Assembly (NCBI RefSeq): GCF_004135585.1
Contig: NZ_CP035501.1
Span: forward strand, 2,489,501-2,553,500
Length of the DNA: 64,000 nt
Direction: 5' to 3'
DNA from: Sphingosinicella sp. BN140058
GTDB taxonomy: Bacteria; Pseudomonadota; Alphaproteobacteria; Sphingomonadales; Sphingomonadaceae
Shown here: piece after piece, positions 1 to 64,000 of the stretch
How the letters are laid out: each line of letters opens with the position of its first letter
Numbering within the stretch: position 1 is the first letter of the stretch
Notes under the pieces: generated by a model
Told to the model about the DNA's origin: nothing
The model's input: only the letters and a program-made list of their open reading frames with translations
Databases searched by the model: none
Made by a program: the position numbers and the translations under genes

Positions 1-597
1 GTCGCCGATCTTTCTGCTCCCGATGCTCCCCGCCGGCTGCTCGGCGAGGTCGAGCGCCTCGGCCTTTCGGTGTCGCGGCTGATCAACAATGCCGGCTTCG
101 GCCTCGCCGGCCGCTTTGCCGCTCTTCCCCTGGCCCGCCAGCGCGCGATGATCGACCTGAACGTCGCGTCCTTGACTGAACTCACCCACCTCGCTCTTCC
201 CGCCATGCTCGCGCGAAGGGAAGGCGGCATTCTCAACATCGCGTCGACGGCCGCTTTCCAGGCCGGCCCCGGAATGGCGGTCTATTTCGCGTCGAAGGCG
301 TTCGTATTGTCGTTCACCGAAGCGCTACATCAGGAATGCAGAGGCACGGGGATCAAGGTCACGGCCCTCTGTCCGGGCCCGACCGCAACCGAATTCGGAG
401 AGGTCGCCGGCGTGACCAGCGGGGATTTCAGCCGCTATTCGCTCGACGCCCGCCGGGTCGTCTCGGCGGGGCTGAACGGGCTGGAGCGCAACCAGGCGGT
501 GGTCATCCCCGGTCTCATGAACAAGGCAACGGCGTATGCCACCCGCCTGCTGCCCCGCGCTCTCCTTCGCCGGATCGTCGCCGGCCTCAAGATCTAG
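1..597 (+). CDS. Short-chain dehydrogenase/reductase, 5' end outside window
   Basis: The reading frame is open from base 1, so the start codon and the N-terminal cofactor-binding glycine motif lie upstream. The remaining 198 codons show classical SDR features: LINNAGFG (the NAG motif of the Rossmann fold), a serine-containing strand NIASTAAFQ, and the catalytic YFASK (YxxxK). After it comes CPGPTATEF, the usual P-G motif that closes over NAD(P). The overall look is the DltE/YqjQ-like subgroup of NAD(P)-dependent oxidoreductases; the substrate cannot be told. The gene is convergent with the LysR gene and the two stop codons overlap in the tetranucleotide CTAG at 594-597. Confidence 0.9.
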   Translation, partial: VADLSAPDAPRRLLGEVERLGLSVSRLINNAGFGLAGRFAALPLARQRAMIDLNVASLTELTHLALPAMLARREGGILNIASTAAFQAGPGMAVYFASKAFVLSFTEALHQECRGTGIKVTALCPGPTATEFGEVAGVTSGDFSRYSLDARRVVSAGLNGLERNQAVVIPGLMNKATAYATRLLPRALLRRIVAGLKI

Positions 598-1478
598 AGC
601 GGCGGCAGGCTCTCGAACAGCCAGTCGTGGAAGATGCGCACCGGCCGACGGGTCAGCGATGAGCGTCGGCAGGCGAACCAATAGCTGTAGGGGCTTTCGA
701 CGGCATGGTCGAACAGCCGGACCAGCCGAGCGTCGCTGGACGCGGAGAGATGGCTCTCCAGCATGAACGCGACGCCGAGGCCCTGGGCCGCGGCGTCGAG
801 GATGAGCTGCCCGGCATCGAAATGGTCGATCGCGGCGGGCTCCAGATTGGGCAGCCCGATCGCTTCGCGCCAATAGGAAAATGTCTCCGGCATGTCGCGG
901 TGGAGGAAGATGGTGGTCCTCGAGAGCTGTGACGGATCGGTGATTGCGTTCGGCCCTTCCTGCACCGTCCTGGATCCGATCGCGATCACGCGGTTGCTGT
1001 CGATCCGGCGCGAATAGAGCGAGGGATCGACCTCCGCGGTGATTGCGATCGCCGCGTCGAGACCGTCGTCCAGCCGGGCGATCCGATTGGCGCCGGTGTC
1101 GAGATCGATGTGCAGGTCGGGATGCGCGTCGCGCAGGTCGGGCAGGTGCGGCATCAGTCGCTGCATCGCGAACAGCGACGGCACCGCGAGGCGCAGGCGC
1201 ATCATCTCGCGATTGCCGATTGCGCGCTCCATCGCCACGGACAGGGCATCGATCGACGGGCCGATTTCGGCGAGCAGGCGCTCGCCGTCGGAGTTGAGGT
1301 GAACGCTCTGGTGACGGCGCTCGAACAGCGGATGGCCGAGATACCGTTCGAGCGCCTGGATCCGACGCGTCAGAGCAGGAGAGGACAGCGAAAGAGCGGC
1401 AGCGGCCTCCTTGACGGAGCCGAGACGCGCAACTTGCACGAAGGCTTCGACAGCGGTCAGCGGCGGCAACCTGCGCAT
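594..1478 (-). CDS. LysR-family transcriptional regulator
   Basis: A 294-residue protein beginning MRRLPPLTAVEAFVQVA. It has an N-terminal LysR winged helix-turn-helix (about residues 5-64, with SVKEAAAALSLSSPALTRRI as the recognition region) and a C-terminal periplasmic-binding-protein-like effector domain. The sequence style is GcvA/AmpR-like. The frame extends upstream to 1622, but the start at 1478 is chosen because AGGAGA lies 10 bases before it and because LysR proteins normally begin here. Nothing about the ligand is visible. The neighbouring dehydrogenase is convergent and not divergent, so the usual LysR target arrangement is absent. The possible small RNA at 1622-1692 lies on the other strand just upstream. 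Confidence 0.88.
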   Translation of the reverse strand: MRRLPPLTAVEAFVQVARLGSVKEAAAALSLSSPALTRRIQALERYLGHPLFERRHQSVHLNSDGERLLAEIGPSIDALSVAMERAIGNREMMRLRLAVPSLFAMQRLMPHLPDLRDAHPDLHIDLDTGANRIARLDDGLDAAIAITAEVDPSLYSRRIDSNRVIAIGSRTVQEGPNAITDPSQLSRTTIFLHRDMPETFSYWREAIGLPNLEPAAIDHFDAGQLILDAAAQGLGVAFMLESHLSASSDARLVRLFDHAVESPYSYWFACRRSSLTRRPVRIFHDWLFESLPPL

Positions 1479-1621
1479 GGTCCTGCATTCTCCTAGCTTG
1501 TGCACCGCAGCAGACCAGCTTCCAACATGGTAACCGGTAGCACCTCTCCTAGCCGCGAGTGCAATGCATGCACCTGTAGCAGCCTTCTTCGCACTTGCAC
1601 AATAACGGAATTTCCCGGACA

Positions 1622-1692
1622 AGGATCAGGCCTTTCAGGCATCCTCTCCTAACAAACTTACGGGCCGCCCCTTTGGGAGCGGCCCTTTTTTT
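1622..1692 (+). ncRNA. Candidate small RNA with anti-Shine-Dalgarno segment
   Basis: Two hairpins are visible on the plus strand. The first pairs AGGAT (1622-1626) with ATCCT (1641-1645) and GCCT (1630-1633) with AGGC (1637-1640). A single-stranded stretch follows, containing CTCTCCTAAC, which is complementary to ribosome-binding sites. The second hairpin is a strong intrinsic terminator at 1662-1692. No protein gene ends here on this strand: the upstream gene runs the other way and the next plus-strand gene starts at 1846. The layout (hairpin, CU-rich loop, terminator) resembles alphaproteobacterial trans-acting sRNAs. No clear promoter was found, so the 5' end is a guess. Confidence 0.35.
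1662..1692 (+). terminator. Rho-independent terminator without an upstream protein gene
   Basis: GGGCCGC (1662-1668) pairs with GCGGCCC (1679-1685), the stem can extend through CCC/GGG around a small loop, and seven T residues follow (1686-1692). The T-run is only on the plus strand, so it terminates plus-strand transcription. Confidence 0.75.
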
Positions 1693-1845
1693 GCGCATCG
1701 TCCTCTAGATCGCCGGACCTGGATTTCCCGCTCGGGGACACGCGCCGCGAGCAGGGCCTTTTTTCGAGCAGCGGGACCTCCCTGCTGGCGTCGCCGTTCA
1801 GGCTTCCTATCTGTTGAGCCGTAACGATCGAGGAGACCCTGGCCG

Positions 1846-4143
1846 ATGGCCGATGAGGACAAGCAGCCGACGCGGCTTCAGGTGGCAACGATGCGGCCCG
1901 AGGATAGCGGCCGAGGGCTGGCCCGCCTGCCCAGGCGGCTCATGAGCGCACTCGAACTGGCCGAGGGCGACGTCATCGAAATCACCGGCAAGCGTGCCAC
2001 GCCGGCCCGCGCCGTCGGTCCCTATCCGGAGGACGAGGGCCTCGACATCATCCGACTCGACGGTCTTCAGCGCGCCAATGCCGAGATCGGTTCGGGCGAT
2101 TTCGTTCAGTTGCGCAAGACCGAATCGAAACCTGCCCAGCGGGTGGTATTCGCGCCGGCCCAGAAGAATTTGCGCCTGCATGGATCCGCCCAGGCCCTGA
2201 AACGGAGCTTCGGTCTGAAGCCGCTCACCGCCGGCGACGTCGTTGCGACCACCGGACAGCAGCAGGTCCAGCGCGGCGACATCCCGCCTGAACTGCGTCA
2301 GATGCTCTATGCGCCGGCTTATGCGCTGCAGGAAATCCGCCTGACCGTCGTCTCCACGGTGCCAAAGGGGATCGTCCACATCGACGCGAACACTGAAGTC
2401 GAGCTCCTCCCCGAATTCACGGAGGCGAGCGACAATCGGCGCGCCGACGTCACCTATGATGATCTCGGCGGCATGGGCGGCACGGTCGATCAGATTCGCG
2501 AGATGGTCGAGCTGCCGCTTCGCTATCCGGAAATCTTCGAGCGGCTCGGAGTGGATCCGCCCAAGGGCGTCCTGCTCTACGGCCCGCCCGGCACCGGCAA
2601 GACCCGGCTTGCCCGCGCCGTCGCAAACGAGAGTGATGCGACCTTCTTCCACATCGCCGGTCCCGAAATCATGGGCTCCGCTTATGGCGAAAGCGAGCGA
2701 CGCCTGCGGGAGGTATTCGAGGAAGCCGCGAAAGCCTCGCCCGCCATCATCTTCATCGACGAGATCGATTCGATCGCCCCCAAGCGCGGGCAGGTCCAGG
2801 GCGAGACCGAGAAGCGTCTGGTCGCCCAGCTCCTTACCTTGCTCGATGGGTTGGAACCGCGCCAGAATCTGGTTGTGATCGCGGCGACCAACCGGCCGGA
2901 AGCGATCGATGAGGCGTTGCGGCGGCCCGGCCGCTTCGATCGCGAGATCGTGATCGGCGTTCCCGACGAGCGTGGCCGCCGGGAAATTCTCGCCATCCAC
3001 ACGCGCGGCATGCCGCTCGACGGCGGCGTCAATCTCCCGGAGCTTGCGCGTCGCACCTACGGGTTCGTCGGTGCGGATCTCGCCGCTCTGACCCGCGAAG
3101 CGGCGATCGAAGCCGTTCGCCGGATCATGCCCAAGATCAATCTCGAAGAAGGGACCATTCCGGCCGAGGTGCTCGACACGCTCTCGGTGCAGGGTGCCGA
3201 TTTCGAGGAAGCGCTGAAGCGCGTCCAGCCGTCGGCGATGCGAGAGGTCATGGTGCAGGCGCCGACCATCGGCTGGGACGATATCGGCGGCGTCGATCAG
3301 GCGCGAGAACGCCTGCGCGAAGGCGTCGAACTGCCGCTGAAGCATCCCGAGGCGTTCAAGCGCATGGGCATTCGGCCGGCGAAGGGCTTTCTCCTTTACG
3401 GGCCTCCAGGCACCGGCAAGACGCTGCTTGCCAAAGCGACGGCGCGTGAGGCGGAGGCCAATTTCATCGCCACCAAATCGTCGGACCTGCTGTCCAAATG
3501 GTATGGGGAAAGCGAGCAGCAGATCGCCCGCCTGTTCGCCCGCGCGCGACAGGTAGCGCCGACCGTGATCTTCATCGACGAGCTCGACAGCCTGGTCCCG
3601 GCAAGAGGCGGCGGCCTTGGCGAACCGCAGGTGACCGAGCGGGTGGTCAACACGATCCTCGCGGAGATGGACGGGCTGGAGGAGCTGGGCTCCGTGGTGG
3701 TCATCGGGGCCACCAACCGGCCCAACCTGATCGATCCGGCGTTGCTTCGGCCCGGCCGGTTCGACGAGCTCATCTATGTCGCCGTTCCCGATCAGGCCGG
3801 GCGTCGGCACATCCTGTCCATTCACACGGCGAAGATGCCGCTCGCCGAAGACGTCGATCTCGACGATCTGGCACACCGGACCGAGCGCTTCACGGGTGCG
3901 GATCTCGAGGACCTCGTCCGCCGGGCGGGTCTGTTCGCGTTGCGCCATTCCCTGGACGCCATCCAAGTCACGCACGACGATTTCAATCGTGCGCTGGAGG
4001 AGACCCGTGCTTCGGTGACTCCGGAGATGGAGAAGGATTATCAGAAGATCCAGGAGAGCCTGAAGCAGGATGCGATGAGCTCCAATGCCGGCATCGGCTT
4101 TATCGCGCCGGGCATGCTCACCCCTCGGGGGCCGAAGGGCTGA
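1846..4143 (+). CDS. CDC48/VAT-type double AAA+ ATPase
   Basis: A 765-residue protein with the full p97/VAT layout. An N-terminal double-psi barrel plus CDC48-2-like domain (about 10-190) is followed by two AAA+ modules. The first has Walker A GPPGTGKT at about 246 and Walker B FIDEIDS near 303. The second has Walker A at about 519 and Walker B FIDELDS near 575. Both have the second region of homology (RRPGRFD and RPGRFDEL), so both look active. The start at 1846 has GAGGAG upstream. In archaea and eukaryotes this hexamer unfolds proteins for degradation; in bacteria it is known but scattered and its partners are little studied. No HbYX proteasome-docking tail is present (C-terminus GMLTPRGPKG). 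The 3' end overlaps the convergent MFS gene by 26 bases. Confidence 0.95.
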   Translation: MADEDKQPTRLQVATMRPEDSGRGLARLPRRLMSALELAEGDVIEITGKRATPARAVGPYPEDEGLDIIRLDGLQRANAEIGSGDFVQLRKTESKPAQRVVFAPAQKNLRLHGSAQALKRSFGLKPLTAGDVVATTGQQQVQRGDIPPELRQMLYAPAYALQEIRLTVVSTVPKGIVHIDANTEVELLPEFTEASDNRRADVTYDDLGGMGGTVDQIREMVELPLRYPEIFERLGVDPPKGVLLYGPPGTGKTRLARAVANESDATFFHIAGPEIMGSAYGESERRLREVFEEAAKASPAIIFIDEIDSIAPKRGQVQGETEKRLVAQLLTLLDGLEPRQNLVVIAATNRPEAIDEALRRPGRFDREIVIGVPDERGRREILAIHTRGMPLDGGVNLPELARRTYGFVGADLAALTREAAIEAVRRIMPKINLEEGTIPAEVLDTLSVQGADFEEALKRVQPSAMREVMVQAPTIGWDDIGGVDQARERLREGVELPLKHPEAFKRMGIRPAKGFLLYGPPGTGKTLLAKATAREAEANFIATKSSDLLSKWYGESEQQIARLFARARQVAPTVIFIDELDSLVPARGGGLGEPQVTERVVNTILAEMDGLEELGSVVVIGATNRPNLIDPALLRPGRFDELIYVAVPDQAGRRHILSIHTAKMPLAEDVDLDDLAHRTERFTGADLEDLVRRAGLFALRHSLDAIQVTHDDFNRALEETRASVTPEMEKDYQKIQESLKQDAMSSNAGIGFIAPGMLTPRGPKG

Positions 4144-5392
4144 AGGCGAAGAACAACCAGAATCCGAGGCAGAGCATCACCGCGCCGATCGTGAGGAAAG
4201 GAAGCGGGAGCCACGTTCCGTAGAGCGCGACTCCCGCTGCCGGCGCTGCGATATAGGCAATTCCGTTGACCGACGTGACCATGCCCGCGGCGACGTTCTG
4301 CTCCGCCGGCCGCACCGCCAGCGAGGCGCCGCTGGTGAAGCCCGGACGAAAGAGGCCGAAGCCCATGGATGCGGCGGCAAAGCCGAGCGTGACGCCGTAC
4401 AAGGTCGTCGCGGTGCCGGTCGCGAGCACCCCGCCTGCGGCGACCAGCGCGCCTGAGGAGACCAGTTGCCGGGGGCTCAGGCGGAGGCGCGGGATCAAGC
4501 CCCATTGCGCGAGCAGGGTCGCCGTCGCTCCGCCCATCAGCACGATGGCGATCGCATGCTGCGCTTCATCGATCGTCAGCTGCAGGCGATCGATGACGAG
4601 GAAGCCGATCACGCCGAGCAGAGCGGCATGGCCATGGCCCCCGATCGTGCCGATCACCAGCCATGGTGCAATCCGTGCATCGCGCCAGCGCAATGGTGCG
4701 TCATCGCCGGTGTCCGCTGCACCATCAGGCCCGATCGCCCCTTGCGACGGATAGTCTGCGACGCTGCCGCGGGCCGGGTAAACGGGTCGGTCGTCGGGGA
4801 GTCCTGTAAGCAATGCGGCGAGCACCAATGCGCCGAGGAGCGCGAACACGAACAGCGGACCGGCAAGCCCGAGCGGCGGAAAGAGGAACAAGGGCGCCAG
4901 CGCCGGGCCGATGATCGTGCCGAGGCCGAACGAGGAGGCGATGGCGGCGAGATTGCGCGTGCGCTGCTCGCCGGCGCTCCGCGCGGCGATATAGGCCTGC
5001 ACCGCCGGTGGGGCTGCCGAGCCGAAGGCGCCGTAGATCGCGCGGCCGAACAGAAAGATGACGAACACGGTAGTCGGCCCGATCCGGCCGATCAGTCCGG
5101 CGGCGAGCACTGTTCCGCAGACCAGCATCGATGCGATGAAGCCCGACAGTCCAAGGCGCATCAGCGCACGTCGGCCGCGCCGGTCGGCGCGCCGCGCCCA
5201 GAGCGGCGCGGTCACCACCCAGATGATCGCCGAAAGGCTGAACGCGACGGCAATCCAGATGTCCGGAATGCCGAGATGGCGCCCGATTGCCGGCATAAGC
5301 GACTGCAGCGCCGTATTCCCCGCTGCAGCCACCAGCATCACGGAGAACAACAGGCCGAAACGACCTTTCGAGATGTTCGTCATGGTCGTCAT
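4118..5392 (-). CDS. MFS transporter (drug-efflux-like)
   Basis: A 424-residue, very hydrophobic protein with about 12 membrane segments. After the second segment it has ARRADRRGRR, the major-facilitator motif A loop. The general shape is that of the TetA/MdtG-type 12-helix exporters of the inner membrane, driven by protons. A hydrophilic central loop lies near residues 200-230. The start is ambiguous between the first ATG at 5392 and ATG at 5383; no good ribosome-binding site precedes either. Its gene is divergent from the methyltransferase at 5525 and convergent with the CDC48 gene. The substrate is unknown. Confidence 0.88.
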   Translation of the reverse strand: MTTMTNISKGRFGLLFSVMLVAAAGNTALQSLMPAIGRHLGIPDIWIAVAFSLSAIIWVVTAPLWARRADRRGRRALMRLGLSGFIASMLVCGTVLAAGLIGRIGPTTVFVIFLFGRAIYGAFGSAAPPAVQAYIAARSAGEQRTRNLAAIASSFGLGTIIGPALAPLFLFPPLGLAGPLFVFALLGALVLAALLTGLPDDRPVYPARGSVADYPSQGAIGPDGAADTGDDAPLRWRDARIAPWLVIGTIGGHGHAALLGVIGFLVIDRLQLTIDEAQHAIAIVLMGGATATLLAQWGLIPRLRLSPRQLVSSGALVAAGGVLATGTATTLYGVTLGFAAASMGFGLFRPGFTSGASLAVRPAEQNVAAGMVTSVNGIAYIAAPAAGVALYGTWLPLPFLTIGAVMLCLGFWLFFAFSPSAPEG

Positions 5393-5524
5393 CGGGGGAA
5401 GGTCCCGGAAAAGATGCGGTCTGTCCCGAAAACGTCAGAAATCTTGCCGGGACGAGCCTCGCCCTTGCCATTGGCGCGTTGATTTGCCAACGCATCGAGC
5501 ACTCAGCATTTCACAGGACGCGGC

Positions 5525-6148
5525 ATGACTCTTTCCGGCGAACAGGTGCAGGCATCGCGCGCATTCGCGCGACGGGGAACTGGGAACCCGTTCTGGCACT
5601 TCCTCCGCGGCTTCATCAAACACCCGGTGATGGTCGGTTCGATCATTCCCTCGTCGAAGACGCTGATCGACCGCATGCTCGATCCCGTCGATTGGGCCAA
5701 TTGCAAGCTGTTCGTCGAATATGGCCCCGGGGTCGGTACCTTCACGCAGCACGTGCTCGATCGCATGACGCCCGACGCGACCCTGCTGACGATCGACACG
5801 AATGACGATTTCACGGGCTATCTGAACGGCAAGTTCCGCGATTCCCGCCTGCAGGCGGTTACCGGATCCGCCGCCGACGTTCGCCAGATCATGGCCGATC
5901 TCGGCTTCGACCATGCCGATTACATCCTCTCCGGCCTGCCATTTTCGACGCTGCCGCCTGGGGTGGGGCCGGCGATCGCCGCCGCCACCGCGGATGCGCT
6001 CCGTCCCGGAGGCGCCTTCCTGGTCTACCAATTCTCGCCGAAGGTGCTCGATTTCCTGAAGCCAAACTTCGAGCGCATCGATCGCGCGTTCGAGTGGGTG
6101 AACATTCCGCCGGCACAGCTTTTTTGGTGCTGGAAGGACGGCGAGTGA
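5525..6148 (+). CDS. Class I SAM-dependent methyltransferase, PmtA-like
   Basis: A 207-residue protein. The N-terminal segment FLRGFIKHPVMVGSIIPSSK and the SAM-binding FVEYGPGVGTFT (motif I) resemble phospholipid N-methyltransferases of the Rhodobacter/Sinorhizobium PmtA type and related small methyltransferases. Those enzymes methylate phosphatidylethanolamine at the membrane face. SGLPFSTLPP corresponds to the motif IV loop. AGGA precedes the ATG by 7 bases. Its convergent neighbour at 6223 is a phospholipase D-type enzyme, so two putative phospholipid enzymes sit together, which supports a membrane-lipid role. Assignment to phosphatidylcholine synthesis is inference; an rRNA or small-molecule methyltransferase cannot be excluded. 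Confidence 0.75.
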   Translation: MTLSGEQVQASRAFARRGTGNPFWHFLRGFIKHPVMVGSIIPSSKTLIDRMLDPVDWANCKLFVEYGPGVGTFTQHVLDRMTPDATLLTIDTNDDFTGYLNGKFRDSRLQAVTGSAADVRQIMADLGFDHADYILSGLPFSTLPPGVGPAIAAATADALRPGGAFLVYQFSPKVLDFLKPNFERIDRAFEWVNIPPAQLFWCWKDGE

Positions 6149-6163
6149 GCGGCGCGCGCGCGT

Positions 6164-6198
6164 GATGGACCGAGCCGGCCCGCTCCGGCTCTTCCATC
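6164..6198. terminator. Hairpin between convergent genes
   Basis: GAGCCGG (6172-6178) pairs with CCGGCTC (6185-6191) and the stem extends outwards through GATGGA and TCCATC with a small bulge. It lies between two convergent genes (stops at 6148 and 6223). There is no long T-run, so it may act as a weak bidirectional terminator. Confidence 0.45.
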
Positions 6199-6222
6199 GA
6201 GCGGGTTGGCATCGCGCTTCGA

Positions 6223-7440
6223 TCAGCTGCGGAAGTTGAGCCGGCGCGCGATCCTGTAATCCGCAATGGCGACCAGGAAGTAGGCCGCCGCCCATTTCAG
6301 CCGCGTAAGGGGCGTGCGGTCCCGGCGATGACTTTCGACCGTGATCTCGCGACTGTTCTCGATCTCGCCATCGGCGAAGCGCCGCATTTCCGCAGCGAAT
6401 GCGGCATCCTCCACGCGCAGCATCATCTCGAGATTGAGGAACAGGCTGCGCATGTCGAAATTGGCCGAGCCGATATGGACGACGTCGTCCACGACGAACA
6501 GCTTCGTGTGGAGTTTGGTCGGCTGATACTCGAAGATCCGGACGCCGCGCTTCAGCAACCACCAATAGGTATTGCGAGCGGCGCCGATGGTGGCGCTGTT
6601 GTCCGATTTCGATGCGGTGATCAGGCGCGTGCGGCCGCCGCGTCGGACGACGCGGGCCATGCGGCGCAACATGCCGAGGCTCGGCGCGAAATAGGCGGCA
6701 ACGACATCGAGTCGCGTTGCGCTGCGCATGTCGCGGCGAACCGCCCGCGCCCAGGGCGAGAGACGGCGCGTCGGTCCTCCGAACAGCCAATCGAGCTTGC
6801 CGCGGTCGACGCTGTGCTGCTGCAGCATGCGCCGGAGATCGCGTATCCGGCCATGGGGCTGCTGTGCCCAGGCGAACAGATCGTCGAAGTAACGGATCAG
6901 GCATGCAACGCCGTCTCCCTCCACCTGCAGGCCGAGATCCCGCCAGGCGCCCGCTTCCACGGTGCCGAAATAATCGTCGGAGATGTTGAAGCCGCCGATG
7001 ATGACCTTGCGGCCATCGGCAAGCGCCAGCTTCTGGTGGTTGCGCAGCAGGTAGCGGCGGCCCCATTTCGGGATGAAGGTGCAGAAAGCGGCGGGACTGT
7101 CGGCCAGCGGCTGGAAAAACTCGCGATTGGTCGTCGAACCGAAGCCGTCGACGAGCAGGGCCACCTTCACGCCGCGATGCGCCGCTCCAATCAGCGCATC
7201 CCGGACACGGGTGCCCGCGGCGTCGTCGAGGAACATGTAATAGAGAAAGCGAAGGCTTTCCTGCGCCTGATCGATGAGCGCGATGACGGCGTCGAGACGT
7301 GCCGGGCCGTCGGCAATCAGGCTGAGTCGATTGCCCTCGACGATGGTTCCGAAAGCCTCTTCTCCCGCCATGTTCTCGTTCATGGTCCCCGCCATGCGAG
7401 CGGCGTGCGTGGAGTGCAACCCCAGGCGGCACATTGACAT
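6223..7440 (-). CDS. Phospholipase D-superfamily protein, cardiolipin synthase-like
   Basis: A 405-residue protein with two HKD catalytic motifs: NHQKLALADG near residue 135 and LHTKLFVVDD near residue 311, each followed by GGFN or GSANFD. Two such motifs forming one active site are the signature of cardiolipin synthases and related phosphatidyltransferases. There are no N-terminal membrane helices as in E. coli ClsA, so it resembles the ClsB/ClsC type. The start at 7440 is supported by GGAGG six bases upstream. Its 5' region overlaps the probable rpoZ promoter on the other strand. The substrate (two phosphatidylglycerols or another donor) is inferred from the family only. Confidence 0.87.
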   Translation of the reverse strand: MSMCRLGLHSTHAARMAGTMNENMAGEEAFGTIVEGNRLSLIADGPARLDAVIALIDQAQESLRFLYYMFLDDAAGTRVRDALIGAAHRGVKVALLVDGFGSTTNREFFQPLADSPAAFCTFIPKWGRRYLLRNHQKLALADGRKVIIGGFNISDDYFGTVEAGAWRDLGLQVEGDGVACLIRYFDDLFAWAQQPHGRIRDLRRMLQQHSVDRGKLDWLFGGPTRRLSPWARAVRRDMRSATRLDVVAAYFAPSLGMLRRMARVVRRGGRTRLITASKSDNSATIGAARNTYWWLLKRGVRIFEYQPTKLHTKLFVVDDVVHIGSANFDMRSLFLNLEMMLRVEDAAFAAEMRRFADGEIENSREITVESHRRDRTPLTRLKWAAAYFLVAIADYRIARRLNFRS

Positions 7441-7462
7441 TCCGGGCCTCCGTGATTAGCTG
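7434..7462 (+). promoter_or_regulatory. Probable sigma-70 promoter of rpoZ
   Basis: TTGACA at 7434-7439, a 17-base spacer and TAGCTG at 7457-7462, giving a leader of about 35 bases before the rpoZ ATG. The -35 is a perfect consensus; the -10 is weak, as is common in alphaproteobacteria. It overlaps the start of the divergent phospholipase D gene. Confidence 0.45.
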
Positions 7463-7503
7463 CCCCTTTCACCTACAGCCTCAGTTTTGAGCGGAGCTGC
7501 TTC

Positions 7504-7845
7504 ATGGCGCGCGTTACCGTCGAAGATTGCGTCGACAAGATCCCGAACCGGTTCGATCTCGTTCTGCTGGCGGCGCAACGCGCCCGTCAGATCTCCGGAG
7601 GGGCCGATCTCACCCTCGATCGCGACCGCGACAAGAACCCCGTCGTCGCCCTCCGCGAGATTGCGGAAGAGACGGTTCGGCCCAAACAGCTGACCGAGGC
7701 TCTGGTCGGCAACCTGCAGCGTGTCCAGATCGACGACGACGAGGCTCCGGACGAGGTCGGCTCGCTCAGCGCTTCGGCCGAGGCGCTCCGCCTCACCGCA
7801 GCCGCCCCGCCGCGCAACAACAATGCAGGCGGCGATTACGAATAA
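7504..7845 (+). CDS. rpoZ: RNA polymerase omega subunit
   Basis: A 113-residue protein beginning [20 protein letters not shown], the highly conserved start of omega. It continues with [11 protein letters not shown] and [13 protein letters not shown], also conserved. Omega binds the beta' subunit, helps RNA polymerase assembly and forms part of a ppGpp-binding site in many proteobacteria. The acidic and Ala/Pro-rich C-terminal tail is normal for the alphaproteobacterial form. It is followed by a strong terminator. As in many bacteria it lies near the (p)ppGpp enzyme gene (8536), though here an HxlR gene on the opposite strand separates them. Confidence 0.97.
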
Positions 7846-7881
7846 GAAAAAAGCCCCGGATCGAAGGATCCGGGGCTTTTT
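7846..7881. terminator. Bidirectional rho-independent terminator
   Basis: GCCCCGGATC (7853-7862) pairs perfectly with GATCCGGGGC (7867-7876) around a four-base loop. An A-run precedes and a T-run follows, so it serves both rpoZ on the plus strand and the HxlR gene on the minus strand. Confidence 0.9.
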
Positions 7882-7900
7882 CGATGCGGCGCGATCCGGA

Positions 7901-8383
7901 TTATGCGGCGTCCTGTGTCCTGACTTGCGTGCGCTCGACCCATTCCATGTCGTCGGCGGCGAGAATTCTCCCGTCCAGCGCTCTGACCTGCATCGGCGCG
8001 ATCGGCCGCCGCGTGTTCCGGTCGACGAGCACCAGGCTGCTCGGACCCTCGGCCACCCAGCTTTCCCCCCACTGACGCAACGCGATCAGCACCGGCATCA
8101 ATTCCTGACCCTTGTCGGTCAGACGATAGGCGACCCGTCGCCGATCGTTTGGGTCCGGTTCCCGCTTCAGAATGCCATGCTCGACCAGGCGGCCGAGCCG
8201 GTTGGAGAGGATGTTGCGGGCAATTCCGAGCGTCGACTGGAACTCCTCGAAATGTTCGAGACCGTTGAAGGCGGCGCGAAGGATCAGGAAGGACCAGCGT
8301 TCGCCGACCACCTCCAGTGCCGCGGCGATGCCGCAGCCCGTGAACAATTCCCTCAGTTGCTCAGCGCGGGTCATGGCATTCAT
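7901..8383 (-). CDS. HxlR-family winged-helix transcriptional regulator
   Basis: The HxlR domain occupies about the first 100 residues from the chosen start: CGIAAALEVVGERWSFLILR, then GLEHFEEFQ and NILSNRLGRLVEHGIL, which form the winged helix-turn-helix, then the wing DPNDRRRVAYRLT. A C-terminal part of about 50 residues (RNTRRPIAPMQVRALDGR) is a common extension in this family. The frame is open upstream to 8452, but MNAMTRAEQ at 8383 fits family length (160 residues). The single Cys in TGCGIAA is at the place where some HxlR proteins sense redox or aldehydes. No target is evident; its gene faces rpoZ and is divergent from rsh. Confidence 0.88.
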   Translation of the reverse strand: MNAMTRAEQLRELFTGCGIAAALEVVGERWSFLILRAAFNGLEHFEEFQSTLGIARNILSNRLGRLVEHGILKREPDPNDRRRVAYRLTDKGQELMPVLIALRQWGESWVAEGPSSLVLVDRNTRRPIAPMQVRALDGRILAADDMEWVERTQVRTQDAA

Positions 8384-8535
8384 GGGCCTGGTTTTTCCCT
8401 CTCGCCCCATCGTTCCCGCGATTGGTAGCATAATGCAAGGGGCAAGATTCATCCGCGGTAAATGTTTGCCGATTGCGGCACTTGGGGCACATGATCAGGC
8501 TTGCAACCGTGCCGCGCCGCACCCAAAGTCTGCCT

Positions 8536-10623
8536 GTGCTCAGGCAATATGAACTTCTTGAAAAGGTCAGGGGCTACGACCCCGACGCCGACGAGGCGAT
8601 GATCAACCGCGCGTACGTCTTCTCGATGAAAGCGCATGGCAGCCAGACGAGGGCGTCGGGCGATCCCTATTTCAGCCACCCGATCGAGGTGGCCGGAATC
8701 CTGACCGATCTCCACCTCGACGACGAGACGATCGTCACCGCCATTCTTCACGACACGATCGAGGATACGGTCGCGACGCCTGAAGAGATCGATCGGCTGT
8801 TCGGGCCGAACATTGCGCGCCTGGTTGACGGCGTCACCAAGCTTTCCAAGATCGAGGCGCAGAGCGAAAGCCAGCGCGCGGCCGAAAACCTGCGCAAGTT
8901 CCTGCTCGCAATGTCCGGCGACATCCGCGTGCTGCTCGTCAAGCTCGCCGATCGCCTGCACAACATGCGGACCCTCCACTTCATCTCCAACCCGGAGAAG
9001 CGGAAGCGGATCGCGCGCGAGACGATGGACATCTACGCGCCGCTCGCCGAGCGGATCGGCATGTACGAGTTCATGACCGAGATGCAGACGCTCTCGTTCC
9101 GCGAACTCGAGCCCGATGCCTATGCGTCGATCTCCCGCCGCCTCGAACAGCTCCACAAGGGCGAGGGCGATCTGATCGAACGCATCGCCCGCGGCATCAA
9201 GGCGCATCTCGAGGCAAATGGGGTGGAGGCCGAGGTTCAGGGCCGGGAAAAGCACCCCTATTCGATCTGGCGCAAGATGGCCGAACGTCACGTCAGCTTC
9301 GAGCAGCTCTCGGACGTGATGGCGTTTCGGGCGATCGTCTCCAGCAACGAGCAATGCTATCGCACCCTCGGCCTCGTCCACCAGCGCTGGCCCATGGTGC
9401 CCGGCCGCTTCAAGGACTTCATCTCGACGCCCAAGCGCAACGGCTATCAGTCGCTGCACACCACGGTCATCCACGACGAGCAGATGCGGATCGAGATCCA
9501 GATCCGGGATCGAGAGATGCACGCCCGCGCCGAGCACGGGCTTGCCGCGCACTGGGCCTACAAGGAAGGCAAGGCGGCGGCATCGACGCAGCATCCCTGG
9601 ATCAGCGACCTTATCGAGATTCTCGAGCACGCGCAGAGTGCCGAAGAGCTGCTCGAACATACGCGCATGGCGATGTACCAGGATCGGATCTTCGCCTTCA
9701 CGCCGAAAGGAGAGCTGATCCAGCTGCCGAAGGGCGCGACGCCGGTCGATTTCGCCTATGCGGTGCATACCGATCTCGGCGACCAGACCGTCGGAGCGAA
9801 GATCAACGGCCGCGTGATGCCGCTGCGCACCCCGCTCGAAAATGGCGATCAGGTCGAAATCCTGGTCTCGAAGGCGCAGCATCCACAGCCGGGCTGGCTG
9901 AGCTTCGTGGTCACCGGAAAGGCTCGCGCCAAGATCCGTAGGTTCGTCAAGTCGAAGGAACGTGAGGAAACGGTCGCGCTCGGCCGCAAGATCTTCGATG
10001 AGATCGTGCAGCGCCTGCCGAACAGCCTTGGCTGGGAAGCGATGGCAGAGGCGTTGAAACGCCTGAACATTCACGATGACGACGCCTTGATGGAGGCGAT
10101 CGCGCTCAAGCGGATCTCCGACGTGGCCGTGATGGAAGCGCTCATCCCCGGGTCGACCAGCACTGCGGGGGTGAAGCCGCCGCCCCAACGCACCGCCATC
10201 TCGATCAAGGGGCTGACGCCCGGCGTCGCCTTTCAGCTCGCCCCCTGCTGCCACCCGATCCCCGGCGATCGGATCGTCGGCCTGCGCCGGGAGGGCGCCG
10301 AGATCGAGGTCCATATGATCGGATGCGAGCGCCTCGCCGACGGGATCGATGCCGATTGGGTCGATCTTGCCTGGGGGGACGAATCGGATGGGGGCGCCGC
10401 CCAGCTCTGCATCGTCATCCGCAACGAACCGGGATCGCTGGCGGTCGTTGCCGGGGTGCTTGGAAGCCATGGCGCCAACATCGTCAGCATGGATCAGATC
10501 AGCCGTGACGGCAGCTTCCACACGTTCCACCTCGATATCGAGGTGCACGACGTCCAGCATCTGATGCGAATCATCGCGGCGCTGCGCGCGACGGAAGTCG
10601 TCGCCAGCGCCGAGCGCCTGTGA
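8536..10623 (+). CDS. Bifunctional (p)ppGpp synthetase/hydrolase, Rsh/SpoT type
   Basis: A 695-residue RelA/SpoT homologue. The N-terminal HD hydrolase has HDTIED at about residue 72 and is intact. The synthetase domain (about 235-350) shows RFKDFISTPKRNGYQSLHT and EIQIRDREMHARAEHG. A TGS domain follows (FAFTPKGELIQLPKGATP, about 390), then a zinc-finger-like segment (APCCHPIPGD) and a C-terminal ACT domain. Alphaproteobacteria usually have this one long Rsh for the stringent response. The GTG at 8536 is preferred because homologues begin at xLRQYELLE; an ATG at 8491 and one at 8473 are alternatives. It acts in the cytosol, regulated by the ribosome and the acylation or nitrogen state in the family. 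It is followed closely by the DUF411 gene. Confidence 0.95.
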   Translation: MLRQYELLEKVRGYDPDADEAMINRAYVFSMKAHGSQTRASGDPYFSHPIEVAGILTDLHLDDETIVTAILHDTIEDTVATPEEIDRLFGPNIARLVDGVTKLSKIEAQSESQRAAENLRKFLLAMSGDIRVLLVKLADRLHNMRTLHFISNPEKRKRIARETMDIYAPLAERIGMYEFMTEMQTLSFRELEPDAYASISRRLEQLHKGEGDLIERIARGIKAHLEANGVEAEVQGREKHPYSIWRKMAERHVSFEQLSDVMAFRAIVSSNEQCYRTLGLVHQRWPMVPGRFKDFISTPKRNGYQSLHTTVIHDEQMRIEIQIRDREMHARAEHGLAAHWAYKEGKAAASTQHPWISDLIEILEHAQSAEELLEHTRMAMYQDRIFAFTPKGELIQLPKGATPVDFAYAVHTDLGDQTVGAKINGRVMPLRTPLENGDQVEILVSKAQHPQPGWLSFVVTGKARAKIRRFVKSKEREETVALGRKIFDEIVQRLPNSLGWEAMAEALKRLNIHDDDALMEAIALKRISDVAVMEALIPGSTSTAGVKPPPQRTAISIKGLTPGVAFQLAPCCHPIPGDRIVGLRREGAEIEVHMIGCERLADGIDADWVDLAWGDESDGGAAQLCIVIRNEPGSLAVVAGVLGSHGANIVSMDQISRDGSFHTFHLDIEVHDVQHLMRIIAALRATEVVASAERL

Positions 10624-10634
10624 AGGAGAGAAAG

Positions 10635-11108
10635 ATGCGGCACCTTGATCGCCGGGCCATGCTGGGCGCTCTCGCCGGCGGCGCGACCGCCGCCGTGCTC
10701 CCCTGGTCTGCATCGGCGGGCACGCCGGCCGAGTTCGCGATGTTCCGTGATCCGGGCTGCGGCTGCTGCCTGGTCTGGGCGAAGCGGGTGGAAGCCGCCT
10801 TCGGCAAGACGCTGCGGAAGATTGATTCGCCGGACATGGCTGCAGTGAAGCGAACGCACGGCGTGCCCGAGGATCTTCGCTCCTGCCACACCGCCTTGAT
10901 CGGCGGCATCGTCGTCGAAGGGCACGTGCCGCCCGAAGATATCAAGAAGGCGATCGCCCGCCGGTCAGGCGACCTCGCAGGGCTCGCCGTGCCGGGAATG
11001 CCGGCGGGAAGCCCGGGAATGGATGTCGGCCACGACCAGCGCGACGCCTATGAGGTGATCGCCTTTTCGCGCGGCGGCAAGCGCGCCGTCTTCGCGCGCC
11101 ACGGCTGA
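10635..11108 (+). CDS. DUF411 metal-binding-like exported protein
   Basis: A 157-residue protein. The N-terminus has a twin-arginine-like leader (HLDRRAMLGALAGGATAA, cleaved after SASA), so it is probably periplasmic. The mature part begins FRDPGCGCCLVWAKRV, the conserved CGCC motif of DUF411, and contains SCHTALIGG and EGHVPPEDIKK, both conserved. DUF411 proteins are often found with copper-resistance genes and are suspected to bind metal; no copper genes are seen here. AGGAG lies seven bases before the ATG. The gene starts 12 bases after rsh and is followed after four bases by kynA, so the three may be one transcript. The C-terminal AYEVIAFSRGG is also typical. Confidence 0.85.
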   Translation: MRHLDRRAMLGALAGGATAAVLPWSASAGTPAEFAMFRDPGCGCCLVWAKRVEAAFGKTLRKIDSPDMAAVKRTHGVPEDLRSCHTALIGGIVVEGHVPPEDIKKAIARRSGDLAGLAVPGMPAGSPGMDVGHDQRDAYEVIAFSRGGKRAVFARHG

Positions 11109-11112
11109 GGCG

Positions 11113-11916
11113 ATGGCCGACGATGCACCCAAGCCGATCACTTACGGCTCCTATCTGGCGCTGGATGCCGTGCTTGGCGCTCAGCATCCCGTCTCGGAGC
11201 AGAATGACGAAATGCTGTTCGTCATCATCCACCAGACCAAGGAGCTCTGGCTCAAGCAGATCCTGCGCGAAGTGGCGCTGTCGCGCGCTTTGATCGGCGC
11301 CGATTCGCTGGTCCAGGTTCACAAGAGCCTGTCGCGGGTCTCGCGGATCCAGGCGGTGATGACGCTCAGCTGGGACGTGCTCGCGACGATGACGCCGTCC
11401 GATTATTCAAGCTTCCGGAGCGTCCTCGGCGGCAGTTCGGGCTTTCAATCCTATCAGTTCCGCGAATTCGAGTACCGCCTCGGTCTCAAGGATGGCGGCC
11501 ACTTGCGCTTCCAGGAAGAGGGTTCCGACGCGCATGGAGCCCTGGTTGCTGCGCTCGAGGAGCCGAGCCTCTGGGACGAAGCCAACAAGGCACTCGCCCG
11601 TGCCGGGTTCGCGTTGCCCGAGGAAGCCGTCGCACGGGATTGGCGGGAGCCGTATGTTCCCAGCGACGGTGTCGAGGCGGCCTGGGCGGAGATCTATCGG
11701 GACACGACCCGCTGGTGGCCCTTTTATCAGCTCGCCGAAAAGCTCGTCGACATCGACGATGCTCTTGCCACCTGGCGACACAAGCACGTCGTCACGGTCG
11801 AGCGGATCATCGGTGCGAAGCGCGGCACCGGGGGGACCGCGGGGGTCGCCTATCTGCAGACGACCATCGGGAAGCGCGCCTTCCCCGAATTATGGTCGTT
11901 GCGCACGCGGATCTGA
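11113..11916 (+). CDS. kynA: Tryptophan 2,3-dioxygenase
   Basis: A 267-residue heme dioxygenase that opens the indole ring of L-tryptophan to N-formylkynurenine, the first step of the kynurenine pathway. Conserved blocks are ITYGSYLALD, QNDEMLFVIIHQTKELWLKQ (active-site region), SSGFQSYQFREFEYRLG and the C-terminal GTGGTAGVAYLQ loop. The heme-ligand His is expected in WRHKHVVTVERIIG. Length is normal for the bacterial enzyme. No formamidase or kynureninase gene is present in the window, so the rest of the pathway must be elsewhere or absent. The gene begins four bases after the DUF411 gene and is convergent with the protease at 11924. Confidence 0.96.
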   Translation: MADDAPKPITYGSYLALDAVLGAQHPVSEQNDEMLFVIIHQTKELWLKQILREVALSRALIGADSLVQVHKSLSRVSRIQAVMTLSWDVLATMTPSDYSSFRSVLGGSSGFQSYQFREFEYRLGLKDGGHLRFQEEGSDAHGALVAALEEPSLWDEANKALARAGFALPEEAVARDWREPYVPSDGVEAAWAEIYRDTTRWWPFYQLAEKLVDIDDALATWRHKHVVTVERIIGAKRGTGGTAGVAYLQTTIGKRAFPELWSLRTRI

Positions 11917-11923
11917 TTTCGGA

Positions 11924-12916
11924 TCAAGGCTGCGGTGCCGGCTTGCCAAGCGCAGCAATTTCCTCGCGGGTGATCCGCTCCCGAACCGAGAGGCTCGGAT
12001 GGGTTCGAAAGATTTGCGGCAGAGCATCGTAGCGGCCGAGGTAACGCCGCCAGAAGGGTATCGCGGCGTTCACGTCGAACCCGGCCCGCCACATCAGCCG
12101 AATGCCGAAACGATCGGCCTCCTCCTCGGTTTTCCACACCCGCGACGCATTCTTGCCGATCCCGCGCAAGATGCCCTTGCGAGGGACCCCTTGCTCGTCG
12201 AGCAGGTCCGGGTGCTTGAGGATGTTGTGGGAAAGCTCATGTCCGAGGACGACCGCAACCTCGTCGTCATTCTTCAGAAAATCGAGCAATGCCGTCGTCA
12301 TGATCACCGTCGATCCGCTCGCAAAGGCATTGACCTGCGTGGATCGGGCGAGCCGCACACGGCCATAGCAGCCGCGCTCCGATTCGAGCGTGAGCTCCAT
12401 CGTCCGTCCTTCGCGCAGGACTTGCAGCCTGGCCGGGCCCTTGCGCAGCGCCGCCTCCAACCGCGTCTCCTCGGCCTCGGCACGCTTGCGCCATAGCTTC
12501 CGTTTGGCCTCGGCCGCGATCGAGGCGCCGCTGGCGAACGCGTCTCCGTTGACCGCCAGCAACACGTCGCCGGCCTGAAGGCCGGCGCGGAAGGCCGGCG
12601 TGTCGGCAAGCACGCTGAGAATGCCCGGCCCCCGGTCGAGCGCATAACGATCCATCATCTGCGCCCGATCGGCGGGCCCGTATTCGGCAAGATGATGGAA
12701 GAGCATCCCGGTAAGCGGGTGCGTTTCCGGGCAGATGGGGCCGCCGCTCCGTGCCAGGCGGTAGGCGATCGCCGCGACCCTGGCGTCGCTCTCGCGAAGG
12801 GTGGAAGCAATCGGGGAGCTCCCGTGCGTCTGCCCGAATGCGGCCGCACTCCACGACAATATGATGGCGCAGAGAACAGCAAGTGCTTGTGGGCGGATCA
12901 CGATGTCTTTGAGCAC
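11924..12916 (-). CDS. PDZ-containing M48-family metalloprotease, exported
   Basis: A 330-residue protein with a signal peptide (residues 1-28, hydrophobic core ALAVLCAIILSWSAAAF). A PDZ-like domain lies at about 95-185 (GILSVLADTPAFRAGLQAGD), inserted before the protease core. The zinc site is VVLGHELSHNI (HExxH at 226-230) and the third ligand lies in EEEADRFG near 265. This is the M48/BepA-LoiP type, usually involved in outer-membrane protein quality control in the periplasm. Two Cys (62 and 183) could form a disulfide. The gene is convergent with kynA, eight bases apart. Confidence 0.9.
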   Translation of the reverse strand: MLKDIVIRPQALAVLCAIILSWSAAAFGQTHGSSPIASTLRESDARVAAIAYRLARSGGPICPETHPLTGMLFHHLAEYGPADRAQMMDRYALDRGPGILSVLADTPAFRAGLQAGDVLLAVNGDAFASGASIAAEAKRKLWRKRAEAEETRLEAALRKGPARLQVLREGRTMELTLESERGCYGRVRLARSTQVNAFASGSTVIMTTALLDFLKNDDEVAVVLGHELSHNILKHPDLLDEQGVPRKGILRGIGKNASRVWKTEEEADRFGIRLMWRAGFDVNAAIPFWRRYLGRYDALPQIFRTHPSLSVRERITREEIAALGKPAPQP

Positions 12917-12988
12917 GGCTGGGAGCGGAGTCCGGATCGGCGGGGGATGAAGAAGGGCGCAGGCGGAGACCTCACCTGCTCAGCACAC

Positions 12989-13021
12989 AAAAAAGGGCCG
13001 GATGAACGCGTCACCCGACCC
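12989..13021 (-). terminator. Rho-independent terminator of the small membrane protein gene
   Basis: Read on the minus strand, GGGTCGGGTGA pairs with TCATCCGGCCC around a short loop, followed by six T residues. It lies just after the stop at 13047. Confidence 0.8.
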
Positions 13022-13046
13022 CAATTCGTCTTTATGCGAGCGCCCG

Positions 13047-13277
13047 TTACGGGGTGGTCGGCAGATCGTCGTCGTCGTCGCTGGTCGCGGCGAGAACGCC
13101 GAGCACGACTGCGACAAGAGCGATCAACGGGATGATGAAGCCGCCACGAAGCGCGCTGCCCGAATCGATGGACTCGCTCGCCGGGGCGATCTCAGCCGCG
13201 CTCTGCGCAGCGGCGACGGTCGGCGCCGTCATCAACGCAACCGCAGCGGTCGCAACAACTAGTCCCTTGAAACCCAC
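13047..13277 (-). CDS. Small exported protein with one membrane helix and acidic tail
   Basis: A 76-residue protein, unrecognised. Starting from GTG it reads a hydrophobic leader (LVVATAAVALMTAPTVAAAQ, likely signal peptide), a short polar part, a transmembrane helix (FIIPLIALVAVVLGVLAA) and an acidic end TSDDDDDLPTTP. The start at 13277 is chosen because GGAG lies eight bases before it; a TTG at 13301 is in frame but has no such site. Similar tiny proteins are common in sphingomonads, to my recollection, but no function is known. It has its own terminator and a divergent upstream region with an inverted repeat. Confidence 0.6.
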   Translation of the reverse strand: MGFKGLVVATAAVALMTAPTVAAAQSAAEIAPASESIDSGSALRGGFIIPLIALVAVVLGVLAATSDDDDDLPTTP

Positions 13278-13587
13278 GTCAGCTTCTCCCTTCGTACTCA
13301 AAATCTGATCTTCTCGATTTCACCGCTTAACTATCCGAGGTGGTAGCAGATGTCCACCCCGAAACGTTCCCGCCCTCCATCGCGGGCCGGCTCGTAAACA
13401 GCCTATGGTTTACGAAAGCTGAAACACGAACTCCGTACACCAAAAAAGGCTGCGGCGCGCTGGTTATCTTGACGTGCCTGTTGCAAAGAAGCGACAGGCA
13501 AGGCCGTCCGATCGGCCCCTGCTTGCGGCGAAAAGGTTTAGCTTCCAAGGGGTTGAGATGTTCGTCGGCGGAGAGGTACGTGCATTG
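13278..13587. other. Intergenic region with an inverted repeat
   Basis: About 310 bases without a gene between two divergent genes for exported proteins. The main visible structure is the perfect inverted repeat at 13392-13415. An in-frame upstream extension of the plus-strand gene exists (GTG at 13474, ATG at 13558 with AAGGGG five bases before it), so part of the region could be coding. Nothing else was seen. Confidence 0.5.
13392..13415. promoter_or_regulatory. Perfect inverted repeat, possible operator
   Basis: TCGTAAAC (13392-13399) and GTTTACGA (13408-13415) are exact inverse complements separated by eight bases, centred about 120 bases from one start and 185 from the other. The size fits a dimeric repressor site, but the regulator is unknown. 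Confidence 0.35.
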
Positions 13588-14166
13588 ATGAAGGAAGCTG
13601 TCCGAATCTGGTCTGCGCTGCTCGCAGCAATCCTGTTGCTGCTTGCCGCAGGCCCTGCCTCGGCGGCGGTACAAATCACCTTCTACTCGAAGGAACTCGG
13701 CGCCTCCTTCCCCCATGCGTTCGTCATTCTCGAAGGCACGCTCGATCGGACCGGCGAGCGAATCGCTGAGGATTATGGTTTCACCGCCAAGACGGTGAGC
13801 CCCGCGATACTCCTCGGGCGGGTGAAGGGGGAGGTGGTGAGCGACCACAAGCCCGATTACGTGCGCGCCAGCGACAAGCATTTCACTCTCACCCTCACCG
13901 ATGACGATTATGATCGGGTGATGGCGACGATCGCTCGCTGGCGGACGGCGAAGCAGCCCTCCTACTCGCTGGACAAGGCGAATTGCATTCACTTCGTCGG
14001 AGAGATCGCGACCACGCTCGGCATGGACAGCGCCCCGCGAAAGGGCCTGATGCGGCGGCCTCGGTCGTTCCTGGAGGCGCTCACCGCCGACAACCGAAGC
14101 TGGCTCGTCGCGCACAATGCCGTGATTCATCGAACCCAGAAAGCCGCGGCTGCGCCGGGCGCTTGA
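13588..14166 (+). CDS. Exported protein of unknown function with a Cys-containing NCxxFV motif
   Basis: A 192-residue protein from the ATG at 13588. It begins with a clear signal peptide (MKEAVRIWSALLAAILLLL, cleaved after PASAA). The mature part opens VQITFYSKELGASFPHAFV and later has ANCIHFVGEIATTLGM. A His in the first block and a Cys in the second are the order seen in some papain-like folds, but I do not recognise a named family. The start is uncertain: ATG 13558 has a better ribosome-binding site, 13588 a better signal peptide. The downstream dehydrogenase begins about 90 bases later. Confidence 0.7.
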   Translation: MKEAVRIWSALLAAILLLLAAGPASAAVQITFYSKELGASFPHAFVILEGTLDRTGERIAEDYGFTAKTVSPAILLGRVKGEVVSDHKPDYVRASDKHFTLTLTDDDYDRVMATIARWRTAKQPSYSLDKANCIHFVGEIATTLGMDSAPRKGLMRRPRSFLEALTADNRSWLVAHNAVIHRTQKAAAAPGA

Positions 14167-14191
14167 CAGGCGTCACCGGTTTGCCGTTAGC
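14163..14191 (+). promoter_or_regulatory. Possible promoter of the polysaccharide dehydrogenase gene
   Basis: TTGACA at 14163-14168 overlaps the stop codon of the previous gene. TTAGCC lies 18 bases after it. The -35 is consensus, the -10 poor. Leader of about 60 bases to the ATG at 14258. Confidence 0.3.
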
Positions 14192-14257
14192 CGCGCGCCG
14201 GGGGCTCTTTCGAAACATTCCGAGCCTTTTTGATTCCTTCAATCCAAGCGAGGTCGC

Positions 14258-15532
14258 ATGAGCGCGTCCAGTCAAGATCATATCGTCGTCGTCGGCCTGG
14301 GTTATGTCGGGCTTCCACTTGCGGTCGCGCTGGCCAAGAGTTTCGACGTGACCGGCCTCGATATCGATCGGCGACGGGTCGAGGAGCTGCGCAACGGCCA
14401 CGATCGGACCCACGAGGTCGACGGAGAGATACTGAAGGCCTCGCGCCTCAAGCTGACCAGCGAAGCGCGTGAAGGCGCCGGTGCCGACGTCTACATCGTC
14501 ACGGTACCGACACCGGTCGATGCCGCCAATCAGCCGGATCTTGGGCCCGTCATCGGCGCCACCCGTTCGGTCGCCAAGTTGCTCGATCCCGCGCGCAAGG
14601 CGATCGTCGTCTACGAAAGCACCGTCTACCCCGGAGTCACCGACGAGATATGCGGGCCGCTGATCGAAGAGGTCTCCGGCCTGGTCCGCGGCCGCGATTT
14701 CTTCCTCGGCTATTCGCCGGAACGGATCAATCCGGGCGACCGTGAGCATACCGTCGACCGGATCGTGAAAGTGATCGCAGGGGAAAATGACGAGATCACC
14801 GAACGGCTGGCTGCCATTTACGGGGCCGTGACCAGCGCCGGCGTGTTTCGCGCCAAGTCGATTCGTGCGGCGGAAGCTGCGAAGGTGATCGAGAATGCCC
14901 AGCGCGACATCAACATCGCCTTCATGAACGAGATCACCCAGATCTTCTCCAAGCTCCACATCTCGATATGGGACGTGCTCGAGGCCGCCGGCACGAAGTG
15001 GAACTTCCTCAAGTTCCAGCCGGGCCTGGTCGGCGGCCACTGCATCGGGGTGGATCCTTACTACCTGAGCTACAGGGCGCAGCAGCTCGGCCAGGAGCCG
15101 CACGTCATCCTCTCGGGCCGGTCCACCAATGACGGCATGGGTGCGTGGGTCGCGGACCAGCTGCACGGCCGTCTCGGCCGTGCCGGCAAGGCGCTGATCA
15201 TGGGCCTCGCCTTCAAGGAAAACGTGCCGGACCTTCGCAACAGCCGGGTAATCGACGTCATCCGACGCCTTGAAGCCGTCGGCCACGAGGTCGTCGTTCA
15301 CGATCCGCTGGCAGACCCGGCCGAGGCCGACCATGAATATGGCATCGCGCTTGCTGCCGACGGTCTGGAAGGAAGCTATGATCTGGTTCTGGTCGCAGTT
15401 CCGCACGAAGCCTATTCGGCGCTGTCCGATGAGCAGCTGCAGGGGCTGGTGAAGCAGGGTGGCCTGCTCGCCGACCTCAAGAATCTGTACGCGCGGCGCC
15501 CGCTCAGCGGCGTCGATCGCTGGAGCCTCTAA
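14258..15532 (+). CDS. UDP-sugar 6-dehydrogenase, TviB/WbpO type
   Basis: A 424-residue NAD-dependent enzyme that oxidises C6 of a UDP-hexose or UDP-HexNAc twice to the uronic acid. The N-terminal Rossmann motif is VVVGLGYVGLPLAVALA. The catalytic Cys is in GGHCIGVDPYYL (C262), and GYSPERINPGD and LVGGHC are diagnostic of the TviB/WbpO/WbpA branch (UDP-GlcNAc or UDP-GalNAc dehydrogenase), not of the Ugd branch. It is the first gene of the polysaccharide locus, with GAGG just before the ATG. With the AsnB-like amidotransferase at 40391 it could provide an amidated HexNAc-uronic acid. The exact substrate needs biochemical proof. It is convergent with the epimerase gene. Confidence 0.92.
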   Translation: MSASSQDHIVVVGLGYVGLPLAVALAKSFDVTGLDIDRRRVEELRNGHDRTHEVDGEILKASRLKLTSEAREGAGADVYIVTVPTPVDAANQPDLGPVIGATRSVAKLLDPARKAIVVYESTVYPGVTDEICGPLIEEVSGLVRGRDFFLGYSPERINPGDREHTVDRIVKVIAGENDEITERLAAIYGAVTSAGVFRAKSIRAAEAAKVIENAQRDINIAFMNEITQIFSKLHISIWDVLEAAGTKWNFLKFQPGLVGGHCIGVDPYYLSYRAQQLGQEPHVILSGRSTNDGMGAWVADQLHGRLGRAGKALIMGLAFKENVPDLRNSRVIDVIRRLEAVGHEVVVHDPLADPAEADHEYGIALAADGLEGSYDLVLVAVPHEAYSALSDEQLQGLVKQGGLLADLKNLYARRPLSGVDRWSL

Positions 15533-15537
15533 AGGAA

Positions 15538-15565
15538 GAGGCGACGGTCCCGTGACCGCCGCCTC
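15538..15565. terminator. Hairpin between convergent sugar genes
   Basis: GAGGCG-A-CGGTC (15538-15549) pairs with GACCG-C-CGCCTC (15554-15565) with one mismatch and a four-base loop. On the minus strand it is followed by a pyrimidine-rich CTTCCTTT, so it may terminate the epimerase transcript; on the plus strand there is no T-run. Confidence 0.5.
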
Positions 15566-15604
15566 AACCTCTGCTCGGCGCACCTTCAAAGGAGCGGGTA
15601 GCGG

Positions 15605-16600
15605 TCAAAGACCGTGGTAACTTTTGTACCAGTCGACGAAGCGCGGAACGCCTTCGTCGATCGTGGTCGCCGGCTCGAAGCCGAGGTCGCGCTGAATCGC
15701 GCTGATGTCGGCATAGGTGTCGCGCACATCGCCCGCCTGCATCGGCAGCAGCTGCTTCTCGGCTTCGCGGCCACAGGCCTGCTCGATCAGGGAGATCATC
15801 CGCGTGAGCTCCTCCGAACGATGGTTGCCGATATTGTAGAGACGATGCGGGCTGCGGCTGCCGCCTGCCTTGATCTCCCCGTCATCCGGTGCCGGATTGT
15901 CGTGACAGGCGACGATGCCGCTGACGATATCGTCGATATAGGTGAAGTCGCGGCGCATGTTGCCCTCCCCGAACACGTTGATCGGCTCGCCGGCGAAGAT
16001 CGCCTTGGTGAACAGCCACATCGCCATATCCGGGCGCCCCCAGGGTCCGTACACGGTGAAGAAGCGCAAACCGGTCTGGGGCAGGCGGTAAAGGTGCGAA
16101 TAGGTCTCGCTGATAAGCTCGTCGGCCTTCTTGGTGGCGGCATAAAGCGAGAGCGGCTGGTCGACCCGATCCTCCACCCGGAACGGCAGCGTGTCGTTGC
16201 CGCCATAGACTGACGACGACGAGGCGTAGACGAAATTGGCGAGTTGCCGATGGCGGGCGAGCTCGAGCATGTTGAGATGCCCGACTAGGTTGGAATGCAC
16301 GTAGGCGTGCGGGTTCTCGATCGAGTAGCGGACGCCCGCCTGGGCGCCGAGGTGGATGACCTTGTCGAACGACTTGCCAGCCATTGCCTCGGTCAGCGCC
16401 GCATTGTCGGCAAAATCCGTCTCCAGAAAGGTGAAGCCGTTGTGGCGCCGCTGGAGTTCGGCGATCCGGTCGCGCTTCAGCTTGGTGCTGTAATAATCGT
16501 TGACGGCGTCGAGCCCGATCACCTGCTCGCCGCGCGCCATCAGACGGTCGCTCACGTGGAAGCCTATGAAGCCGGCGGCGCCGGTCACGAGTGTGGTCAT
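15605..16600 (-). CDS. UDP-glucuronate 4-epimerase-like, NAD-dependent
   Basis: A 331-residue extended SDR. It starts MTTLVTGAAGFIGFHVSDRL with the NAD-binding GAAGFIG. LDAVNDYYSTKLKRDR is the block typical of UDP-glucuronate 4-epimerases (CapI/LpsL, giving UDP-galacturonate). The catalytic SSSSVYG and YAATKKADE (YxxxK) are present. The frame runs open to 16657, but the ATG at 16600 begins the fold exactly. The enzyme would work on uronic acids in the cytosol. No UDP-glucose dehydrogenase of the Ugd branch is in the window, so UDP-GlcA would come from elsewhere or from the dehydrogenase at 14258. It is divergent from the priming transferase gene. Confidence 0.88.
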   Translation of the reverse strand: MTTLVTGAAGFIGFHVSDRLMARGEQVIGLDAVNDYYSTKLKRDRIAELQRRHNGFTFLETDFADNAALTEAMAGKSFDKVIHLGAQAGVRYSIENPHAYVHSNLVGHLNMLELARHRQLANFVYASSSSVYGGNDTLPFRVEDRVDQPLSLYAATKKADELISETYSHLYRLPQTGLRFFTVYGPWGRPDMAMWLFTKAIFAGEPINVFGEGNMRRDFTYIDDIVSGIVACHDNPAPDDGEIKAGGSRSPHRLYNIGNHRSEELTRMISLIEQACGREAEKQLLPMQAGDVRDTYADISAIQRDLGFEPATTIDEGVPRFVDWYKSYHGL

Positions 16601-16760
16601 CGTTTCTGCCTGATTTAAGCTGAGGAAGAACGCCCTTAACCGAAGCCTGCCTTCCAACTCAACGCCCCTGCGCTGCGCACGCGTCCCAATGTGCGGCCGC
16701 GACGAGGCGAGGAAGCTCCGTCATCGCTCCGCCTTTCACTTGGCGGAGTAGACTTGACCG

Positions 16761-18104
16761 GTGCTTTTCTCCTATCGACGGGGCCTTCAGCATTCGAGCC
16801 GCTTTCCAGCCGCGAGCATATCCTTCGTGTCCATTGCACCCGCCAAGATCGCCAGCGCCCGTCGGACGCTATGGCACCGTGTCCGTTTCCAGCTCGGCGC
16901 AGGATTGCTGCTGGCCGTCGCGATCCCCTACTTTCTCCGGCTTCAGCTGGAATATGGGCAGTCGGACGTCGAAAGTCTCAACAACTCGCTTCTGGGCACC
17001 GTCGCGGCGCTCTTGCTCGGCTATTATGCCTTTCGCCGGGTGTCCCATTATCCGGGCGTCAGGGCTTCCTATCACATCCTGCCGTCGTTCGCGGCCTCGT
17101 TCGGGCTCGCCCTTGCCGTCTTCTTCTTCGCGCGGCTCGATTATAGCCGCCTTCACTTCCTCGCGAGCTTTGTGCTCTGCGTCGGCTGGTACTACGTCGT
17201 CTATTTCAAGCTGCAGCGGCAGCAGCGTTTGCGGATCGGCGTCGTCCCCGCGGGGGACGTCGAGCATCTCTTCGGCATTCCGGAAGTCGCCTGGGTGCGG
17301 CTCGACGCGGGCTCGCGGGAGCAGCCCTGCGATGCGATCGTCGCCGATCTGCGCGCCGACATGCCCGATGAATGGGAACGTTTCCTCGCGGATCGCGCGC
17401 TCGCCGGAACGCTCGTCATGCACGTCAAGCAGATGGAGGAATCGCTCACCGGTCGTGTCGCGATCGAGCATCTCTCGGAGAACACGCTGGGCTCGCTGAT
17501 CCCGGGGATCGTCTACGCCAAGATCAAGCGCCTCTCCGACATCGTCGTCTCCATCGCGGCGCTTCCCGTCCTGATCCCGCTCTTTGCAATACTCGCCATC
17601 CTGATCCGGCTCGATTCGCCCGGGCCGATCTTTTTCCGTCAGGAACGGATGGGCTATCGCGGACATCCGTTCCGCATGTGGAAGTTTCGCACGATGCGTC
17701 ACGGCCATGCCGCTGCCGATGCCCGTGAGGCGGCGATGACTCGCGATGGCGACGATCGGGTGACGAAGATCGGCCGTCCGCTGCGGCGCTACCGGATCGA
17801 CGAACTCCCCCAGGTGATCAACATCCTCAAGGGGGAGATGAGCTGGATCGGCCCTCGGCCGGAGGCGGTGCCGCTGTCGCTCTGGTACGAGGCGGAACTG
17901 CCTTTCTACCGCTATCGCCACATCGTCCGCCCCGGCATCACCGGCTGGGCTCAGGTGAAGCAGGGGCACGTCGCCGAGGTCGAGGACGTGCTCTGGAAGC
18001 TTCATTACGACTTCTACTACATCAAGAATTTCTCGTTCTGGCTCGACGTGCTGATCGTGGCAGGGACGATGAAAACCGTGTTCAGCGGATTTGGGGCACG
18101 CTGA
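16761..18104 (+). CDS. Priming polyisoprenyl-phosphate sugar-1-phosphate transferase
   Basis: A 447-residue membrane protein that would transfer a sugar-1-phosphate from a nucleotide sugar to undecaprenyl phosphate and start repeat-unit assembly. The N-terminal half has about four membrane helices and a Rossmann-like region. The C-terminal bacterial sugar transferase domain (from about residue 250) holds KRLSDIVVSIAALPVL, the RMWKFRTMR motif, and RIDELPQVINILKGEMSWIG with GPRPE, the catalytic DE...P core of WbaP/ExoY/CpsE. The start is a GTG at 16761; a GTG at 16827 is the alternative, and the ribosome-binding sites are weak. The nucleotide sugar is unknown. Confidence 0.92.
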   Translation: MLFSYRRGLQHSSRFPAASISFVSIAPAKIASARRTLWHRVRFQLGAGLLLAVAIPYFLRLQLEYGQSDVESLNNSLLGTVAALLLGYYAFRRVSHYPGVRASYHILPSFAASFGLALAVFFFARLDYSRLHFLASFVLCVGWYYVVYFKLQRQQRLRIGVVPAGDVEHLFGIPEVAWVRLDAGSREQPCDAIVADLRADMPDEWERFLADRALAGTLVMHVKQMEESLTGRVAIEHLSENTLGSLIPGIVYAKIKRLSDIVVSIAALPVLIPLFAILAILIRLDSPGPIFFRQERMGYRGHPFRMWKFRTMRHGHAAADAREAAMTRDGDDRVTKIGRPLRRYRIDELPQVINILKGEMSWIGPRPEAVPLSLWYEAELPFYRYRHIVRPGITGWAQVKQGHVAEVEDVLWKLHYDFYYIKNFSFWLDVLIVAGTMKTVFSGFGAR

Positions 18105-18134
18105 TCGCGCTTCGCCGAAATCGTTTCCCAGCGC

Positions 18135-19220
18135 CTACAAGCGGGCGTCGCCCCGGCTCTTGAGAACGTCGACTGCATCGCGAACGGCCTGGCTGTCGCC
18201 GCGCGGAACCACCAGCACGGCGTCGTCGGTGACGATGATGGCGAGATCCTGCACACCTACGGCGACGACCAGGGGGCCTTCGCTGTGAACAAGGCAGCCC
18301 GACGACCGCAGCAGCGCGGTGTCGCCGACGGAGACATTGCCATCCTCATCCTTATCGCTGATCTCGTGCAGTGACTCCCAGCTGCCGACATCCGACCAGC
18401 GGACGTCCATCGGCACCACGGCAATGTTCGGGGCATGCTCCATCACCGCATGGTCGACGGAAATGTTGCGTACGGCTGCGAACGCTGCTGATCCGGGGCG
18501 CAGATACCGTTCGCTGCGCGTCCCCTCCGTAATTGCTTCGCGGCACGGCTCCAGCACGTCGGGCGCATGGGCGGCAAGCGCATCGAGAAAGGCGTCGGCC
18601 CGGAACAGGAAGATTCCTGCGTTCCATTGATAGCCGCCGTCGGCCAGATACGCGACGGCACGGCTCACATCGGGTTTTTCGACGAACCGCTCGACGCGGT
18701 ATGTGCCGGCCGACAACGTCTCGCCTTGCTTGATGTAGCCATAGCCGGTCTCGGGACGGCTAGGCTTGATTCCGAATGTGACCAGCCATCCCTCGCGCGC
18801 TAGGGAGGCACCAGTGTCGATGGCGGCATTGAATGCCTCCACGTCGCCGATCAGATGATCGCTCGGCATGATCAGCAACAGGTCGTCAGGCGCCGCAGCA
18901 AGGGCCGCGAGCGTGATCGCTGGTGCGGTGTTCCGCGCCGCAGGTTCGAGGATGAGCCGGGCCTCGGGAGCGTGCGTTCCAATTAGCTGCTCTGTGACAG
19001 GCCGCGCCTGACCTTCGCTGGTAACAACCAGCGGTGCCGCGAATCGATCTCTGTCGGCGGTGCGATCGAGGGTCAGCTGCAGCATCGAGCGCGATCCCGT
19101 AAGGGACAGCAGTTGCTTGGGGCGGGCGGTGCGCGAAAGCGGCCAAAGGCGCGTTCCCGAGCCGCCGCACAGGATCACGGGAGTAATCGGCCGATCGTCG
19201 CGGCCTACAGCGCTGCTCAA
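18135..19220 (-). CDS. manC: Mannose-1-phosphate guanylyltransferase
   Basis: A 361-residue enzyme making GDP-mannose from mannose-1-phosphate and GTP. The N-terminal ILCGGSGTRLWPLSR is the nucleotide-binding signature, with PKQLL after it. FVEKPD and the region WNAGIFLFRA are conserved. It lacks the C-terminal phosphomannose isomerase domain, so it is the short form. The only in-frame start is TTG at 19220, preceded by AAGGA at eight bases. It implies a mannose, fucose, rhamnose or other GDP-sugar component. No gmd, manB or manA was seen in the window. The gene is alone on the minus strand, convergent with the priming transferase. Confidence 0.93.
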   Translation of the reverse strand: MSSAVGRDDRPITPVILCGGSGTRLWPLSRTARPKQLLSLTGSRSMLQLTLDRTADRDRFAAPLVVTSEGQARPVTEQLIGTHAPEARLILEPAARNTAPAITLAALAAAPDDLLLIMPSDHLIGDVEAFNAAIDTGASLAREGWLVTFGIKPSRPETGYGYIKQGETLSAGTYRVERFVEKPDVSRAVAYLADGGYQWNAGIFLFRADAFLDALAAHAPDVLEPCREAITEGTRSERYLRPGSAAFAAVRNISVDHAVMEHAPNIAVVPMDVRWSDVGSWESLHEISDKDEDGNVSVGDTALLRSSGCLVHSEGPLVVAVGVQDLAIIVTDDAVLVVPRGDSQAVRDAVDVLKSRGDARL

Positions 19221-19483
19221 CGAGGAAATCCTTCTCCACCCAGAACGGGTGCTTTAGGGTCACTCGCCGCCATCAGCAAGGCAGGCGCCGGCCGCATCGG
19301 CTGCCAGAATCTTGTGGAATGGCGGCAACAAGGCGGATACGAAGCGCTCTCCACGAGGCGCCGGGCCCCTCCGGCGAGCGGCGCGCCCTGAGGGTGCGTG
19401 CCGTTCAGGAGGGCAGTCGCGCGCAACGCAGATTTCACGGGAAGTCCATGCTGATGCGGTATTCGGAGCGCTGATCCGCGGGC

Positions 19484-20581
19484 ATGTCCAAACTGCTATA
19501 CGTCACTCCAAGATTCTTCGATCCTCCGCAGGGGGGGCGAGCGATGCTGTCACGACTGCATTGGGAATGCCTCGGCCGGCTCCTTGGCGATCGCCTCCGC
19601 CTGCAGGAACTCGATCGTCATATTCCCACCGGTGCCGGGGCAATCGGCCAAGCGCTCGGCGGTTATCTCGACGGCCTCACGCCGTCGGTGGAAGACGCAA
19701 TCCTCGCGCGTCTTCAGCAGGAGGATATCGGCAGCGTCTATTTAGACGGATCCAACCTCGGCCATCTCGCGCGTTCGATCCGTCGTCGCTTTCAGAACGT
19801 GCGGGTCTATACGTTCTTCCATAACGTCGAGGCACGGTTCTTCCTCGGCGCCCTCCGTCAGACCAGGGACCTTCGCGCCGTCGGGGTGCTCATTGCCAAT
19901 TACTCCGCAGAGCGAATGGCGGTGCGATCAAGCCAGCGGCTGATCACTCTCAGCGAGCGGGACAGCCGCCTGCTGAAGCGACTCTATGGCAGGGCCGGCA
20001 CCGATATTCTGCCGATGGCACTCGAAGACCAGTGCGCCTTCGCACCGGCGCCGGACGGGACGGATCCGAGTGACGCCGATTATGCTCTGTTCGTGGGCGG
20101 TGCCTTTTATGCAAATGTCGATGGCATACGCTGGTTCGCGCGTGAGGTTGCGCCCCATATCGGCTTGAAGACGCGGGTGGTCGGCCGGGGAATGGAACCG
20201 TATCGCGCGGATATCGAGCGATCGGGCAATGTCGAGCTGATCGGCGCCGTCGATCGTCTCGAGCCGTGGTATCGGGCGGCGAAGGTGGTGATCGCGCCAA
20301 TCTTCGATGGATCTGGCATGAAGACGAAGATCGCGGAGGCGCTGATGTTCGGAAAGCGAGTGGTCGGTACGGCCGAAGCCTTTGCAGGCTATGGAGATGT
20401 GGTCGGTCGCGCCGGCTGGCTTTGCGAAACGGCGGGAGAGTTCATCAAGGCCATGCGTCAAGTCGAGGCGCTCGAGCTGCCGTCCTTCGACAGGTCGTTG
20501 CGACGCCTTTATGAGGAGAGCTTCTCCTTGGAGGCCGCGCAACTCAGGCTGGGCGCCATTCTCGGTGAGGAGCAACCGTGA
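19484..20581 (+). CDS. Glycosyltransferase, GT4-like
   Basis: A 365-residue protein with two Rossmann-like halves (GT-B). The C-terminal part has YALFVGGAFYANVDGIRWF and IFDGSGMKTKIAEALMFGKR, the glycine-rich nucleotide and acceptor-binding motif of group 1 glycosyltransferases (E..G of the usual EGFG motif is replaced by GSGMK). The sugar and acceptor are unknown. It begins the plus-strand run of four glycosyltransferases that follows the priming transferase, separated from manC by about 260 bases with nothing identifiable. Confidence 0.82.
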   Translation: MSKLLYVTPRFFDPPQGGRAMLSRLHWECLGRLLGDRLRLQELDRHIPTGAGAIGQALGGYLDGLTPSVEDAILARLQQEDIGSVYLDGSNLGHLARSIRRRFQNVRVYTFFHNVEARFFLGALRQTRDLRAVGVLIANYSAERMAVRSSQRLITLSERDSRLLKRLYGRAGTDILPMALEDQCAFAPAPDGTDPSDADYALFVGGAFYANVDGIRWFAREVAPHIGLKTRVVGRGMEPYRADIERSGNVELIGAVDRLEPWYRAAKVVIAPIFDGSGMKTKIAEALMFGKRVVGTAEAFAGYGDVVGRAGWLCETAGEFIKAMRQVEALELPSFDRSLRRLYEESFSLEAAQLRLGAILGEEQP

Positions 20582-20654
20582 GGAATCGTGTGCGACATCG
20601 GCGCGCGAACGTCGCTGAACGGCTCGGCGGGCACAGACAAATGAAGTGGGATCG

Positions 20655-21761
20655 ATGAAGATTTGCGTAATCACGCCCAGGTACATGATTTCCGGAGTTG
20701 CCCTTGCGCAATATCGGTTTGCCCGTGCGCTCGTCGGGCAGGGGCATGATGTGGATCTGGTGATCGGCAGGGTCGATCCGCATCTCACCGTGCCGCCGGC
20801 CCCAGGGCTCAACATCGTCACGCTCAATAAGCCGAACGTGCGCAGCCTGTTCTTCCCCGTCTGGCGCTATCTCAGAGCCGCGAAGCCCGAGGTCGTCTTT
20901 TCGGCCGAGGATCATCTTAACGCGCTCGTGCTGTTGATCGCAATTCTCAGCGGATCGAAGGCCAAGATCAGCGGGTCGTGCCGGGTACGGCCATTCGACA
21001 CCTATTCAAACGTTCCGTTCACGAAAAGATGGTTCCTGAAGCAGGTGATGCGTGCCGTCACCTGGCGAGCCGACGCGCTCACCTGCGTGTCGAAGGACAT
21101 GGTCGAGCAATATCGGCAGGTGTTTGATGCGCCGCCGCATGTCTGCATCTACAACATCATCCAAGACAAGTCATCGACACAAAGGATGCGCGAGCCCGTC
21201 GACGACCCCTGGTTCGAGGCGGGGCAGGATCCCGTGCTCGTTGCGGCGGGAACCTTGGCTCCGTGGAAGGGCTTCGACGATTTGCTCGATGCGATCGCAG
21301 TACTGAAGGCTCGGGGCCGCATGGTGAGACTCACCATTCTCGGTGAAGGTCCGCTCCGCACGCATCTGGAGGAGAAAGTCGTTTCCCTTGCGCTCTCCGA
21401 TCGTGTTCGGCTCCCAGGTTTCACCACTAACACGCTGAAATATTTCAGCCGCGCGGATGCCTTCGTCCTGTCATCTCACGTCGAGGGGCTTCCCAACGTG
21501 CTCGTCGAGGCGATGATGTGCGGCCTGACGCCGGTGGCGACCGATTGTCCCACCGGCCCGCGTGAAGTGCTGCAAGATGGGCGTTACGGATACCTCGTCC
21601 CGGTCCGGGATCCGGCAGGCCTTGCCGATGGAATCGAAAGGGCGCTCGCTGCTCCGATTCCGCCTGAAGTGCTTGCCGAAGGGGTAGCGCCATTCGAGGA
21701 GCAGACGGTGATACGTCGCCATTTCGAAGTTCTCGGCCTCGCCGAACCGATCGCGGCCTGA
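20655..21761 (+). CDS. Glycosyltransferase, GT4 family
   Basis: A 368-residue retaining glycosyltransferase of the GT-B fold. The N-terminus MKICVITPRYMISGVALAQYRFA is a classical GT4 acceptor domain. The C-terminal donor domain shows AAGTLAPWKGFDDLLDAI, ILGEGPLRTHLE, SSHVEGLPNVLVEAMMCG (the EX7E motif) and TDCPTGPREVL. TDCPTGPxE is often seen in enzymes of the GalNAc-alpha-1,4-GalNAc transferase (PglH/PglJ) kind; that is family knowledge, not proof. It is followed after four bases by the next gene. An upstream in-frame GTG at 20646 is less likely than the ATG at 20655. Confidence 0.9.
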   Translation: MKICVITPRYMISGVALAQYRFARALVGQGHDVDLVIGRVDPHLTVPPAPGLNIVTLNKPNVRSLFFPVWRYLRAAKPEVVFSAEDHLNALVLLIAILSGSKAKISGSCRVRPFDTYSNVPFTKRWFLKQVMRAVTWRADALTCVSKDMVEQYRQVFDAPPHVCIYNIIQDKSSTQRMREPVDDPWFEAGQDPVLVAAGTLAPWKGFDDLLDAIAVLKARGRMVRLTILGEGPLRTHLEEKVVSLALSDRVRLPGFTTNTLKYFSRADAFVLSSHVEGLPNVLVEAMMCGLTPVATDCPTGPREVLQDGRYGYLVPVRDPAGLADGIERALAAPIPPEVLAEGVAPFEEQTVIRRHFEVLGLAEPIAA

Positions 21762-21765
21762 TCCC

Positions 21766-22878
21766 GTGCGTGTCGGCCTCAACGCAATTTGCTTCAACGA
21801 TCGCCCCTCGGGCGCAAATCAGCGGTTTGCTGGGATCTACGGAGCGCTCATCGCACGCTGCCCCGAGATTGAATTCGTCATATTCGAGCCGGTAGATTGC
21901 CGTGTTGCCGATTGGTTCGGCGGCGCTCCGAACGTCACCGTCCGGCGCACTCCGCTGCCGAGCACTGGTCGGGTGCGGCGCGCGATCGGAGGTCTGCTTT
22001 ACTGGCGGCGCGCGCTGAAGCGGGAGAAGCTGGATCTCTTCGAGATGTTTCATCTCCCGCTGCTGCGTGCCCCCGATTGCCCGACGGTGATGACGGTACA
22101 CGACGCACGCCCGGTGCTTCGCAATGTACCGCTGATGAAGCGGCTCTTCTATGGGCGGATACTCAAAAGCGGTCTGAGGCGAGCGGATCATGTGATCACC
22201 GTGTCGGAGACGATGCAGGAGGAAATTGTCGGGATCGAGCCGCGGGCGTCCGTGAGTGCGATCTACAACGGCATTGATCCTAGCCGATTTCAGGACGTCA
22301 ACCGGGATGAAGCTGAAGGCACACGCATGAAGCTCGGCCTTCCGGCCCGCTTCATCCTTGCGGTCGGACATCTCGAAGCCCGCAAGAATTACTTGCGCCT
22401 GCTCGCGGCACTCGCACAGCTCCGCGCCGACGGAGAACCGATCGCGCTGGCGATCGTCGGAAACGAAGGCGGCGAGGGCGCAACGGTGGCGGCAGAGGTG
22501 CGCCGTTTGAACCTCGACGAGCACGTTCGCCTGCTGCAGGGCGTCAGCGACCAGGAGCTTTCGCACATCTACGCGCTGTCCGAACTGGTCGCTTTCCCGT
22601 CGACCTATGAAGGGTTCGGGATTCCGATCCTGGAGGCGATGGCTGCACGCCGGCCGCTGGTGCTAAGCGACATACCGGTGTTTCGTGAGCTCACCGAGGA
22701 CAAGGGCGCCTATTTCCCTCCCGACGACGCCGTTGCGATGGCGGCGACCATCCGGGACGTGCTCGCCAGCCCCGATCGCCAGCAGGCACTAGTGGCTTAT
22801 GGCGAGCGGCGGATCGCCGACTTCACCTTTCCTGCGCTCGCTCGGCAGGTTGAGCAGGTCTACAAGTCCAAGGCGTAA
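21766..22878 (+). CDS. Glycosyltransferase, GT4 family
   Basis: A 370-residue GT-B glycosyltransferase starting with GTG four bases after the previous gene. The donor half has LAVGHLEARKNYLRLLAAL, STYEGFGIPILEAMAARRP (EGFGxPxLEA, the conserved EX7E) and SDIPVFREL. VTVHDARPV and YNGIDPSRF are also standard. Its tight packing with the genes on both sides indicates one operon. The donor sugar cannot be assigned from sequence. The EGFG motif type is common in mannosyl- or rhamnosyl-transferases, which fits the nearby manC, but that is inference. Confidence 0.92.
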   Translation: MRVGLNAICFNDRPSGANQRFAGIYGALIARCPEIEFVIFEPVDCRVADWFGGAPNVTVRRTPLPSTGRVRRAIGGLLYWRRALKREKLDLFEMFHLPLLRAPDCPTVMTVHDARPVLRNVPLMKRLFYGRILKSGLRRADHVITVSETMQEEIVGIEPRASVSAIYNGIDPSRFQDVNRDEAEGTRMKLGLPARFILAVGHLEARKNYLRLLAALAQLRADGEPIALAIVGNEGGEGATVAAEVRRLNLDEHVRLLQGVSDQELSHIYALSELVAFPSTYEGFGIPILEAMAARRPLVLSDIPVFRELTEDKGAYFPPDDAVAMAATIRDVLASPDRQQALVAYGERRIADFTFPALARQVEQVYKSKA

Positions 22879-22901
22879 TCGGCGTTGATCAGAAGGTTTG
22901 C

Positions 22902-23846
22902 ATGTTCTCGGTCGTCATACCTTTGTACAACAAGGGCGCGTTCATAGGTCGGACGGTCCGAAGCGCACTCGCGCAAAGCTTTCAAGAGTTCGAGCTGATC
23001 ATCGTCGACGACGGTTCCACAGACGACGGACCGGCGCAGGTCGCATCATTCCAGGATCGGCGCCTTCGTGTCATCCGACAGCCCAATGCGGGGAAGGGCG
23101 CTGCACGCAATCTCGGGATGCAAAAGGCTTCGCGCCCCTGGATCGCCTTCCTTGATGCGGATGATTACTGGTTTCCCGATCATCTTGCCGAGCTGGAGAC
23201 GATGGCGCGGCTCCATCCGGAGGCAGGTTTGCTTTCCACCAGCTACGCAGAGGGGGCGGATCCCGCCGCATCCCAGCCCCATCATGGCGCCGACATCAGG
23301 CCCATCGACTATCTCGCCGAGGCCGCCCGCTCCGTGGGGATCGTTTGGTCCTCGGCAACCGCCGTCCGCCGCGACCTCGCAAACGATCTCGGCGGCTTCG
23401 GACACTGGCGCACTGGCGAGGATCTCGAATATTGGATGCGCGTGGCAATGCGGGCGCCGGTCATCAAGTCCGACCGGGTAACGGCTTACTACTTCCGAAA
23501 TGAGAATAGTGAGATGGCACAGGTGCATCGGGCGGAGAAGACCGCCCCGCTTACTCGCGGCCTCTTTGAGATCTGGCCTTCCGTCGCCTTCCTGGAAAGC
23601 ATCAAGGGAGACCTCGTACCTGATCGATGCGACGCAGCCGAGCGCTATCAGCGCAGCGCCGCCTGGCTGACAATGATCGGACGGCTCGCCGTGTTCGATA
23701 TCGACGGCGCCCGCGCGATTGGGCGGCAAATGCCTGGACGCCGGCTCGATCGTGCGGGCATGCTGTCGCTAGTGCTTGCGCTTCCTGGCCCGGTTCTTCG
23801 ATCTGCCCTACGGCTGCGCATGCGATTGCGCGGGTCGCGCGACTGA
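22902..23846 (+). CDS. Glycosyltransferase, GT2 family
   Basis: A 314-residue inverting GT-A enzyme. The N-terminus VVIPLYNKGAFIGRTV with LIIVDDGSTDDG and FLDADD (the DXD-type motif at about 90) is classical GT2. KGAARNLGMQKA is also conserved. The C-terminal about 80 residues are helical and amphipathic, possibly membrane-attached. It closes the plus-strand transferase operon and meets the convergent gene at 23860. Sugar and linkage are unknown. Confidence 0.9.
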   Translation: MFSVVIPLYNKGAFIGRTVRSALAQSFQEFELIIVDDGSTDDGPAQVASFQDRRLRVIRQPNAGKGAARNLGMQKASRPWIAFLDADDYWFPDHLAELETMARLHPEAGLLSTSYAEGADPAASQPHHGADIRPIDYLAEAARSVGIVWSSATAVRRDLANDLGGFGHWRTGEDLEYWMRVAMRAPVIKSDRVTAYYFRNENSEMAQVHRAEKTAPLTRGLFEIWPSVAFLESIKGDLVPDRCDAAERYQRSAAWLTMIGRLAVFDIDGARAIGRQMPGRRLDRAGMLSLVLALPGPVLRSALRLRMRLRGSRD

Positions 23847-23859
23847 GCGTAGGTCGCTT

Positions 23860-24714
23860 TCAGGCGCGAGCCATCGTTCTGGCCGACGTCTTAAGACGCC
23901 CGAGTCGGCGCCGCATCCGCTTGCCGGCGCTGTATCCGGCGCCAAGCAGGCGGCTCAGACCGGACATTTTGACGATCGAGTCGGTCCGCTCGGCATAGTG
24001 GCCATCGAAGAAGGTCCGATGCTGCTCGCCGGCGACGACGCTGTATTCGAGGCCAAGCATGCGCTCATTAGGGAGCACCGTGCACTCGTTTCGTTCGAGG
24101 AGCGGCGTGATCGCAAGCGTATAGGCGACCGGCCCGGTGAGCGTGAAAACGGCCTCCCGGCCGACACCGTCGCGCCAGGGTCGGTAGCGTTCGATGTTGC
24201 GAAGGACATGATCGATCACGGCGCGGAGCAGGGGATGACCCGGTGCTGCGATGATGTGCCACTGCTGGAACTCGCCACCTTCCACATGCTCGAGGCCTCT
24301 TTGCAGACCCCAATTCTCGTGGCTGCCACCTTTGCCGTTGTCCCACTTGGCCAAAAGCATTCTGCGGTCGTCTGTGGTGATCTCGTCGAGAGGTCGTGTC
24401 GCCGTGCTCTTGATGTCCAGATACACGCCGCCGACCTGATACATCAGCAGGTATCGAAAGAGATCCGCGCGTGCCGCGCCGTAGGCCGGGTTGATCCGGA
24501 GGTAGCGTGCCAGCATTTCTGAGCCATAATGCTCGGCGATAAAGGATTCGATATCGGCGTCATCGTACAGGCGATGCTTCCATCCGGGATTGCGCCGCCT
24601 CAGCGCATCAACATTGTCCCGAAGCTTCGAGGGAAGATCTTTGGTGGCATAGGTTTGGTGAATGATGCGCGGAACGGAGGAGCCCAGAGCCACCATCTTT
24701 ACGTCGATCGTCAT
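23860..24714 (-). CDS. Glycosyltransferase with OCH1-like DXD domain (GT32)
   Basis: A 284-residue protein beginning MTIDVKMVALGSSVPRIIHQ. PRIIHQTYATKDLP, LYDDADIESFI, YGAARADLFRYLLMYQVGG and VYLDIKSTA (the DXD motif) are the hallmarks of the OCH1/GT32 superfamily of capsular sugar transferases. The frame runs open upstream to 24891, but that part overlaps the preceding ABC gene's end; ATG at 24714 is the sensible start. A polybasic C-terminal stretch (GKRMRRRLGRLK) may touch the membrane. It follows the ABC transporter on the minus strand with a gap of 55 bases. Confidence 0.88.
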   Translation of the reverse strand: MTIDVKMVALGSSVPRIIHQTYATKDLPSKLRDNVDALRRRNPGWKHRLYDDADIESFIAEHYGSEMLARYLRINPAYGAARADLFRYLLMYQVGGVYLDIKSTATRPLDEITTDDRRMLLAKWDNGKGGSHENWGLQRGLEHVEGGEFQQWHIIAAPGHPLLRAVIDHVLRNIERYRPWRDGVGREAVFTLTGPVAYTLAITPLLERNECTVLPNERMLGLEYSVVAGEQHRTFFDGHYAERTDSIVKMSGLSRLLGAGYSAGKRMRRRLGRLKTSARTMARA

Positions 24715-24769
24715 TCGCTTATTAAGACTCCAGAAGAACCCACGACTGCTCCATTCCAACGATTGCCGT

Positions 24770-26578
24770 TCAGGCTGCCGTTTGCGCGCCTCCGAGCACG
24801 ACCTGCTCGTAAGTGCCCTCCTGAACGATCCGCCCGGATTCCAGCCTGTAGACGGTATCGCAGCCTGCGACGGTCGAAAGGCGGTGCGCAATGAGGATAA
24901 TGGTCAGCTCGCGATCAAGCTCCGAGACAGAGTCCATCACCGCCGCTTCGGTAGCAGCATCGAGCGCGCTGGTGGCTTCGTCAAGAACGAGTATCGAGGC
25001 GTCTTTATAAAGAGCACGGGCGATTCCGATCCGTTGCCTCTGCCCTCCTGATAGCCTCACGCCTCGCTCGCCGACGCGCGTTTCGAAGCCTTCTGGAAGA
25101 CTGTCGATGAACGCGGCGATGTCGGCCCGGGCAGCCGCCCTGCGGATCCTGGCCATGTCGATGTCGTTGCGATGGAAACCGAAGGCTATGTTCGCCGCGA
25201 TCGTATCATCAGCTAGGAAAATGGCCTGGGGAACATGAGCGATCCGTGTTTGCCACTCGGCAATGTTGCTTTCGTCGAGAGTTGCCCCCCCCACTCGCAG
25301 CTGTCCCCGCGATGGCTGCAGCAGTCCCATCATCACGTCGACGAGCGTGCTTTTCCCGCTGCCCGTCTTGCCGACGAAAGCGACGCGCTCGCCCGCGCGG
25401 ATACATAGACTTATTCCCTGCAAAACATCGTGATCGGGAGCGTAGCTGAACCACAGATCGCGCGCTTCGATATCCAACTTGGCCGGCAGCGTCGCTGCCC
25501 CTCGGCTCGGCACGGCGGTGCTGACCGGAGCATTCATCAGATCAACGACGTCTTTGAGTGCGTGGGCATTGATCGAGTAGCCGGCCCACCCTCGATAGAT
25601 CGCCTGCACCAGCGGCAGAAGCCGTTGCGCGCCGATTGCCAGCGCGCCGAGCACCGGGAGCGCAGCGAGCACCCCGCCCGGCTGTGAAGTGAAATAGATT
25701 GCAAGCAGGGCAAAGACGACGATACCGAAGCTCTCGACCACAAAACGCGGAGCATCGATCACCACACCGGCATGCACCTGCAGGCGTCGCATTTCCTCCT
25801 CAATCTCTCCCAACTTCTGTCGGAAGATCGGCTGTGAGTGGTCGAGGATGATGTCGCGCATGCCGCCCCAGACCTCCTGAACGACCTTGAGGCGCTCGGT
25901 GCGCACTGCCGAGCTCCGATGGGAGTTCGCGATCAACGCCTTCTTCGTGAAGAGGCTGATCGAAACATAGAGGAGACCGACCGATAGCAACGCAGCAGCA
26001 GCGCTCATGGGATCGATCAGAAACAGGAATGCAAGGATGAACAGCGCGATCACGGCGGAGGTGAATGCAAGCAGTCCAGGCGACAGGATTGCTGTCGCTA
26101 CCAGGTGAATCTTCTCTACGGCCGCCAACGCAACGCTGCTGTTCTGACGCACGTAGATTTCGTATGGCCGATGCAGCAGGCGCTCGAAAACCCGCATGCT
26201 GACGTCGTGTGCGAGTCCGTAGACAAATCGATGGCTCGCCCAGGTGAGAGCGGATCGGATGACGGCCGCTACGACTGCCGCGGAGACGAGTAGGACGGCT
26301 GCTGCGACGATCGCCTCGCGGCCATTGGTCGCGCCCAGCATCTCCAGCAAAGATTGCACCGCCCGGTATTTGGCGAAGTAGCTAGGATCTGCGGCCAGCG
26401 CGAGGAGCGGCACGACCGCTCCGATCGTCAGCAGCTCGGCGATCGCACCAAGCAGCATCAACGCAGCAGTGCCGAGCAGCTGTAGCCGGCGCTGCCGTCC
26501 CATGATGCTATAGAGGGCGGCTAAACCGCCCCGAGCCGGCGCCTCTCTTCTAGCGCTCGGTAAATCCTCACTGCTCAT
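24770..26578 (-). CDS. PglK/MsbA-like ABC flippase, fused permease and ATPase
   Basis: A 602-residue half-transporter. The N-terminal part has about six membrane helices (from about residue 25 to 320). The C-terminal nucleotide-binding domain has Walker A GKTGSGKST near 405, LSGGQRQRIGIARAL near 505, Walker B ILVLDEATSAL and the H-loop IAHRLS. The overall look is of PglK and other lipid-linked oligosaccharide flippases, which form homodimers. AAGGA lies five or six bases before the ATG at 26578. It sits between glycosyltransferase genes, and no Wzx is seen, so it probably flips the undecaprenyl-linked repeat unit across the inner membrane. That role is inference from context. Confidence 0.9.
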   Translation of the reverse strand: MSSEDLPSARREAPARGGLAALYSIMGRQRRLQLLGTAALMLLGAIAELLTIGAVVPLLALAADPSYFAKYRAVQSLLEMLGATNGREAIVAAAVLLVSAAVVAAVIRSALTWASHRFVYGLAHDVSMRVFERLLHRPYEIYVRQNSSVALAAVEKIHLVATAILSPGLLAFTSAVIALFILAFLFLIDPMSAAAALLSVGLLYVSISLFTKKALIANSHRSSAVRTERLKVVQEVWGGMRDIILDHSQPIFRQKLGEIEEEMRRLQVHAGVVIDAPRFVVESFGIVVFALLAIYFTSQPGGVLAALPVLGALAIGAQRLLPLVQAIYRGWAGYSINAHALKDVVDLMNAPVSTAVPSRGAATLPAKLDIEARDLWFSYAPDHDVLQGISLCIRAGERVAFVGKTGSGKSTLVDVMMGLLQPSRGQLRVGGATLDESNIAEWQTRIAHVPQAIFLADDTIAANIAFGFHRNDIDMARIRRAAARADIAAFIDSLPEGFETRVGERGVRLSGGQRQRIGIARALYKDASILVLDEATSALDAATEAAVMDSVSELDRELTIILIAHRLSTVAGCDTVYRLESGRIVQEGTYEQVVLGGAQTAA

Positions 26579-26694
26579 AGTTTTCCTTGCGTGAACATGG
26601 ACGCTCTGCATCCGCGCGAGTCCAGTTGTTCCATGGCAACTCGGCAGTGCGAAATCCATTCCAATGACGATGCGGGTCAGCTGCAGGCGGGCTG

Positions 26695-27852
26695 CTAAAT
26701 TGGAGACCTGCCGAGATCGAGCCGCTGGCGAACCACCCGCTCAAGCTTAGCAGCCCAGACCTGCCAGTCCAGACGGTTCGCGGCGTCTTCCAGCGCTGCG
26801 GCCGACATCCGCTCATATGCGTCGGGATGGTTCAGCAGCGCTTCAATATGACTCGCGAACGTGTCTCCCGAAGAACCGACCGGCAGCAGAATGCCGGTTT
26901 CTCCGTCGCTTACCACAGTCGTGACGCCGCCGGTGGCATAGCCGAGCGACGGGAGTCCGTGATGTGCTGCTTCGGCGAACACGATCCCCCATGCTTCGGC
27001 GGCAGTTGGCAGGATGAAGAAAGAGGCTTCTGAGTACAGGCGATTCAGAGTCGCTTGGTCCGCCGGGGAACTTTTATCGATGAAGCCGTGGAAGGTGACG
27101 TTCGGCAGTGGCGATGCACCTTCCAGCACCTCCTCGCTGCAGCCGACGATGTCGAGCGAGCTCTGGATCCCGCGTTCTGCAAGCGCGCGTACCGCACTGA
27201 GAGCTACTGGGCCGCCCTTGCGTTTCCAGTCGGTGCCGACGAACAACAAGCGTACGGGCCCGCCCCCAAGTCGGCGCGGGAGGCGTCGCTCTGGTGGCAT
27301 GTTGGCCCCCCAGGCGATTTGCACAACCTGTTCGGCGGGCATGCCCTGCTTCTCGATGGCAGACCGACAGGCCCAATGAGACGGAAAGTGCACCAGCAAA
27401 GATTCGTGGAAGGCGCGGTGTTCGGCGGCGCGAGCCTTGCGTTTGGCGGTCACCGAAAGCTGGCGGAACATGTCGTAATATTCTACCAAATCGGGAATGA
27501 CCGCGTCCGTAATCGTGACGACCGGCAGGCGCTCGGTGAAAAGATAGGCGGCGTCGGTCAGCGCGACGGCGAACACGACATCGGGGCGAGCGGCTTCGAG
27601 CTTCCTGATTGTGCGGGCCGCCGCAAGACGCGAGTAGAAGCGCGACCAGCTATACTCGAAGCGTCCTCCCGTCAGCAGCTTGGCCGCTCGCCCGAGCGGC
27701 CGGTACCAATCCGCCCATACCTGCTCGACCACCAATGTGACGTCGAACTGCCGTTCAAGCGCCTTGAGCATGTGGTGGGGCGTGCCGGACCAGAGTTTGA
27801 TGTCACGCGGATTGCCGTTTGCGATGAAGGCGGCACGAAGCGTCCTAGTCAT
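26695..27852 (-). CDS. Glycosyltransferase, GT4 family
   Basis: A 385-residue GT-B transferase. The N-terminus RTLRAAFIANGNPRD is followed by WSGTPHHMLKAL, a common acceptor-domain start. The donor domain has LLFVGTDWKRKGGPVALSAV, PTAAEAWGIVFAEAAHHGLP (E..G.V..EA, the EX7E) and TTVVSDGETGILL. The sugar is unknown. It is the second gene of the minus-strand set starting with the GT-C-like gene at 29595, with an 87-base gap upstream and 116 bases before the ABC gene. Confidence 0.9.
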   Translation of the reverse strand: MTRTLRAAFIANGNPRDIKLWSGTPHHMLKALERQFDVTLVVEQVWADWYRPLGRAAKLLTGGRFEYSWSRFYSRLAAARTIRKLEAARPDVVFAVALTDAAYLFTERLPVVTITDAVIPDLVEYYDMFRQLSVTAKRKARAAEHRAFHESLLVHFPSHWACRSAIEKQGMPAEQVVQIAWGANMPPERRLPRRLGGGPVRLLFVGTDWKRKGGPVALSAVRALAERGIQSSLDIVGCSEEVLEGASPLPNVTFHGFIDKSSPADQATLNRLYSEASFFILPTAAEAWGIVFAEAAHHGLPSLGYATGGVTTVVSDGETGILLPVGSSGDTFASHIEALLNHPDAYERMSAAALEDAANRLDWQVWAAKLERVVRQRLDLGRSPI

Positions 27853-27939
27853 CGCCGATCAAACCTGCATGGCGGGACGGCTCCTCCGTTATTGTCCGAT
27901 CTGGTCACAGTGCCGTTCCGCCCATCATCTATTGTGGTC

Positions 27940-29595
27940 TCAGACGCTGGGACGCCGTATGTAGAGGTCCCACATCGTAGATCGATCCTGGATGTCGAAC
28001 TGCTGTCTCAGGGACGGCAGGAACCGGGAGTGGAGCTCGTTGGTTCGATCGTCACGAAGTACCAGCACCGTGTCAATGTCGGCTGGAATAGCATTGAGCG
28101 CTTTCATGATCGGTGATTCGTGACTTGCGCCAAGCGGGAAGCTGAGGACTGGTTGGGACTGCAGCACGAAAGGCCATGTGCTCGAGTAGAAGCTTAGGAC
28201 CTTCCGCTGCCGGATGTTCGGCAAGCGGGACAGAAGTGCGAGTCCATCCGCATGGGCATATTGCCACTCGTAATCCCCCATCCACCGCGCGCTTTGTTCG
28301 AGGTGCAGCCGATCGCCAATCTTCTTGATGGCGATCGAGGGCCGCGTAAATAGCGGCGTCTGGGACGTCTCCGGCCGTTCGACGATCAGTCCCGCAAGCG
28401 TACCGCTCTTGAACAGGGAAAGTTCGCCGCCACGTGCCTGACCGCGAAGCCCAACCAGCACGTTCATCAGGTAGGGTGTCATGAAGGTAAGGGCGTATAC
28501 GGCCAGAGCGATCGTGAACATGCGGGCCTCACCGTCTTCCCGATGCAAGCCTTCGTCCGCCGCCATGATCACGACGAACGCGATCATCGGGGTGGTCGCG
28601 GCGATGAAATAATCCAGGGAGCCGGTCGTCAGCGTAGCGAGCATACCGAGCGGGAGGATCGCAGCGAGTACGCTCAACTTGATTGCCAGCCACCTTCCTT
28701 CTTTGCGCGTAACCCAAAGATAAGCGATCGACCCGGCCGCGATTGCTAGCCCGAAGAAATTATAAAGGCTGTTATAGAAGAGTTTGCGGAACGCCCAGTC
28801 GATGATGAACCCTACCCCTGCGACCGCGGAAAGGTCGCCCGGCGCCTTCATATAGGCTTCCGGCCCATAACCTAGAACGGCCCAGCCCATGGCGATCATT
28901 GCGATCCCGTACAACGCGCAGTGAAGCAGTCCTTTCAAGCCGTTGCGGTAAAGCAAGGGAGCAGCGGCAGGTACGAGCAGAATGGCGAAGGTGAGCTTGG
29001 TGACGAGGATCAGGAACGCTGCCGCCGCGCATACGAACAACTCCACTTGGCGGAGAGGCTGGTCTGACAGCAGCACCGTCGCATAGCATGTGATCGCCAA
29101 GGCCCAGCACAGCCTGTTGTAGTACATCGAGTAGGAATGGCGGAATATCTCGGCTCCGCCGTCTTCGAAAGGGGACCAGGTCAAACTGGTTGCAGAGAGC
29201 AGGACCAGCAGGAGCGCGAACGTGGCGAGGCGAGCCTGGCGCGCGATGCCGCAGTAGAACAGCGCCGCGCAGATGAAGAAGCCGATGACGATCGCCTGCT
29301 CGATCGCCTTGAACGTCGGGCCAAAGAGTCGCATCGCCCAATCGATCAGGTAGATCTCGTAACCGCCGAATTGCCACACGAAATCGACGTGCGGAACGTA
29401 GCCGTGGTGAACCAGGTAGCCGGCGTTCAGCAAGTAGAAGCAGTCGATGACGTACTTGTTGGTGTAGGTGTTCGGCAGGATCAACGCCAGTGAGGCGAAC
29501 GCTATCGCACCGAAAAGCAGAGCTCCGCTCAACCAGAGCGGCGGAGCCATCGTTGCAAGGCGCCGTCCACGCTTCGCCATGGCCAGATCGCTCAT
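27940..29595 (-). CDS. Polytopic membrane protein, GT-C-like glycosyltransferase
   Basis: A 551-residue protein with about 10-11 predicted membrane helices and a soluble C-terminal part of about 140 residues. The first extracytoplasmic loop holds HHGYVPHVDFVWQFGG. The pattern (small-residue G, P, then D near the membrane) is like the catalytic Asp loop of GT-C enzymes (GT39 and related). It could transfer a polyprenyl-phosphate-linked sugar to the chain outside the membrane, consistent with the GtrB-like (31094) and GtrA (33972) genes. The ATG overlaps the rfbH stop by four bases (ATGA), so it is translationally coupled to rfbH. I do not recognise a named family. Confidence 0.65.
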   Translation of the reverse strand: MSDLAMAKRGRRLATMAPPLWLSGALLFGAIAFASLALILPNTYTNKYVIDCFYLLNAGYLVHHGYVPHVDFVWQFGGYEIYLIDWAMRLFGPTFKAIEQAIVIGFFICAALFYCGIARQARLATFALLLVLLSATSLTWSPFEDGGAEIFRHSYSMYYNRLCWALAITCYATVLLSDQPLRQVELFVCAAAAFLILVTKLTFAILLVPAAAPLLYRNGLKGLLHCALYGIAMIAMGWAVLGYGPEAYMKAPGDLSAVAGVGFIIDWAFRKLFYNSLYNFFGLAIAAGSIAYLWVTRKEGRWLAIKLSVLAAILPLGMLATLTTGSLDYFIAATTPMIAFVVIMAADEGLHREDGEARMFTIALAVYALTFMTPYLMNVLVGLRGQARGGELSLFKSGTLAGLIVERPETSQTPLFTRPSIAIKKIGDRLHLEQSARWMGDYEWQYAHADGLALLSRLPNIRQRKVLSFYSSTWPFVLQSQPVLSFPLGASHESPIMKALNAIPADIDTVLVLRDDRTNELHSRFLPSLRQQFDIQDRSTMWDLYIRRPSV

Positions 29596-30911
29596 CGGCC
29601 GCGAATTTCCGTGGCCACGGAGGCGATCGTCTCTACCATATAATCGAGGCGTGCCTCGTCGATCCCCGGCCAGACCCCGATCCAGAAACTGTCGTTCATG
29701 ATCTTGTCGGTGTTGTCGAGCGTGCCGTGCACCCGATAGGCGACGTCGCGGAAGGCAGGCTGCTTGGTGAGGTTGCCGGCGAAAAGGAGCCGGGTACCCA
29801 CCTTGCGCTCCTCCAGCGTCTTCGTGAGCAGATTCCGATTGACGCCACTGCCGTCCCGGACCGTCAGAAGATAGCCGAACCAGCTCGGATCGGTGCCGGG
29901 GGTGGGAACCGGCAGATGGAAGAGCTCGTCCAGACCCGCGTCCCGTAGCCTTCGCTCCAGGCCGGCGAAGTTCTCCCGCCGTCGCGCCACGAAATGATCG
30001 AGCTTCTTGAGCTGGCTCACTCCGACGGCCGCCTGCATGTCGCTGACCTTCATGTTATAGCCGATATGGCTATATGTGTATTTGTGATCGTAGCCCTTGG
30101 GCAGCTCGCCCAGCCGCCAGCCGAAGCGTTTGTTGCAGGTGTTGTCCACGCCGGGCTTGCAATAGCAATCGCGGCCCCAGTCGCGGAACGACTCGGCTAT
30201 CTTCGCGAGCAGCGGGCTGTTCATGAGAACGGCACCGCCTTCGCCCATGGTGATGTGGTGCGCAGGATAGAAGCTCAGGGTCGCCACATCCCCGAACGTC
30301 CCAACGTGCTGACCGCCGACAAGCGCGCCAAAGGCGTCGCAGCAATCCTCGATCAGATACAGGTTGTGCGCCTTGCAGATCGCTGCCACCCTCTGAACGT
30401 CGAACGGATTGCCGAGTGAATGAGCGATCATAACCGCCTTGGTCTTCGGCGTGATCGCTGCCTCGAGGAGGTCCACGTTGACGTTGTGCGTCTCGACATC
30501 GACATCGACGAACACTGGGATGCAGCCATATTGAACGATCGGCGCAACGGTGGTCGGAAAGCCTGCCGCCACCGTGATCACTTCATCGCCCGGTTTGATC
30601 CTCTTCTCGCCAAGTTTCCAGGAGGTCAGGCAAGCGAACGCCAACAGGTTCGCGGCAGACCCGGACACGGTCAGCTTCGCATGGCGACGGCCGAAGATCG
30701 CGGCGACCTCGGTCTCGAACTGATCGGCGTAGCGCCCGGCGGTCAGCCACATGTCGAGGGAGGCATCGATGAGGTTCGCGCAATCGTCCGCGTCCATCAC
30801 CTTTCCCGACGGCGGTATGTAGGTCTCTCCAGGCACGAACGGAGCCGGAGGGCGTGACTCGTGAAACTGTCGGGCAAGGCGGATGATTTCAGAACGCAAA
30901 TCGTCAGTCAT
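29592..30911 (-). CDS. rfbH: CDP-6-deoxy-4-keto-glucose 3-dehydrase (E1)
   Basis: A 439-residue PMP/[2Fe-2S] enzyme of the AT-I fold. It removes the C3 hydroxyl of CDP-4-keto-6-deoxyglucose. SFYPAHHITMGEGG has His (218-219) where aminotransferases have the PLP lysine, the sign of a dehydrase. The cysteines C191, C249, C251 and C259 fit exactly the C-X57-C-X-C-X7-C cluster motif known for E1. The ATG at 30911 has AGGA before it; the frame is open to 31100, but the extra residues do not match the family. The enzyme needs a reductase (E3) that is not seen here. It is divergent from the GtrB-like gene and coupled to the GT-C-like gene. Confidence 0.96.
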   Translation of the reverse strand: MTDDLRSEIIRLARQFHESRPPAPFVPGETYIPPSGKVMDADDCANLIDASLDMWLTAGRYADQFETEVAAIFGRRHAKLTVSGSAANLLAFACLTSWKLGEKRIKPGDEVITVAAGFPTTVAPIVQYGCIPVFVDVDVETHNVNVDLLEAAITPKTKAVMIAHSLGNPFDVQRVAAICKAHNLYLIEDCCDAFGALVGGQHVGTFGDVATLSFYPAHHITMGEGGAVLMNSPLLAKIAESFRDWGRDCYCKPGVDNTCNKRFGWRLGELPKGYDHKYTYSHIGYNMKVSDMQAAVGVSQLKKLDHFVARRRENFAGLERRLRDAGLDELFHLPVPTPGTDPSWFGYLLTVRDGSGVNRNLLTKTLEERKVGTRLLFAGNLTKQPAFRDVAYRVHGTLDNTDKIMNDSFWIGVWPGIDEARLDYMVETIASVATEIRGR

Positions 30912-31093
30912 GTCGATCCTGTCGTGGGGAGGTGGCTGCACTGCCAAGTCGATTTCGAAACGCTCGTTAGCGGCTTCAAACCAGAACGTCGATGGGGCAC
31001 GCTCCCGCGCAGGGGACGGGCGTGCCGAGGAGCACGCCGTGGAGGAGCGTTTTCGCTTGGCAGCGCGCCGGATTTGATGCGATGCGGCGCGCC

Positions 31094-32029
31094 ATGGCAA
31101 ACAAGCTCATTTCGATCGTCACCCCGTGCTACAACGAAGAAGAAAACGTTCGGGAGCTTGTCGCCCGTATCCGGGGGGTGTTCGCGCAACTACCGGATTA
31201 TGATTATGAGCACATCCTCATCGACAATGCTTCCACCGATGGAACCGCACAGGTGCTGCGTCAGCTTGCGGGCGAGGACAGCCGGACGAAGGTGATCCTC
31301 AACACCCGCAATTTCGGCCACATCCGGTCGCCTTATCATGCCATCCTCCAGGCAAGCGGTGAGGCCGTGATCCACCTCGTCGCCGATCTTCAGGACCCCC
31401 CTGAGATGATCCCGGATTTTCTTGCGAAGTGGAGCGAGGGCTTCAAAGTGGTGCTGGGTGTCAAGACCCAGTCGCAGGAGTCGCCCGCCATGTATGCGAT
31501 CCGGAAGTTGTACTATGATCTCAGTGGCCGTTTGTCCGAGGTTCGACTTATTAAGAACTACACGGGATTTGGGCTCTACGACCACGTGGTGGTGGAGCAG
31601 TTACGCCAAATTGATGATCCGTACCCCTATTTCCGCGGCCTCATTGCCGACCTTGGGTACGAAGCGGCATTGATCCCCTTCAATCAGCCTGTTCGAAAGC
31701 GCGGAATAACAAGCAACAACTTTTACAAGTTGTACGATATCGCGATGCTAGGGATTACCAATCATTCGAAAATTCCGCTACGTATGGCCACGATGGCAGG
31801 CTTCTTCCTGTCTGCCGCCAGTCTGTTTATTGCACTGGGTTATTTGATTGCAAAGCTCCTGTTCTGGAGCCAGTTTGCCCTTGGAACGGCGCCCATTCTG
31901 ATCGGGTTTTTCTTCTTCATGTCGGTTCAGCTCTTCTTCATCGGCATTATCGGCGAGTATGTCGGTGCGATCCACACCCAGGTTCAAAAGCGACCGCATG
32001 TGATCGAGAAAGAGCGCTTGAACTTCTGA
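31094..32029 (+). CDS. GtrB/DPM1-like polyprenyl-phosphate glycosyltransferase
   Basis: A 311-residue GT2 protein with two C-terminal membrane helices. The N-terminus SIVTPCYNEEENVREL is followed by ILIDNASTDGT and the diagnostic VADLQDPPEMIPDF. This pattern belongs to GtrB, ArnC and DPM-synthase-like enzymes. They transfer a sugar from UDP or GDP to undecaprenyl phosphate at the cytosolic face. The ATG at 31094 gives MANKLISIVTP; an in-frame ATG at 31082 is possible. GC content falls in the second half compared with neighbours. With GtrA at 33972 and the GT-C-like protein at 27940 it makes a plausible side-branch module. Confidence 0.9.
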   Translation: MANKLISIVTPCYNEEENVRELVARIRGVFAQLPDYDYEHILIDNASTDGTAQVLRQLAGEDSRTKVILNTRNFGHIRSPYHAILQASGEAVIHLVADLQDPPEMIPDFLAKWSEGFKVVLGVKTQSQESPAMYAIRKLYYDLSGRLSEVRLIKNYTGFGLYDHVVVEQLRQIDDPYPYFRGLIADLGYEAALIPFNQPVRKRGITSNNFYKLYDIAMLGITNHSKIPLRMATMAGFFLSAASLFIALGYLIAKLLFWSQFALGTAPILIGFFFFMSVQLFFIGIIGEYVGAIHTQVQKRPHVIEKERLNF

Positions 32030-32170
32030 TCGTCGGCGCGCCCTGCGCCTGCAGGGCGGCGGCCCGGCGTCACGGCGCCGAAGGCGGCGGTCTCAAGCCG
32101 ATACGGGTTGACGTACGGGTGCGGCTCCGCCAAGCCAATCACATCTCAGACTTAGAAAAGGGTGTGTGTC

Positions 32171-32980
32171 GTGACTCCGACCGAGCGGAACATGTTGGAC
32201 CTCTTGAAGAAAGGGCGCGATCATCACGGGGTGGTGGCAGTGAAGGCCGAGTTCGAGGCCGAAGGTACGCGCCCCGACGAGTTTCACCGGTTGCTCGAGC
32301 TCGCGCAGCGGGCGGGCCTCAAGGTAGCGTTGAAAATTGGCGGCTGCGAGGCTGTATCGGACCTGCTCGCCAGCAAGGTCTACGGCGTGGACTATATCAT
32401 CGCGCCGATGGTCGAAACTCGTTACGCACTGTCTAAGTTCGTTGATGCCAAGAACAAGACCCATGGTCCGGACGAAGCCCGTACCGAGTTCCTGTTCAAC
32501 CTGGAAACCGAGACAACGCTGCAGAATCTGGACGACATGCTGCCTCTCGCCAAGGAGGGCGTTGATGGCGTGGTCTTCGGCCGGGTTGATTTCACCTTGT
32601 CGCGGGGCATGCCGCGGGGGGCAATCAACGAAAGGTCAATCACGGACGCGGTGCTGAAGGTGGCTCAGGCTTGCCGTGCGGCGGATCTCGAGCTGGTGGT
32701 GGGTGGCTCGGTGTCGCCCGACGCGGTGGAAGCCTTGCGTGAGATCCAGGCGGTGCGCCTTGATCGCTTCGAAACACGCAAGGTCATCTTCGACGGAGCA
32801 GCGGTTACGACCGATGCGATCTTCGACGGCATCGCCAATGCGGTCGACTTCGAGTTGCTCTGGCTCAAGAACAAGCGGGAATATTACCAGCGTATTGCCG
32901 ACGAGGATCTCGCTCGTATCGAAATGATGGAAGCGCGGGCTCGCAAGGTGACGCCGCAGCAGATCGCTGCAGTCGGCTGA
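32171..32980 (+). CDS. HpcH/HpaI-family aldolase/citrate lyase-like
   Basis: A 269-residue TIM-barrel protein of the HpcH/HpaI class II aldolase family, whose members use a divalent metal and pyruvate or oxaloacetate. Visible are APMVETRYALSKF, FNLETETTLQNLDD and VDGVVFGRVDFTLSRGMPRG, which correspond to the family E and D metal ligands and the substrate loop. The start is GTG at 32171 with AAAAGGG eight bases upstream. It is in a run of sugar genes, so a role in making or cleaving a 2-keto acid for a surface sugar is suggested. No published function in such loci can be cited with confidence. Confidence 0.75.
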   Translation: MTPTERNMLDLLKKGRDHHGVVAVKAEFEAEGTRPDEFHRLLELAQRAGLKVALKIGGCEAVSDLLASKVYGVDYIIAPMVETRYALSKFVDAKNKTHGPDEARTEFLFNLETETTLQNLDDMLPLAKEGVDGVVFGRVDFTLSRGMPRGAINERSITDAVLKVAQACRAADLELVVGGSVSPDAVEALREIQAVRLDRFETRKVIFDGAAVTTDAIFDGIANAVDFELLWLKNKREYYQRIADEDLARIEMMEARARKVTPQQIAAVG

Positions 32981-33191
32981 GGCGTCTCAAACGGTGCGCG
33001 GCGTCTACGGCCGGCGCTGGCGTGCAAGCCGGTTCTGGGTTCGCGCCGTGGCTGAGGGCCAGGGCGCCGTCTCGTGTGATCGGCACCGGCGGTGCCGACC
33101 GGAATGCAGTGCGGCGGCCGCGGACCTCGTTCCAGCGGCCGGATCATCAGGCGGCGAGTGCCTGAAACGTATTTAGAAATTGGAGCTGATC

Positions 33192-33965
33192 ATGCAGACG
33201 AGCCCGTTCAAGATGAACGCAAAGCGGGAAATCACTGGAAGGACGGAGGCCGAGGAGGGGCTGGTAGACGAGCTGCAAAGCACCTACGCCGATCTTCTGC
33301 CGAAGTTCGGACAAAGCTGGAACGGGCACACTCTCGTTGCGCTCACCCGACAGACGCTTAGCCGCGCCCTCTATTACGATCAGCTTTATCGAAAGATCGT
33401 GGGAGTGCCCGGCGTCATCTGCGAATTTGGCGTGCAATGGGGCGCGACGCTCGCACTCCTGACCAACCTTCGGGGCATCTACGAACCCTATAACTACCGG
33501 CGCAGCATTGTTGGGTTCGATACCTTCGCTGGTTTTCCGAGCGTCGACCCGGTCAACGATGGCGCCCACCTCAACGAGGGCGATTACCGCGTTGAAGAAG
33601 GCCACGAGCAGGTGCTCGAGCGGTTGCTGACGCTGCATGAGGCAAATGCGCCGATTTCTCACATCCGCAAATTCGAGCTGGTAAAGGGGGATGCCTCAGA
33701 GACGGTGCACAAGTGGCTCGACGACAACAAGCACGCCATCATCTCCATGGCGATCTTCGACATGGACATCTACAAGCCCACCAAGGATGTTCTCGAGGCG
33801 ATCATGCCGCGGCTGACCAAGGGGTCGGTTCTGGTGTTCGATGAGCTGAATGTCTTGCCGTTCCCGGGTGAGACGATCGCCGTCCAGGAGGTCCTCGGCC
33901 TCAACAATCTGCGTCTCCAGCACTTTCCTCACCAGCCCAATTGTGCATGGGCCGTGTTCGAGTAA
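33192..33965 (+). CDS. TylF/MycF-like O-methyltransferase
   Basis: A 257-residue class I SAM methyltransferase. GVICEFGVQWGATLALLTN is SAM motif I and IVGFDTFAGFPSVD the second strand, followed later by AIFDMDIYKPTKDVLE and LVFDELN, which match the metal-binding region of macrocin O-methyltransferases. In polysaccharide loci such enzymes methylate sugar hydroxyls. GGAG lies seven bases before the ATG; an in-frame TTG at 33180 is less likely. The region before it (32981-33191) has no gene, only a short perfect hairpin. It ends seven bases from the convergent gtrA-like gene. Confidence 0.8.
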   Translation: MQTSPFKMNAKREITGRTEAEEGLVDELQSTYADLLPKFGQSWNGHTLVALTRQTLSRALYYDQLYRKIVGVPGVICEFGVQWGATLALLTNLRGIYEPYNYRRSIVGFDTFAGFPSVDPVNDGAHLNEGDYRVEEGHEQVLERLLTLHEANAPISHIRKFELVKGDASETVHKWLDDNKHAIISMAIFDMDIYKPTKDVLEAIMPRLTKGSVLVFDELNVLPFPGETIAVQEVLGLNNLRLQHFPHQPNCAWAVFE

Positions 33966-33971
33966 GCCCGG

Positions 33972-34430
33972 TCAGTCCACGTCGACGAAAACGAACCGCC
34001 GCATTGCGAAATAGGTGAAAATCGCAAGCGGCGGTACCATCAGCGCCCCGGCTGTCAAAGGCGGCAGGCCAGCCCTCTCAAGAGCGCTGATGGCGGCTAT
34101 GTTCATCCCCATCTGCACCACGTAAACGGCTACGAACCGAGGCAGTAGCCGCCCCGTTCGGTTTCGAAAAACCACCGAGCCTGTCGATACGAAATTGAAT
34201 AGGATGCCGAGGACCGTACCGGCAATCACCGCCGCGGGAGTGGGGAGTCCGATGAGGATCAATGCGGCGAAGATGCCGTATCCAACCAGGGTGTTCAGAC
34301 CTCCGACCAACAGGAAGAGCAGGAAGCGGCGCGCTTCCGGATCGCGGATCCATGCGATCGGTCCCCGCCGAAGAAGGGCAAGGCCATGTTCGATCCTGTT
34401 CAAGGTACTTGTCCCCGGTCCATCTTGCAC
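33972..34430 (-). CDS. GtrA-family membrane protein
   Basis: A 152-residue protein with four membrane helices. FLLFLLVGGLNTLVGYGIFA and the positions after it (VLGILFNFVSTGSVVFR, FVAVYVVQMGMNIA, PPLAIFTYFAMRRFVF) are the standard GtrA pattern. GtrA proteins are thought to flip undecaprenyl-phosphate-linked sugars. The GTG at 34430 with AGGTG nine bases before is chosen because the upstream extension is not GtrA-like. The gene is convergent with the TylF-like gene and divergent from rfbG. It fits with the GtrB-like protein at 31094. Confidence 0.9.
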   Translation of the reverse strand: MQDGPGTSTLNRIEHGLALLRRGPIAWIRDPEARRFLLFLLVGGLNTLVGYGIFAALILIGLPTPAAVIAGTVLGILFNFVSTGSVVFRNRTGRLLPRFVAVYVVQMGMNIAAISALERAGLPPLTAGALMVPPLAIFTYFAMRRFVFVDVD

Positions 34431-34635
34431 GTGCGAGCACCTACAACTTTGTGCGATTCCGGCAAGCCTCCGCAACCGGCTGGCGCCGGCCGCCCGAATT
34501 TTCTAACCGGTTCCCGGGCTCATAATGGAGGGTGTTGGTGAAACCGTGTCGATCTGTCGAGAGCGCCAGCGCATGTTGTGGCTCCCGCCCCCGCATCAAG
34601 GCCGCAGGCCTTCTCTCTCAGCTGAGTATCACCGG

Positions 34636-35748
34636 ATGACCGATTGGAATGGACGCCGCGTTTTCATCACCGGCCATACAGGATTTAAGGGCAGCTGGCT
34701 TTCCATGCTGCTTCAGGAACTCGGAGCCGAGGTGACCGGATACGCGCTCGCGCCCCCGACGGATCCGAGCCTGTTCGAAGCCGCGGGGCTGAGCGGGACG
34801 ATGACCAGCGTGGTCGCGGACGTGCGCGATCACGATACATTGGTTGCCGCGATGCGGGATGCTCGCCCCGATGTCGTCTTCCATTTGGCGGCCCAGCCGC
34901 TTGTTCGTTACTCGTACGATCATCCGGTCGAAACCTATGGAACCAACGTTATGGGCACCGTGCACGTTCTGGAAGCAGTGCGCGCGCTTGGCACCGTCAA
35001 GGCTGTAATCGCCGTTACCAGCGACAAATGTTACGAGAACCGCGAGTGGGTCTATCCTTACCGTGAAACCGATCCGATGGGTGGCCACGATCCCTACAGC
35101 AGCAGCAAAGGATGTTCCGAACTCATCATTGCCGCCTACCGCTCCTCCTATTTTCCGGTGGCCCGGCTCTCCGAACACGGCACCGCCGTGGCCTCCGTGC
35201 GGGCGGGGAACGTCATCGGAGGCGGTGATTGGGCTCTCGACCGTCTCGTTCCGGACCTCGTTCGTGCGTTCGAAGCCGGCGCAGATCCGATTATTCGTTC
35301 GCCCGGCGCGGTTCGCCCTTGGCAGCATGTGCTTGAGGCCCTTGTGGGTTATGTCGGGATCGCGGAGCGGCTGCTCGGCGGCGACGGGCGCTTCGCGGAA
35401 GCGTGGAACTTTGGCCCCGCTGACGAAGACGCGCGCCCAGTGGCATGGATCGTCGACAAAATGGCGCACAGTTGGGGGGTGCAAAGCCGCTGGCGAGATT
35501 GGGACGGCGAAATTCCGCACGAGGCTGGCTTGCTGAAGCTGGATTGCTCCAAGGCTCGTACCGAACTGGGTTGGCGGCCCACTTTCACCCTGGAACAAGC
35601 GATCGACGCGATTGTGGCTTGGCACAAGGCTGTCGGGAGCGGGCAAGACGCGCACGATGTCAGCGTCGGACAGATCCGCGCATTTTTGGCGCTTCGCGAT
35701 CAACGAGCGTCGTCCACGTCACGTATGGCGGGAGCAGAATCATCCTGA
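34636..35748 (+). CDS. rfbG: CDP-glucose 4,6-dehydratase
   Basis: A 370-residue extended SDR. It converts CDP-glucose to CDP-4-keto-6-deoxyglucose, the substrate of RfbH. VFITGHTGFKGSWLSMLL has the GxTGFKG motif diagnostic of this enzyme. FHLAAQPLVRYSY, the catalytic YSSSKGCSE (YxxxK) and AGNVIGGGDW are also conserved. The ATG at 34636 starts the fold; the reading frame is open upstream. The gene is separated from rfbF (39361, other strand) and rfbH (29592), which is unusual because these genes are normally contiguous in DDH clusters. It leads the operon that includes the HAD, TPP and reductase genes. Confidence 0.95.
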   Translation: MTDWNGRRVFITGHTGFKGSWLSMLLQELGAEVTGYALAPPTDPSLFEAAGLSGTMTSVVADVRDHDTLVAAMRDARPDVVFHLAAQPLVRYSYDHPVETYGTNVMGTVHVLEAVRALGTVKAVIAVTSDKCYENREWVYPYRETDPMGGHDPYSSSKGCSELIIAAYRSSYFPVARLSEHGTAVASVRAGNVIGGGDWALDRLVPDLVRAFEAGADPIIRSPGAVRPWQHVLEALVGYVGIAERLLGGDGRFAEAWNFGPADEDARPVAWIVDKMAHSWGVQSRWRDWDGEIPHEAGLLKLDCSKARTELGWRPTFTLEQAIDAIVAWHKAVGSGQDAHDVSVGQIRAFLALRDQRASSTSRMAGAESS

Positions 35749-35910
35749 ACGTCCAACTCGCGGCTTCCGCAACGCTGTCGATGAACGAGGCGGCAAGGCT
35801 CGGCATATCGCATTAAGGACCTAGTGAGAAACTGAGATGAATGACTTCAGGATCGCAACACCGATCTTCCTTGCGCGCGTAGCCGCGCAAATCAAGTGGA
35901 GCATGCGCTG

Positions 35911-36615
35911 ATGGAGCTGCAATTCCTTCTCGACTTCGATGGCGTACTCTTCAATAGTAACTATGAAGCTTACACCGTTGCGCAGAAAGCGGCCGAGGGG
36001 CGCCCCGGCTTTCGTCAGGATGTCTCGTTCAACGAGTTCGAGACCTTCCGTTCGGTCGTAACAGACGCTTGGCACTACAATCGCTTGTACAACATTGCGC
36101 GCGGCACGATCCTCCCATCGATGCTGCGGGAGATCGACCCGGAGGAGGATGATTGGGCGTTTGCCAGCGCCTTTTTCGCGGCGCGAGAGGAAATCACGAA
36201 GGATCCCGACTGGCCCAAGGTGATGCCTCCATACGACTTCTTCTTTCTGATACGGCCGTTGCTGATCGCTTACCCCCACCGATTTGCGATCCTCTCCACC
36301 CGCAACGTGGCCTCGATCCGCCAGGCCCTGGCATTCCACGATGCCGATGTCATCCGTGTCTTCGGCCAGGAAGATATCCGGCGCGCCGGTTCGAAGCTGG
36401 CGGTCGCGCAGGAGCAGAACTGGCTGGAGCGCGGACGCTGGCTGATCGTTTACGTTGATGACATGAACTCGCATCTCGAGCCATTCGAAGGCATGGTTCA
36501 TCTCCCTCTGCACGCAAATTGGGGCTACGATCATTCCGATCTGAGCAGTCTCAGCCACCACCAGATCTTCACGATCATCTCCTCGCTCCTGACCCTCACC
36601 GAGAAGCAAAACTGA
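35911..36615 (+). CDS. HAD-superfamily hydrolase
   Basis: A 234-residue protein with the four HAD motifs: LLDFDGVLFNSN (motif I, DxD), ILSTRNVAS (motif II Ser/Thr), a Lys in GSKLAVAQEQN as a possible motif III, and IVYVDDMNSHLE (motif IV, DD). Most such enzymes are phosphatases acting on small molecules. GGAG lies nine bases before the ATG. The stop overlaps the start of the TPP enzyme in TGATG, which implies coupled translation and a joint task. The substrate is unknown. It does not look like the GmhB or KdsC subfamilies. Confidence 0.8.
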   Translation: MELQFLLDFDGVLFNSNYEAYTVAQKAAEGRPGFRQDVSFNEFETFRSVVTDAWHYNRLYNIARGTILPSMLREIDPEEDDWAFASAFFAAREEITKDPDWPKVMPPYDFFFLIRPLLIAYPHRFAILSTRNVASIRQALAFHDADVIRVFGQEDIRRAGSKLAVAQEQNWLERGRWLIVYVDDMNSHLEPFEGMVHLPLHANWGYDHSDLSSLSHHQIFTIISSLLTLTEKQN

Positions 36616-38348
36616 TGAAATACAGCGATCAGATCGGCGCCTGGCTCAAGGCGGCCGGCTACACCCACTATTTCTATGTCGGCGGCGGCAACATTATGCA
36701 CCTCACCGAAAGCCTTGATCGCTACCTCAAGGGCATCCCTGTCGTGCACGAAGTCGCGGCCGGCATCGGAGCGGAATATTTCAACGAGATCGCCGCCCCC
36801 GCGAAGGCATTGGCCTTGGTCACGGCCGGGCCGGGCCTGACCAACATTGTCACGGCCATATCCGGGGCCTGGCTGGAGGGCCGGGAATTGCTGGTGATCG
36901 GTGGGCAGGTAAAGACCACTGACCTGGCCATGCAGCAGGTCCGCTCACGCGGCATTCAAGAGATCGACGGTGCTGCGCTTGTCGAGTCGACCACCAAGCT
37001 CTCGTACCGCTTCATGGAGCCGATTTCCGCCCAGGAATTCCTGGATAGGATCGCCGTCAGCTGGGAGCCGAGGAAAGGGCCCGTCTTCCTGGAAATGCCG
37101 CTCGACGTTCAGGCCGCCCAAGTCGCGGAGAGCGCCCTTCCGCCAGTCGGACCGCCGAAGCTGCCGACTGCGACCGAATCGGAAATTGAATTCGCCGCCG
37201 ATCTGTACCGCCGGTCCGAGCGCCCAGTGGTGTTGCTTGGCGGCGGCGTCGATTACTCGACGGTGCAGCGCCTGCGAGACCGTTTCGCGGCGCTCGGAAT
37301 TCCGACAATGACGACTTGGAACGGATTCGATCGCTTCGATGGCGATGATCCATTCTATCTGGGACGTCCCGACACGTGGGGGCAGCGCAGTTCAAACATC
37401 ATCATCCAGAAAGCAGATTTGATCCTGGCGGTGGGCACTCGATTGGGCCTTCAGCGCACGGGCTTCAACTGGCAGGAATTCGGTCGAGACGCCACTGTCG
37501 TCCAGGTCGAGATCGATGCTGCGGAACTGAACAAGGGGCATCCCCGAACGGATCATAGATACCACGCCGATCCCAATCATTTCCTCGCCGCGCTGCTCGC
37601 TACCGAGCTCCCTGCCAAGGCCGATTGGCTGGCACATGCGCGCAGGATCAGGGACCTTATCCCCCGCGTGGAACCGGTGAATCAATCGAGGCCGGAATAT
37701 ATCTCCCCCTACGATTTCATGGTTCGCCTTGACGATGTCACCACCCCGGAAGACTTGTTCATCCCCTGCAGCAGCGGCAGTGCCTCGACGACTGCTTTGC
37801 AGATCTACAAGCAAAAGCTCGGCCAACGTATCGTCCACAATGGATCGCTCGCCTCGATGGGCTACGGCTTGAGCGGAGCGATCGGCGCCGCGGTTGCGGG
37901 TGGCGGCAGGCGAACCATTTTGATCGAAGGTGATGGGGGGTTTGCTCAGAACCTCCAGGAGCTCGGCACGGTCGCAGTAAACAAGTTGAATCTGAAAATT
38001 TTTATTTTTCATGATCAGGGCTATGCTTCGATCCGTATGACCCAGCGCAACTACTTCGACGGTAAATATCTTGGGTGCGACGAAAGTTCTGGCTTGGGTC
38101 TTCCAAATTGGGCGAAGCTCTTCCCGGCCTGGGACATTCCGGTGCTGAGTCTGCCTTTGCAGTTTGAGGATGATCCCGCCTTTCGGCAGTTGATGGCCTT
38201 GCAGGGGCCAGCGGCATTCATCGTCCCGATCGATCCCGAACAGACATATTTCCCCAAGATCAGCAGCCGCATTACCGCGACGGGGTCGATGGAATCCAAT
38301 CCAATCGATCGGATGACCCCCGAAATCGACTACCTCGCTGATCTCTGA
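36615..38348 (+). CDS. Thiamine diphosphate enzyme, acetolactate synthase-like (YerE-like role?)
   Basis: A 577-residue ThDP enzyme with PYR, central and PP domains. The catalytic Glu is in VVHEVAAG (E46). TAGPGLTN is the usual ALS/POX glycine motif. The ThDP metal motif starts at GDGG (439-442) but ends IFHDQGY: the expected Asn-Asn at 466-467 is His-Asp. ALS-like ThDP enzymes in 3,6-dideoxysugar clusters (YerE) add a two-carbon acetyl unit from pyruvate to a CDP-3,6-dideoxy-4-keto sugar. The gene is coupled to the HAD gene upstream, with a 12-base gap to the reductase gene downstream. The function as a branch-forming enzyme is inferred from this context. Confidence 0.8.
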   Translation: MKYSDQIGAWLKAAGYTHYFYVGGGNIMHLTESLDRYLKGIPVVHEVAAGIGAEYFNEIAAPAKALALVTAGPGLTNIVTAISGAWLEGRELLVIGGQVKTTDLAMQQVRSRGIQEIDGAALVESTTKLSYRFMEPISAQEFLDRIAVSWEPRKGPVFLEMPLDVQAAQVAESALPPVGPPKLPTATESEIEFAADLYRRSERPVVLLGGGVDYSTVQRLRDRFAALGIPTMTTWNGFDRFDGDDPFYLGRPDTWGQRSSNIIIQKADLILAVGTRLGLQRTGFNWQEFGRDATVVQVEIDAAELNKGHPRTDHRYHADPNHFLAALLATELPAKADWLAHARRIRDLIPRVEPVNQSRPEYISPYDFMVRLDDVTTPEDLFIPCSSGSASTTALQIYKQKLGQRIVHNGSLASMGYGLSGAIGAAVAGGGRRTILIEGDGGFAQNLQELGTVAVNKLNLKIFIFHDQGYASIRMTQRNYFDGKYLGCDESSGLGLPNWAKLFPAWDIPVLSLPLQFEDDPAFRQLMALQGPAAFIVPIDPEQTYFPKISSRITATGSMESNPIDRMTPEIDYLADL

Positions 38349-38360
38349 GCGAAGCCAGCA

Positions 38361-39329
38361 ATGTCAGGGCGCTCACTTCTCCTGATCGGGGGGACGGGAT
38401 TCTTCGGGAAGTCGTTCCTTGACGCCTACCGTCGAGGCTTGCTGAACCCTTGGTCCGTCGATCGGATCGATGTCGTCGCGCGGAGCGCCTCGGCGCTTCG
38501 CACGACGCATCCCGACCTCGTCGGGCCAGGCGTCGCGCTTCATGATCTCGATGTCGCGATTGCCGAGACCTTGCCCGCGGCGGACCTGGTCATTCACGCT
38601 GCGACGACGACGGATGCTCGCCTTTACGCCCAGGATGCGAAGGGCGAGTGCGAGCGCATCTTATCAGCTATCGGGAACTATGTGCGGATCGCCGCGCGCG
38701 AGCACCGCCAAAGCAGGATCGTACTGGCAAGCTCGGGCGCTGTTTATGGCCAGCAGCCAGGGCATGTTGCGGCGCTCCGCGAGGATCATGTGCTCACGGC
38801 AACGGCAGAGATGGTTGCTACCAAGCGTGATTATGCGGAGGCCAAGCGCGCGTCGGAAGCGCTTCTTGCCACCCTCGGCGCGGCTTCCGTCCGGACCGCA
38901 GTCGCACGCTGCTTTGCCTTTATAGGCTACCATCTTCCACGCGATCAGCATTTCGCGATCGGCAACTTCCTTGCGGACGGCCTCGCCGGGCGACCGGTGC
39001 GAGTGAATGCCCGCAAGGCGGTCGTCCGCAGTTACATGCACGCCGACGATCTGGTCGCATGGTTGCTGACGATCGCTGAGGCCGCAGATTCAACCTGCCC
39101 CATCTACAATGTTGGATCCGACGAAGCGGTGACGGTCGGAGACGTAGCGCGCGTCGTCGCTGAACGCTTTGGCGTCCCGGCCGAGGTTCCGCCAATTACG
39201 GATCCGGCGGTGGATCGCTACGTGCCCTCGATTGCACGCGCCCGAGGCGAGCTGGGGCTTGAGCTCTCCTATGATCTCGCATCAGCCGTCGACGATATTG
39301 CCGGTCGGCTCCGCGCCGGAGCGCGGTGA
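38361..39329 (+). CDS. NAD-dependent epimerase/reductase, extended SDR
   Basis: A 322-residue protein with LLLIGGTGFFGKSFLDAY (NAD motif GGTGFFG) and catalytic LASSGAVYG and YAEAKRASE (YxxxK). NVGSDEAVTVGDVARVVAERFG near the C-terminus is typical of sugar epimerases and reductases. It is directly after the TPP enzyme gene, so it may reduce the ketone of the added side chain, as YerF does for yersiniose, or epimerise the sugar. The two enzymes would act in the cytosol on the CDP-sugar. Similarity to abequose synthase-like reductases is also possible. The rfbF gene is convergent 31 bases downstream. Confidence 0.8.
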   Translation: MSGRSLLLIGGTGFFGKSFLDAYRRGLLNPWSVDRIDVVARSASALRTTHPDLVGPGVALHDLDVAIAETLPAADLVIHAATTTDARLYAQDAKGECERILSAIGNYVRIAAREHRQSRIVLASSGAVYGQQPGHVAALREDHVLTATAEMVATKRDYAEAKRASEALLATLGAASVRTAVARCFAFIGYHLPRDQHFAIGNFLADGLAGRPVRVNARKAVVRSYMHADDLVAWLLTIAEAADSTCPIYNVGSDEAVTVGDVARVVAERFGVPAEVPPITDPAVDRYVPSIARARGELGLELSYDLASAVDDIAGRLRAGAR

Positions 39330-39360
39330 TCGGGCCAGCGGGCGGTTCGCCCCTTGTGGC

Positions 39361-40131
39361 CTACCAAACCCGCCAGGGCGCCTGCCGCTTCTGCCAGAGT
39401 TCCTCAAGGAAATGCCGATCCCTCAGCGTATCCATCGGCTGCCAGAAGCCGTCGTGGAAATAGGCACGCATCTGATCCCCGGCTGCGAGTTGTTCGAGGG
39501 GCATGCGCTCCCAGACGGTCGTATCGCCCTCGATGTATTTCTCCACAGAACGGGAAAGAACAAAGAACCCGCCGTTAATCCAGCCGCCTTCCTCTACCGG
39601 CTTTTCAGCGAAGGCGTGGACTCGATCACCGTCGAGATCGAGTTGTCCGAAGCGGCTAAGCGGACGCACTGCAGCGACCGTGGCTTCCTTGCCATGGCTG
39701 CGGTGGAACTCGATCTCCTTGGCGATGTCGATGTCCGCCACTCCGTCGCCGTATGTAAGGCAGAAGGTATCGTCGTCGCCGAGATAGGACATAGCCCGTT
39801 TCAGACGTCCCCCGGTCATCGTCTCGTCGCCCGTGTCGACGAGAGAGATCCGCCAGTCCTCTGCGGTGTTACGGTGCACCTCGGTCGTGCCCTTGCGCAT
39901 GTCGATCGTAACGTCCGACATGTGGAGTGCGTAGTTCGCAAAATATTCTTTGATCAAATAACCCTTGTAGCCAAGGCATACGATGAAGTCGTTCACGCCA
40001 AAATGCGAGTAGATCTTCATGATATGCCAGATGATGGGCCGTCCGCCGATCTCCACCATCGGCTTTGGTCGCACGGCCGTTTCTTCGGCAAGACGGGTAC
40101 CGAGACCCCCAGCAAGAATGATTGCCTTCAT
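39361..40131 (-). CDS. rfbF: Glucose-1-phosphate cytidylyltransferase
   Basis: A 256-residue enzyme making CDP-glucose from CTP and glucose-1-phosphate. The N-terminus MKAIILAGGLGTRLAEETA, then VRPKPMVEIGGRPIIWHIMK, is diagnostic of this enzyme (the E in AEET is typical of the cytidylyl form). GYKGYLIKEYF and LTYGDGVADIDI are conserved, as are WINGGFFV and DGFWQPMDTLRD. This first step of the 3,6-dideoxyhexose route is carried on the minus strand apart from rfbG and rfbH. Its gene is divergent from asnB, with about 260 bases between them that hold no gene. Confidence 0.96.
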   Translation of the reverse strand: MKAIILAGGLGTRLAEETAVRPKPMVEIGGRPIIWHIMKIYSHFGVNDFIVCLGYKGYLIKEYFANYALHMSDVTIDMRKGTTEVHRNTAEDWRISLVDTGDETMTGGRLKRAMSYLGDDDTFCLTYGDGVADIDIAKEIEFHRSHGKEATVAAVRPLSRFGQLDLDGDRVHAFAEKPVEEGGWINGGFFVLSRSVEKYIEGDTTVWERMPLEQLAAGDQMRAYFHDGFWQPMDTLRDRHFLEELWQKRQAPWRVW

Positions 40132-40390
40132 GATCGTCCTCTGCGCGGGCGCAGGCCCCGTTGCTCAGCGCCGATTAGGGACTGTCCGGGGGTTTATCAA
40201 TCCCCAGCGCGGGTGTCCTGCGGCGCGAGCGCGGGCAACGCGGCCCGGACGACCATCAAGCAAAGAGGCACCGCTATGTTCGTCGTTATCACCTCCCTTC
40301 CAATGGGCCGCCCTGCCGGTTAAGGGATCCCATCGTCAACGATCCGGAGCTGTTTTCGACAGCAGTCGCCGGGGTGCCGGGTGAAAGAAC

Positions 40391-42406
40391 ATGTGCGGTT
40401 TGGCAGGCATCTTGGGGAGCGGCGGCCGTTCACCGCAGTTGCTTGAAGATATGGGGCGGGCGATCACGCACCGCGGCCCCGATGATGGCGGCATCTGGTT
40501 CGACGAAGTGGCCGGTATCGGCCTTTCGCACCGTCGTCTCTCGATCGTCGATCTGTCGCCGATGGGGCATCAACCGATGCCGTCGGACGATGAGCGCTAC
40601 ATGCTCGCCTTCAACGGCGAGATCTACAATCACCTGGAGATTCGAGCCGAGCTCGACGCCCTTCGCACGGTAGCTTGGACGGGACACAGCGACACCGAAA
40701 CCCTGATCGAAGCCGTCGCGACCTGGGGGCTCGAGCCAACGCTTCGCAAGATCGTCGGCATGTTCGCACTGGCGCTGTGGGATCACCGCAGCCGGACGCT
40801 GCAGCTGGCCCGGGATCGATTTGGCGAGAAGCCGCTTTACTATGGCTGGGCCGGCCGCGATTTCGTGTTCGGATCGGAGCTGAAGGCCCTGCGCCGTCAT
40901 CCCGATTTCACGCATGCGATTAACCGCGATGCCCTGCGCGTGCTCGGGGCGCGTGCCTACATACCGGCGCCGCTCTCGATCTACGATCACATCTACAAGC
41001 TCGAGCCGGGTTGCATCCTGACGGTCGAAGCCACCTCGGCGAGCCAACGTATGGCGTCCCCGCCGATCGAGGGTCAATCGGGCGACATCAGGCTTGATCG
41101 CTACTGGTCCTATCGAGAGACGATGGTTGCCGGTCTGGCCAATCCGATCGGCAATCCCGATGAGGCGCTTGAGGAACTCGAGAATGTCCTTGCGCAGGCG
41201 GTCGCTGGTCAGGCGGTGGCGGACGTTCCCGTCGGCGCATTCCTCTCGGGCGGCATCGACTCCTCGACCATCGTCGCTTTGTACCAGAAGCACGCGCCCG
41301 GTCGAGTCAAGACCTTCTCGATCGGCTTCGCCGAGGCGGGCTTTGACGAGGCCGTTTACGCCAAGGAAGTCGCCGCCTTCTTCGGCACCGAGCATCACGA
41401 GCGCTACATCACGTCGCGCGAAGCGCAGGACGTCATTCCACTCCTGCCGCAGATGTATGACGAACCCTTCGCCGATTCTTCGCAGATACCCACCCATCTC
41501 GTGAGCAGGCTGGCGCGGGAGCATGTAACGGTGGCGCTTTCGGGCGACGGCGGCGACGAACTGTTCGGTGGCTACAACCGCTACATCGCGACGTCACGGC
41601 TCTGGTCGAAGCTGAAGCGCTTGCCGCGTCCGCTTCGCGCCGCGCTGGGCTCTTGCCTGGCACAGGTGCCGCCCGCCGGCTGGAACAGCTTGTCGGCCGT
41701 GCTGCCGGCCGGCCGGCGCCCTGCCTTTTTTGGTACCAAGGTGCAAAAGCTCTTCGGAACCATGCGGGATTGCGCGACGCTCGAGGATCTCGTCGACACC
41801 TTTCTCGACGAGTGGGCGGGGAAGGCGTCCCCGATCATGCCGCAGGCACCCCTGCCGGCGCTCGCCCGTTACGACATGACGCTCGCGCCGGACTCTCCCG
41901 ATGTCGCCCGGATGATGTATTCCGATGCCGTCTCTTACCTGCCGGACGACATCCTTTGTAAAGTCGATCGCGCAGGCATGGCGGTGAGCCTGGAATCGCG
42001 GATCCCCTTCTTGGACCATCGCGTGGCCGAGGTCGCCGCGCGTATTCCGCTGTCGATGAAGATAAGCGGCGGGTCGGGGAAGCAAATTCTCAAGCGGCTG
42101 CTCTACAAGCATGCGCCACAAAAGCTGTTCGACCGCCCAAAGGCGGGCTTCGCCGTTCCCGTGGGCGGATGGATCAAGGGACCGCTGCGTGACTGGGCCG
42201 AGGCGCTTCTCGATCCACGCCGGCTGCATGAGGATGGCTATTTCGAGGCCGGGTTGGTTCAGCAGCGGTGGCGGGCGCACCTTTCGGGCGAGAAGGACTC
42301 CACGCAGGCACTCTGGACGGTGCTGATGTTCCAAAGCTGGCTTGCCGATGCCTCGGACAGCGTGGAGGCCACGCCGATGCCGCTCAGCGCCGCGGCTGGC
42401 CGTTGA
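40391..42406 (+). CDS. AsnB-like glutamine amidotransferase
   Basis: A 671-residue protein with the catalytic Cys2 (MCGLAGILGSGG) of a class II glutamine amidotransferase domain, and a C-terminal synthetase domain with the PP-loop SGGIDSS at about 286. FSIGFAEAGFDE and SGDGGDELFGGYNRY are standard. True asparagine synthetases of this length exist, but copies in capsule loci, such as WbpS of P. aeruginosa O6, amidate uronic acids. Here it may act on a HexNAc-uronic acid built by the dehydrogenase at 14258. Its 3' end overlaps the convergent beta-helix gene by 23 bases. Confidence 0.88.
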   Translation: MCGLAGILGSGGRSPQLLEDMGRAITHRGPDDGGIWFDEVAGIGLSHRRLSIVDLSPMGHQPMPSDDERYMLAFNGEIYNHLEIRAELDALRTVAWTGHSDTETLIEAVATWGLEPTLRKIVGMFALALWDHRSRTLQLARDRFGEKPLYYGWAGRDFVFGSELKALRRHPDFTHAINRDALRVLGARAYIPAPLSIYDHIYKLEPGCILTVEATSASQRMASPPIEGQSGDIRLDRYWSYRETMVAGLANPIGNPDEALEELENVLAQAVAGQAVADVPVGAFLSGGIDSSTIVALYQKHAPGRVKTFSIGFAEAGFDEAVYAKEVAAFFGTEHHERYITSREAQDVIPLLPQMYDEPFADSSQIPTHLVSRLAREHVTVALSGDGGDELFGGYNRYIATSRLWSKLKRLPRPLRAALGSCLAQVPPAGWNSLSAVLPAGRRPAFFGTKVQKLFGTMRDCATLEDLVDTFLDEWAGKASPIMPQAPLPALARYDMTLAPDSPDVARMMYSDAVSYLPDDILCKVDRAGMAVSLESRIPFLDHRVAEVAARIPLSMKISGGSGKQILKRLLYKHAPQKLFDRPKAGFAVPVGGWIKGPLRDWAEALLDPRRLHEDGYFEAGLVQQRWRAHLSGEKDSTQALWTVLMFQSWLADASDSVEATPMPLSAAAGR

Positions 42407-43796
42407 GGATTACCTGCCCCTGAATGCGCGAGGCGCCGAGCTCGATCGCTCCGTTCAGAAGATTTCGCCCGCGCCAAGTCCCACGTGGGAAGCTTTGCAC
42501 CTTTCGCGCCTGACTCATCGTGCAATCGACGTAGATCGCGTTGGTCGACCACGGCATCACGGCGCTGCGTGTCGCAAGGAAGGTACAGCGGTTGAACAGC
42601 ACGTTCACCGATTCCGCGAGATCGAAGAGCGGATGATCCTTATTGGTACCGCCGTAGACCTTCCCGCCTGGGGTCAGCTTGGGATCGTCGATGAACGTGC
42701 ACCCGTGGAATTGGGTTGCCCTTGCCGGATCATTGTCGCCGAAGGCGCGCGCCGACGCTCCGATCAGCCGGCAGCGGTGGAACCGAAACCCCGGCTTGTT
42801 CGGCCAGACCGCCCAATTGGTCGTCCCGATGAACGTGCAGCCGGTGAAGGATGCATCTGCGGAATCCCCGGTGTCCGCGACCATGCCGCACCCGACATTG
42901 TTCGAGAACTCGCAATCGAGAAACCGGAAGCCGCGATTGCGCTTGCCGCCCTCTGCTTCGATGTCCACGCCTGCGGCAGGCGCGCTCGAGATCGTTGATC
43001 GTCCGGTGTGATTGAATCGGCACCTTTCGAACAGGTAGCCAGATCCGCCTACGATGCTGCAGCCCTGACGGGCATTATATTCCGACCGGCATTCCCAGAA
43101 GAGGCGCTCCCTGATCGGTTCCCGGTCGATACCGTCGATGTAAAAGCCATCCTGTGCATGGTGATGACTGTGGACGTTCCGAATCATCTCGGAGCAATCG
43201 TTGTTGATCAGCGCCAGGCCGATCGCGGGTATCTGCCTTCCCGTGTCACCATATTGGCCCCCGATCAGCAGCCCCGGTAGGTTGCCGTCGAGTTCGAGAT
43301 CCGAGATCTCCACCCCACCCGTGCAATTCTCCGCCTTGACGAGAAAACGGTAGGGCGTTGCCAATCCTGGGCCGAAATACGGCATCTGAGTCTGCGCGGG
43401 CGCGCCGGCGGCATCGAAGACGCCGTAGCGCAGACCGGCGGCGCATCTCAGCCGTGCGCCATTGCCCCGAATGATCAACGGCTTTCGACAGCCGGTAAAC
43501 TCGAGGAGCTTGAACGGCTCGTAATGATAGGGTGAACGCGCGCCATTTGGCAGCTGGGCAGCCAGGAGATACGTTGTTCTGCGCAGCTCGATGATGCCGC
43601 CTCCGTTCATGCTGACGGCCGTAGCGAGCTTGGCGAAGGCTGTGCTGTCGTTGGTGCGGCCGTCCCCGACGGCTCCAAACATTTCGGGAGTGTAGGCCCG
43701 GCCCGCGGGCTGAGCAAAGCCGGTGAAGGGCCTCATGGCCGTGCCCGCCAGCATCGTGGCCCCACTTCCGATCACGGCTCTTCGACTGAGCTTCAT
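42384..43796 (-). CDS. Tat-exported parallel beta-helix protein, pectate-lyase-3-like
   Basis: A 470-residue protein. The N-terminus MKLSRRAVIGSGATMLAGTA is a twin-arginine-type signal. After it PEMFGAVGDGRTNDSTAF matches the start of pectate-lyase-3/GH28-like beta-helices. Repeated short strand motifs (FHRCRLIG, FTGCTFIG, FNRCTFLA, FLDCEFSN) show a right-handed parallel beta-helix. Such proteins in EPS loci are lyases, epimerases (AlgG-like) or depolymerases. No catalytic residues can be assigned with confidence. It lies next to the asnB-like and EpsG-like genes. Confidence 0.85.
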   Translation of the reverse strand: MKLSRRAVIGSGATMLAGTAMRPFTGFAQPAGRAYTPEMFGAVGDGRTNDSTAFAKLATAVSMNGGGIIELRRTTYLLAAQLPNGARSPYHYEPFKLLEFTGCRKPLIIRGNGARLRCAAGLRYGVFDAAGAPAQTQMPYFGPGLATPYRFLVKAENCTGGVEISDLELDGNLPGLLIGGQYGDTGRQIPAIGLALINNDCSEMIRNVHSHHHAQDGFYIDGIDREPIRERLFWECRSEYNARQGCSIVGGSGYLFERCRFNHTGRSTISSAPAAGVDIEAEGGKRNRGFRFLDCEFSNNVGCGMVADTGDSADASFTGCTFIGTTNWAVWPNKPGFRFHRCRLIGASARAFGDNDPARATQFHGCTFIDDPKLTPGGKVYGGTNKDHPLFDLAESVNVLFNRCTFLATRSAVMPWSTNAIYVDCTMSQARKVQSFPRGTWRGRNLLNGAIELGASRIQGQVILNGQPRR

Positions 43797-43865
43797 GGCA
43801 CCATCCTTTCGGCACGTCCCTGAATGCAGGCTGACAGCAGGTCGACGGATCGCGCGTGGTCAGGC

Positions 43866-44933
43866 CTACTCCTCTTCCTCTCCGCCTATCGGATAGACTT
43901 GGTAAGGCACCCAGTAGACTGCGTTCGTGGCCTTGTTCAGCCAAACGAACTGGACGATTGCCGAGTAGGCGATCACCGCCAGCACCAAAGGACCATTGCG
44001 CGTCTCCTTGCCGAACGCGTGCGGAAGCCGTGCGAGAACCGCAATTTGAAGCGGAATTAGATAGAGCGCGATGCGATCAACCGCCGTCGAAGCCGATGTG
44101 AGGACGAGCATGGCGAGCATCGCGACTGACGCCAGCGAGAAGTTTCGCCATGCCTTGGTCTGGACCTCGTTGAAGCCGAAGCGCTTCTGGAAAATGAGAA
44201 ACAGGGCCGCAGGGGGGAGATTCATAGCAACGCGAATCGCCGCCCCTTGCGATTCCATCCCCTCCTCGACGTAGTTGGTCACCATCTTGTCGATCGAGGC
44301 GCTGACGAACACATAGTAGAAGATGATGGCCGCTGCGAGCACCAGCGGTATGATCAGGAAGCGGTTCTTTGCCGTAGCGAGGCCGATCAGCGGCAGCACC
44401 ACGATCGCCGACTTGTGAAAGATCGCCGCCAGGCAGATGAAGAAGACGAGTCGGAATATCGAGTGCTTTTCCAGCCCGGCAAGAGCGACCATGATGAAAC
44501 CGATCGCGACCGCCTGCCGTGTATATCCCATCGCGACAACGATGATCAGATACGGGATCGCCACCACGAACGAGAGCCAGGGATTGTATTGCGCCCGCGA
44601 AAACTCAACCAGCCCCCAAGTGAATAGGATCGCGCAGATGAGGTTGACGAACCAAATCCCGTACCCGAGCTGCGTAGCCGCCCAGTTCAGGACGGTGTAG
44701 CCCGGATCTCCAAACGCAAGCGCGCTTTGGAAATCCAGGTAGGAGATGTCCTCGAATATCCCGATATAGTTTTCCCAATCGCCGCCCACGCGGTAGCGCA
44801 GGCCGATCATCAGGCAGATGACCAACGCAGCCCAAAGCAGCAGCACGCCGGACCGTTGCTTCGCGGCCGCCGGCGAGGAATATTGGATCGCGCCAACCGC
44901 GCATAAGCCGAACAGCAGCCAATAGGGGTACAA
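43866..44933 (-). CDS. EpsG-family polytopic membrane protein, possible Wzy polymerase
   Basis: A 355-residue membrane protein with about 10 helices. The start is TTG at 44933 with AAGGAAGG ten bases upstream; the frame runs open to 45233 but would overlap the divergent transferase. IGLRYRVGGDWENYIGIFED is the classical EpsG motif region (R-GxDxxxY), and MGYTRQAVAIGFIMVALAGL and FHKSAIVVLP follow as in the family. EpsG proteins are repeat-unit polymerases. The C-terminal end is acidic (GGEEEE). Confidence 0.88.
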   Translation of the reverse strand: MYPYWLLFGLCAVGAIQYSSPAAAKQRSGVLLLWAALVICLMIGLRYRVGGDWENYIGIFEDISYLDFQSALAFGDPGYTVLNWAATQLGYGIWFVNLICAILFTWGLVEFSRAQYNPWLSFVVAIPYLIIVVAMGYTRQAVAIGFIMVALAGLEKHSIFRLVFFICLAAIFHKSAIVVLPLIGLATAKNRFLIIPLVLAAAIIFYYVFVSASIDKMVTNYVEEGMESQGAAIRVAMNLPPAALFLIFQKRFGFNEVQTKAWRNFSLASVAMLAMLVLTSASTAVDRIALYLIPLQIAVLARLPHAFGKETRNGPLVLAVIAYSAIVQFVWLNKATNAVYWVPYQVYPIGGEEEE

Positions 44934-45068
44934 GTCTCTAGAGCCTTCCTTGGCGCAACAGATCAAAGCGAGGCGCGACAGATCACGAGCGAGGCTATAG
45001 AGCCTGCCTCTGCCATCCGTCCAGAGAGCCGCATACGCGGCCGAGGGCGCCCCAGCATCGCTCGGAAC

Positions 45069-46202
45069 ATGAACCAGAAAACCATCCTCATCTCGATCAA
45101 TGCATCGTGGAACATTCTGAACTTCCGCGCGGGTCTGATCCGAGCGCTGCAGGGCGCCGGCTACCGCGTGCTGGCGCTTGCCCCACCCGATCAATGGAGC
45201 GAGCAGCTGGTGCAGCTGGGGGTCGAGTATCACCCACTGCCGATGGACAAGAAGGGGGTCTCGCCGGCTCGAGACGGACTGCTCTTTCTACGATATCTGG
45301 CCGCACTCCGGCGGCTCAGGCCGGATGTATTCCTTGGCTATACCGCAAAGCCGAACATCTACGGCTCGCTGGCAGCCCAGGCGCTCGGCATCAAGGTCAT
45401 CAACAACGTCTCTGGTCTGGGTACCGCATTCATTCAGGGTGGCTGGCTGATGCGTACGGTTTCGACCTTGTACAGGCTGGCGTTCCGACGCTCCGAAGTC
45501 GTTTTCTTTCAGAACGGAGAGGATCGCGACCTCTTCCTCGATCGGCAGATAGTCGAGCCTGCGAAGGCACGTCTGCTGCCCGGCTCTGGCATCGATCTCG
45601 AGCGGTTTCGGCCGCGAACGGTGGTCGCCGGCCGCGGAACGGTCTCCTTTCTGCTCGTTGCCCGCATGCTCTGGGACAAGGGCGTCGGGGAATTTGTCGA
45701 TGCTGCCCGAGCCGTTCGTGATCGAGCCCCCGAAGCCCGCTTTCAATTGCTTGGCTTCCTCGATGCGGAGAATCGCACTGCCGTGTCACGGGCCGACGTG
45801 GAAAGATGGCAGCAGGAAGGCGTGGTTGATTATCTCGGCCATTCCGACGACGTGCGTCCGTTCATCGCCGCGGCGGATTGCGTTGTGCTGCCTTCCTATC
45901 GCGAGGGGCTGCCCAGGAGCCTGCTCGAAGCCTCTGCCATGGCAAAGCCGATCATCGCGACCGATGTGCCAGGCTGTCGTCACATCACGGAGCATGGGGT
46001 GAACGGGTTCCTGTGCGCGCCGCGTGACGCCGGATCTCTGGCCGAGGCTATGCTCACGGTCTTGCGGCTTTCGAAGGCCGAGCGAGAGGCGCTCGGCGCG
46101 GCAGGTCGCGCAAAGGCGCGAGCTGAATTCGACGAGCGGATCGTGACCGAGCGCTATGTCGAGGCGATCGCAGCGGCACTTGATAACCATCCGCGCTCCT
46201 GA
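45069..46202 (+). CDS. Glycosyltransferase, GT4 family
   Basis: A 377-residue GT-B transferase. The N-terminus MNQKTILISINASWNILNFR and GYTAKPNIYGSLAAQALGIK with NVSGLGTAF are the type seen in capsule transferases close to WbpH/CapM-like. The donor half has VARMLWDKGVGEFVDAAR, LPSYREGLPRSLLEASAMAK (E.G.PRS..EA, the EX7E) and TDVPGCRHI. The sequence style (GxPRSLLEA) is common in galactosaminyl- or fucosaminyl-transferases. The divergent EpsG gene is about 135 bases away. Confidence 0.92.
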   Translation: MNQKTILISINASWNILNFRAGLIRALQGAGYRVLALAPPDQWSEQLVQLGVEYHPLPMDKKGVSPARDGLLFLRYLAALRRLRPDVFLGYTAKPNIYGSLAAQALGIKVINNVSGLGTAFIQGGWLMRTVSTLYRLAFRRSEVVFFQNGEDRDLFLDRQIVEPAKARLLPGSGIDLERFRPRTVVAGRGTVSFLLVARMLWDKGVGEFVDAARAVRDRAPEARFQLLGFLDAENRTAVSRADVERWQQEGVVDYLGHSDDVRPFIAAADCVVLPSYREGLPRSLLEASAMAKPIIATDVPGCRHITEHGVNGFLCAPRDAGSLAEAMLTVLRLSKAEREALGAAGRAKARAEFDERIVTERYVEAIAAALDNHPRS

Positions 46203-46468
46203 GCGCAGAACGCATTTGCGCCACCGCACGCGCATCTCGAGTCCTCGTTCGGATTGGCGTTCAGAGGCACGAGGTTGTGAACCAGGAAGCTTAAGGCCCT
46301 TGCCATCTTCGAAATCTTTCGGGTGGCCGTAAGCAGGGATTGAGCCTAAGCTGATTTTTTGACGAACCGCGACGAGCAGTCCCACCGTGCGCGCGGACGA
46401 AAGTCATCCACGGAGCAAAGGGTATCTGAAGCAACTTAATCGCTCTCACAGGAAAGGCGCGAACCAGC

Positions 46469-48217
46469 ATGGCAGATGTCATCTCAGTCCCGAACCGTGC
46501 GTCGCTGGCCGCTGCGGATCCCGCATCGCCTGCCTATCTTGCCGAAAGCGGCCGGGAGGGCATTTTCGTCTTTACCGCAGGAAACCTCACGTCGCAGGTC
46601 TCCGGGGATCCTCAGCAGGGCTTTTACGTCTCTCCGGCCTCATCGCCAAGTGGTGCCGCGGGTGCATGGGTGAGACGGCCGGCGACACCGGGTGTGGCCC
46701 ACGCGTCTTGGTGGGGGGTGGCGGTAGGTTCCGGCGTGAACCACGAGGTTGGGATCAACACGGCGCTCAGCAGTCCCGCGGTGACGAGCCTGCTCCTGCC
46801 CGCCGGCACGATCCTCATCGATGGCGCGATCTTCGTGCCCGGCGGGAAGACGCTCCAAGGCGCGGGCAAGGATGTTACCCTCGTCAAGCTGCGCAATGGA
46901 CTGCAGCCTTCCGTGCCGTTCGATCAGCGCACGGTGATCAGGAGTACCGCGGGCGCGATCGCACCGACCATTCGCAACCTGTCGGTGGACGGCAACAAGT
47001 CGCCAGGAAAGACGAACAGCATCTGGATGGCCGACGGCACGCGGAACTTCGTCGTGGAGAATGTCGCGGCCTATAACACAAGCGGCTACGCATTCTGGGC
47101 CCATGCCGGAGCGCAGCCCGCCGTCAGAACGGACGGCATCTTCCGCAACGTGTCCTCGTTCAATGCCAATGTTCATTTCGAATGCACTCGGGTGGACGGA
47201 GTGCTTTGGGACGGGATGGTTTCGGGAGATGGCGATGGAGACATCTCCACCGAAGCGGTCTGGCACCCGCTCGCCGGGTCGCGCAACATCACGTACAAGG
47301 ACGGGCGCCACATCGGAAAAGGCCATCCCTTCCTCGTGGTCGGAGACGAAGCCGGCGGGCAAGTCGATAACATCCGATACGTTCGCTGTGACGCTTATTG
47401 CACCGACGACAAGTACAGCATCTTCATAAGCAAGATCAACGGAACGGTCGGTCGGATCTTTATGGAAGACTGCAACATCGTCTCGGGGTTGCAGGGCGGA
47501 ATCCCGGCTCGAGTCGCTACCGGCAGGGTCGAGATGACTCGTGTCAGGATAGAGAGCAAGACTGGCGAGAACCTCAGCGCAATAAACGACGGAGAAATCA
47601 TCGCCCGTGATGTGCGCCTCAAAGCGGTAACCAGCGCGAACACGATCGTAACTATGATCTTCGGGAAGATCCGCTTTTTGGGCGGGTCGATGGAGGTGCT
47701 GAACGGGACAATCAGCCCCTCGGGCGGCGTCGGTGGCTACATTTCAACCGACACGCTGATTACGCCGTTGGTCTTTTCTCCAATCGCAGGTCAAAATGTT
47801 CGCTATATCGTTCCGAGCGATTTCACCGTACCGAGCGCGCGTTACTATATCGGCTACAACAGTCCGATCGCCGATTTTCGGGTAAACAGTGCCGCCGTAG
47901 CACGCTATCGGATCCGCCTCCGCGGCCTGCTCCGCAAGATCACGACAGCAGGCAGTCTCGCCGTGGCGGTGGATGCCGGAGGCACCACCAACGCTTTCGG
48001 GTTCATTCAGATTCAGAATGCTGACGGCACTTTTTCACGCCTTAACCTGGGCAACGGCGGCGGAGCTCTCCAGAACATCCCCGCGAACGTCGGCGACACG
48101 CGCACGATCGAAGTCGACTTTACCTATAACGGCGCCAATGCGGAGCTAAGTGTCCTCATCGGCGACAACGGGGTCACCTTGCTGGCAGGCGCCGAGATGA
48201 ACGCGGAGCGATTCTGA
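46469..48217 (+). CDS. Tailspike-like parallel beta-helix protein without signal peptide
   Basis: A 582-residue protein. It starts MADVISVPNRASLAAADPAS with PAYLAESGREGIFVF, a module I associate with phage tailspike-like and sphingomonad beta-helix proteins. The middle part (about 90-430) is a right-handed beta-helix with WWGVAV, LPAGTILIDG and repeated short strands. The C-terminal 150 residues look like a beta-sandwich. There is no signal peptide and no phage gene near. It may be a polysaccharide lyase, hydrolase or acyltransferase-like protein, secreted by another route. GGAAAGG is eleven bases before the ATG; the 266 bases upstream hold no gene. Confidence 0.75.
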   Translation: MADVISVPNRASLAAADPASPAYLAESGREGIFVFTAGNLTSQVSGDPQQGFYVSPASSPSGAAGAWVRRPATPGVAHASWWGVAVGSGVNHEVGINTALSSPAVTSLLLPAGTILIDGAIFVPGGKTLQGAGKDVTLVKLRNGLQPSVPFDQRTVIRSTAGAIAPTIRNLSVDGNKSPGKTNSIWMADGTRNFVVENVAAYNTSGYAFWAHAGAQPAVRTDGIFRNVSSFNANVHFECTRVDGVLWDGMVSGDGDGDISTEAVWHPLAGSRNITYKDGRHIGKGHPFLVVGDEAGGQVDNIRYVRCDAYCTDDKYSIFISKINGTVGRIFMEDCNIVSGLQGGIPARVATGRVEMTRVRIESKTGENLSAINDGEIIARDVRLKAVTSANTIVTMIFGKIRFLGGSMEVLNGTISPSGGVGGYISTDTLITPLVFSPIAGQNVRYIVPSDFTVPSARYYIGYNSPIADFRVNSAAVARYRIRLRGLLRKITTAGSLAVAVDAGGTTNAFGFIQIQNADGTFSRLNLGNGGGALQNIPANVGDTRTIEVDFTYNGANAELSVLIGDNGVTLLAGAEMNAERF

Positions 48218-48264
48218 GTCCCAATTCCGCGCCAGGAAGACCTTTCATCGGCCGAGTCCCGCTC

Positions 48265-49641
48265 TCAGTCGGCGCTGAGGTGTCGAGCCTGAGTGCGCTC
48301 CGCCGCGGCTGAACTCTTGCTGCGCACACGGGACCTTGCCTCGGCCATGAGTGCGCAGCAGACGGCGAAGACCGCGCTGATAGCCGCCGTTCTCAGCGGG
48401 AACTCGACGAAGCTGTGCGCGAGAATGACCGCCGCGCCGATGCTTGCGGCACGCGCAAATTGGTCAGGCTCATCTGCGCGCCAGACGCGTACCACGCGCC
48501 AAAGCCACCAGAGCAGGAACAGAGCGATGAGGATCAGCCCCGGTATGCCTGTCTCAAGGGCAAGCTCCAGATAATCGTTGTGGGCGTGGTTCATGTACCA
48601 ACGGTCGACCCGCTGCGGGTCCTCATACATCGGATAGATTTGCGGGAAGGTTCCCACTCCTGATCCGAGCGGTAGATAGTCCTTGGTCGCTTCGATCGTT
48701 GTCCCGAAAGCCGTGTAGCGAGAACTCTGCGAGGTTCGAGCAGCGTCGGTGGTGAGATTGTTTCCGAAAGGTGTGGACAGGACGAGCGCGATCGATGCGC
48801 CGAGAAGTGCAACGATCGCCGCGCCACCCCACACGGGAACCCGCCTGCCGCGGAAGAAGATCATCAGGGCGGTCGCAGCCACGGTCGGCACGGCGAGTCC
48901 GATGCCGGCGAGTGAGCGGTTCACGGCGATTCCGACGACCAGCACCGCCAAGGCGCCAAGCAATATGATGAGCACCCCCGACCGTTTCTGAACGGAGCTA
49001 CCCTTGCGAACGGCGGCGAGATAAAGCGCGGCAACGAACGGAATGGCTACAACCATCAGTTCGGCCATGTTGTTGGTATTGGCGAAGAATCCCGTTGCTG
49101 CGTTTCGATTGGCGATGCGGTAGAGATAAAGCCGGGAGGTTTCTCCTCCACTGAGCTGAAGGGCGCCGAGCCCAACCCCGACCGCAGTCACGGAGATCAG
49201 AGCCCCTGCCAGCCACCTGGGCGTGAATGCGCCCAGCCTGAACATGCCGAACAGGATCGCGACTGCCGGAAGCGCCCACAGGGCCGACGCGATGGTACGC
49301 GTTGGCGCCAGCGAGATGGGCAACCACGGAAGCGGCTGTCCGAGCATCTGAAAGCCCCTGGCAATCGGCTCGCGTCCGGCCAATGACGTCCAGAGTGCCG
49401 GCGGCAATGGGATCAGGTGAAGGATGACGAGAGCCGCCGAAAAGGCGACCAGCCACATCAACTGCTTCCCCGCCGATGCCATCGGCGTGTTGCGGCGGAT
49501 CAGGACGCCCGCTGCAACAAGAGGAAGGGCGAGAAGTTGCAGCACCATGTTCGCCCAATGGCCACCGCCACTGGCGCCGCCGAGGACGAGACAAAGAACC
49601 AGATAGGCGGGAACGATCGCCACGCGAAGGAGATGTTTCAT
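48265..49641 (-). CDS. O-antigen ligase/Wzy-like polymerase
   Basis: A 458-residue protein with about 12 membrane helices. The large extracytoplasmic loop has HAHNDYLELALETGIPGL, the hallmark of the Wzy_C/WaaL family (His and Asp of HNDYLE). It would join repeat units or attach chains at the periplasmic face. Its ATG overlaps the stop of the upstream TPR gene by one base (TGATG), so the two are coupled. As the last gene of the wza-wzc operon it fits a polymerase role in capsule synthesis. Confidence 0.9.
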   Translation of the reverse strand: MKHLLRVAIVPAYLVLCLVLGGASGGGHWANMVLQLLALPLVAAGVLIRRNTPMASAGKQLMWLVAFSAALVILHLIPLPPALWTSLAGREPIARGFQMLGQPLPWLPISLAPTRTIASALWALPAVAILFGMFRLGAFTPRWLAGALISVTAVGVGLGALQLSGGETSRLYLYRIANRNAATGFFANTNNMAELMVVAIPFVAALYLAAVRKGSSVQKRSGVLIILLGALAVLVVGIAVNRSLAGIGLAVPTVAATALMIFFRGRRVPVWGGAAIVALLGASIALVLSTPFGNNLTTDAARTSQSSRYTAFGTTIEATKDYLPLGSGVGTFPQIYPMYEDPQRVDRWYMNHAHNDYLELALETGIPGLILIALFLLWWLWRVVRVWRADEPDQFARAASIGAAVILAHSFVEFPLRTAAISAVFAVCCALMAEARSRVRSKSSAAAERTQARHLSAD

Positions 49642-50879
49642 CAGCCCGCCCTCGCGATCTGGAGGTCTCTGATGACTACCGTCTGCTCGGTCGGGAATTC
49701 AGCAGGCATGCCGACGAGGACGACCCATTGCCCGCCGCAGCCGGCGGGAACAACGAAGTCCGCTGCGAACGGCCTAGGCGTCGAGGTCACTTTGGCGATC
49801 GGCAGATCGAGGATTGCGGCGTTGTTCTCGCGACATCTCACTTGCCACACGATGCTGCTGCCTTGACCGCTGGCATCGCCGTCCGCTCGGAACTGCAAGC
49901 GATAGCGACCCGATCTGAGCATGACGAGTTGCCTCGCCAAGTCTGTTCGGCCACGGCCGTAATACGTGACTTCAAGCCCGCCCCCTGCAATCCGTTCGGC
50001 AACGCCATCCGCGCTGGCGCCGAGCGCCCAATTGAACGGCGCGACCCCGGCCAAGCCGCTGAACGCGCCGTCATAGACACCGTTCATGTTTGCGTCCGTG
50101 GAGACGCCGGTGAAGGTCTGCCAAAGGCTAAACGCCCGGGCGAGATCACCGCGATTGACCAGCTCGCGAACCATGATCGCTTGCCAACTGCCGTCTTGCA
50201 TCGTGCCGCGTCGCGATGGGCCTGCGAGGCGAAGGATCAGATCAGGATCGGCGCCGGTGCCAGCGAGTCGGGCGAGCACCGCGTCGAGAAGCTTCGGATC
50301 GCGTGCAAGCACGGTTTGAACCGTCTGCTGCTGCTCCGGTATCGTCGCCATTCGCGCCAACTCGGGAACCAGGACCTCGCCCGTGCGCGGGACTAGACTG
50401 TTCAAAGCACTGATCTCGAGGGTCGCCTGAGCCGTTCGGCCCGTCCGCATGTACCTATCGAGAAGAAGGAGGCGCGTTAACCGCGAGCGCGGATTGCGAC
50501 GCCGGGCTTCGACAAGCAGGTTCTCGCCGCGCGTCGTGTCGCCTTTAGCGATCGCCCCTATGGCCGAAATCAGGAAGGGCTCCTCGGCGATCGGATAGCG
50601 TGAAAGCGCCTGCAACGCTGCCGCGGTTGTCGGCTGGCTGACCCGACCTCCGTTCAGACGGAGCTCGAGGAGTGCCAAAGACAACCTTACCTCCGGGTTG
50701 CCTGGTGCCACCGCGGCGGCAGCCGCGGGCGTGCGGGGGCCCAGTTCCGCAACGGCAGCGGTCTTGACGACCTGCCAGCCGAGGAACCCCATCACGGGCA
50801 ACAGCAAGGCCAAGGAGGCGAACTGCCGGCCCTCAACCTTCCACCGCCGCCGGCCTCTCCTACTCGGCACGCTGCGCAA
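49641..50879 (-). CDS. Membrane-anchored TPR-like protein of unknown function
   Basis: A 412-residue protein. A single N-terminal helix (LALLLPVMGFLGWQVVKTAA) is followed by helical repeats with TPR-like spacing (about 45-240). The C-terminal about 140 residues are beta-rich (YRLQFRADGDASGQGS, VVLVGMPAEFP) and end with a possible carbohydrate-binding-like sandwich. I do not recognise it. The gene starts within the end of wzc (20-base overlap) and is coupled to the ligase-like gene, so it is part of the export and polymerisation machine. A scaffold or chain-length role is inferred. Confidence 0.7.
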   Translation of the reverse strand: MRSVPSRRGRRRWKVEGRQFASLALLLPVMGFLGWQVVKTAAVAELGPRTPAAAAAVAPGNPEVRLSLALLELRLNGGRVSQPTTAAALQALSRYPIAEEPFLISAIGAIAKGDTTRGENLLVEARRRNPRSRLTRLLLLDRYMRTGRTAQATLEISALNSLVPRTGEVLVPELARMATIPEQQQTVQTVLARDPKLLDAVLARLAGTGADPDLILRLAGPSRRGTMQDGSWQAIMVRELVNRGDLARAFSLWQTFTGVSTDANMNGVYDGAFSGLAGVAPFNWALGASADGVAERIAGGGLEVTYYGRGRTDLARQLVMLRSGRYRLQFRADGDASGQGSSIVWQVRCRENNAAILDLPIAKVTSTPRPFAADFVVPAGCGGQWVVLVGMPAEFPTEQTVVIRDLQIARAG

Positions 50880-53076
50880 TCAGCTTGATCTCACGCTCGC
50901 GGCTGCCGACGCCACCATAGCGATAGGGCTCGTAGCCGTAGCCGTAGCCATAACCATGCGCCTGGTGGCGGAATTTGGTCAGGACGGCGCCGACGATACT
51001 GCCGCCGGACGCCTTCAGGCGGTTCACCGCGTCGATGGCAGCCTTGGTGCGGGTCTTGCCGCTTTCGATCACCAGCAAGGTCCCGCGGCAATTTGCAGCC
51101 AACAGAGGCGCATCGGCGAGGCCCATCACCGGAGGGCCGTCCACGATGACCATGTCGTAATTGGCGCTTGCCTCAGCAAGGATCGTCTTCAGGCGCGGAG
51201 AGGACAGAAGTTCCGCCGGGTTCGGCGGCAAGGGACCGCAAGGCAGAAGCGTAAGCCCTTCGAATTGGGTCTTCATCACATGCTGGTTGAGCGTTTCCGT
51301 ATTGGTGAGAAGCTTCGATAATCCTTCATTCGGTTCGACCCCGGTCACGAACGCTGGCTTGCGAAGATCGCTGTCGATCAGCAGGACCGACTTACCGAGC
51401 CGGGCAAACCCCTGAGCAAGCGCAAGCGTCGTGCTCGACTTTCCTTCGGCGGCACGGGTGCTGGTAATCAGCAGGGTCTTCGGTGCGCCCGTGTCGGTGG
51501 TGAATTGTAACGAGGTCCGCAACGACGAATAAGCCTCGGAGACAGGCGATGTCTGATCCTTCAGCTCTTCGGACAGCGGATCGTTGCCCTTTTTCTTTGG
51601 GACCACGCCGAGTGAGGGGAGGCGGAGCTTCTCCCGGATATCGTCAGGCGTCTTGATCGTGTCGTTCAGGAACTCGAGAGCGAGCGCTGCCGCGATACCT
51701 GCAATCGCACCGAGCGCAAGGCCGATGGCGAGGTTCAGCATGAGGTTCGGACTCGAAGGTCCGCCTGGGGGCTGGGCGCGGTCGACGATCGACACGGTGT
51801 TCGTGCCGATGCCGCCGGCAACGCCAATTTCTTTGTACCGCTGGAGCAGCGCATCGTACAAGGAGCGGTTGGTATCTGCCTCGCGCTGCAGAATGTTATA
51901 CTGGATGCGATCGCCGCGATCGGTCAGCACAGCGCTCCTCAGCTGATTGACGCGGCCCTGCAGGCTACGCTCAGCTGCGACCGCCGCTCGGTATTCGGCG
52001 AGCAGGGTGCTGGTCTTGCCACCACCGACCGTGCCCCCTTCACGAGCAATCTGTTCATCAAGAGCCTGGATGCGGGCACGCAGCCTGACCATATCCGGGT
52101 AATCGGGTTTGAAGCTCTGCAGCTTCTCTTGGTACTCGGCTTGCAGACCCGCTCTTGCACCTCGCAGAGGTGCGGTGCTGCTCACCACGTCTCCGGCGTT
52201 CAAGCTCGCAGCCTGACGATAGCGTTGCTCCGCGGCGATCCGCTTGCTCTGAGCGTCCGCAAGCGCTTGATTGAGGGTAACCAACGTTGCGCCCTCCAGC
52301 GAGTTGGTGTCGCCTCCACCATCCTTGTCGCCGCCCGTGGAAATCAGTTGCTGCGCCTGGGCATAAGCGACGAGCTTGCGCTCGCTCGTCTCCAACTCGG
52401 CTTTCACCTTGGCAATCTGCCGCTCCAGGAACTGCCGCGCGTAGGAAGAGGCTTCGTAGCGCCGCTCAAGGCTCGAATTGATGAAGTTTTCGGCATAGCT
52501 GTTGGTGATTTGCGCGGCCAATGCTGGCGACGGCGACGTATAACCAATGCGAACGAGGCGGCTCTGTGGAATCGGCTCGACTCGAAAATGCGCCTGGAGG
52601 GTTCCGGTGGCGATCTTGGTGCGGGTGCTGCGATCCGCTCCAGCGGGCACGAAATCAGGGTTGCCCGCTAGGTTCATGTTCTGAACGACGCGTTCGGCAA
52701 GGTTTCGGCTGGAAAGGAGACCATATTGAGTCGTCAGATAGTCACGGTCGTTGGATGCTCGGGTACCGGTCTTGCGTTCGTCCAAGATCTCAACCGTCGG
52801 GGGATTGATCTCGAGCGTGGCGCTGGCGCTGTACATTGGCGTCATCAAGAACGTGAGCACGACGGCCGTGGCCAAGCCAACAGCTGTTGCGCCGAGTATG
52901 AGCCAGCGCCATTCGGAAAGGATCCGCCAAAGAGTGGCGATATTGATGTCCGTTGCACTCGGCGCTTTGTAGCTTTGCTGACCCCAATTATCGGGAAGCG
53001 CGAGATTGCCCGCGACTTGAGGGCCGAGCGGCCAGATCGGCTGGGCGCCTGCGGGCTCGATGTCGTTCTTGCTCAT
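50860..53076 (-). CDS. Wzc-like tyrosine autokinase/chain-length regulator
   Basis: A 738-residue inner-membrane protein. It has a Wzz domain between helices at about 59-79 and 445-467, with a coiled coil at 210-420. The cytosolic BY-kinase has Walker A (TSTRAAEGKSSTT, about 539-550), A' (LLIDSDLRKP, about 564-573) and B (MVIVDGPP, about 642-649). The C-terminal Tyr cluster lies in GYGYGYGYEPYRYGG (709-720), with six Tyr. Wzc cycles of autophosphorylation control capsule export with Wza. The gene is downstream of wza with a 63-base gap. No Wzb low-molecular-weight phosphatase is nearby. Confidence 0.95.
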   Translation of the reverse strand: MSKNDIEPAGAQPIWPLGPQVAGNLALPDNWGQQSYKAPSATDINIATLWRILSEWRWLILGATAVGLATAVVLTFLMTPMYSASATLEINPPTVEILDERKTGTRASNDRDYLTTQYGLLSSRNLAERVVQNMNLAGNPDFVPAGADRSTRTKIATGTLQAHFRVEPIPQSRLVRIGYTSPSPALAAQITNSYAENFINSSLERRYEASSYARQFLERQIAKVKAELETSERKLVAYAQAQQLISTGGDKDGGGDTNSLEGATLVTLNQALADAQSKRIAAEQRYRQAASLNAGDVVSSTAPLRGARAGLQAEYQEKLQSFKPDYPDMVRLRARIQALDEQIAREGGTVGGGKTSTLLAEYRAAVAAERSLQGRVNQLRSAVLTDRGDRIQYNILQREADTNRSLYDALLQRYKEIGVAGGIGTNTVSIVDRAQPPGGPSSPNLMLNLAIGLALGAIAGIAAALALEFLNDTIKTPDDIREKLRLPSLGVVPKKKGNDPLSEELKDQTSPVSEAYSSLRTSLQFTTDTGAPKTLLITSTRAAEGKSSTTLALAQGFARLGKSVLLIDSDLRKPAFVTGVEPNEGLSKLLTNTETLNQHVMKTQFEGLTLLPCGPLPPNPAELLSSPRLKTILAEASANYDMVIVDGPPVMGLADAPLLAANCRGTLLVIESGKTRTKAAIDAVNRLKASGGSIVGAVLTKFRHQAHGYGYGYGYEPYRYGGVGSREREIKLIAQRAE

Positions 53077-53139
53077 AAGACGCGGAGCGGCCTTTCAAAT
53101 GAAGATATGTCGGCGAGCGCTTGACGGAAGCGCGTCGTG

Positions 53140-53901
53140 CTAGAATGCGAAGGAGTTGAAAAAGCCGACTACGGGCAGCGCGGTGAGGAGTTCGCGCTGC
53201 GCGGCACGGACGCTGGATCCGTCGACGACGACGATGTCGCCGCTGTACACGCGAGGATCCTCGACTTTGCCGCGCCTGATGTCGGTGAGATCGAATGCCG
53301 CTGCCATACGCTGACCGTCAATCTGTCGAAAGATGGCCACCCGCCTTGGATTGGCGTCGTCGGCTGTGCCCTTCGCCCGCGCGATGACCTGAATCAGCGT
53401 GATGCGACCATTCACCGGGTACATGCCGGGATCGCGAACGGCTCCATCCACCGTCACTACCCGCGTGCTCGACGACACGACGCCGACGCTCACATCGGGC
53501 GACTGCAGGTATTTTTCGCCCAACACCTGAGTCAATTTAGCGTCGAGCTGATCCGTCGTGAGATCCACCGCCCGAACATTGCCGACCAAGGGCATTGCGA
53601 TGTTGCCGGTCAGATCGACCTCATAGTCACCCGAGAGGTCGGCGACTTGGAAAACGTTGATCTTCAGCTTGTCGAGCGGAGAGATACGATAGTTCGACTC
53701 GAGCGCCGCAAGGGCCTGAGAATCGGGTTCCCCGAACGCTTCTTCACTCGGATGATACGGAAGATTGCCGCCACGGGTTCCGGCGCAGCCGGCCAGGCAC
53801 GTGGCAAGAACGGAAGCCAAGACCAGCCGGCGCAATGCCCCGGCGGCACTAGCGTTGCAACGGGGTGTGCCCGCCAGCGGGGCGTCGTCAAAGATCGACA
53901 C
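53140..53901 (-). CDS. Wza-like outer-membrane polysaccharide export lipoprotein
   Basis: A 253-residue lipoprotein. The start is GTG at 53901 with CAGGA before it. The lipobox is LATCLAGC, so the protein is anchored to the outer membrane. It holds the polysaccharide-export (SLBB/BexD) domain YRISPLDKLKINVFQVADL followed by VTVDGAVRDPGMYPV, a SLBB motif. It is shorter than E. coli Wza and lacks the C-terminal helix pore segment, so it resembles short sphingomonad GelD-like proteins. A strong promoter lies just upstream. Confidence 0.92.
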   Translation of the reverse strand: MSIFDDAPLAGTPRCNASAAGALRRLVLASVLATCLAGCAGTRGGNLPYHPSEEAFGEPDSQALAALESNYRISPLDKLKINVFQVADLSGDYEVDLTGNIAMPLVGNVRAVDLTTDQLDAKLTQVLGEKYLQSPDVSVGVVSSSTRVVTVDGAVRDPGMYPVNGRITLIQVIARAKGTADDANPRRVAIFRQIDGQRMAAAFDLTDIRRGKVEDPRVYSGDIVVVDGSSVRAAQRELLTALPVVGFFNSFAF

Positions 53902-53936
53902 GGACGGTCCTGAATTCTGCAAAATTTCGATCCCCA

Positions 53937-53964
53937 AAATTAACGATCACGGCTCCGCGGTCAA
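53937..53964 (-). promoter_or_regulatory. Probable sigma-70 promoter of the wza-wzc operon
   Basis: On the minus strand TTGACC (53964-53959), a 16-base spacer and TAATTT (53942-53937). The transcript would begin about 30 bases before the GTG at 53901. The in-frame TTG at 53937 lies at the -10, which argues against it as the start. Confidence 0.5.
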
Positions 53965-54042
53965 CCCGCTTTACCCCATCCCGACCGGCGCCGCACGGAG
54001 AATCCGTTCCCCGGCAAACAGATAGACACACGATAAGCATCG

Positions 54043-54855
54043 TCAGGCGAACGCGCTGGAAGGTCCCGCCGGGCCGCTGCCTTCGAGCTCGTCGCGGTTC
54101 GTCGCGACGTACCAGCGCTCGCCACCCTCGATCGCGAGTGCCGTCAGCACGCCGCTATGATAAGCGCCGGTATCGATCGCAATCCGATTGGGGCGCTCTT
54201 CCACCTGGCTCACGATGGTATGGCCATGGACGACCACGAAGCCATGTTCCTTGATGTCGGTGAGGAACGGCTCGCGTATCCATCGAAGGTCATGGCGATC
54301 CTGCTCTTCCAGGCCCAGGCCCGGGCGGATCCCGGCATGGACGAAGAGATAGTCGCCGAATCTGAACGTGTCCGCCAGTTCCTCGAGGAACTTGCGATGC
54401 GCCCGCGGCACCTTGGCAACCAGCAGGTCGATCGCTGCGGCCGGATGAAGCTTGCGCAGGGAGTCGGAATCGAGGCCGTAGCTCTCGGCGCATTCGGCGC
54501 CACCGAACTTCAACCAGCTTTGCAGAACGTCCTCGTCGCCGCGCAGAACCCGGAGCATCACCTCTTCGTGATTGCCACCCAGGAAGATGACTCGGGCATT
54601 GTCCGGCTGCCAGGTGCGAAGCCGCTCGATGACACCCGCAGAGTCAGGCCCGCGGTCCACATAATCGCCGAGGAAGACGATGAAATTGCGGGCTGGCGGC
54701 CGTCCTGCGATATCGGCCTCGATCTTCGCGATCAGAAGCTCGAGCAGATCGAGGCGGCCGTGAATATCCCCGATCGCATAGGCGCGCGCACCATCCTTGC
54801 CGCGCGGGCCCGAACGCGTCCCGAGATTGGACTTCAGCCTTTGAAAGAATCCCAT
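54043..54855 (-). CDS. PPP-family metallophosphatase (ApaH/PrpA-like)
   Basis: A 270-residue protein with the three PPP metal motifs: YAIGDIHGRLD (GDIHG near 29), FLGDYVDRGPDS (GDxVDRG) and FLGGNHEEV (GNHE), then VHAGIRPG and VVHGHT. This two-metal phosphoesterase family includes ApaH (Ap4A hydrolase) and PrpA/PrpE type protein phosphatases. Serine/threonine or tyrosine dephosphorylation is possible. It is beside the wza-wzc operon on the same strand. The promoter of that operon lies between them, so it is not an operon partner upstream but its product might dephosphorylate Wzc; this is speculation. Confidence 0.9.
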   Translation of the reverse strand: MGFFQRLKSNLGTRSGPRGKDGARAYAIGDIHGRLDLLELLIAKIEADIAGRPPARNFIVFLGDYVDRGPDSAGVIERLRTWQPDNARVIFLGGNHEEVMLRVLRGDEDVLQSWLKFGGAECAESYGLDSDSLRKLHPAAAIDLLVAKVPRAHRKFLEELADTFRFGDYLFVHAGIRPGLGLEEQDRHDLRWIREPFLTDIKEHGFVVVHGHTIVSQVEERPNRIAIDTGAYHSGVLTALAIEGGERWYVATNRDELEGSGPAGPSSAFA

Positions 54856-55069
54856 GACGGCACTTCTACTCCACAGCCCCAGCCGATGACCAGCCGCGCG
54901 CCCCCACGCGTCCGTCTCGTCCTGCCGAAAAGCGCTGAAGGGGGCAGGGCCCGACGCTGCGGCGGGAAAGACCGCAGCACATTGAGCGCTCCGTCGCCGT
55001 GACGAGTCTTGCGTCCGATGTCAAACCCGGCGGTGGTGCGCACGTGCGGACTCGTGCGCATTGCCCGGA

Positions 55070-56503
55070 TCAATCGGGATCGGGAAGCAGCTTGCCCGGG
55101 TTCATGAGATTGCGCGGATCGAGTGCGCCCTTGATCGCCCGCTGAACCCTGAGCCGCGTCGGCGAAGCGGTGCGCCAATATTCTGCTGCTTTCATCTGGC
55201 CGATGCCATGCTCGGCGGAGATCGACCCGCCTGCCGCCGTGACCAGATCGTAGACGAACGCGGAGACGCTTGGGCCGGTCTCGAAGAGCCAGGTCGCGGC
55301 TTCGCTCTCCACTGGCGCCTGGACGTTGAAGTGGACGTTGCCGTCGCCGAGATGGCCGAATGCGATCACCCGGGCACCCGGATAGCGTCGCTCCACCGCT
55401 GCGCGTGCCGTCTCGATGAACTCGGGCATCGCCGATACCGGCACCGATATGTCGTGCTTGAGCGCCTGACCTTCTATTCGTTCGGCTTCCGAGACGCTTT
55501 CGCGCAACCGCCACAATGCCTCCGCCTGGCGTTCGGACGTGGCAACGACGGCATCCGCCGCGAGACCCTGCTCCAGCGCCAGGCCCAGAGCGTTACCGAG
55601 CGCCTCGCCGGCGTCGGTGGCGCCCTGTGGCGCCACCGCTTCGATGAGCACGTTCCAGGCATGGGCTTCAGAGAGGGGCGCGCGAGATCCGTCGATGTGG
55701 CGAAGAACCAGGCCAAGTGCGTTGGCGGGGACCAGTTCGAAGCTTTCCACCGCCTCGCCGATCTGCCGCTCGAGATCCCGCAACAGCCGAAGCGCGGTCT
55801 GCGGGTCGGGCAGCCCGGCCCAGGCCACGGCGCGCGATCCCGGCGCGGCGGCAAGGCGCAGGCTTGCGGCGGTGACGATTCCCAGGGTTCCCTCGGCGCC
55901 GATCAGCAGCTCGCGCAGATCATAGCCTCTATTGTCCTTCCGAAGCGCGGAAAGCCCCTCGTAAACCGATCCATCCGGCATCACCGCCTCGATTCCGAGG
56001 ACGAGCGAGCGCATCGGGCCGAAGCGCAGCACCTGCGTACCGCCCGCGTTGGTCGAAACGAGCCCGCCGACCGTCGCCGAACCCTTGGACGCGAGCGAGA
56101 GCGGGAAGCGCCGCCCGGCCGCCGCGGCGGCATCATGGACCTGGGCAAGGATGACCCCGGCGTCCGCCGTCAGCACATTGTCGGTGACGGAAATGGACCT
56201 GATCGCGTTCATCCTGCGCAGCGACAGCAGCAAGGCTGCGCCGTCGGACGGCGGTGTCGCCCCGCCGACCATCGACGTGTTGCCGCCTTGCGGCACCAGC
56301 GGCACACCGGCCGCGGCACACCGAGTGACGACCGCCTGTACCTCGTCCGTCGTCGCGGGCGACAGCAATGCCGCCGTCTTGCCGCGATAGCGTCCGCGCC
56401 AGTCGGTCAGCCAGGGCGCCAGATCGCTCGCCGCCGCGGTGAAGCCGCGCGGCCCCAGCAGGGACTGAAGCTCGTCGAGAAGGTTTGTGGGAGGGGTGGT
56501 CAT
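55070..56503 (-). CDS. FAD-linked D-2-hydroxyacid dehydrogenase, GlcD/D2HGDH-like
   Basis: A 477-residue flavoprotein of the PCMH/VAO type. LVPQGGNTSMVGG and SLASKGSATVGGLVSTNAGG bind FAD, and the C-terminal part has GHLGDGNVHFNV (metal and substrate site) and EHGIGQMK, both diagnostic. The C-terminal ending DPRNLMNPGKLLP is the family standard. The enzyme oxidises D-lactate, D-2-hydroxyglutarate or similar, passing electrons to a quinone or ETF. The ATG at 56503 follows GGGGAGG; the frame continues far upstream but without matching content. It is divergent from the lipoprotein at 56606. Confidence 0.93.
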   Translation of the reverse strand: MTTPPTNLLDELQSLLGPRGFTAAASDLAPWLTDWRGRYRGKTAALLSPATTDEVQAVVTRCAAAGVPLVPQGGNTSMVGGATPPSDGAALLLSLRRMNAIRSISVTDNVLTADAGVILAQVHDAAAAAGRRFPLSLASKGSATVGGLVSTNAGGTQVLRFGPMRSLVLGIEAVMPDGSVYEGLSALRKDNRGYDLRELLIGAEGTLGIVTAASLRLAAAPGSRAVAWAGLPDPQTALRLLRDLERQIGEAVESFELVPANALGLVLRHIDGSRAPLSEAHAWNVLIEAVAPQGATDAGEALGNALGLALEQGLAADAVVATSERQAEALWRLRESVSEAERIEGQALKHDISVPVSAMPEFIETARAAVERRYPGARVIAFGHLGDGNVHFNVQAPVESEAATWLFETGPSVSAFVYDLVTAAGGSISAEHGIGQMKAAEYWRTASPTRLRVQRAIKGALDPRNLMNPGKLLPDPD

Positions 56504-56605
56504 CGTCCTCCCCTGACTCAAACGCGGCGGTCCGGCAACGTGCGATGCTTGCGTCGCGCGGCGGGCTGCAACATGGGAGCGGGGAAGAGCGGAAGGGAGA
56601 CAATC

Positions 56606-57001
56606 ATGGGACGCTGGTCCGTTGCAGTCGGCTTTGGAATCATGCTGGCGCCGCTTGCCGGATGCGATCAGCCGCAGGAGCAGCCGGCCGCACCGCTGCT
56701 CGGTTCGCTGCCCGCCGATCTCTGCGTCAAGGTCAAGGCCTCGGTCGCCCGGCTGGTCAAGACGGCGGTGATGGAATCGGACGGTGCCGGCAGCGCGACC
56801 ATCGAGGAGACGGCGTGGCTGTCGCTCGGCAAGAGCGGGCAGGATCGGCTCGTGCAGGCTCTGGCGTTCGAAGCCGTGTGCAACGCCAGGGCGGCGCCGG
56901 CGACGCAGGAGGTGACGGTTCGCAACGAGGGTGGCAGGATCCTGGTCAACCGCATCGTGGAAATCGCGCCCGATCAGGGGGCAATCTTCGAGGACGAATG
57001 A
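56606..57001 (+). CDS. Small lipoprotein of unknown function
   Basis: A 131-residue protein. The signal peptide MGRWSVAVGFGIMLAPLAGC ends with a lipobox (LAPLAGC), so the mature protein is membrane-anchored at Cys20. The rest is soluble with two more Cys and VRNEGGRILVNRIVEIAP near the end. AAGGGAG lies six bases before the ATG. I do not recognise the family. A hairpin terminator follows at 57068. Confidence 0.7.
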   Translation: MGRWSVAVGFGIMLAPLAGCDQPQEQPAAPLLGSLPADLCVKVKASVARLVKTAVMESDGAGSATIEETAWLSLGKSGQDRLVQALAFEAVCNARAAPATQEVTVRNEGGRILVNRIVEIAPDQGAIFEDE

Positions 57002-57067
57002 CCTCGAAGCCTGCTTCGTATGGTTGCGCTTGAAGTAACCGGGTACAAAGGTTGACGAGCCGCTTTG

Positions 57068-57092
57068 TTCCGGCGTTCGCCGGAAATCTTTT
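57068..57092 (+). terminator. Likely rho-independent terminator after the lipoprotein gene
   Basis: TTCCGGC (57068-57074) pairs with GCCGGAA (57079-57085) around GTTC, followed by a short T-rich ATCTTTT. It is 67 bases after the stop at 57001 and about 80 bases before the tamA start. Confidence 0.5.
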
Positions 57093-57170
57093 CGTCGGGC
57101 GTGCATCGCCAAGGTCTTCCAATCACAGCACTTTTCGGCCAAACCATAATCGTTTCGGGAGCGATGCTGG

Positions 57171-59369
57171 TTGAAGAAGGCGGGACTATTTCTATCGACG
57201 GCTGCCGGCGGGGCGATCGCCTTCGCCTCGGCGGCCGGCGCGCAGTCGCCGACGGCACAGGCGCCGGCAGTGTCTGCACAGTCCCGGCCGCTGTCCGCGC
57301 CGGCTGCCCCTGCGCCGGTGCTGCCCCCGGCAAGTTCGGCGCCGATCGTTCCCGACAGCCAGTTCCAGGAAGCGCTGCCGTCGCTCGATCCTGCCCTCGG
57401 AGCGCCGTTGGAACCGCTCGAATCGTTCGACGTGACGGACGCACCGGTCACCGCTGCGCCCACCGCGCCTGTCCCCGGGGCACCCCCTGCGAACGATCCC
57501 GCTCTGACGGAGCCGCTGACCCCGATCGGGTCCTTCGACGTGGCGACGCCGGCCCCCGGTGCCGAGACGCCGGACGACGCGCCCGGCCCGATCGAGCCGG
57601 TCCGCTACACGCTGGACGTCGAGGGCCTCGACGAGATCGGGCTCGAGGACGAGTTCCGCGATTTGTCTGCGCTCGAGGATTCCGACGGCGAAGCGACCAA
57701 CGGCTCTCAGGTTCAGCAGCGCGCCGACGAGGACGAACTGCTCGCCGTGCGGCTGCTGCGCTCGCAGGGTTATTACGACGCGACCGCAACCGCGACGGTC
57801 GAACAGCTGGTCGAGCCTGGCCGCTTGCGGGTGGTGCTCACCGCCGTCCCCGGCCAGCGCTACAATTTCGGTGCGATCCGTATCGATGGGCCGGACACGC
57901 GGCCGCCGGGTCTCGCTCGGGAGGCGCTGCCGCTGAAGAGCGGCGCGCCGATCGTCGCGATCGACGTCGAAGCTGCCGAGGCCAATGTCCGCCTGCGCCT
58001 CCCCCAGCAAGGCTATCCCTTCCCCGAGATCGGGCTACGCGACATTCTGCTCGATCCCGATACGCGGCTTGGTGACTACACCTTGCCGGTTCAGCCCGGC
58101 CCGCGCTCGAGCTTTGCCGGCTTCACCACCGAGGGCGACCTCGCCTTCGATGCCGACCATGTCGGCGTGCTTGCGCGCTTCAAGCGCGGCGAGCTCTACG
58201 ATCAGCGCAAGGTCGACGACCTTCGGGAAGCGATGATCGCCACCGGCCTCTTCACCACCGTCTCGGCGGAGCCGGTGCGGACCAACGAGGCGGCGCCCGA
58301 CGGCAATGAATATGTGAATATCCTGGTGCGTCAGGACGCAGGCCCTGCCCGATCGATCTCGGGCAGCGCGGGCTATGCCACGGGTGAGGGCTTCCGTGCC
58401 GAGGCGACGTGGGAGCATCGCAACTTCTTCCGGCCCGAAGGCGCGATCCGCGCCTCCGTGATCGCCGGTACGCAGGAGCAGACCGTTCGTTTCCAGTTCC
58501 GCCGCGCCAATGCCGGCCAGCGGGATCGCACCGTCCTGCTGCAGGCGGAAGCGGGCCGCCGCGATTACGCGGCCTTCCGCGGCTACACGACGCGGTTGAG
58601 CGGTCTGATCTCGCGCGAATCGACTCCGATCTGGCAGAAGAAATGGACCTGGGCGTACGGCGCTGAGATCATCGCTACCAACGAAAGCCGGATCGGTGAG
58701 CCGGATCTCTCGATCGGTGACGCCTTCTTGCTCGCCGGCGTGAGCGGGCAGCTCGGCTATGACGCCTCGAACAGTCTGCTCGATCCGACCAAGGGGTTCC
58801 GCCTGCTCGGCCGGATCAATCCGGAAACGTCACTACGCGATCCGACTCAGCCCTACATCCGCAATTTCGTCGACGGCAGCGTCTATTTCCCGGCGTCGGA
58901 CAACATCACCATTGCGGCGCGGACACGGATCGGATCGATCTTCGGCGCAGACCTGGACGAATTGGCGCCGTCGCGGCGCATCTATGCCGGCGGCGGCGGG
59001 TCCGTGCGCGGATTCGGCTTCCAGGAACTCGGGCCAAAGGACGTCCTTGCCAATCCGGACTTCGATCCGGAAGATCCCGACAAGGAGCCCGCCACGATCC
59101 TGGTGCCGAGGGGCGGCCGGTCGGTCGTCGAGTTCGCGCTTGAGGCCCGCTACCGGTTCGGCAATTTCGGCATTGTGCCGTTCATCGACGCCGGCCAGGT
59201 TTATGACAGTCAGTTCCCGACCCTGTCCGATCTGCGCTTCGGCGTCGGCATAGGCGGCCGCTTCTACACCAATTTCGGTCCGATCCGCGCCGACATCGCC
59301 ATGCCGATCGGGCGCCGGGAAGGCGAATCTAAGCTCGCCGTCTACGTGTCCATCGGGCAGGCCTTCTGA
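57171..59369 (+). CDS. tamA: TamA, outer-membrane BamA/Omp85-family translocase
   Basis: A 732-residue protein with a signal peptide (MKKAGLFLSTAAGGAIAFAS, cleaved after AAGAQ), a Pro/Ala-rich linker of about 90 residues, POTRA domains (about 140-400) and a C-terminal 16-stranded barrel. GGGGSVRGF is the conserved motif of Omp85 strand L6. The C-terminus VSIGQAF ends in Phe, the outer-membrane signal. The start is TTG at 57171 with GGGAG nine bases before. TamA works with TamB to insert or transport outer-membrane components. The stop overlaps the tamB start in TGATG. Confidence 0.93.
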   Translation: MKKAGLFLSTAAGGAIAFASAAGAQSPTAQAPAVSAQSRPLSAPAAPAPVLPPASSAPIVPDSQFQEALPSLDPALGAPLEPLESFDVTDAPVTAAPTAPVPGAPPANDPALTEPLTPIGSFDVATPAPGAETPDDAPGPIEPVRYTLDVEGLDEIGLEDEFRDLSALEDSDGEATNGSQVQQRADEDELLAVRLLRSQGYYDATATATVEQLVEPGRLRVVLTAVPGQRYNFGAIRIDGPDTRPPGLAREALPLKSGAPIVAIDVEAAEANVRLRLPQQGYPFPEIGLRDILLDPDTRLGDYTLPVQPGPRSSFAGFTTEGDLAFDADHVGVLARFKRGELYDQRKVDDLREAMIATGLFTTVSAEPVRTNEAAPDGNEYVNILVRQDAGPARSISGSAGYATGEGFRAEATWEHRNFFRPEGAIRASVIAGTQEQTVRFQFRRANAGQRDRTVLLQAEAGRRDYAAFRGYTTRLSGLISRESTPIWQKKWTWAYGAEIIATNESRIGEPDLSIGDAFLLAGVSGQLGYDASNSLLDPTKGFRLLGRINPETSLRDPTQPYIRNFVDGSVYFPASDNITIAARTRIGSIFGADLDELAPSRRIYAGGGGSVRGFGFQELGPKDVLANPDFDPEDPDKEPATILVPRGGRSVVEFALEARYRFGNFGIVPFIDAGQVYDSQFPTLSDLRFGVGIGGRFYTNFGPIRADIAMPIGRREGESKLAVYVSIGQAF

Positions 59370-62300
59370 TGGCCGGCGAGGACTCCATCGACAGCGCCCC
59401 CGATCAGGCCGCCGCCGCGCCGCAGCCCCGCCCGCGTCACCGCGCCCGCACCGCGGCGAAGTGGACCGGGATCGGCCTGCTCGGGCTGCTCGTCCTGTTC
59501 GGCGGATTCTTCGTCTGGCTCAATTCGGAGCTCGGCCACCGCTACGTCGTCCGCCAGATCAACAATCTGGAAATGGCGTCCGGCCTCGATATCGACGTCG
59601 GCAGGATCGAAGGCTCCCTGTTCGGCACGCTCAAGGTCCACGACATCAAGCTCAAGGACCCGAAGGGTCTGTTCTTCTCCGCCCGCGAGGCCGAGATGGA
59701 GTGGCGGCCGCTCGCCTATTTCCGCAATCACATCGATATCCGCGCCCTTACCATACCCGACGCCCATCTCTATCGGCTCCCGGAATTGCGGCCTGGTGCC
59801 GATCCGAACGCGCCGCTGCTTCCCGACATCGACATCGACGTCGGCCGCTTTGCCGTCGGGCGAATCATGGTGGATCCGGGCGTCACCGGTTACCGCCACC
59901 TGCTCGGGCTCAGCGGCCGCGCCAAGATCGCCGACGGGCGCGCCCAGGTCGCGCTCGATGCCGGCGCGCTCGCGGCCCCCAATCTACCCGGCGGCGACAA
60001 GCTCGTCCTGCGCGTCGATGCGGTGCCCGCCGCCAACCGGCTCGGCATCGGCCTGCGCGTCGAAGCGCCCGGCAACGGGTTCGTCGCCAACCTGACCGGC
60101 TTCAAGCAGCCGATCGCCGCTCTGGTCACCGGCTCCGGCACCTGGGCCAATTGGCAGGGCCGCGCCCGTGCGAATGTGGCGGGCAAACCGTTCGCCAACA
60201 TCGCCATCGGCGGTCGCGACGGCACCTTCTCCTTCAACGGTCCGATCCAGCCCGGCACGCTTCTGCCCGAAGGCCCGGCGCGGCGTCTCTTCTCGTCCGT
60301 TCAACTCGGGCTCGTCACCACCCTTGCCGAGCGCCGTGCCGATCTCCGGCTCCGCCTGAACTCGTCGGCCGTCGCCCTCGCCGCCGAGGGCCTGGTCGAT
60401 CTCGGCCAGAACCGCTTCCAGGATTTGAAGCTCGCCGGCCGCCTGCTGCAGCCGGGCGCGATCGCGCCCAATCTCGCCGCCCGCAATCTGCAGGCCTCGG
60501 CGGTGCTCAACGGCGCCTTCGCAACGCCGTTCGTGGCCTATGACGTCAAGGCCGATGCGGTCGGCTTCAACGGCACCATTCTCGAAGGCTTCACCGCGCG
60601 CGGCCGTGCCAAGGTCGACGCCGACCGCATCCGCATACCCGTGTCGGCGCGGGCGAAACGGGTCACCGGTCTCGATCCGTCGGTCGGCGGGCTGCTCACC
60701 AACGTCGCCGCCGACGGCACCGTGTTCGTCAGCGGCACTCGCATCGTCTCGGACGATCTTCGGGTCCGTTCCGACCGCCTCAATGCCACCATCGTGCTGG
60801 CCGGCGATGTCGCGCGCGGCCAGTACCGGGCCGGCATTCAGGGCACGCTCGACAATTATCAGCTCGACGGCGTCGGCCTTCTCGACATCACGACCAACAT
60901 GAACGTCACCAGCGGTCCGGGCGGCTTCGGCCTGGCCGGCCGCGTCGCCATCAAGACCGAGCGGATCGACAATGCGTCGGCCCGGGATTTCCTCGGCGGC
61001 AACGCCACCGCGTCCGCGCGGGTGACGATGAACCCAGCCGGCGCCGTCCTGCTGAACGACATTCGGGTGAACTCGCCCGGACTTCGCGTCACCTCCGGCA
61101 GCGGCAGCTGGCGCCCCGACGGACGCATCGATTTCCGCGTTGCCGGTGTCTCGCGCGAATACGGGCCGCTTGCGGTCGTGGTCGGCGGCACCGTCGATCG
61201 GCCGCAAGTTCAGCTGCGCGCGGCCAGCCCGGGCTTCGGCGTGGGATTGCGCGACGTGACCGCCAACATCCGCTCGACCGGCAGCGGCTACCGCATCAAC
61301 GCCACGGGTGAATCGCAATATGGGCCCTTCTCGGCCGACGTGACGGTGGTCGCGGGACGCGCGCTCAGCGTCGACGTCCACCGGGTCGTCTTCGCCGGCA
61401 TGACCTTCACCGGCCGGGTCACGCAATCGCCGGCGGGGCCGTTCGTGGGCAATCTGGCGATGAGCGGCGAGGGGATGAGCGGGACCATCCGTCTCGCCGC
61501 CGAGGGACGCTTTCAGCGCGCGGACGTCAACGCCCTGGCGAACAACGCCCGTATTCCCGGTGAGACGCCGATCCTGATCCAGCGCGCGATCGTCCAGGCG
61601 ACCGCGATCCTCTATCCGGATGCGCCCCACATCGTCGGCGATGCCCAATTTGCCGGCGTTCGCAGCAACAATTTCAATCTGGTCCGCGGCCGTGCCCGTG
61701 CCGACTATCGCGGCGGTCGCGGCACAGCCCAGCTGTTCGCGGAAGGCTCCAGCGGCGTGCCGTTCCGGATTGCTGCCAACGCGGCGCTCGCCCCCGATCT
61801 CTACCGCGTCGCCCTTCAGGGGCAGGCGAACAACATTCCGTTCCGGCTGGCGCGACCGGCCGAGGTGCGGCCGGCGGCCGGCGGCGGCTGGCAGCTCGCG
61901 CCCGCCCAGATCGTTCTTCCGCAAGGCAATGTCCTGCTCGCCGGCCGGTTCGGCGGCAGCGGCGGGACGTCGGTGCAATCGCGGCTCAACGATTTCGATC
62001 TGTCGATCCTCAACGCCTTCTCGCCGGGCCTCGGCGTCGGCGGCCGCGTGACCGGAAGCCTCGATTTCGCGCAGCCGGCCGGCACCGCCTTCCCGCGCGC
62101 CGACGCCCGGCTCAACGTCGCCGGTTTCACCCGCACCGGCATCGCCACCCGGTCCCCACCGGTCGATCTCGCGGTTGCGGGCGCCCTGCGGCCCGAGGGC
62201 GGCAGCCTCGCCGCCGTGATCCGGCGCGGCGGCAACGTCATCGGGCGCGCCCAGGCGCGTCTGCAACCGGTCTCGTCCGCCGCCGGCGGCTGGATGGATC

Positions 62301-63613
62301 GGCTTCTCGCCGCGCCGCTCGCCGGCGGCATCCGCTACAATGGTCCCGCGGACGTTCTCTGGTCGTTCACCGGGATGAGCAGCCAGCAGCTTTCCGGGCC
62401 GATCGGCATCGCCGCCGATTTCAGCGGCCGGGTCCAGGCGCCTCAGCTGACCGGCGTGATCCGGGCCAACAACCTCATCTTCACGGACGAGACCTACGGC
62501 ACCCGCATCACCAACCTCGCCCTCCAGGGACGCTTCACCAGCTCCACCCTCGAAATCGATCGTCTGTCCGGCCGGGCGGGCGAGGGAACGATCGAGGGCC
62601 AGGGCCGGGTGGGCTTCGCAGCCGATGCCGGTTTCCCGATGGACATCAGGGCAACGCTCGCCAACGCGCGTCTCGCCCGCAGCGACAATATCGGCGCGAC
62701 CGTCAGCGGCACGATTGCGGTCACCAACAGCAAGGCGAACGGCGCCTTGATCGCCGGCGATCTCAACATCCCGAACCTGCGCTACCAGTTCGTCCGTCAG
62801 GGCGCGGCGCAGGTCGTCGAACTGCAGGGCGTGCGCCGCAAGGGCGATCCCCTGCCGACACCGGGCGAGCAGGTCGAGGAAGAGAGCGGCACGCCCAGCA
62901 TCTGGAAGCTCGATCTGCGGGTCCGTGCGGACAACCAGTTGTTCATCTCGGGCATGGGGCTCGAATCCGAGTGGAAGGCGGATCTGCGGGTCCAGGGCAC
63001 ATCGGCGACGCCCTCGATCGTCGGCGAAGCGGAGGTCCTGCGCGGCACCTTCAGCTTCTCCGGCCGCCGTTTCGATCTGACCGAAGGCCGGATCGATTTC
63101 CCGGGCGGGCGTCCGATCAATCCGCGGCTCAACATCGTCGCCTCGGCGGATGTCGACGACGTGACGGTCAACATCAACGTCACCGGCAGCTCGACCAATC
63201 CGCAGATCGCTTTCACCTCGCAGCCGGCGCTGCCGCAGGACGAATTGCTGTCGCGCATCCTGTTCGGCGGCTCGATCAGCGAGATTTCCGCCCTGCAGGC
63301 GGTGCAGCTGGCATCGTCGCTGAACGCGCTCCGCGGCGGTGGCGGCGGGCTCAACCCGCTCGGCAAGCTGCGTTCCGGATCCGGCCTCGATCGCCTTCGT
63401 GTGCTCGGCGCCGACGAGACGACCGGACGCGGCACCGCGGTTGCGGCCGGCTTCTACATTTCCAACGACATCTATCTCGAGCTGATCACCGATGCGCGTG
63501 GGTTCACCGCCACGCAGATCGAAGTCGCGCTCTCGCGTGCGCTTTCGGTCTTGTTCCAGGCCGGTTCAACGGGCACTTCCAGCCTCAACGCCCGCTACAG
63601 AAAGCAATATTGA
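59369..63613 (+). CDS. tamB: TamB, AsmA-like inter-membrane bridge protein
   Basis: A 1414-residue protein with one N-terminal membrane helix (about 29-50, IGLLGLLVLFGGFFVWL) and a very long repetitive beta-rich periplasmic region. The C-terminal DUF490 domain shows GTFSFSGRRFDLTEGRIDF, LLSRILFGGSISEISALQA and the ending ARYRKQY. These are diagnostic of TamB, thought to form a hydrophobic groove between inner and outer membranes, moving phospholipid or guiding outer-membrane protein assembly. Length is somewhat larger than E. coli TamB. It is coupled to tamA by the TGATG overlap. Confidence 0.95.
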   Translation: MAGEDSIDSAPDQAAAAPQPRPRHRARTAAKWTGIGLLGLLVLFGGFFVWLNSELGHRYVVRQINNLEMASGLDIDVGRIEGSLFGTLKVHDIKLKDPKGLFFSAREAEMEWRPLAYFRNHIDIRALTIPDAHLYRLPELRPGADPNAPLLPDIDIDVGRFAVGRIMVDPGVTGYRHLLGLSGRAKIADGRAQVALDAGALAAPNLPGGDKLVLRVDAVPAANRLGIGLRVEAPGNGFVANLTGFKQPIAALVTGSGTWANWQGRARANVAGKPFANIAIGGRDGTFSFNGPIQPGTLLPEGPARRLFSSVQLGLVTTLAERRADLRLRLNSSAVALAAEGLVDLGQNRFQDLKLAGRLLQPGAIAPNLAARNLQASAVLNGAFATPFVAYDVKADAVGFNGTILEGFTARGRAKVDADRIRIPVSARAKRVTGLDPSVGGLLTNVAADGTVFVSGTRIVSDDLRVRSDRLNATIVLAGDVARGQYRAGIQGTLDNYQLDGVGLLDITTNMNVTSGPGGFGLAGRVAIKTERIDNASARDFLGGNATASARVTMNPAGAVLLNDIRVNSPGLRVTSGSGSWRPDGRIDFRVAGVSREYGPLAVVVGGTVDRPQVQLRAASPGFGVGLRDVTANIRSTGSGYRINATGESQYGPFSADVTVVAGRALSVDVHRVVFAGMTFTGRVTQSPAGPFVGNLAMSGEGMSGTIRLAAEGRFQRADVNALANNARIPGETPILIQRAIVQATAILYPDAPHIVGDAQFAGVRSNNFNLVRGRARADYRGGRGTAQLFAEGSSGVPFRIAANAALAPDLYRVALQGQANNIPFRLARPAEVRPAAGGGWQLAPAQIVLPQGNVLLAGRFGGSGGTSVQSRLNDFDLSILNAFSPGLGVGGRVTGSLDFAQPAGTAFPRADARLNVAGFTRTGIATRSPPVDLAVAGALRPEGGSLAAVIRRGGNVIGRAQARLQPVSSAAGGWMDRLLAAPLAGGIRYNGPADVLWSFTGMSSQQLSGPIGIAADFSGRVQAPQLTGVIRANNLIFTDETYGTRITNLALQGRFTSSTLEIDRLSGRAGEGTIEGQGRVGFAADAGFPMDIRATLANARLARSDNIGATVSGTIAVTNSKANGALIAGDLNIPNLRYQFVRQGAAQVVELQGVRRKGDPLPTPGEQVEEESGTPSIWKLDLRVRADNQLFISGMGLESEWKADLRVQGTSATPSIVGEAEVLRGTFSFSGRRFDLTEGRIDFPGGRPINPRLNIVASADVDDVTVNINVTGSSTNPQIAFTSQPALPQDELLSRILFGGSISEISALQAVQLASSLNALRGGGGGLNPLGKLRSGSGLDRLRVLGADETTGRGTAVAAGFYISNDIYLELITDARGFTATQIEVALSRALSVLFQAGSTGTSSLNARYRKQY

Positions 63614-63619
63614 ACCGAC

Positions 63620-64000
63620 ATGGATTGGCACGCGGTGAAGCAGTGGCTCGAGACCACGAGCGGTCTCGACATGGACGCGCTCCATGTCCACGCCGGGATA
63701 TTGTGCCAGGTGTTCGTCGCGCTGGTGCTGCGTCGGCGGCTGTCCAGCCCCTGGCCCTGGCTGGTCACCGCTGCGGTGATCCTCGCCAACGAATATTACG
63801 ACTACCATTACGAGATCTGGCCGCAGCGCGACATGCAATGGGCGGAAAGCGTCAAGGACGTGTGGAACACGTTGTTGATCCCCACCCTGCTGTTGCTGCT
63901 CACCCGCTTCGTGCCCGGCCTGTTCCGCAAGGCGCCATCCGAAACGGCCTCAGCTGCCGATCCGGGTCAGGCGGGCACCGATACGGGCGAGGCTCGGAAA
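63620..64000 (+). CDS. Small membrane protein, 3' end outside window
   Basis: An open frame from the ATG at 63620 runs to the window edge (127 codons). It reads MDWHAVKQWLETTSGLDMD, a first membrane helix near HAGILCQVFVALVLR, a helix PWPWLVTAAVILANEYY, the polar stretch YDYHYEIWPQRDMQW and a third helix TLLIPTLLLLLTRF. The tail is Ala/Glu/Gly rich. I do not recognise a family. It follows tamB after six bases, so it is probably in the same transcript. Confidence 0.7.
   Translation, partial: MDWHAVKQWLETTSGLDMDALHVHAGILCQVFVALVLRRRLSSPWPWLVTAAVILANEYYDYHYEIWPQRDMQWAESVKDVWNTLLIPTLLLLLTRFVPGLFRKAPSETASAADPGQAGTDTGEARK

Follow-up and report, generated by a model that had tools for sequence, protein, structure and literature searches.

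We identified a locus in Sphingosinicella sp. BN140058, in a stretch of 64,000 nucleotides referred to here as the window, which is well supported by its sequence as a putative pathway to a 4-C-branched 3,6-dideoxyhexose. The product would be CDP-activated and destined for a surface polysaccharide. In the reading that we favor, and to which we assign a probability of roughly 0.55, an aldolase and a HAD phosphatase would make a 4-hydroxy-2-oxo acid, which a thiamine diphosphate (ThDP) enzyme would attach to CDP-4-keto-3,6-dideoxyglucose; the branch formed in this way would be longer than C2 and 2'-deoxygenated.

Based on strong family matches, RfbF and RfbG would generate CDP-4-keto-6-deoxyglucose, from which RfbH, together with an electron donor that was not found in the locus, would remove the 3-OH group. 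By analogy to YerE-like relatives, the ThDP enzyme would decarboxylate a 2-oxo acid and transfer the acyl group onto the ketone at C4 to form a tertiary alcohol, and the neighboring reductase would then reduce the new ketone. The donor is most likely a 4-hydroxy-2-oxo acid and not pyruvate, i.e. the aldolase would condense pyruvate with a small aldehyde that probably carries a phosphate, which the HAD phosphatase would strip from the donor or, later, from the branch. The resulting branch would be a longer polyhydroxyalkyl chain with a 2'-CH2, similar to that of caryophyllose, and possibly O-methylated.

Gene content of the locus

RfbF, RfbG and RfbH all score above their NCBIfam cut-offs (Table 1), in line with an earlier note on this DNA, which had described the three as present and intact. 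The RfbH ORF also contains both features highlighted there, i.e. the His-for-Lys change and the C-X57-C-X-C-X7-C cluster: the arrangement C254-X57-C312-X-C314-X7-C322 (ORF numbering) has exactly the expected Cys spacing, and the motif SFYPAHH is present. We take these Cys residues to be the [2Fe-2S] ligands and the His in SFYPAHH to replace the PLP Lys. By motif, no E3/RfbI-like partner of RfbH was detected in window ORFs of at least 250 codons, and the whole genome yielded only partial matches (29-41% identity); the same motif identified candidate E3/RfbI-like genes beside rfbF in three related loci (L029, L034 and L051).

Table 1. Features of the locus, with positions in the window
Feature	Position	Strand	Match or remark
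RfbH, CDP-4-keto-6-deoxyglucose 3-dehydrase	29592-31100	-	NCBIfam NF011936 699 bits, cut-off 423; model match from residue 64 of ORF, at the probable start near 30911
GT2 glycosyltransferase, PgfS/ArnC-like	30992-32029	+	PF00535; PgfS model 180 bits, cut-off 500
HpcH/HpaI-fold aldolase, proposed maker of 4-hydroxy-2-oxo acid donor	32162-32980	+	
TylF/CalS11-like O-methyltransferase	33180-33965	+	best PDB match CalS11, 4.7e-52
RfbG, CDP-glucose 4,6-dehydratase	34525-35748	+	TIGR02622 488 bits, cut-off 278; match from residue 41 of ORF, probable ATG start 34636
HAD-superfamily phosphatase-like protein	35911-36615	+	located between the rfbG and ThDP genes
YerE-like ThDP carboligase, proposed C-branching enzyme	36615-38348	+	JanthE 8rph 4.5e-85
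NAD-type reductase, proposed branch-ketone reducer	38361-39329	+	PF01370 7e-19
RfbF, glucose-1-phosphate cytidylyltransferase	39361-40131	-	TIGR02623 429 bits, cut-off 300

As previously observed, the genes for the ThDP enzyme and the reductase lie downstream of rfbG, with the HAD gene intervening; the TGA of the HAD gene overlaps the ATG of the ThDP gene. The HAD protein has the four HAD phosphatase motifs (DxD, S/T, K and DD), and the ThDP enzyme matches all of the Pfam TPP N, M and C domains. The GT2 glycosyltransferase is probably of the polyprenyl-phosphate type. CalS11, the PDB entry closest to the methyltransferase, is a TDP-rhamnose 3'-O-methyltransferase, and the window protein may function in sugar O-methylation; among 36 named relatives, it was matched in L018 only. 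The "extra genes" mentioned in the earlier note include those for the aldolase, the methyltransferase and the HAD protein.

Kinship and active site of the ThDP enzyme

Against the PDB, the ThDP enzyme scored 290 bits to JanthE (8rph), 226 bits to 5ahk, which we take to be PpYerE, and 172 bits and below to AHAS. In a tree from which L052, L110, L116, L117 and L131 were left out, it was placed in a clade of 28 rows (SH-aLRT 100) that is sister to 13 rows, and both were inside a set of 72 rows (SH-aLRT 99) that holds JanthE and excludes the genome's four paralogs. The ThDP enzymes of the type II clusters described below had a support of 94 on their own. 5ahk, which has a long branch, was not part of the 72-row set; because this is a quick tree with long branches, the positions of 5ahk, L004 and L005 are unsure. 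In total, we conclude that the window ThDP enzyme is, by predicted activity, a YerE-like carboligase.

A Glu aligned with that of JanthE is present in 82/82 sequences. At the position of JanthE V121, all 41 sequences of type I (the window type) and type II have Ile, while all seven AHAS-like sequences and PpYerE have Phe; in these residue counts, L119 and L120, which have the same ThDP sequences as L025 and L019, respectively, are counted separately. The same position is Asp in L129 and L134, which lack the aldolase, and in the aldolase-linked type III, and P, T, V or I in 13 others. This position separates YerE-like from AHAS-like enzymes, not aldolase-linked from aldolase-free ones.

A very improbable alternative is that the ThDP protein is an acetolactate synthase-type enzyme, whether catabolic or biosynthetic, that is in the locus by accident. 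Its top NCBIfam model is acetolactate synthase; however, the score is far under the cut-off (235 vs 738 bits), and the genome encodes a biosynthetic AHAS of its own (TIGR00118, 751 bits against a cut-off of 538) as well as a pyruvate dehydrogenase (930 bits, cut-off 792), both of which are apart from the window clade in the tree. Moreover, at least one of rfbF, rfbG and rfbH was in the fetched stretch in 31/37 non-AHAS-like loci vs 0/3 AHAS-like loci. In the phylum, 28/397 genomes had a ThDP match at E <= 1e-58, and ten of these are AHAS-like proteins (29-31%), of which the three fetched (L116-L118) had no rfb genes nearby. The tree and the genome's own two enzymes led us to reject the acetolactate synthase reading.

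Related loci and the source of the branch

We compared 25 named type I loci, among them L018 (a near-copy of the window, at 98%); L053 (25% identity) was removed before counting, and P0101, from the same species as L023, appears to be the same protein. The HAD gene is immediately upstream of the ThDP gene in 24/25 loci, the reductase gene is the next matched gene after the ThDP gene in 24/25, and HAD and ThDP enzyme are fused in two. rfbH was in the fetched stretch in 24/25 loci; L035, on a short contig, has no rfb gene. Because rfbH, and HAD and reductase as flanking genes, each recur in 24 of these loci, we ruled out that the neighborhood arose by chance. These loci, together with the family matches and the tree, uphold the earlier proposal of a branched 3,6-dideoxyhexose pathway in which CDP-4-keto-3,6-dideoxyglucose would undergo YerE-like C-branching and reduction. 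All matched rfb, aldolase (if any), HAD, ThDP and reductase genes are on a single strand in 20/25 loci. By contrast, strands are mixed in the window and L018, which also share a different aldolase subfamily and the methyltransferase, and the suggestion that a scattered gene order marks a variant fits this pattern. The idea that such a sugar is unexpected here was not borne out, as 18/249 family genomes have a ThDP match at E <= 1e-58.

The aldolase was detected in 15/249 family genomes, i.e. in 15/18 with the ThDP enzyme and 0/231 others (Fisher 1.9e-21, kinship ignored), and in 14/15 it is within 7.3 kb of the ThDP gene on one contig. Among the type I loci, 18/25 carry an aldolase, which belongs to a single subfamily in 17 and to that of the window in L018; in 13 of the 18, the aldolase is the matched gene that separates rfbH from HAD. 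No aldolase was found nearby in seven (L021, L022, L023, L028, L032, L036 and L046); L022, L023 and L028 are isolates, while the other four are MAG or single-cell records, which may be incomplete. An aldolase profile search, in which 3/3 carriers searched alongside were recovered, gave no match in five of these seven genomes and marginal matches in L028 and L032 (E 1e-3 and 3.6e-4). At least in the isolates, the core must use another donor. With 7/25 loci lacking the aldolase, we discarded the notion that it is always needed.

These observations bear on two other sources of the branch. The first, in line with the yersiniose-like pathway of the earlier note, is a C2 unit from pyruvate; reduction would then give a 1-hydroxyethyl branch of the yersiniose type, and the aldolase, HAD protein and methyltransferase would serve other sugars of the polysaccharide. 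RfbFGH, a YerE-like ThDP carboligase and a reductase do constitute the yersiniose set (described in part in PMC12247030), JanthE takes pyruvate among other donors (PMC12188165), and the seven loci lacking the aldolase are consistent with this source. Nevertheless, we consider it unlikely, and not the best reading, given that the HAD is conserved and sometimes fused to the ThDP enzyme, that the aldolase is restricted to carriers of the ThDP enzyme among the 249 family genomes, that Ile replaces Phe at the V121 position, and that 5ahk scores below JanthE. Alternatively, the HAD protein alone could prepare the donor from a phospho-2-oxo acid of central metabolism (e.g. 2-keto-3-deoxy-6-phosphogluconate or phosphohydroxypyruvate), with the aldolase acting elsewhere or widening the donor choice. 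HAD-ThDP-reductase as the constant core argues for this possibility, as does the presence of HAD in 6/7 loci lacking the aldolase; the frequency of the aldolase in type I loci and its place between rfbH and HAD argue against it, and we regard it as distinctly improbable.

The window aldolase has the HpcH/HpaI fold and the metal-binding Glu and Asp, the only two of its catalytic residues to be aligned with characterized enzymes; this fold is shared equally well by pyruvate kinase and SbnG (a citrate synthase). HpaI has a catalytic Arg and a catalytic His, positions that the PDB alignment stretches shown do not settle. The window aldolase is 55-80% identical to those of 11/11 type II clusters and of the same subfamily as in type III, but only 29-35% identical to the usual type I subfamily, and therefore it may serve another step. 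In the type II sister clusters (Thiomonas, Thermomonas, Caulobacter and Brevundimonas), the ThDP enzyme is 55-58% identical to that of the window (60% in L052, in which the gene is cut off and which was assigned to type II by its neighbors only), and rfbH is present in 8/11. An SDR and an AroB-like protein (285 bits to TIGR04425, cut-off 400) are present in 11/11, and HAD, which the window has, in 0/11.

Tentatively, these loci could represent a widespread proteobacterial assembly line for undescribed higher sugars, in which an aldolase would make a phosphorylated 3-deoxy-2-oxo acid, the phosphate would be removed by HAD (type I) or by the AroB-like protein acting as a cyclase that closes a carbocycle (type II), and a dedicated ThDP enzyme would graft the unit onto C4 of CDP-4-keto-3,6-dideoxyglucose. 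The window combines an aldolase resembling those of type II with a HAD-ThDP pair of type I and might then make its own hybrid C10-C12 sugar.

Relation to known branched sugars

In yersiniose A synthesis by YerE and YerF, as in the window, the acceptor comes from RfbFGH, and ThDP carboligation is followed by a reductase (in part PMC12247030); there, the donor is pyruvate and the branch C2, whereas the window adds HAD and aldolase. JanthE of Janthinobacterium sp. HH01 (PDB 8rph; PMC12188165) is the closest solved relative of the window enzyme; it belongs to the same 72-row set but to another subclade, and has CDG where the window enzyme has the usual GDG motif. According to the same paper, JanthE accepts short to long 2-oxo acids, and also 4-hydroxy-2-oxovalerate with benzaldehyde. 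The sugars closest to the proposed product are caryophyllose (Mycobacterium marinum, MMAR_2332) and erwiniose (Pectobacterium, ErwE), in which C4 of a dideoxy or deoxy sugar bears a long branch and which depend on YerE-like ThDP enzymes that prefer hydroxylated 2-oxo acids; for ErwE, pyruvate is not a substrate and 4-hydroxy-2-oxo acids are preferred (PMC12247030 and PMC5706390). The window enzyme is in an HAD-linked clade of its own. Caryophyllose is 3,6-dideoxy-4-C-[D-altro-1,3,4,5-tetrahydroxyhexyl]-D-xylo-hexose (PMC5706390), and its unoxygenated C2' next to an oxygenated C1' would be expected from a pyruvate aldol donor.

The literature examined names no source for the side chain of long-branched sugars such as caryophyllose, though the ThDP step is known. 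Among the titles and abstract openings listed on branched sugars and YerE, none mentioned an aldolase-HAD-ThDP cassette; over 200 YerE-like enzymes have reportedly been surveyed in silico (Krug 2024). The recurrent set of aldolase, HAD and ThDP enzyme provides a testable answer to where these side chains come from, and the ThDP family offers carboligases for bulky tertiary alcohols. New surface sugars are predicted in sphingomonads, Caulobacteraceae and others.

Gene content of the locus and kinship of the ThDP enzyme

The locus belongs to a polysaccharide region of the window that encodes a sugar-phosphate transferase, glycosyltransferases, an EpsG-like protein, an O-antigen ligase-like protein and a chain-length/kinase protein; the genome is 6.07 Mb in size, and Sphingomonas (Allosphingosinicella) deserti was the nearest named kin of the window in these searches. 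RfbF, RfbG and RfbH, reported as present in the earlier note, all scored above curated cut-offs, and the Cys pattern of RfbH matches the one described there.

Features of the locus and its flank in the window
Feature	Coordinates	Strand	Remark
Whole locus	29592-40131		
RfbH			within locus
GT2 enzyme			within locus
HpcH/HpaI-type aldolase	32162-32980	+	within locus
Methyltransferase			within locus
RfbG			within locus
HAD-like protein	35911-36615	+	within locus
ThDP enzyme	36615-38348	+	within locus
Reductase			within locus
RfbF			within locus
Asparagine synthase-like amidotransferase	40391-42406		adjoins rfbF; also present in L018, a 98% near-copy of the window

Among solved structures, 8rph was the top match of the window's ThDP enzyme (4.5e-85), followed by 5ahk (7.2e-66), which we take to be PpYerE; AHAS structures ranked after both, from 1.6e-49. 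8rph is JanthE, as given in PMC12188165. We placed the window's enzyme in a quick maximum-likelihood tree built from 78 sequences, where it fell within type I, a clade of 28 rows (support 100), with a sister clade of 13 rows (type II; support 94); the two together formed a group of 41 rows (support 100). A 72-row set (support 99) enclosed both types and JanthE and excluded the genome's four paralogs. Among these, family models identify L003 as an AHAS and L005 as a pyruvate dehydrogenase.

The position of JanthE V121, at which Ile is tolerated, Met doubles activity and Ala lowers it according to PMC12188165, is Ile in 28/28 type I and 13/13 type II sequences, Asp in 19/19 sequences of type III, a further aldolase-linked group, and variously P, T, V or I in a further 13; it is Phe in 7/7 AHAS-like sequences and in 5ahk. 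This position splits YerE-like from AHAS-like sequences, not aldolase-bearing from aldolase-free ones. Ile here may provide space for a bulkier donor.

The HAD-ThDP-reductase cassette and the aldolase

Scanning named genomes yielded 37 loci, and 36 of these were taken as relatives. In 24 of the 25 type I loci the HAD gene lies directly 5' of the ThDP gene, and the reductase gene lies directly 3' of it in 24/25; rfbH was inside the fetched stretch in 24/25, and the usual order is rfbF-rfbG-rfbH-(aldolase)-HAD-ThDP-reductase. HAD and ThDP enzyme form one fused protein in two of the 25 (L023 and L032), and natural fusions of 841 aa each were also found among protein matches (P0058 and P0101, the latter from the same species as L023). 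L046, from a Chitinophagaceae MAG, is the sole locus of the type I clade that lacks a HAD match; in it, an unread stretch (4500-6788) separates the reductase gene from the ThDP gene.

Among 249 genomes of the family, the ThDP enzyme (E up to 1e-58) was detected in 18, the aldolase (E up to 1e-10) in 15 and the HAD in three. All 15 aldolase-positive genomes were ThDP-positive, and in 14 of them the two genes lie on one contig at most 7.3 kb apart; the ThDP-positive genomes without aldolase (L129, L132 and L134) all have rfbF, rfbG and rfbH. The aldolase is predicted to form an HpaI-like barrel, to which pyruvate kinases and SbnG are equally good matches, and its invariant Glu and Asp align with those of YfaU in a profile alignment.

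By contrast, no aldolase was found nearby in 7/25 type I loci, and a profile search of these seven genomes gave no match in five and marginal matches only in two, while the same profile recovered three carriers searched alongside. These loci count against a simple aldolase-fed account and show that the HAD-ThDP core can manage without this aldolase family.

A proposed route to a long-branched sugar

According to PMC12247030, ErwE prefers 4-hydroxy-2-oxo acids and does not accept pyruvate, and according to PMC5706390 the caryophyllose branch carries hydroxyls at 1', 3', 4' and 5' and none at 2'. Based on these two features, we propose the order aldolase, HAD, ThDP enzyme, reductase, in which all steps beyond CDP-4-keto-3,6-dideoxyglucose are inferred: a pyruvate aldolase product would be decarboxylated and added by the ThDP enzyme and then reduced, giving a caryophyllose-like branch without a 2'-OH; the HAD step could be placed either before or after branching. 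PMC9912281 has erwiniose and a caryophyllose-like sugar differing in a 3-OH, whereas PMC12247030 assigns ErwE a 3,6-dideoxy acceptor, and the two are seemingly at odds.

Type II clusters, other relatives and novelty

The HAD is absent from all 11 type II loci, each of which contains a window-type aldolase together with an SDR and an AroB-like protein. Clusters of this YerE-like ThDP, AroB-like, SDR and aldolase content are L038-L043, L045, L047, L049, L051 and L052; further ThDP, AroB-like and SDR clusters are L014, L099, L100, L102, L121 and L125, of which only L014 lacks the aldolase. Two of the AroB-like proteins (L049 and L014) were scanned, and they scored 282-285 bits to TIGR04425, for which the cut-off is 400. 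Such clusters could possibly direct the synthesis of carbocycle-bearing branched sugars. Nine sphingomonad loci pair a ThDP enzyme of 33-36% identity with the aldolase (L015, L016, L017, L123, L124, L126, L127, L130 and L133). Eight have rfbF and rfbG, but the 20 kb fetched for each contains no rfbH, and the acceptor in these loci may retain its 3-OH.

YerE-like enzymes and long-branched sugars are already known, and a published survey, cited in PMC12247030, predicted >200 YerE-like enzymes. Relative to the literature covered, which excludes that survey, the tie of a YerE-like ThDP enzyme to an aldolase and a HAD phosphatase is new, as are the HAD-ThDP fusions, the split into type I and type II with its AroB-like protein, and the mixed composition of the window's locus.
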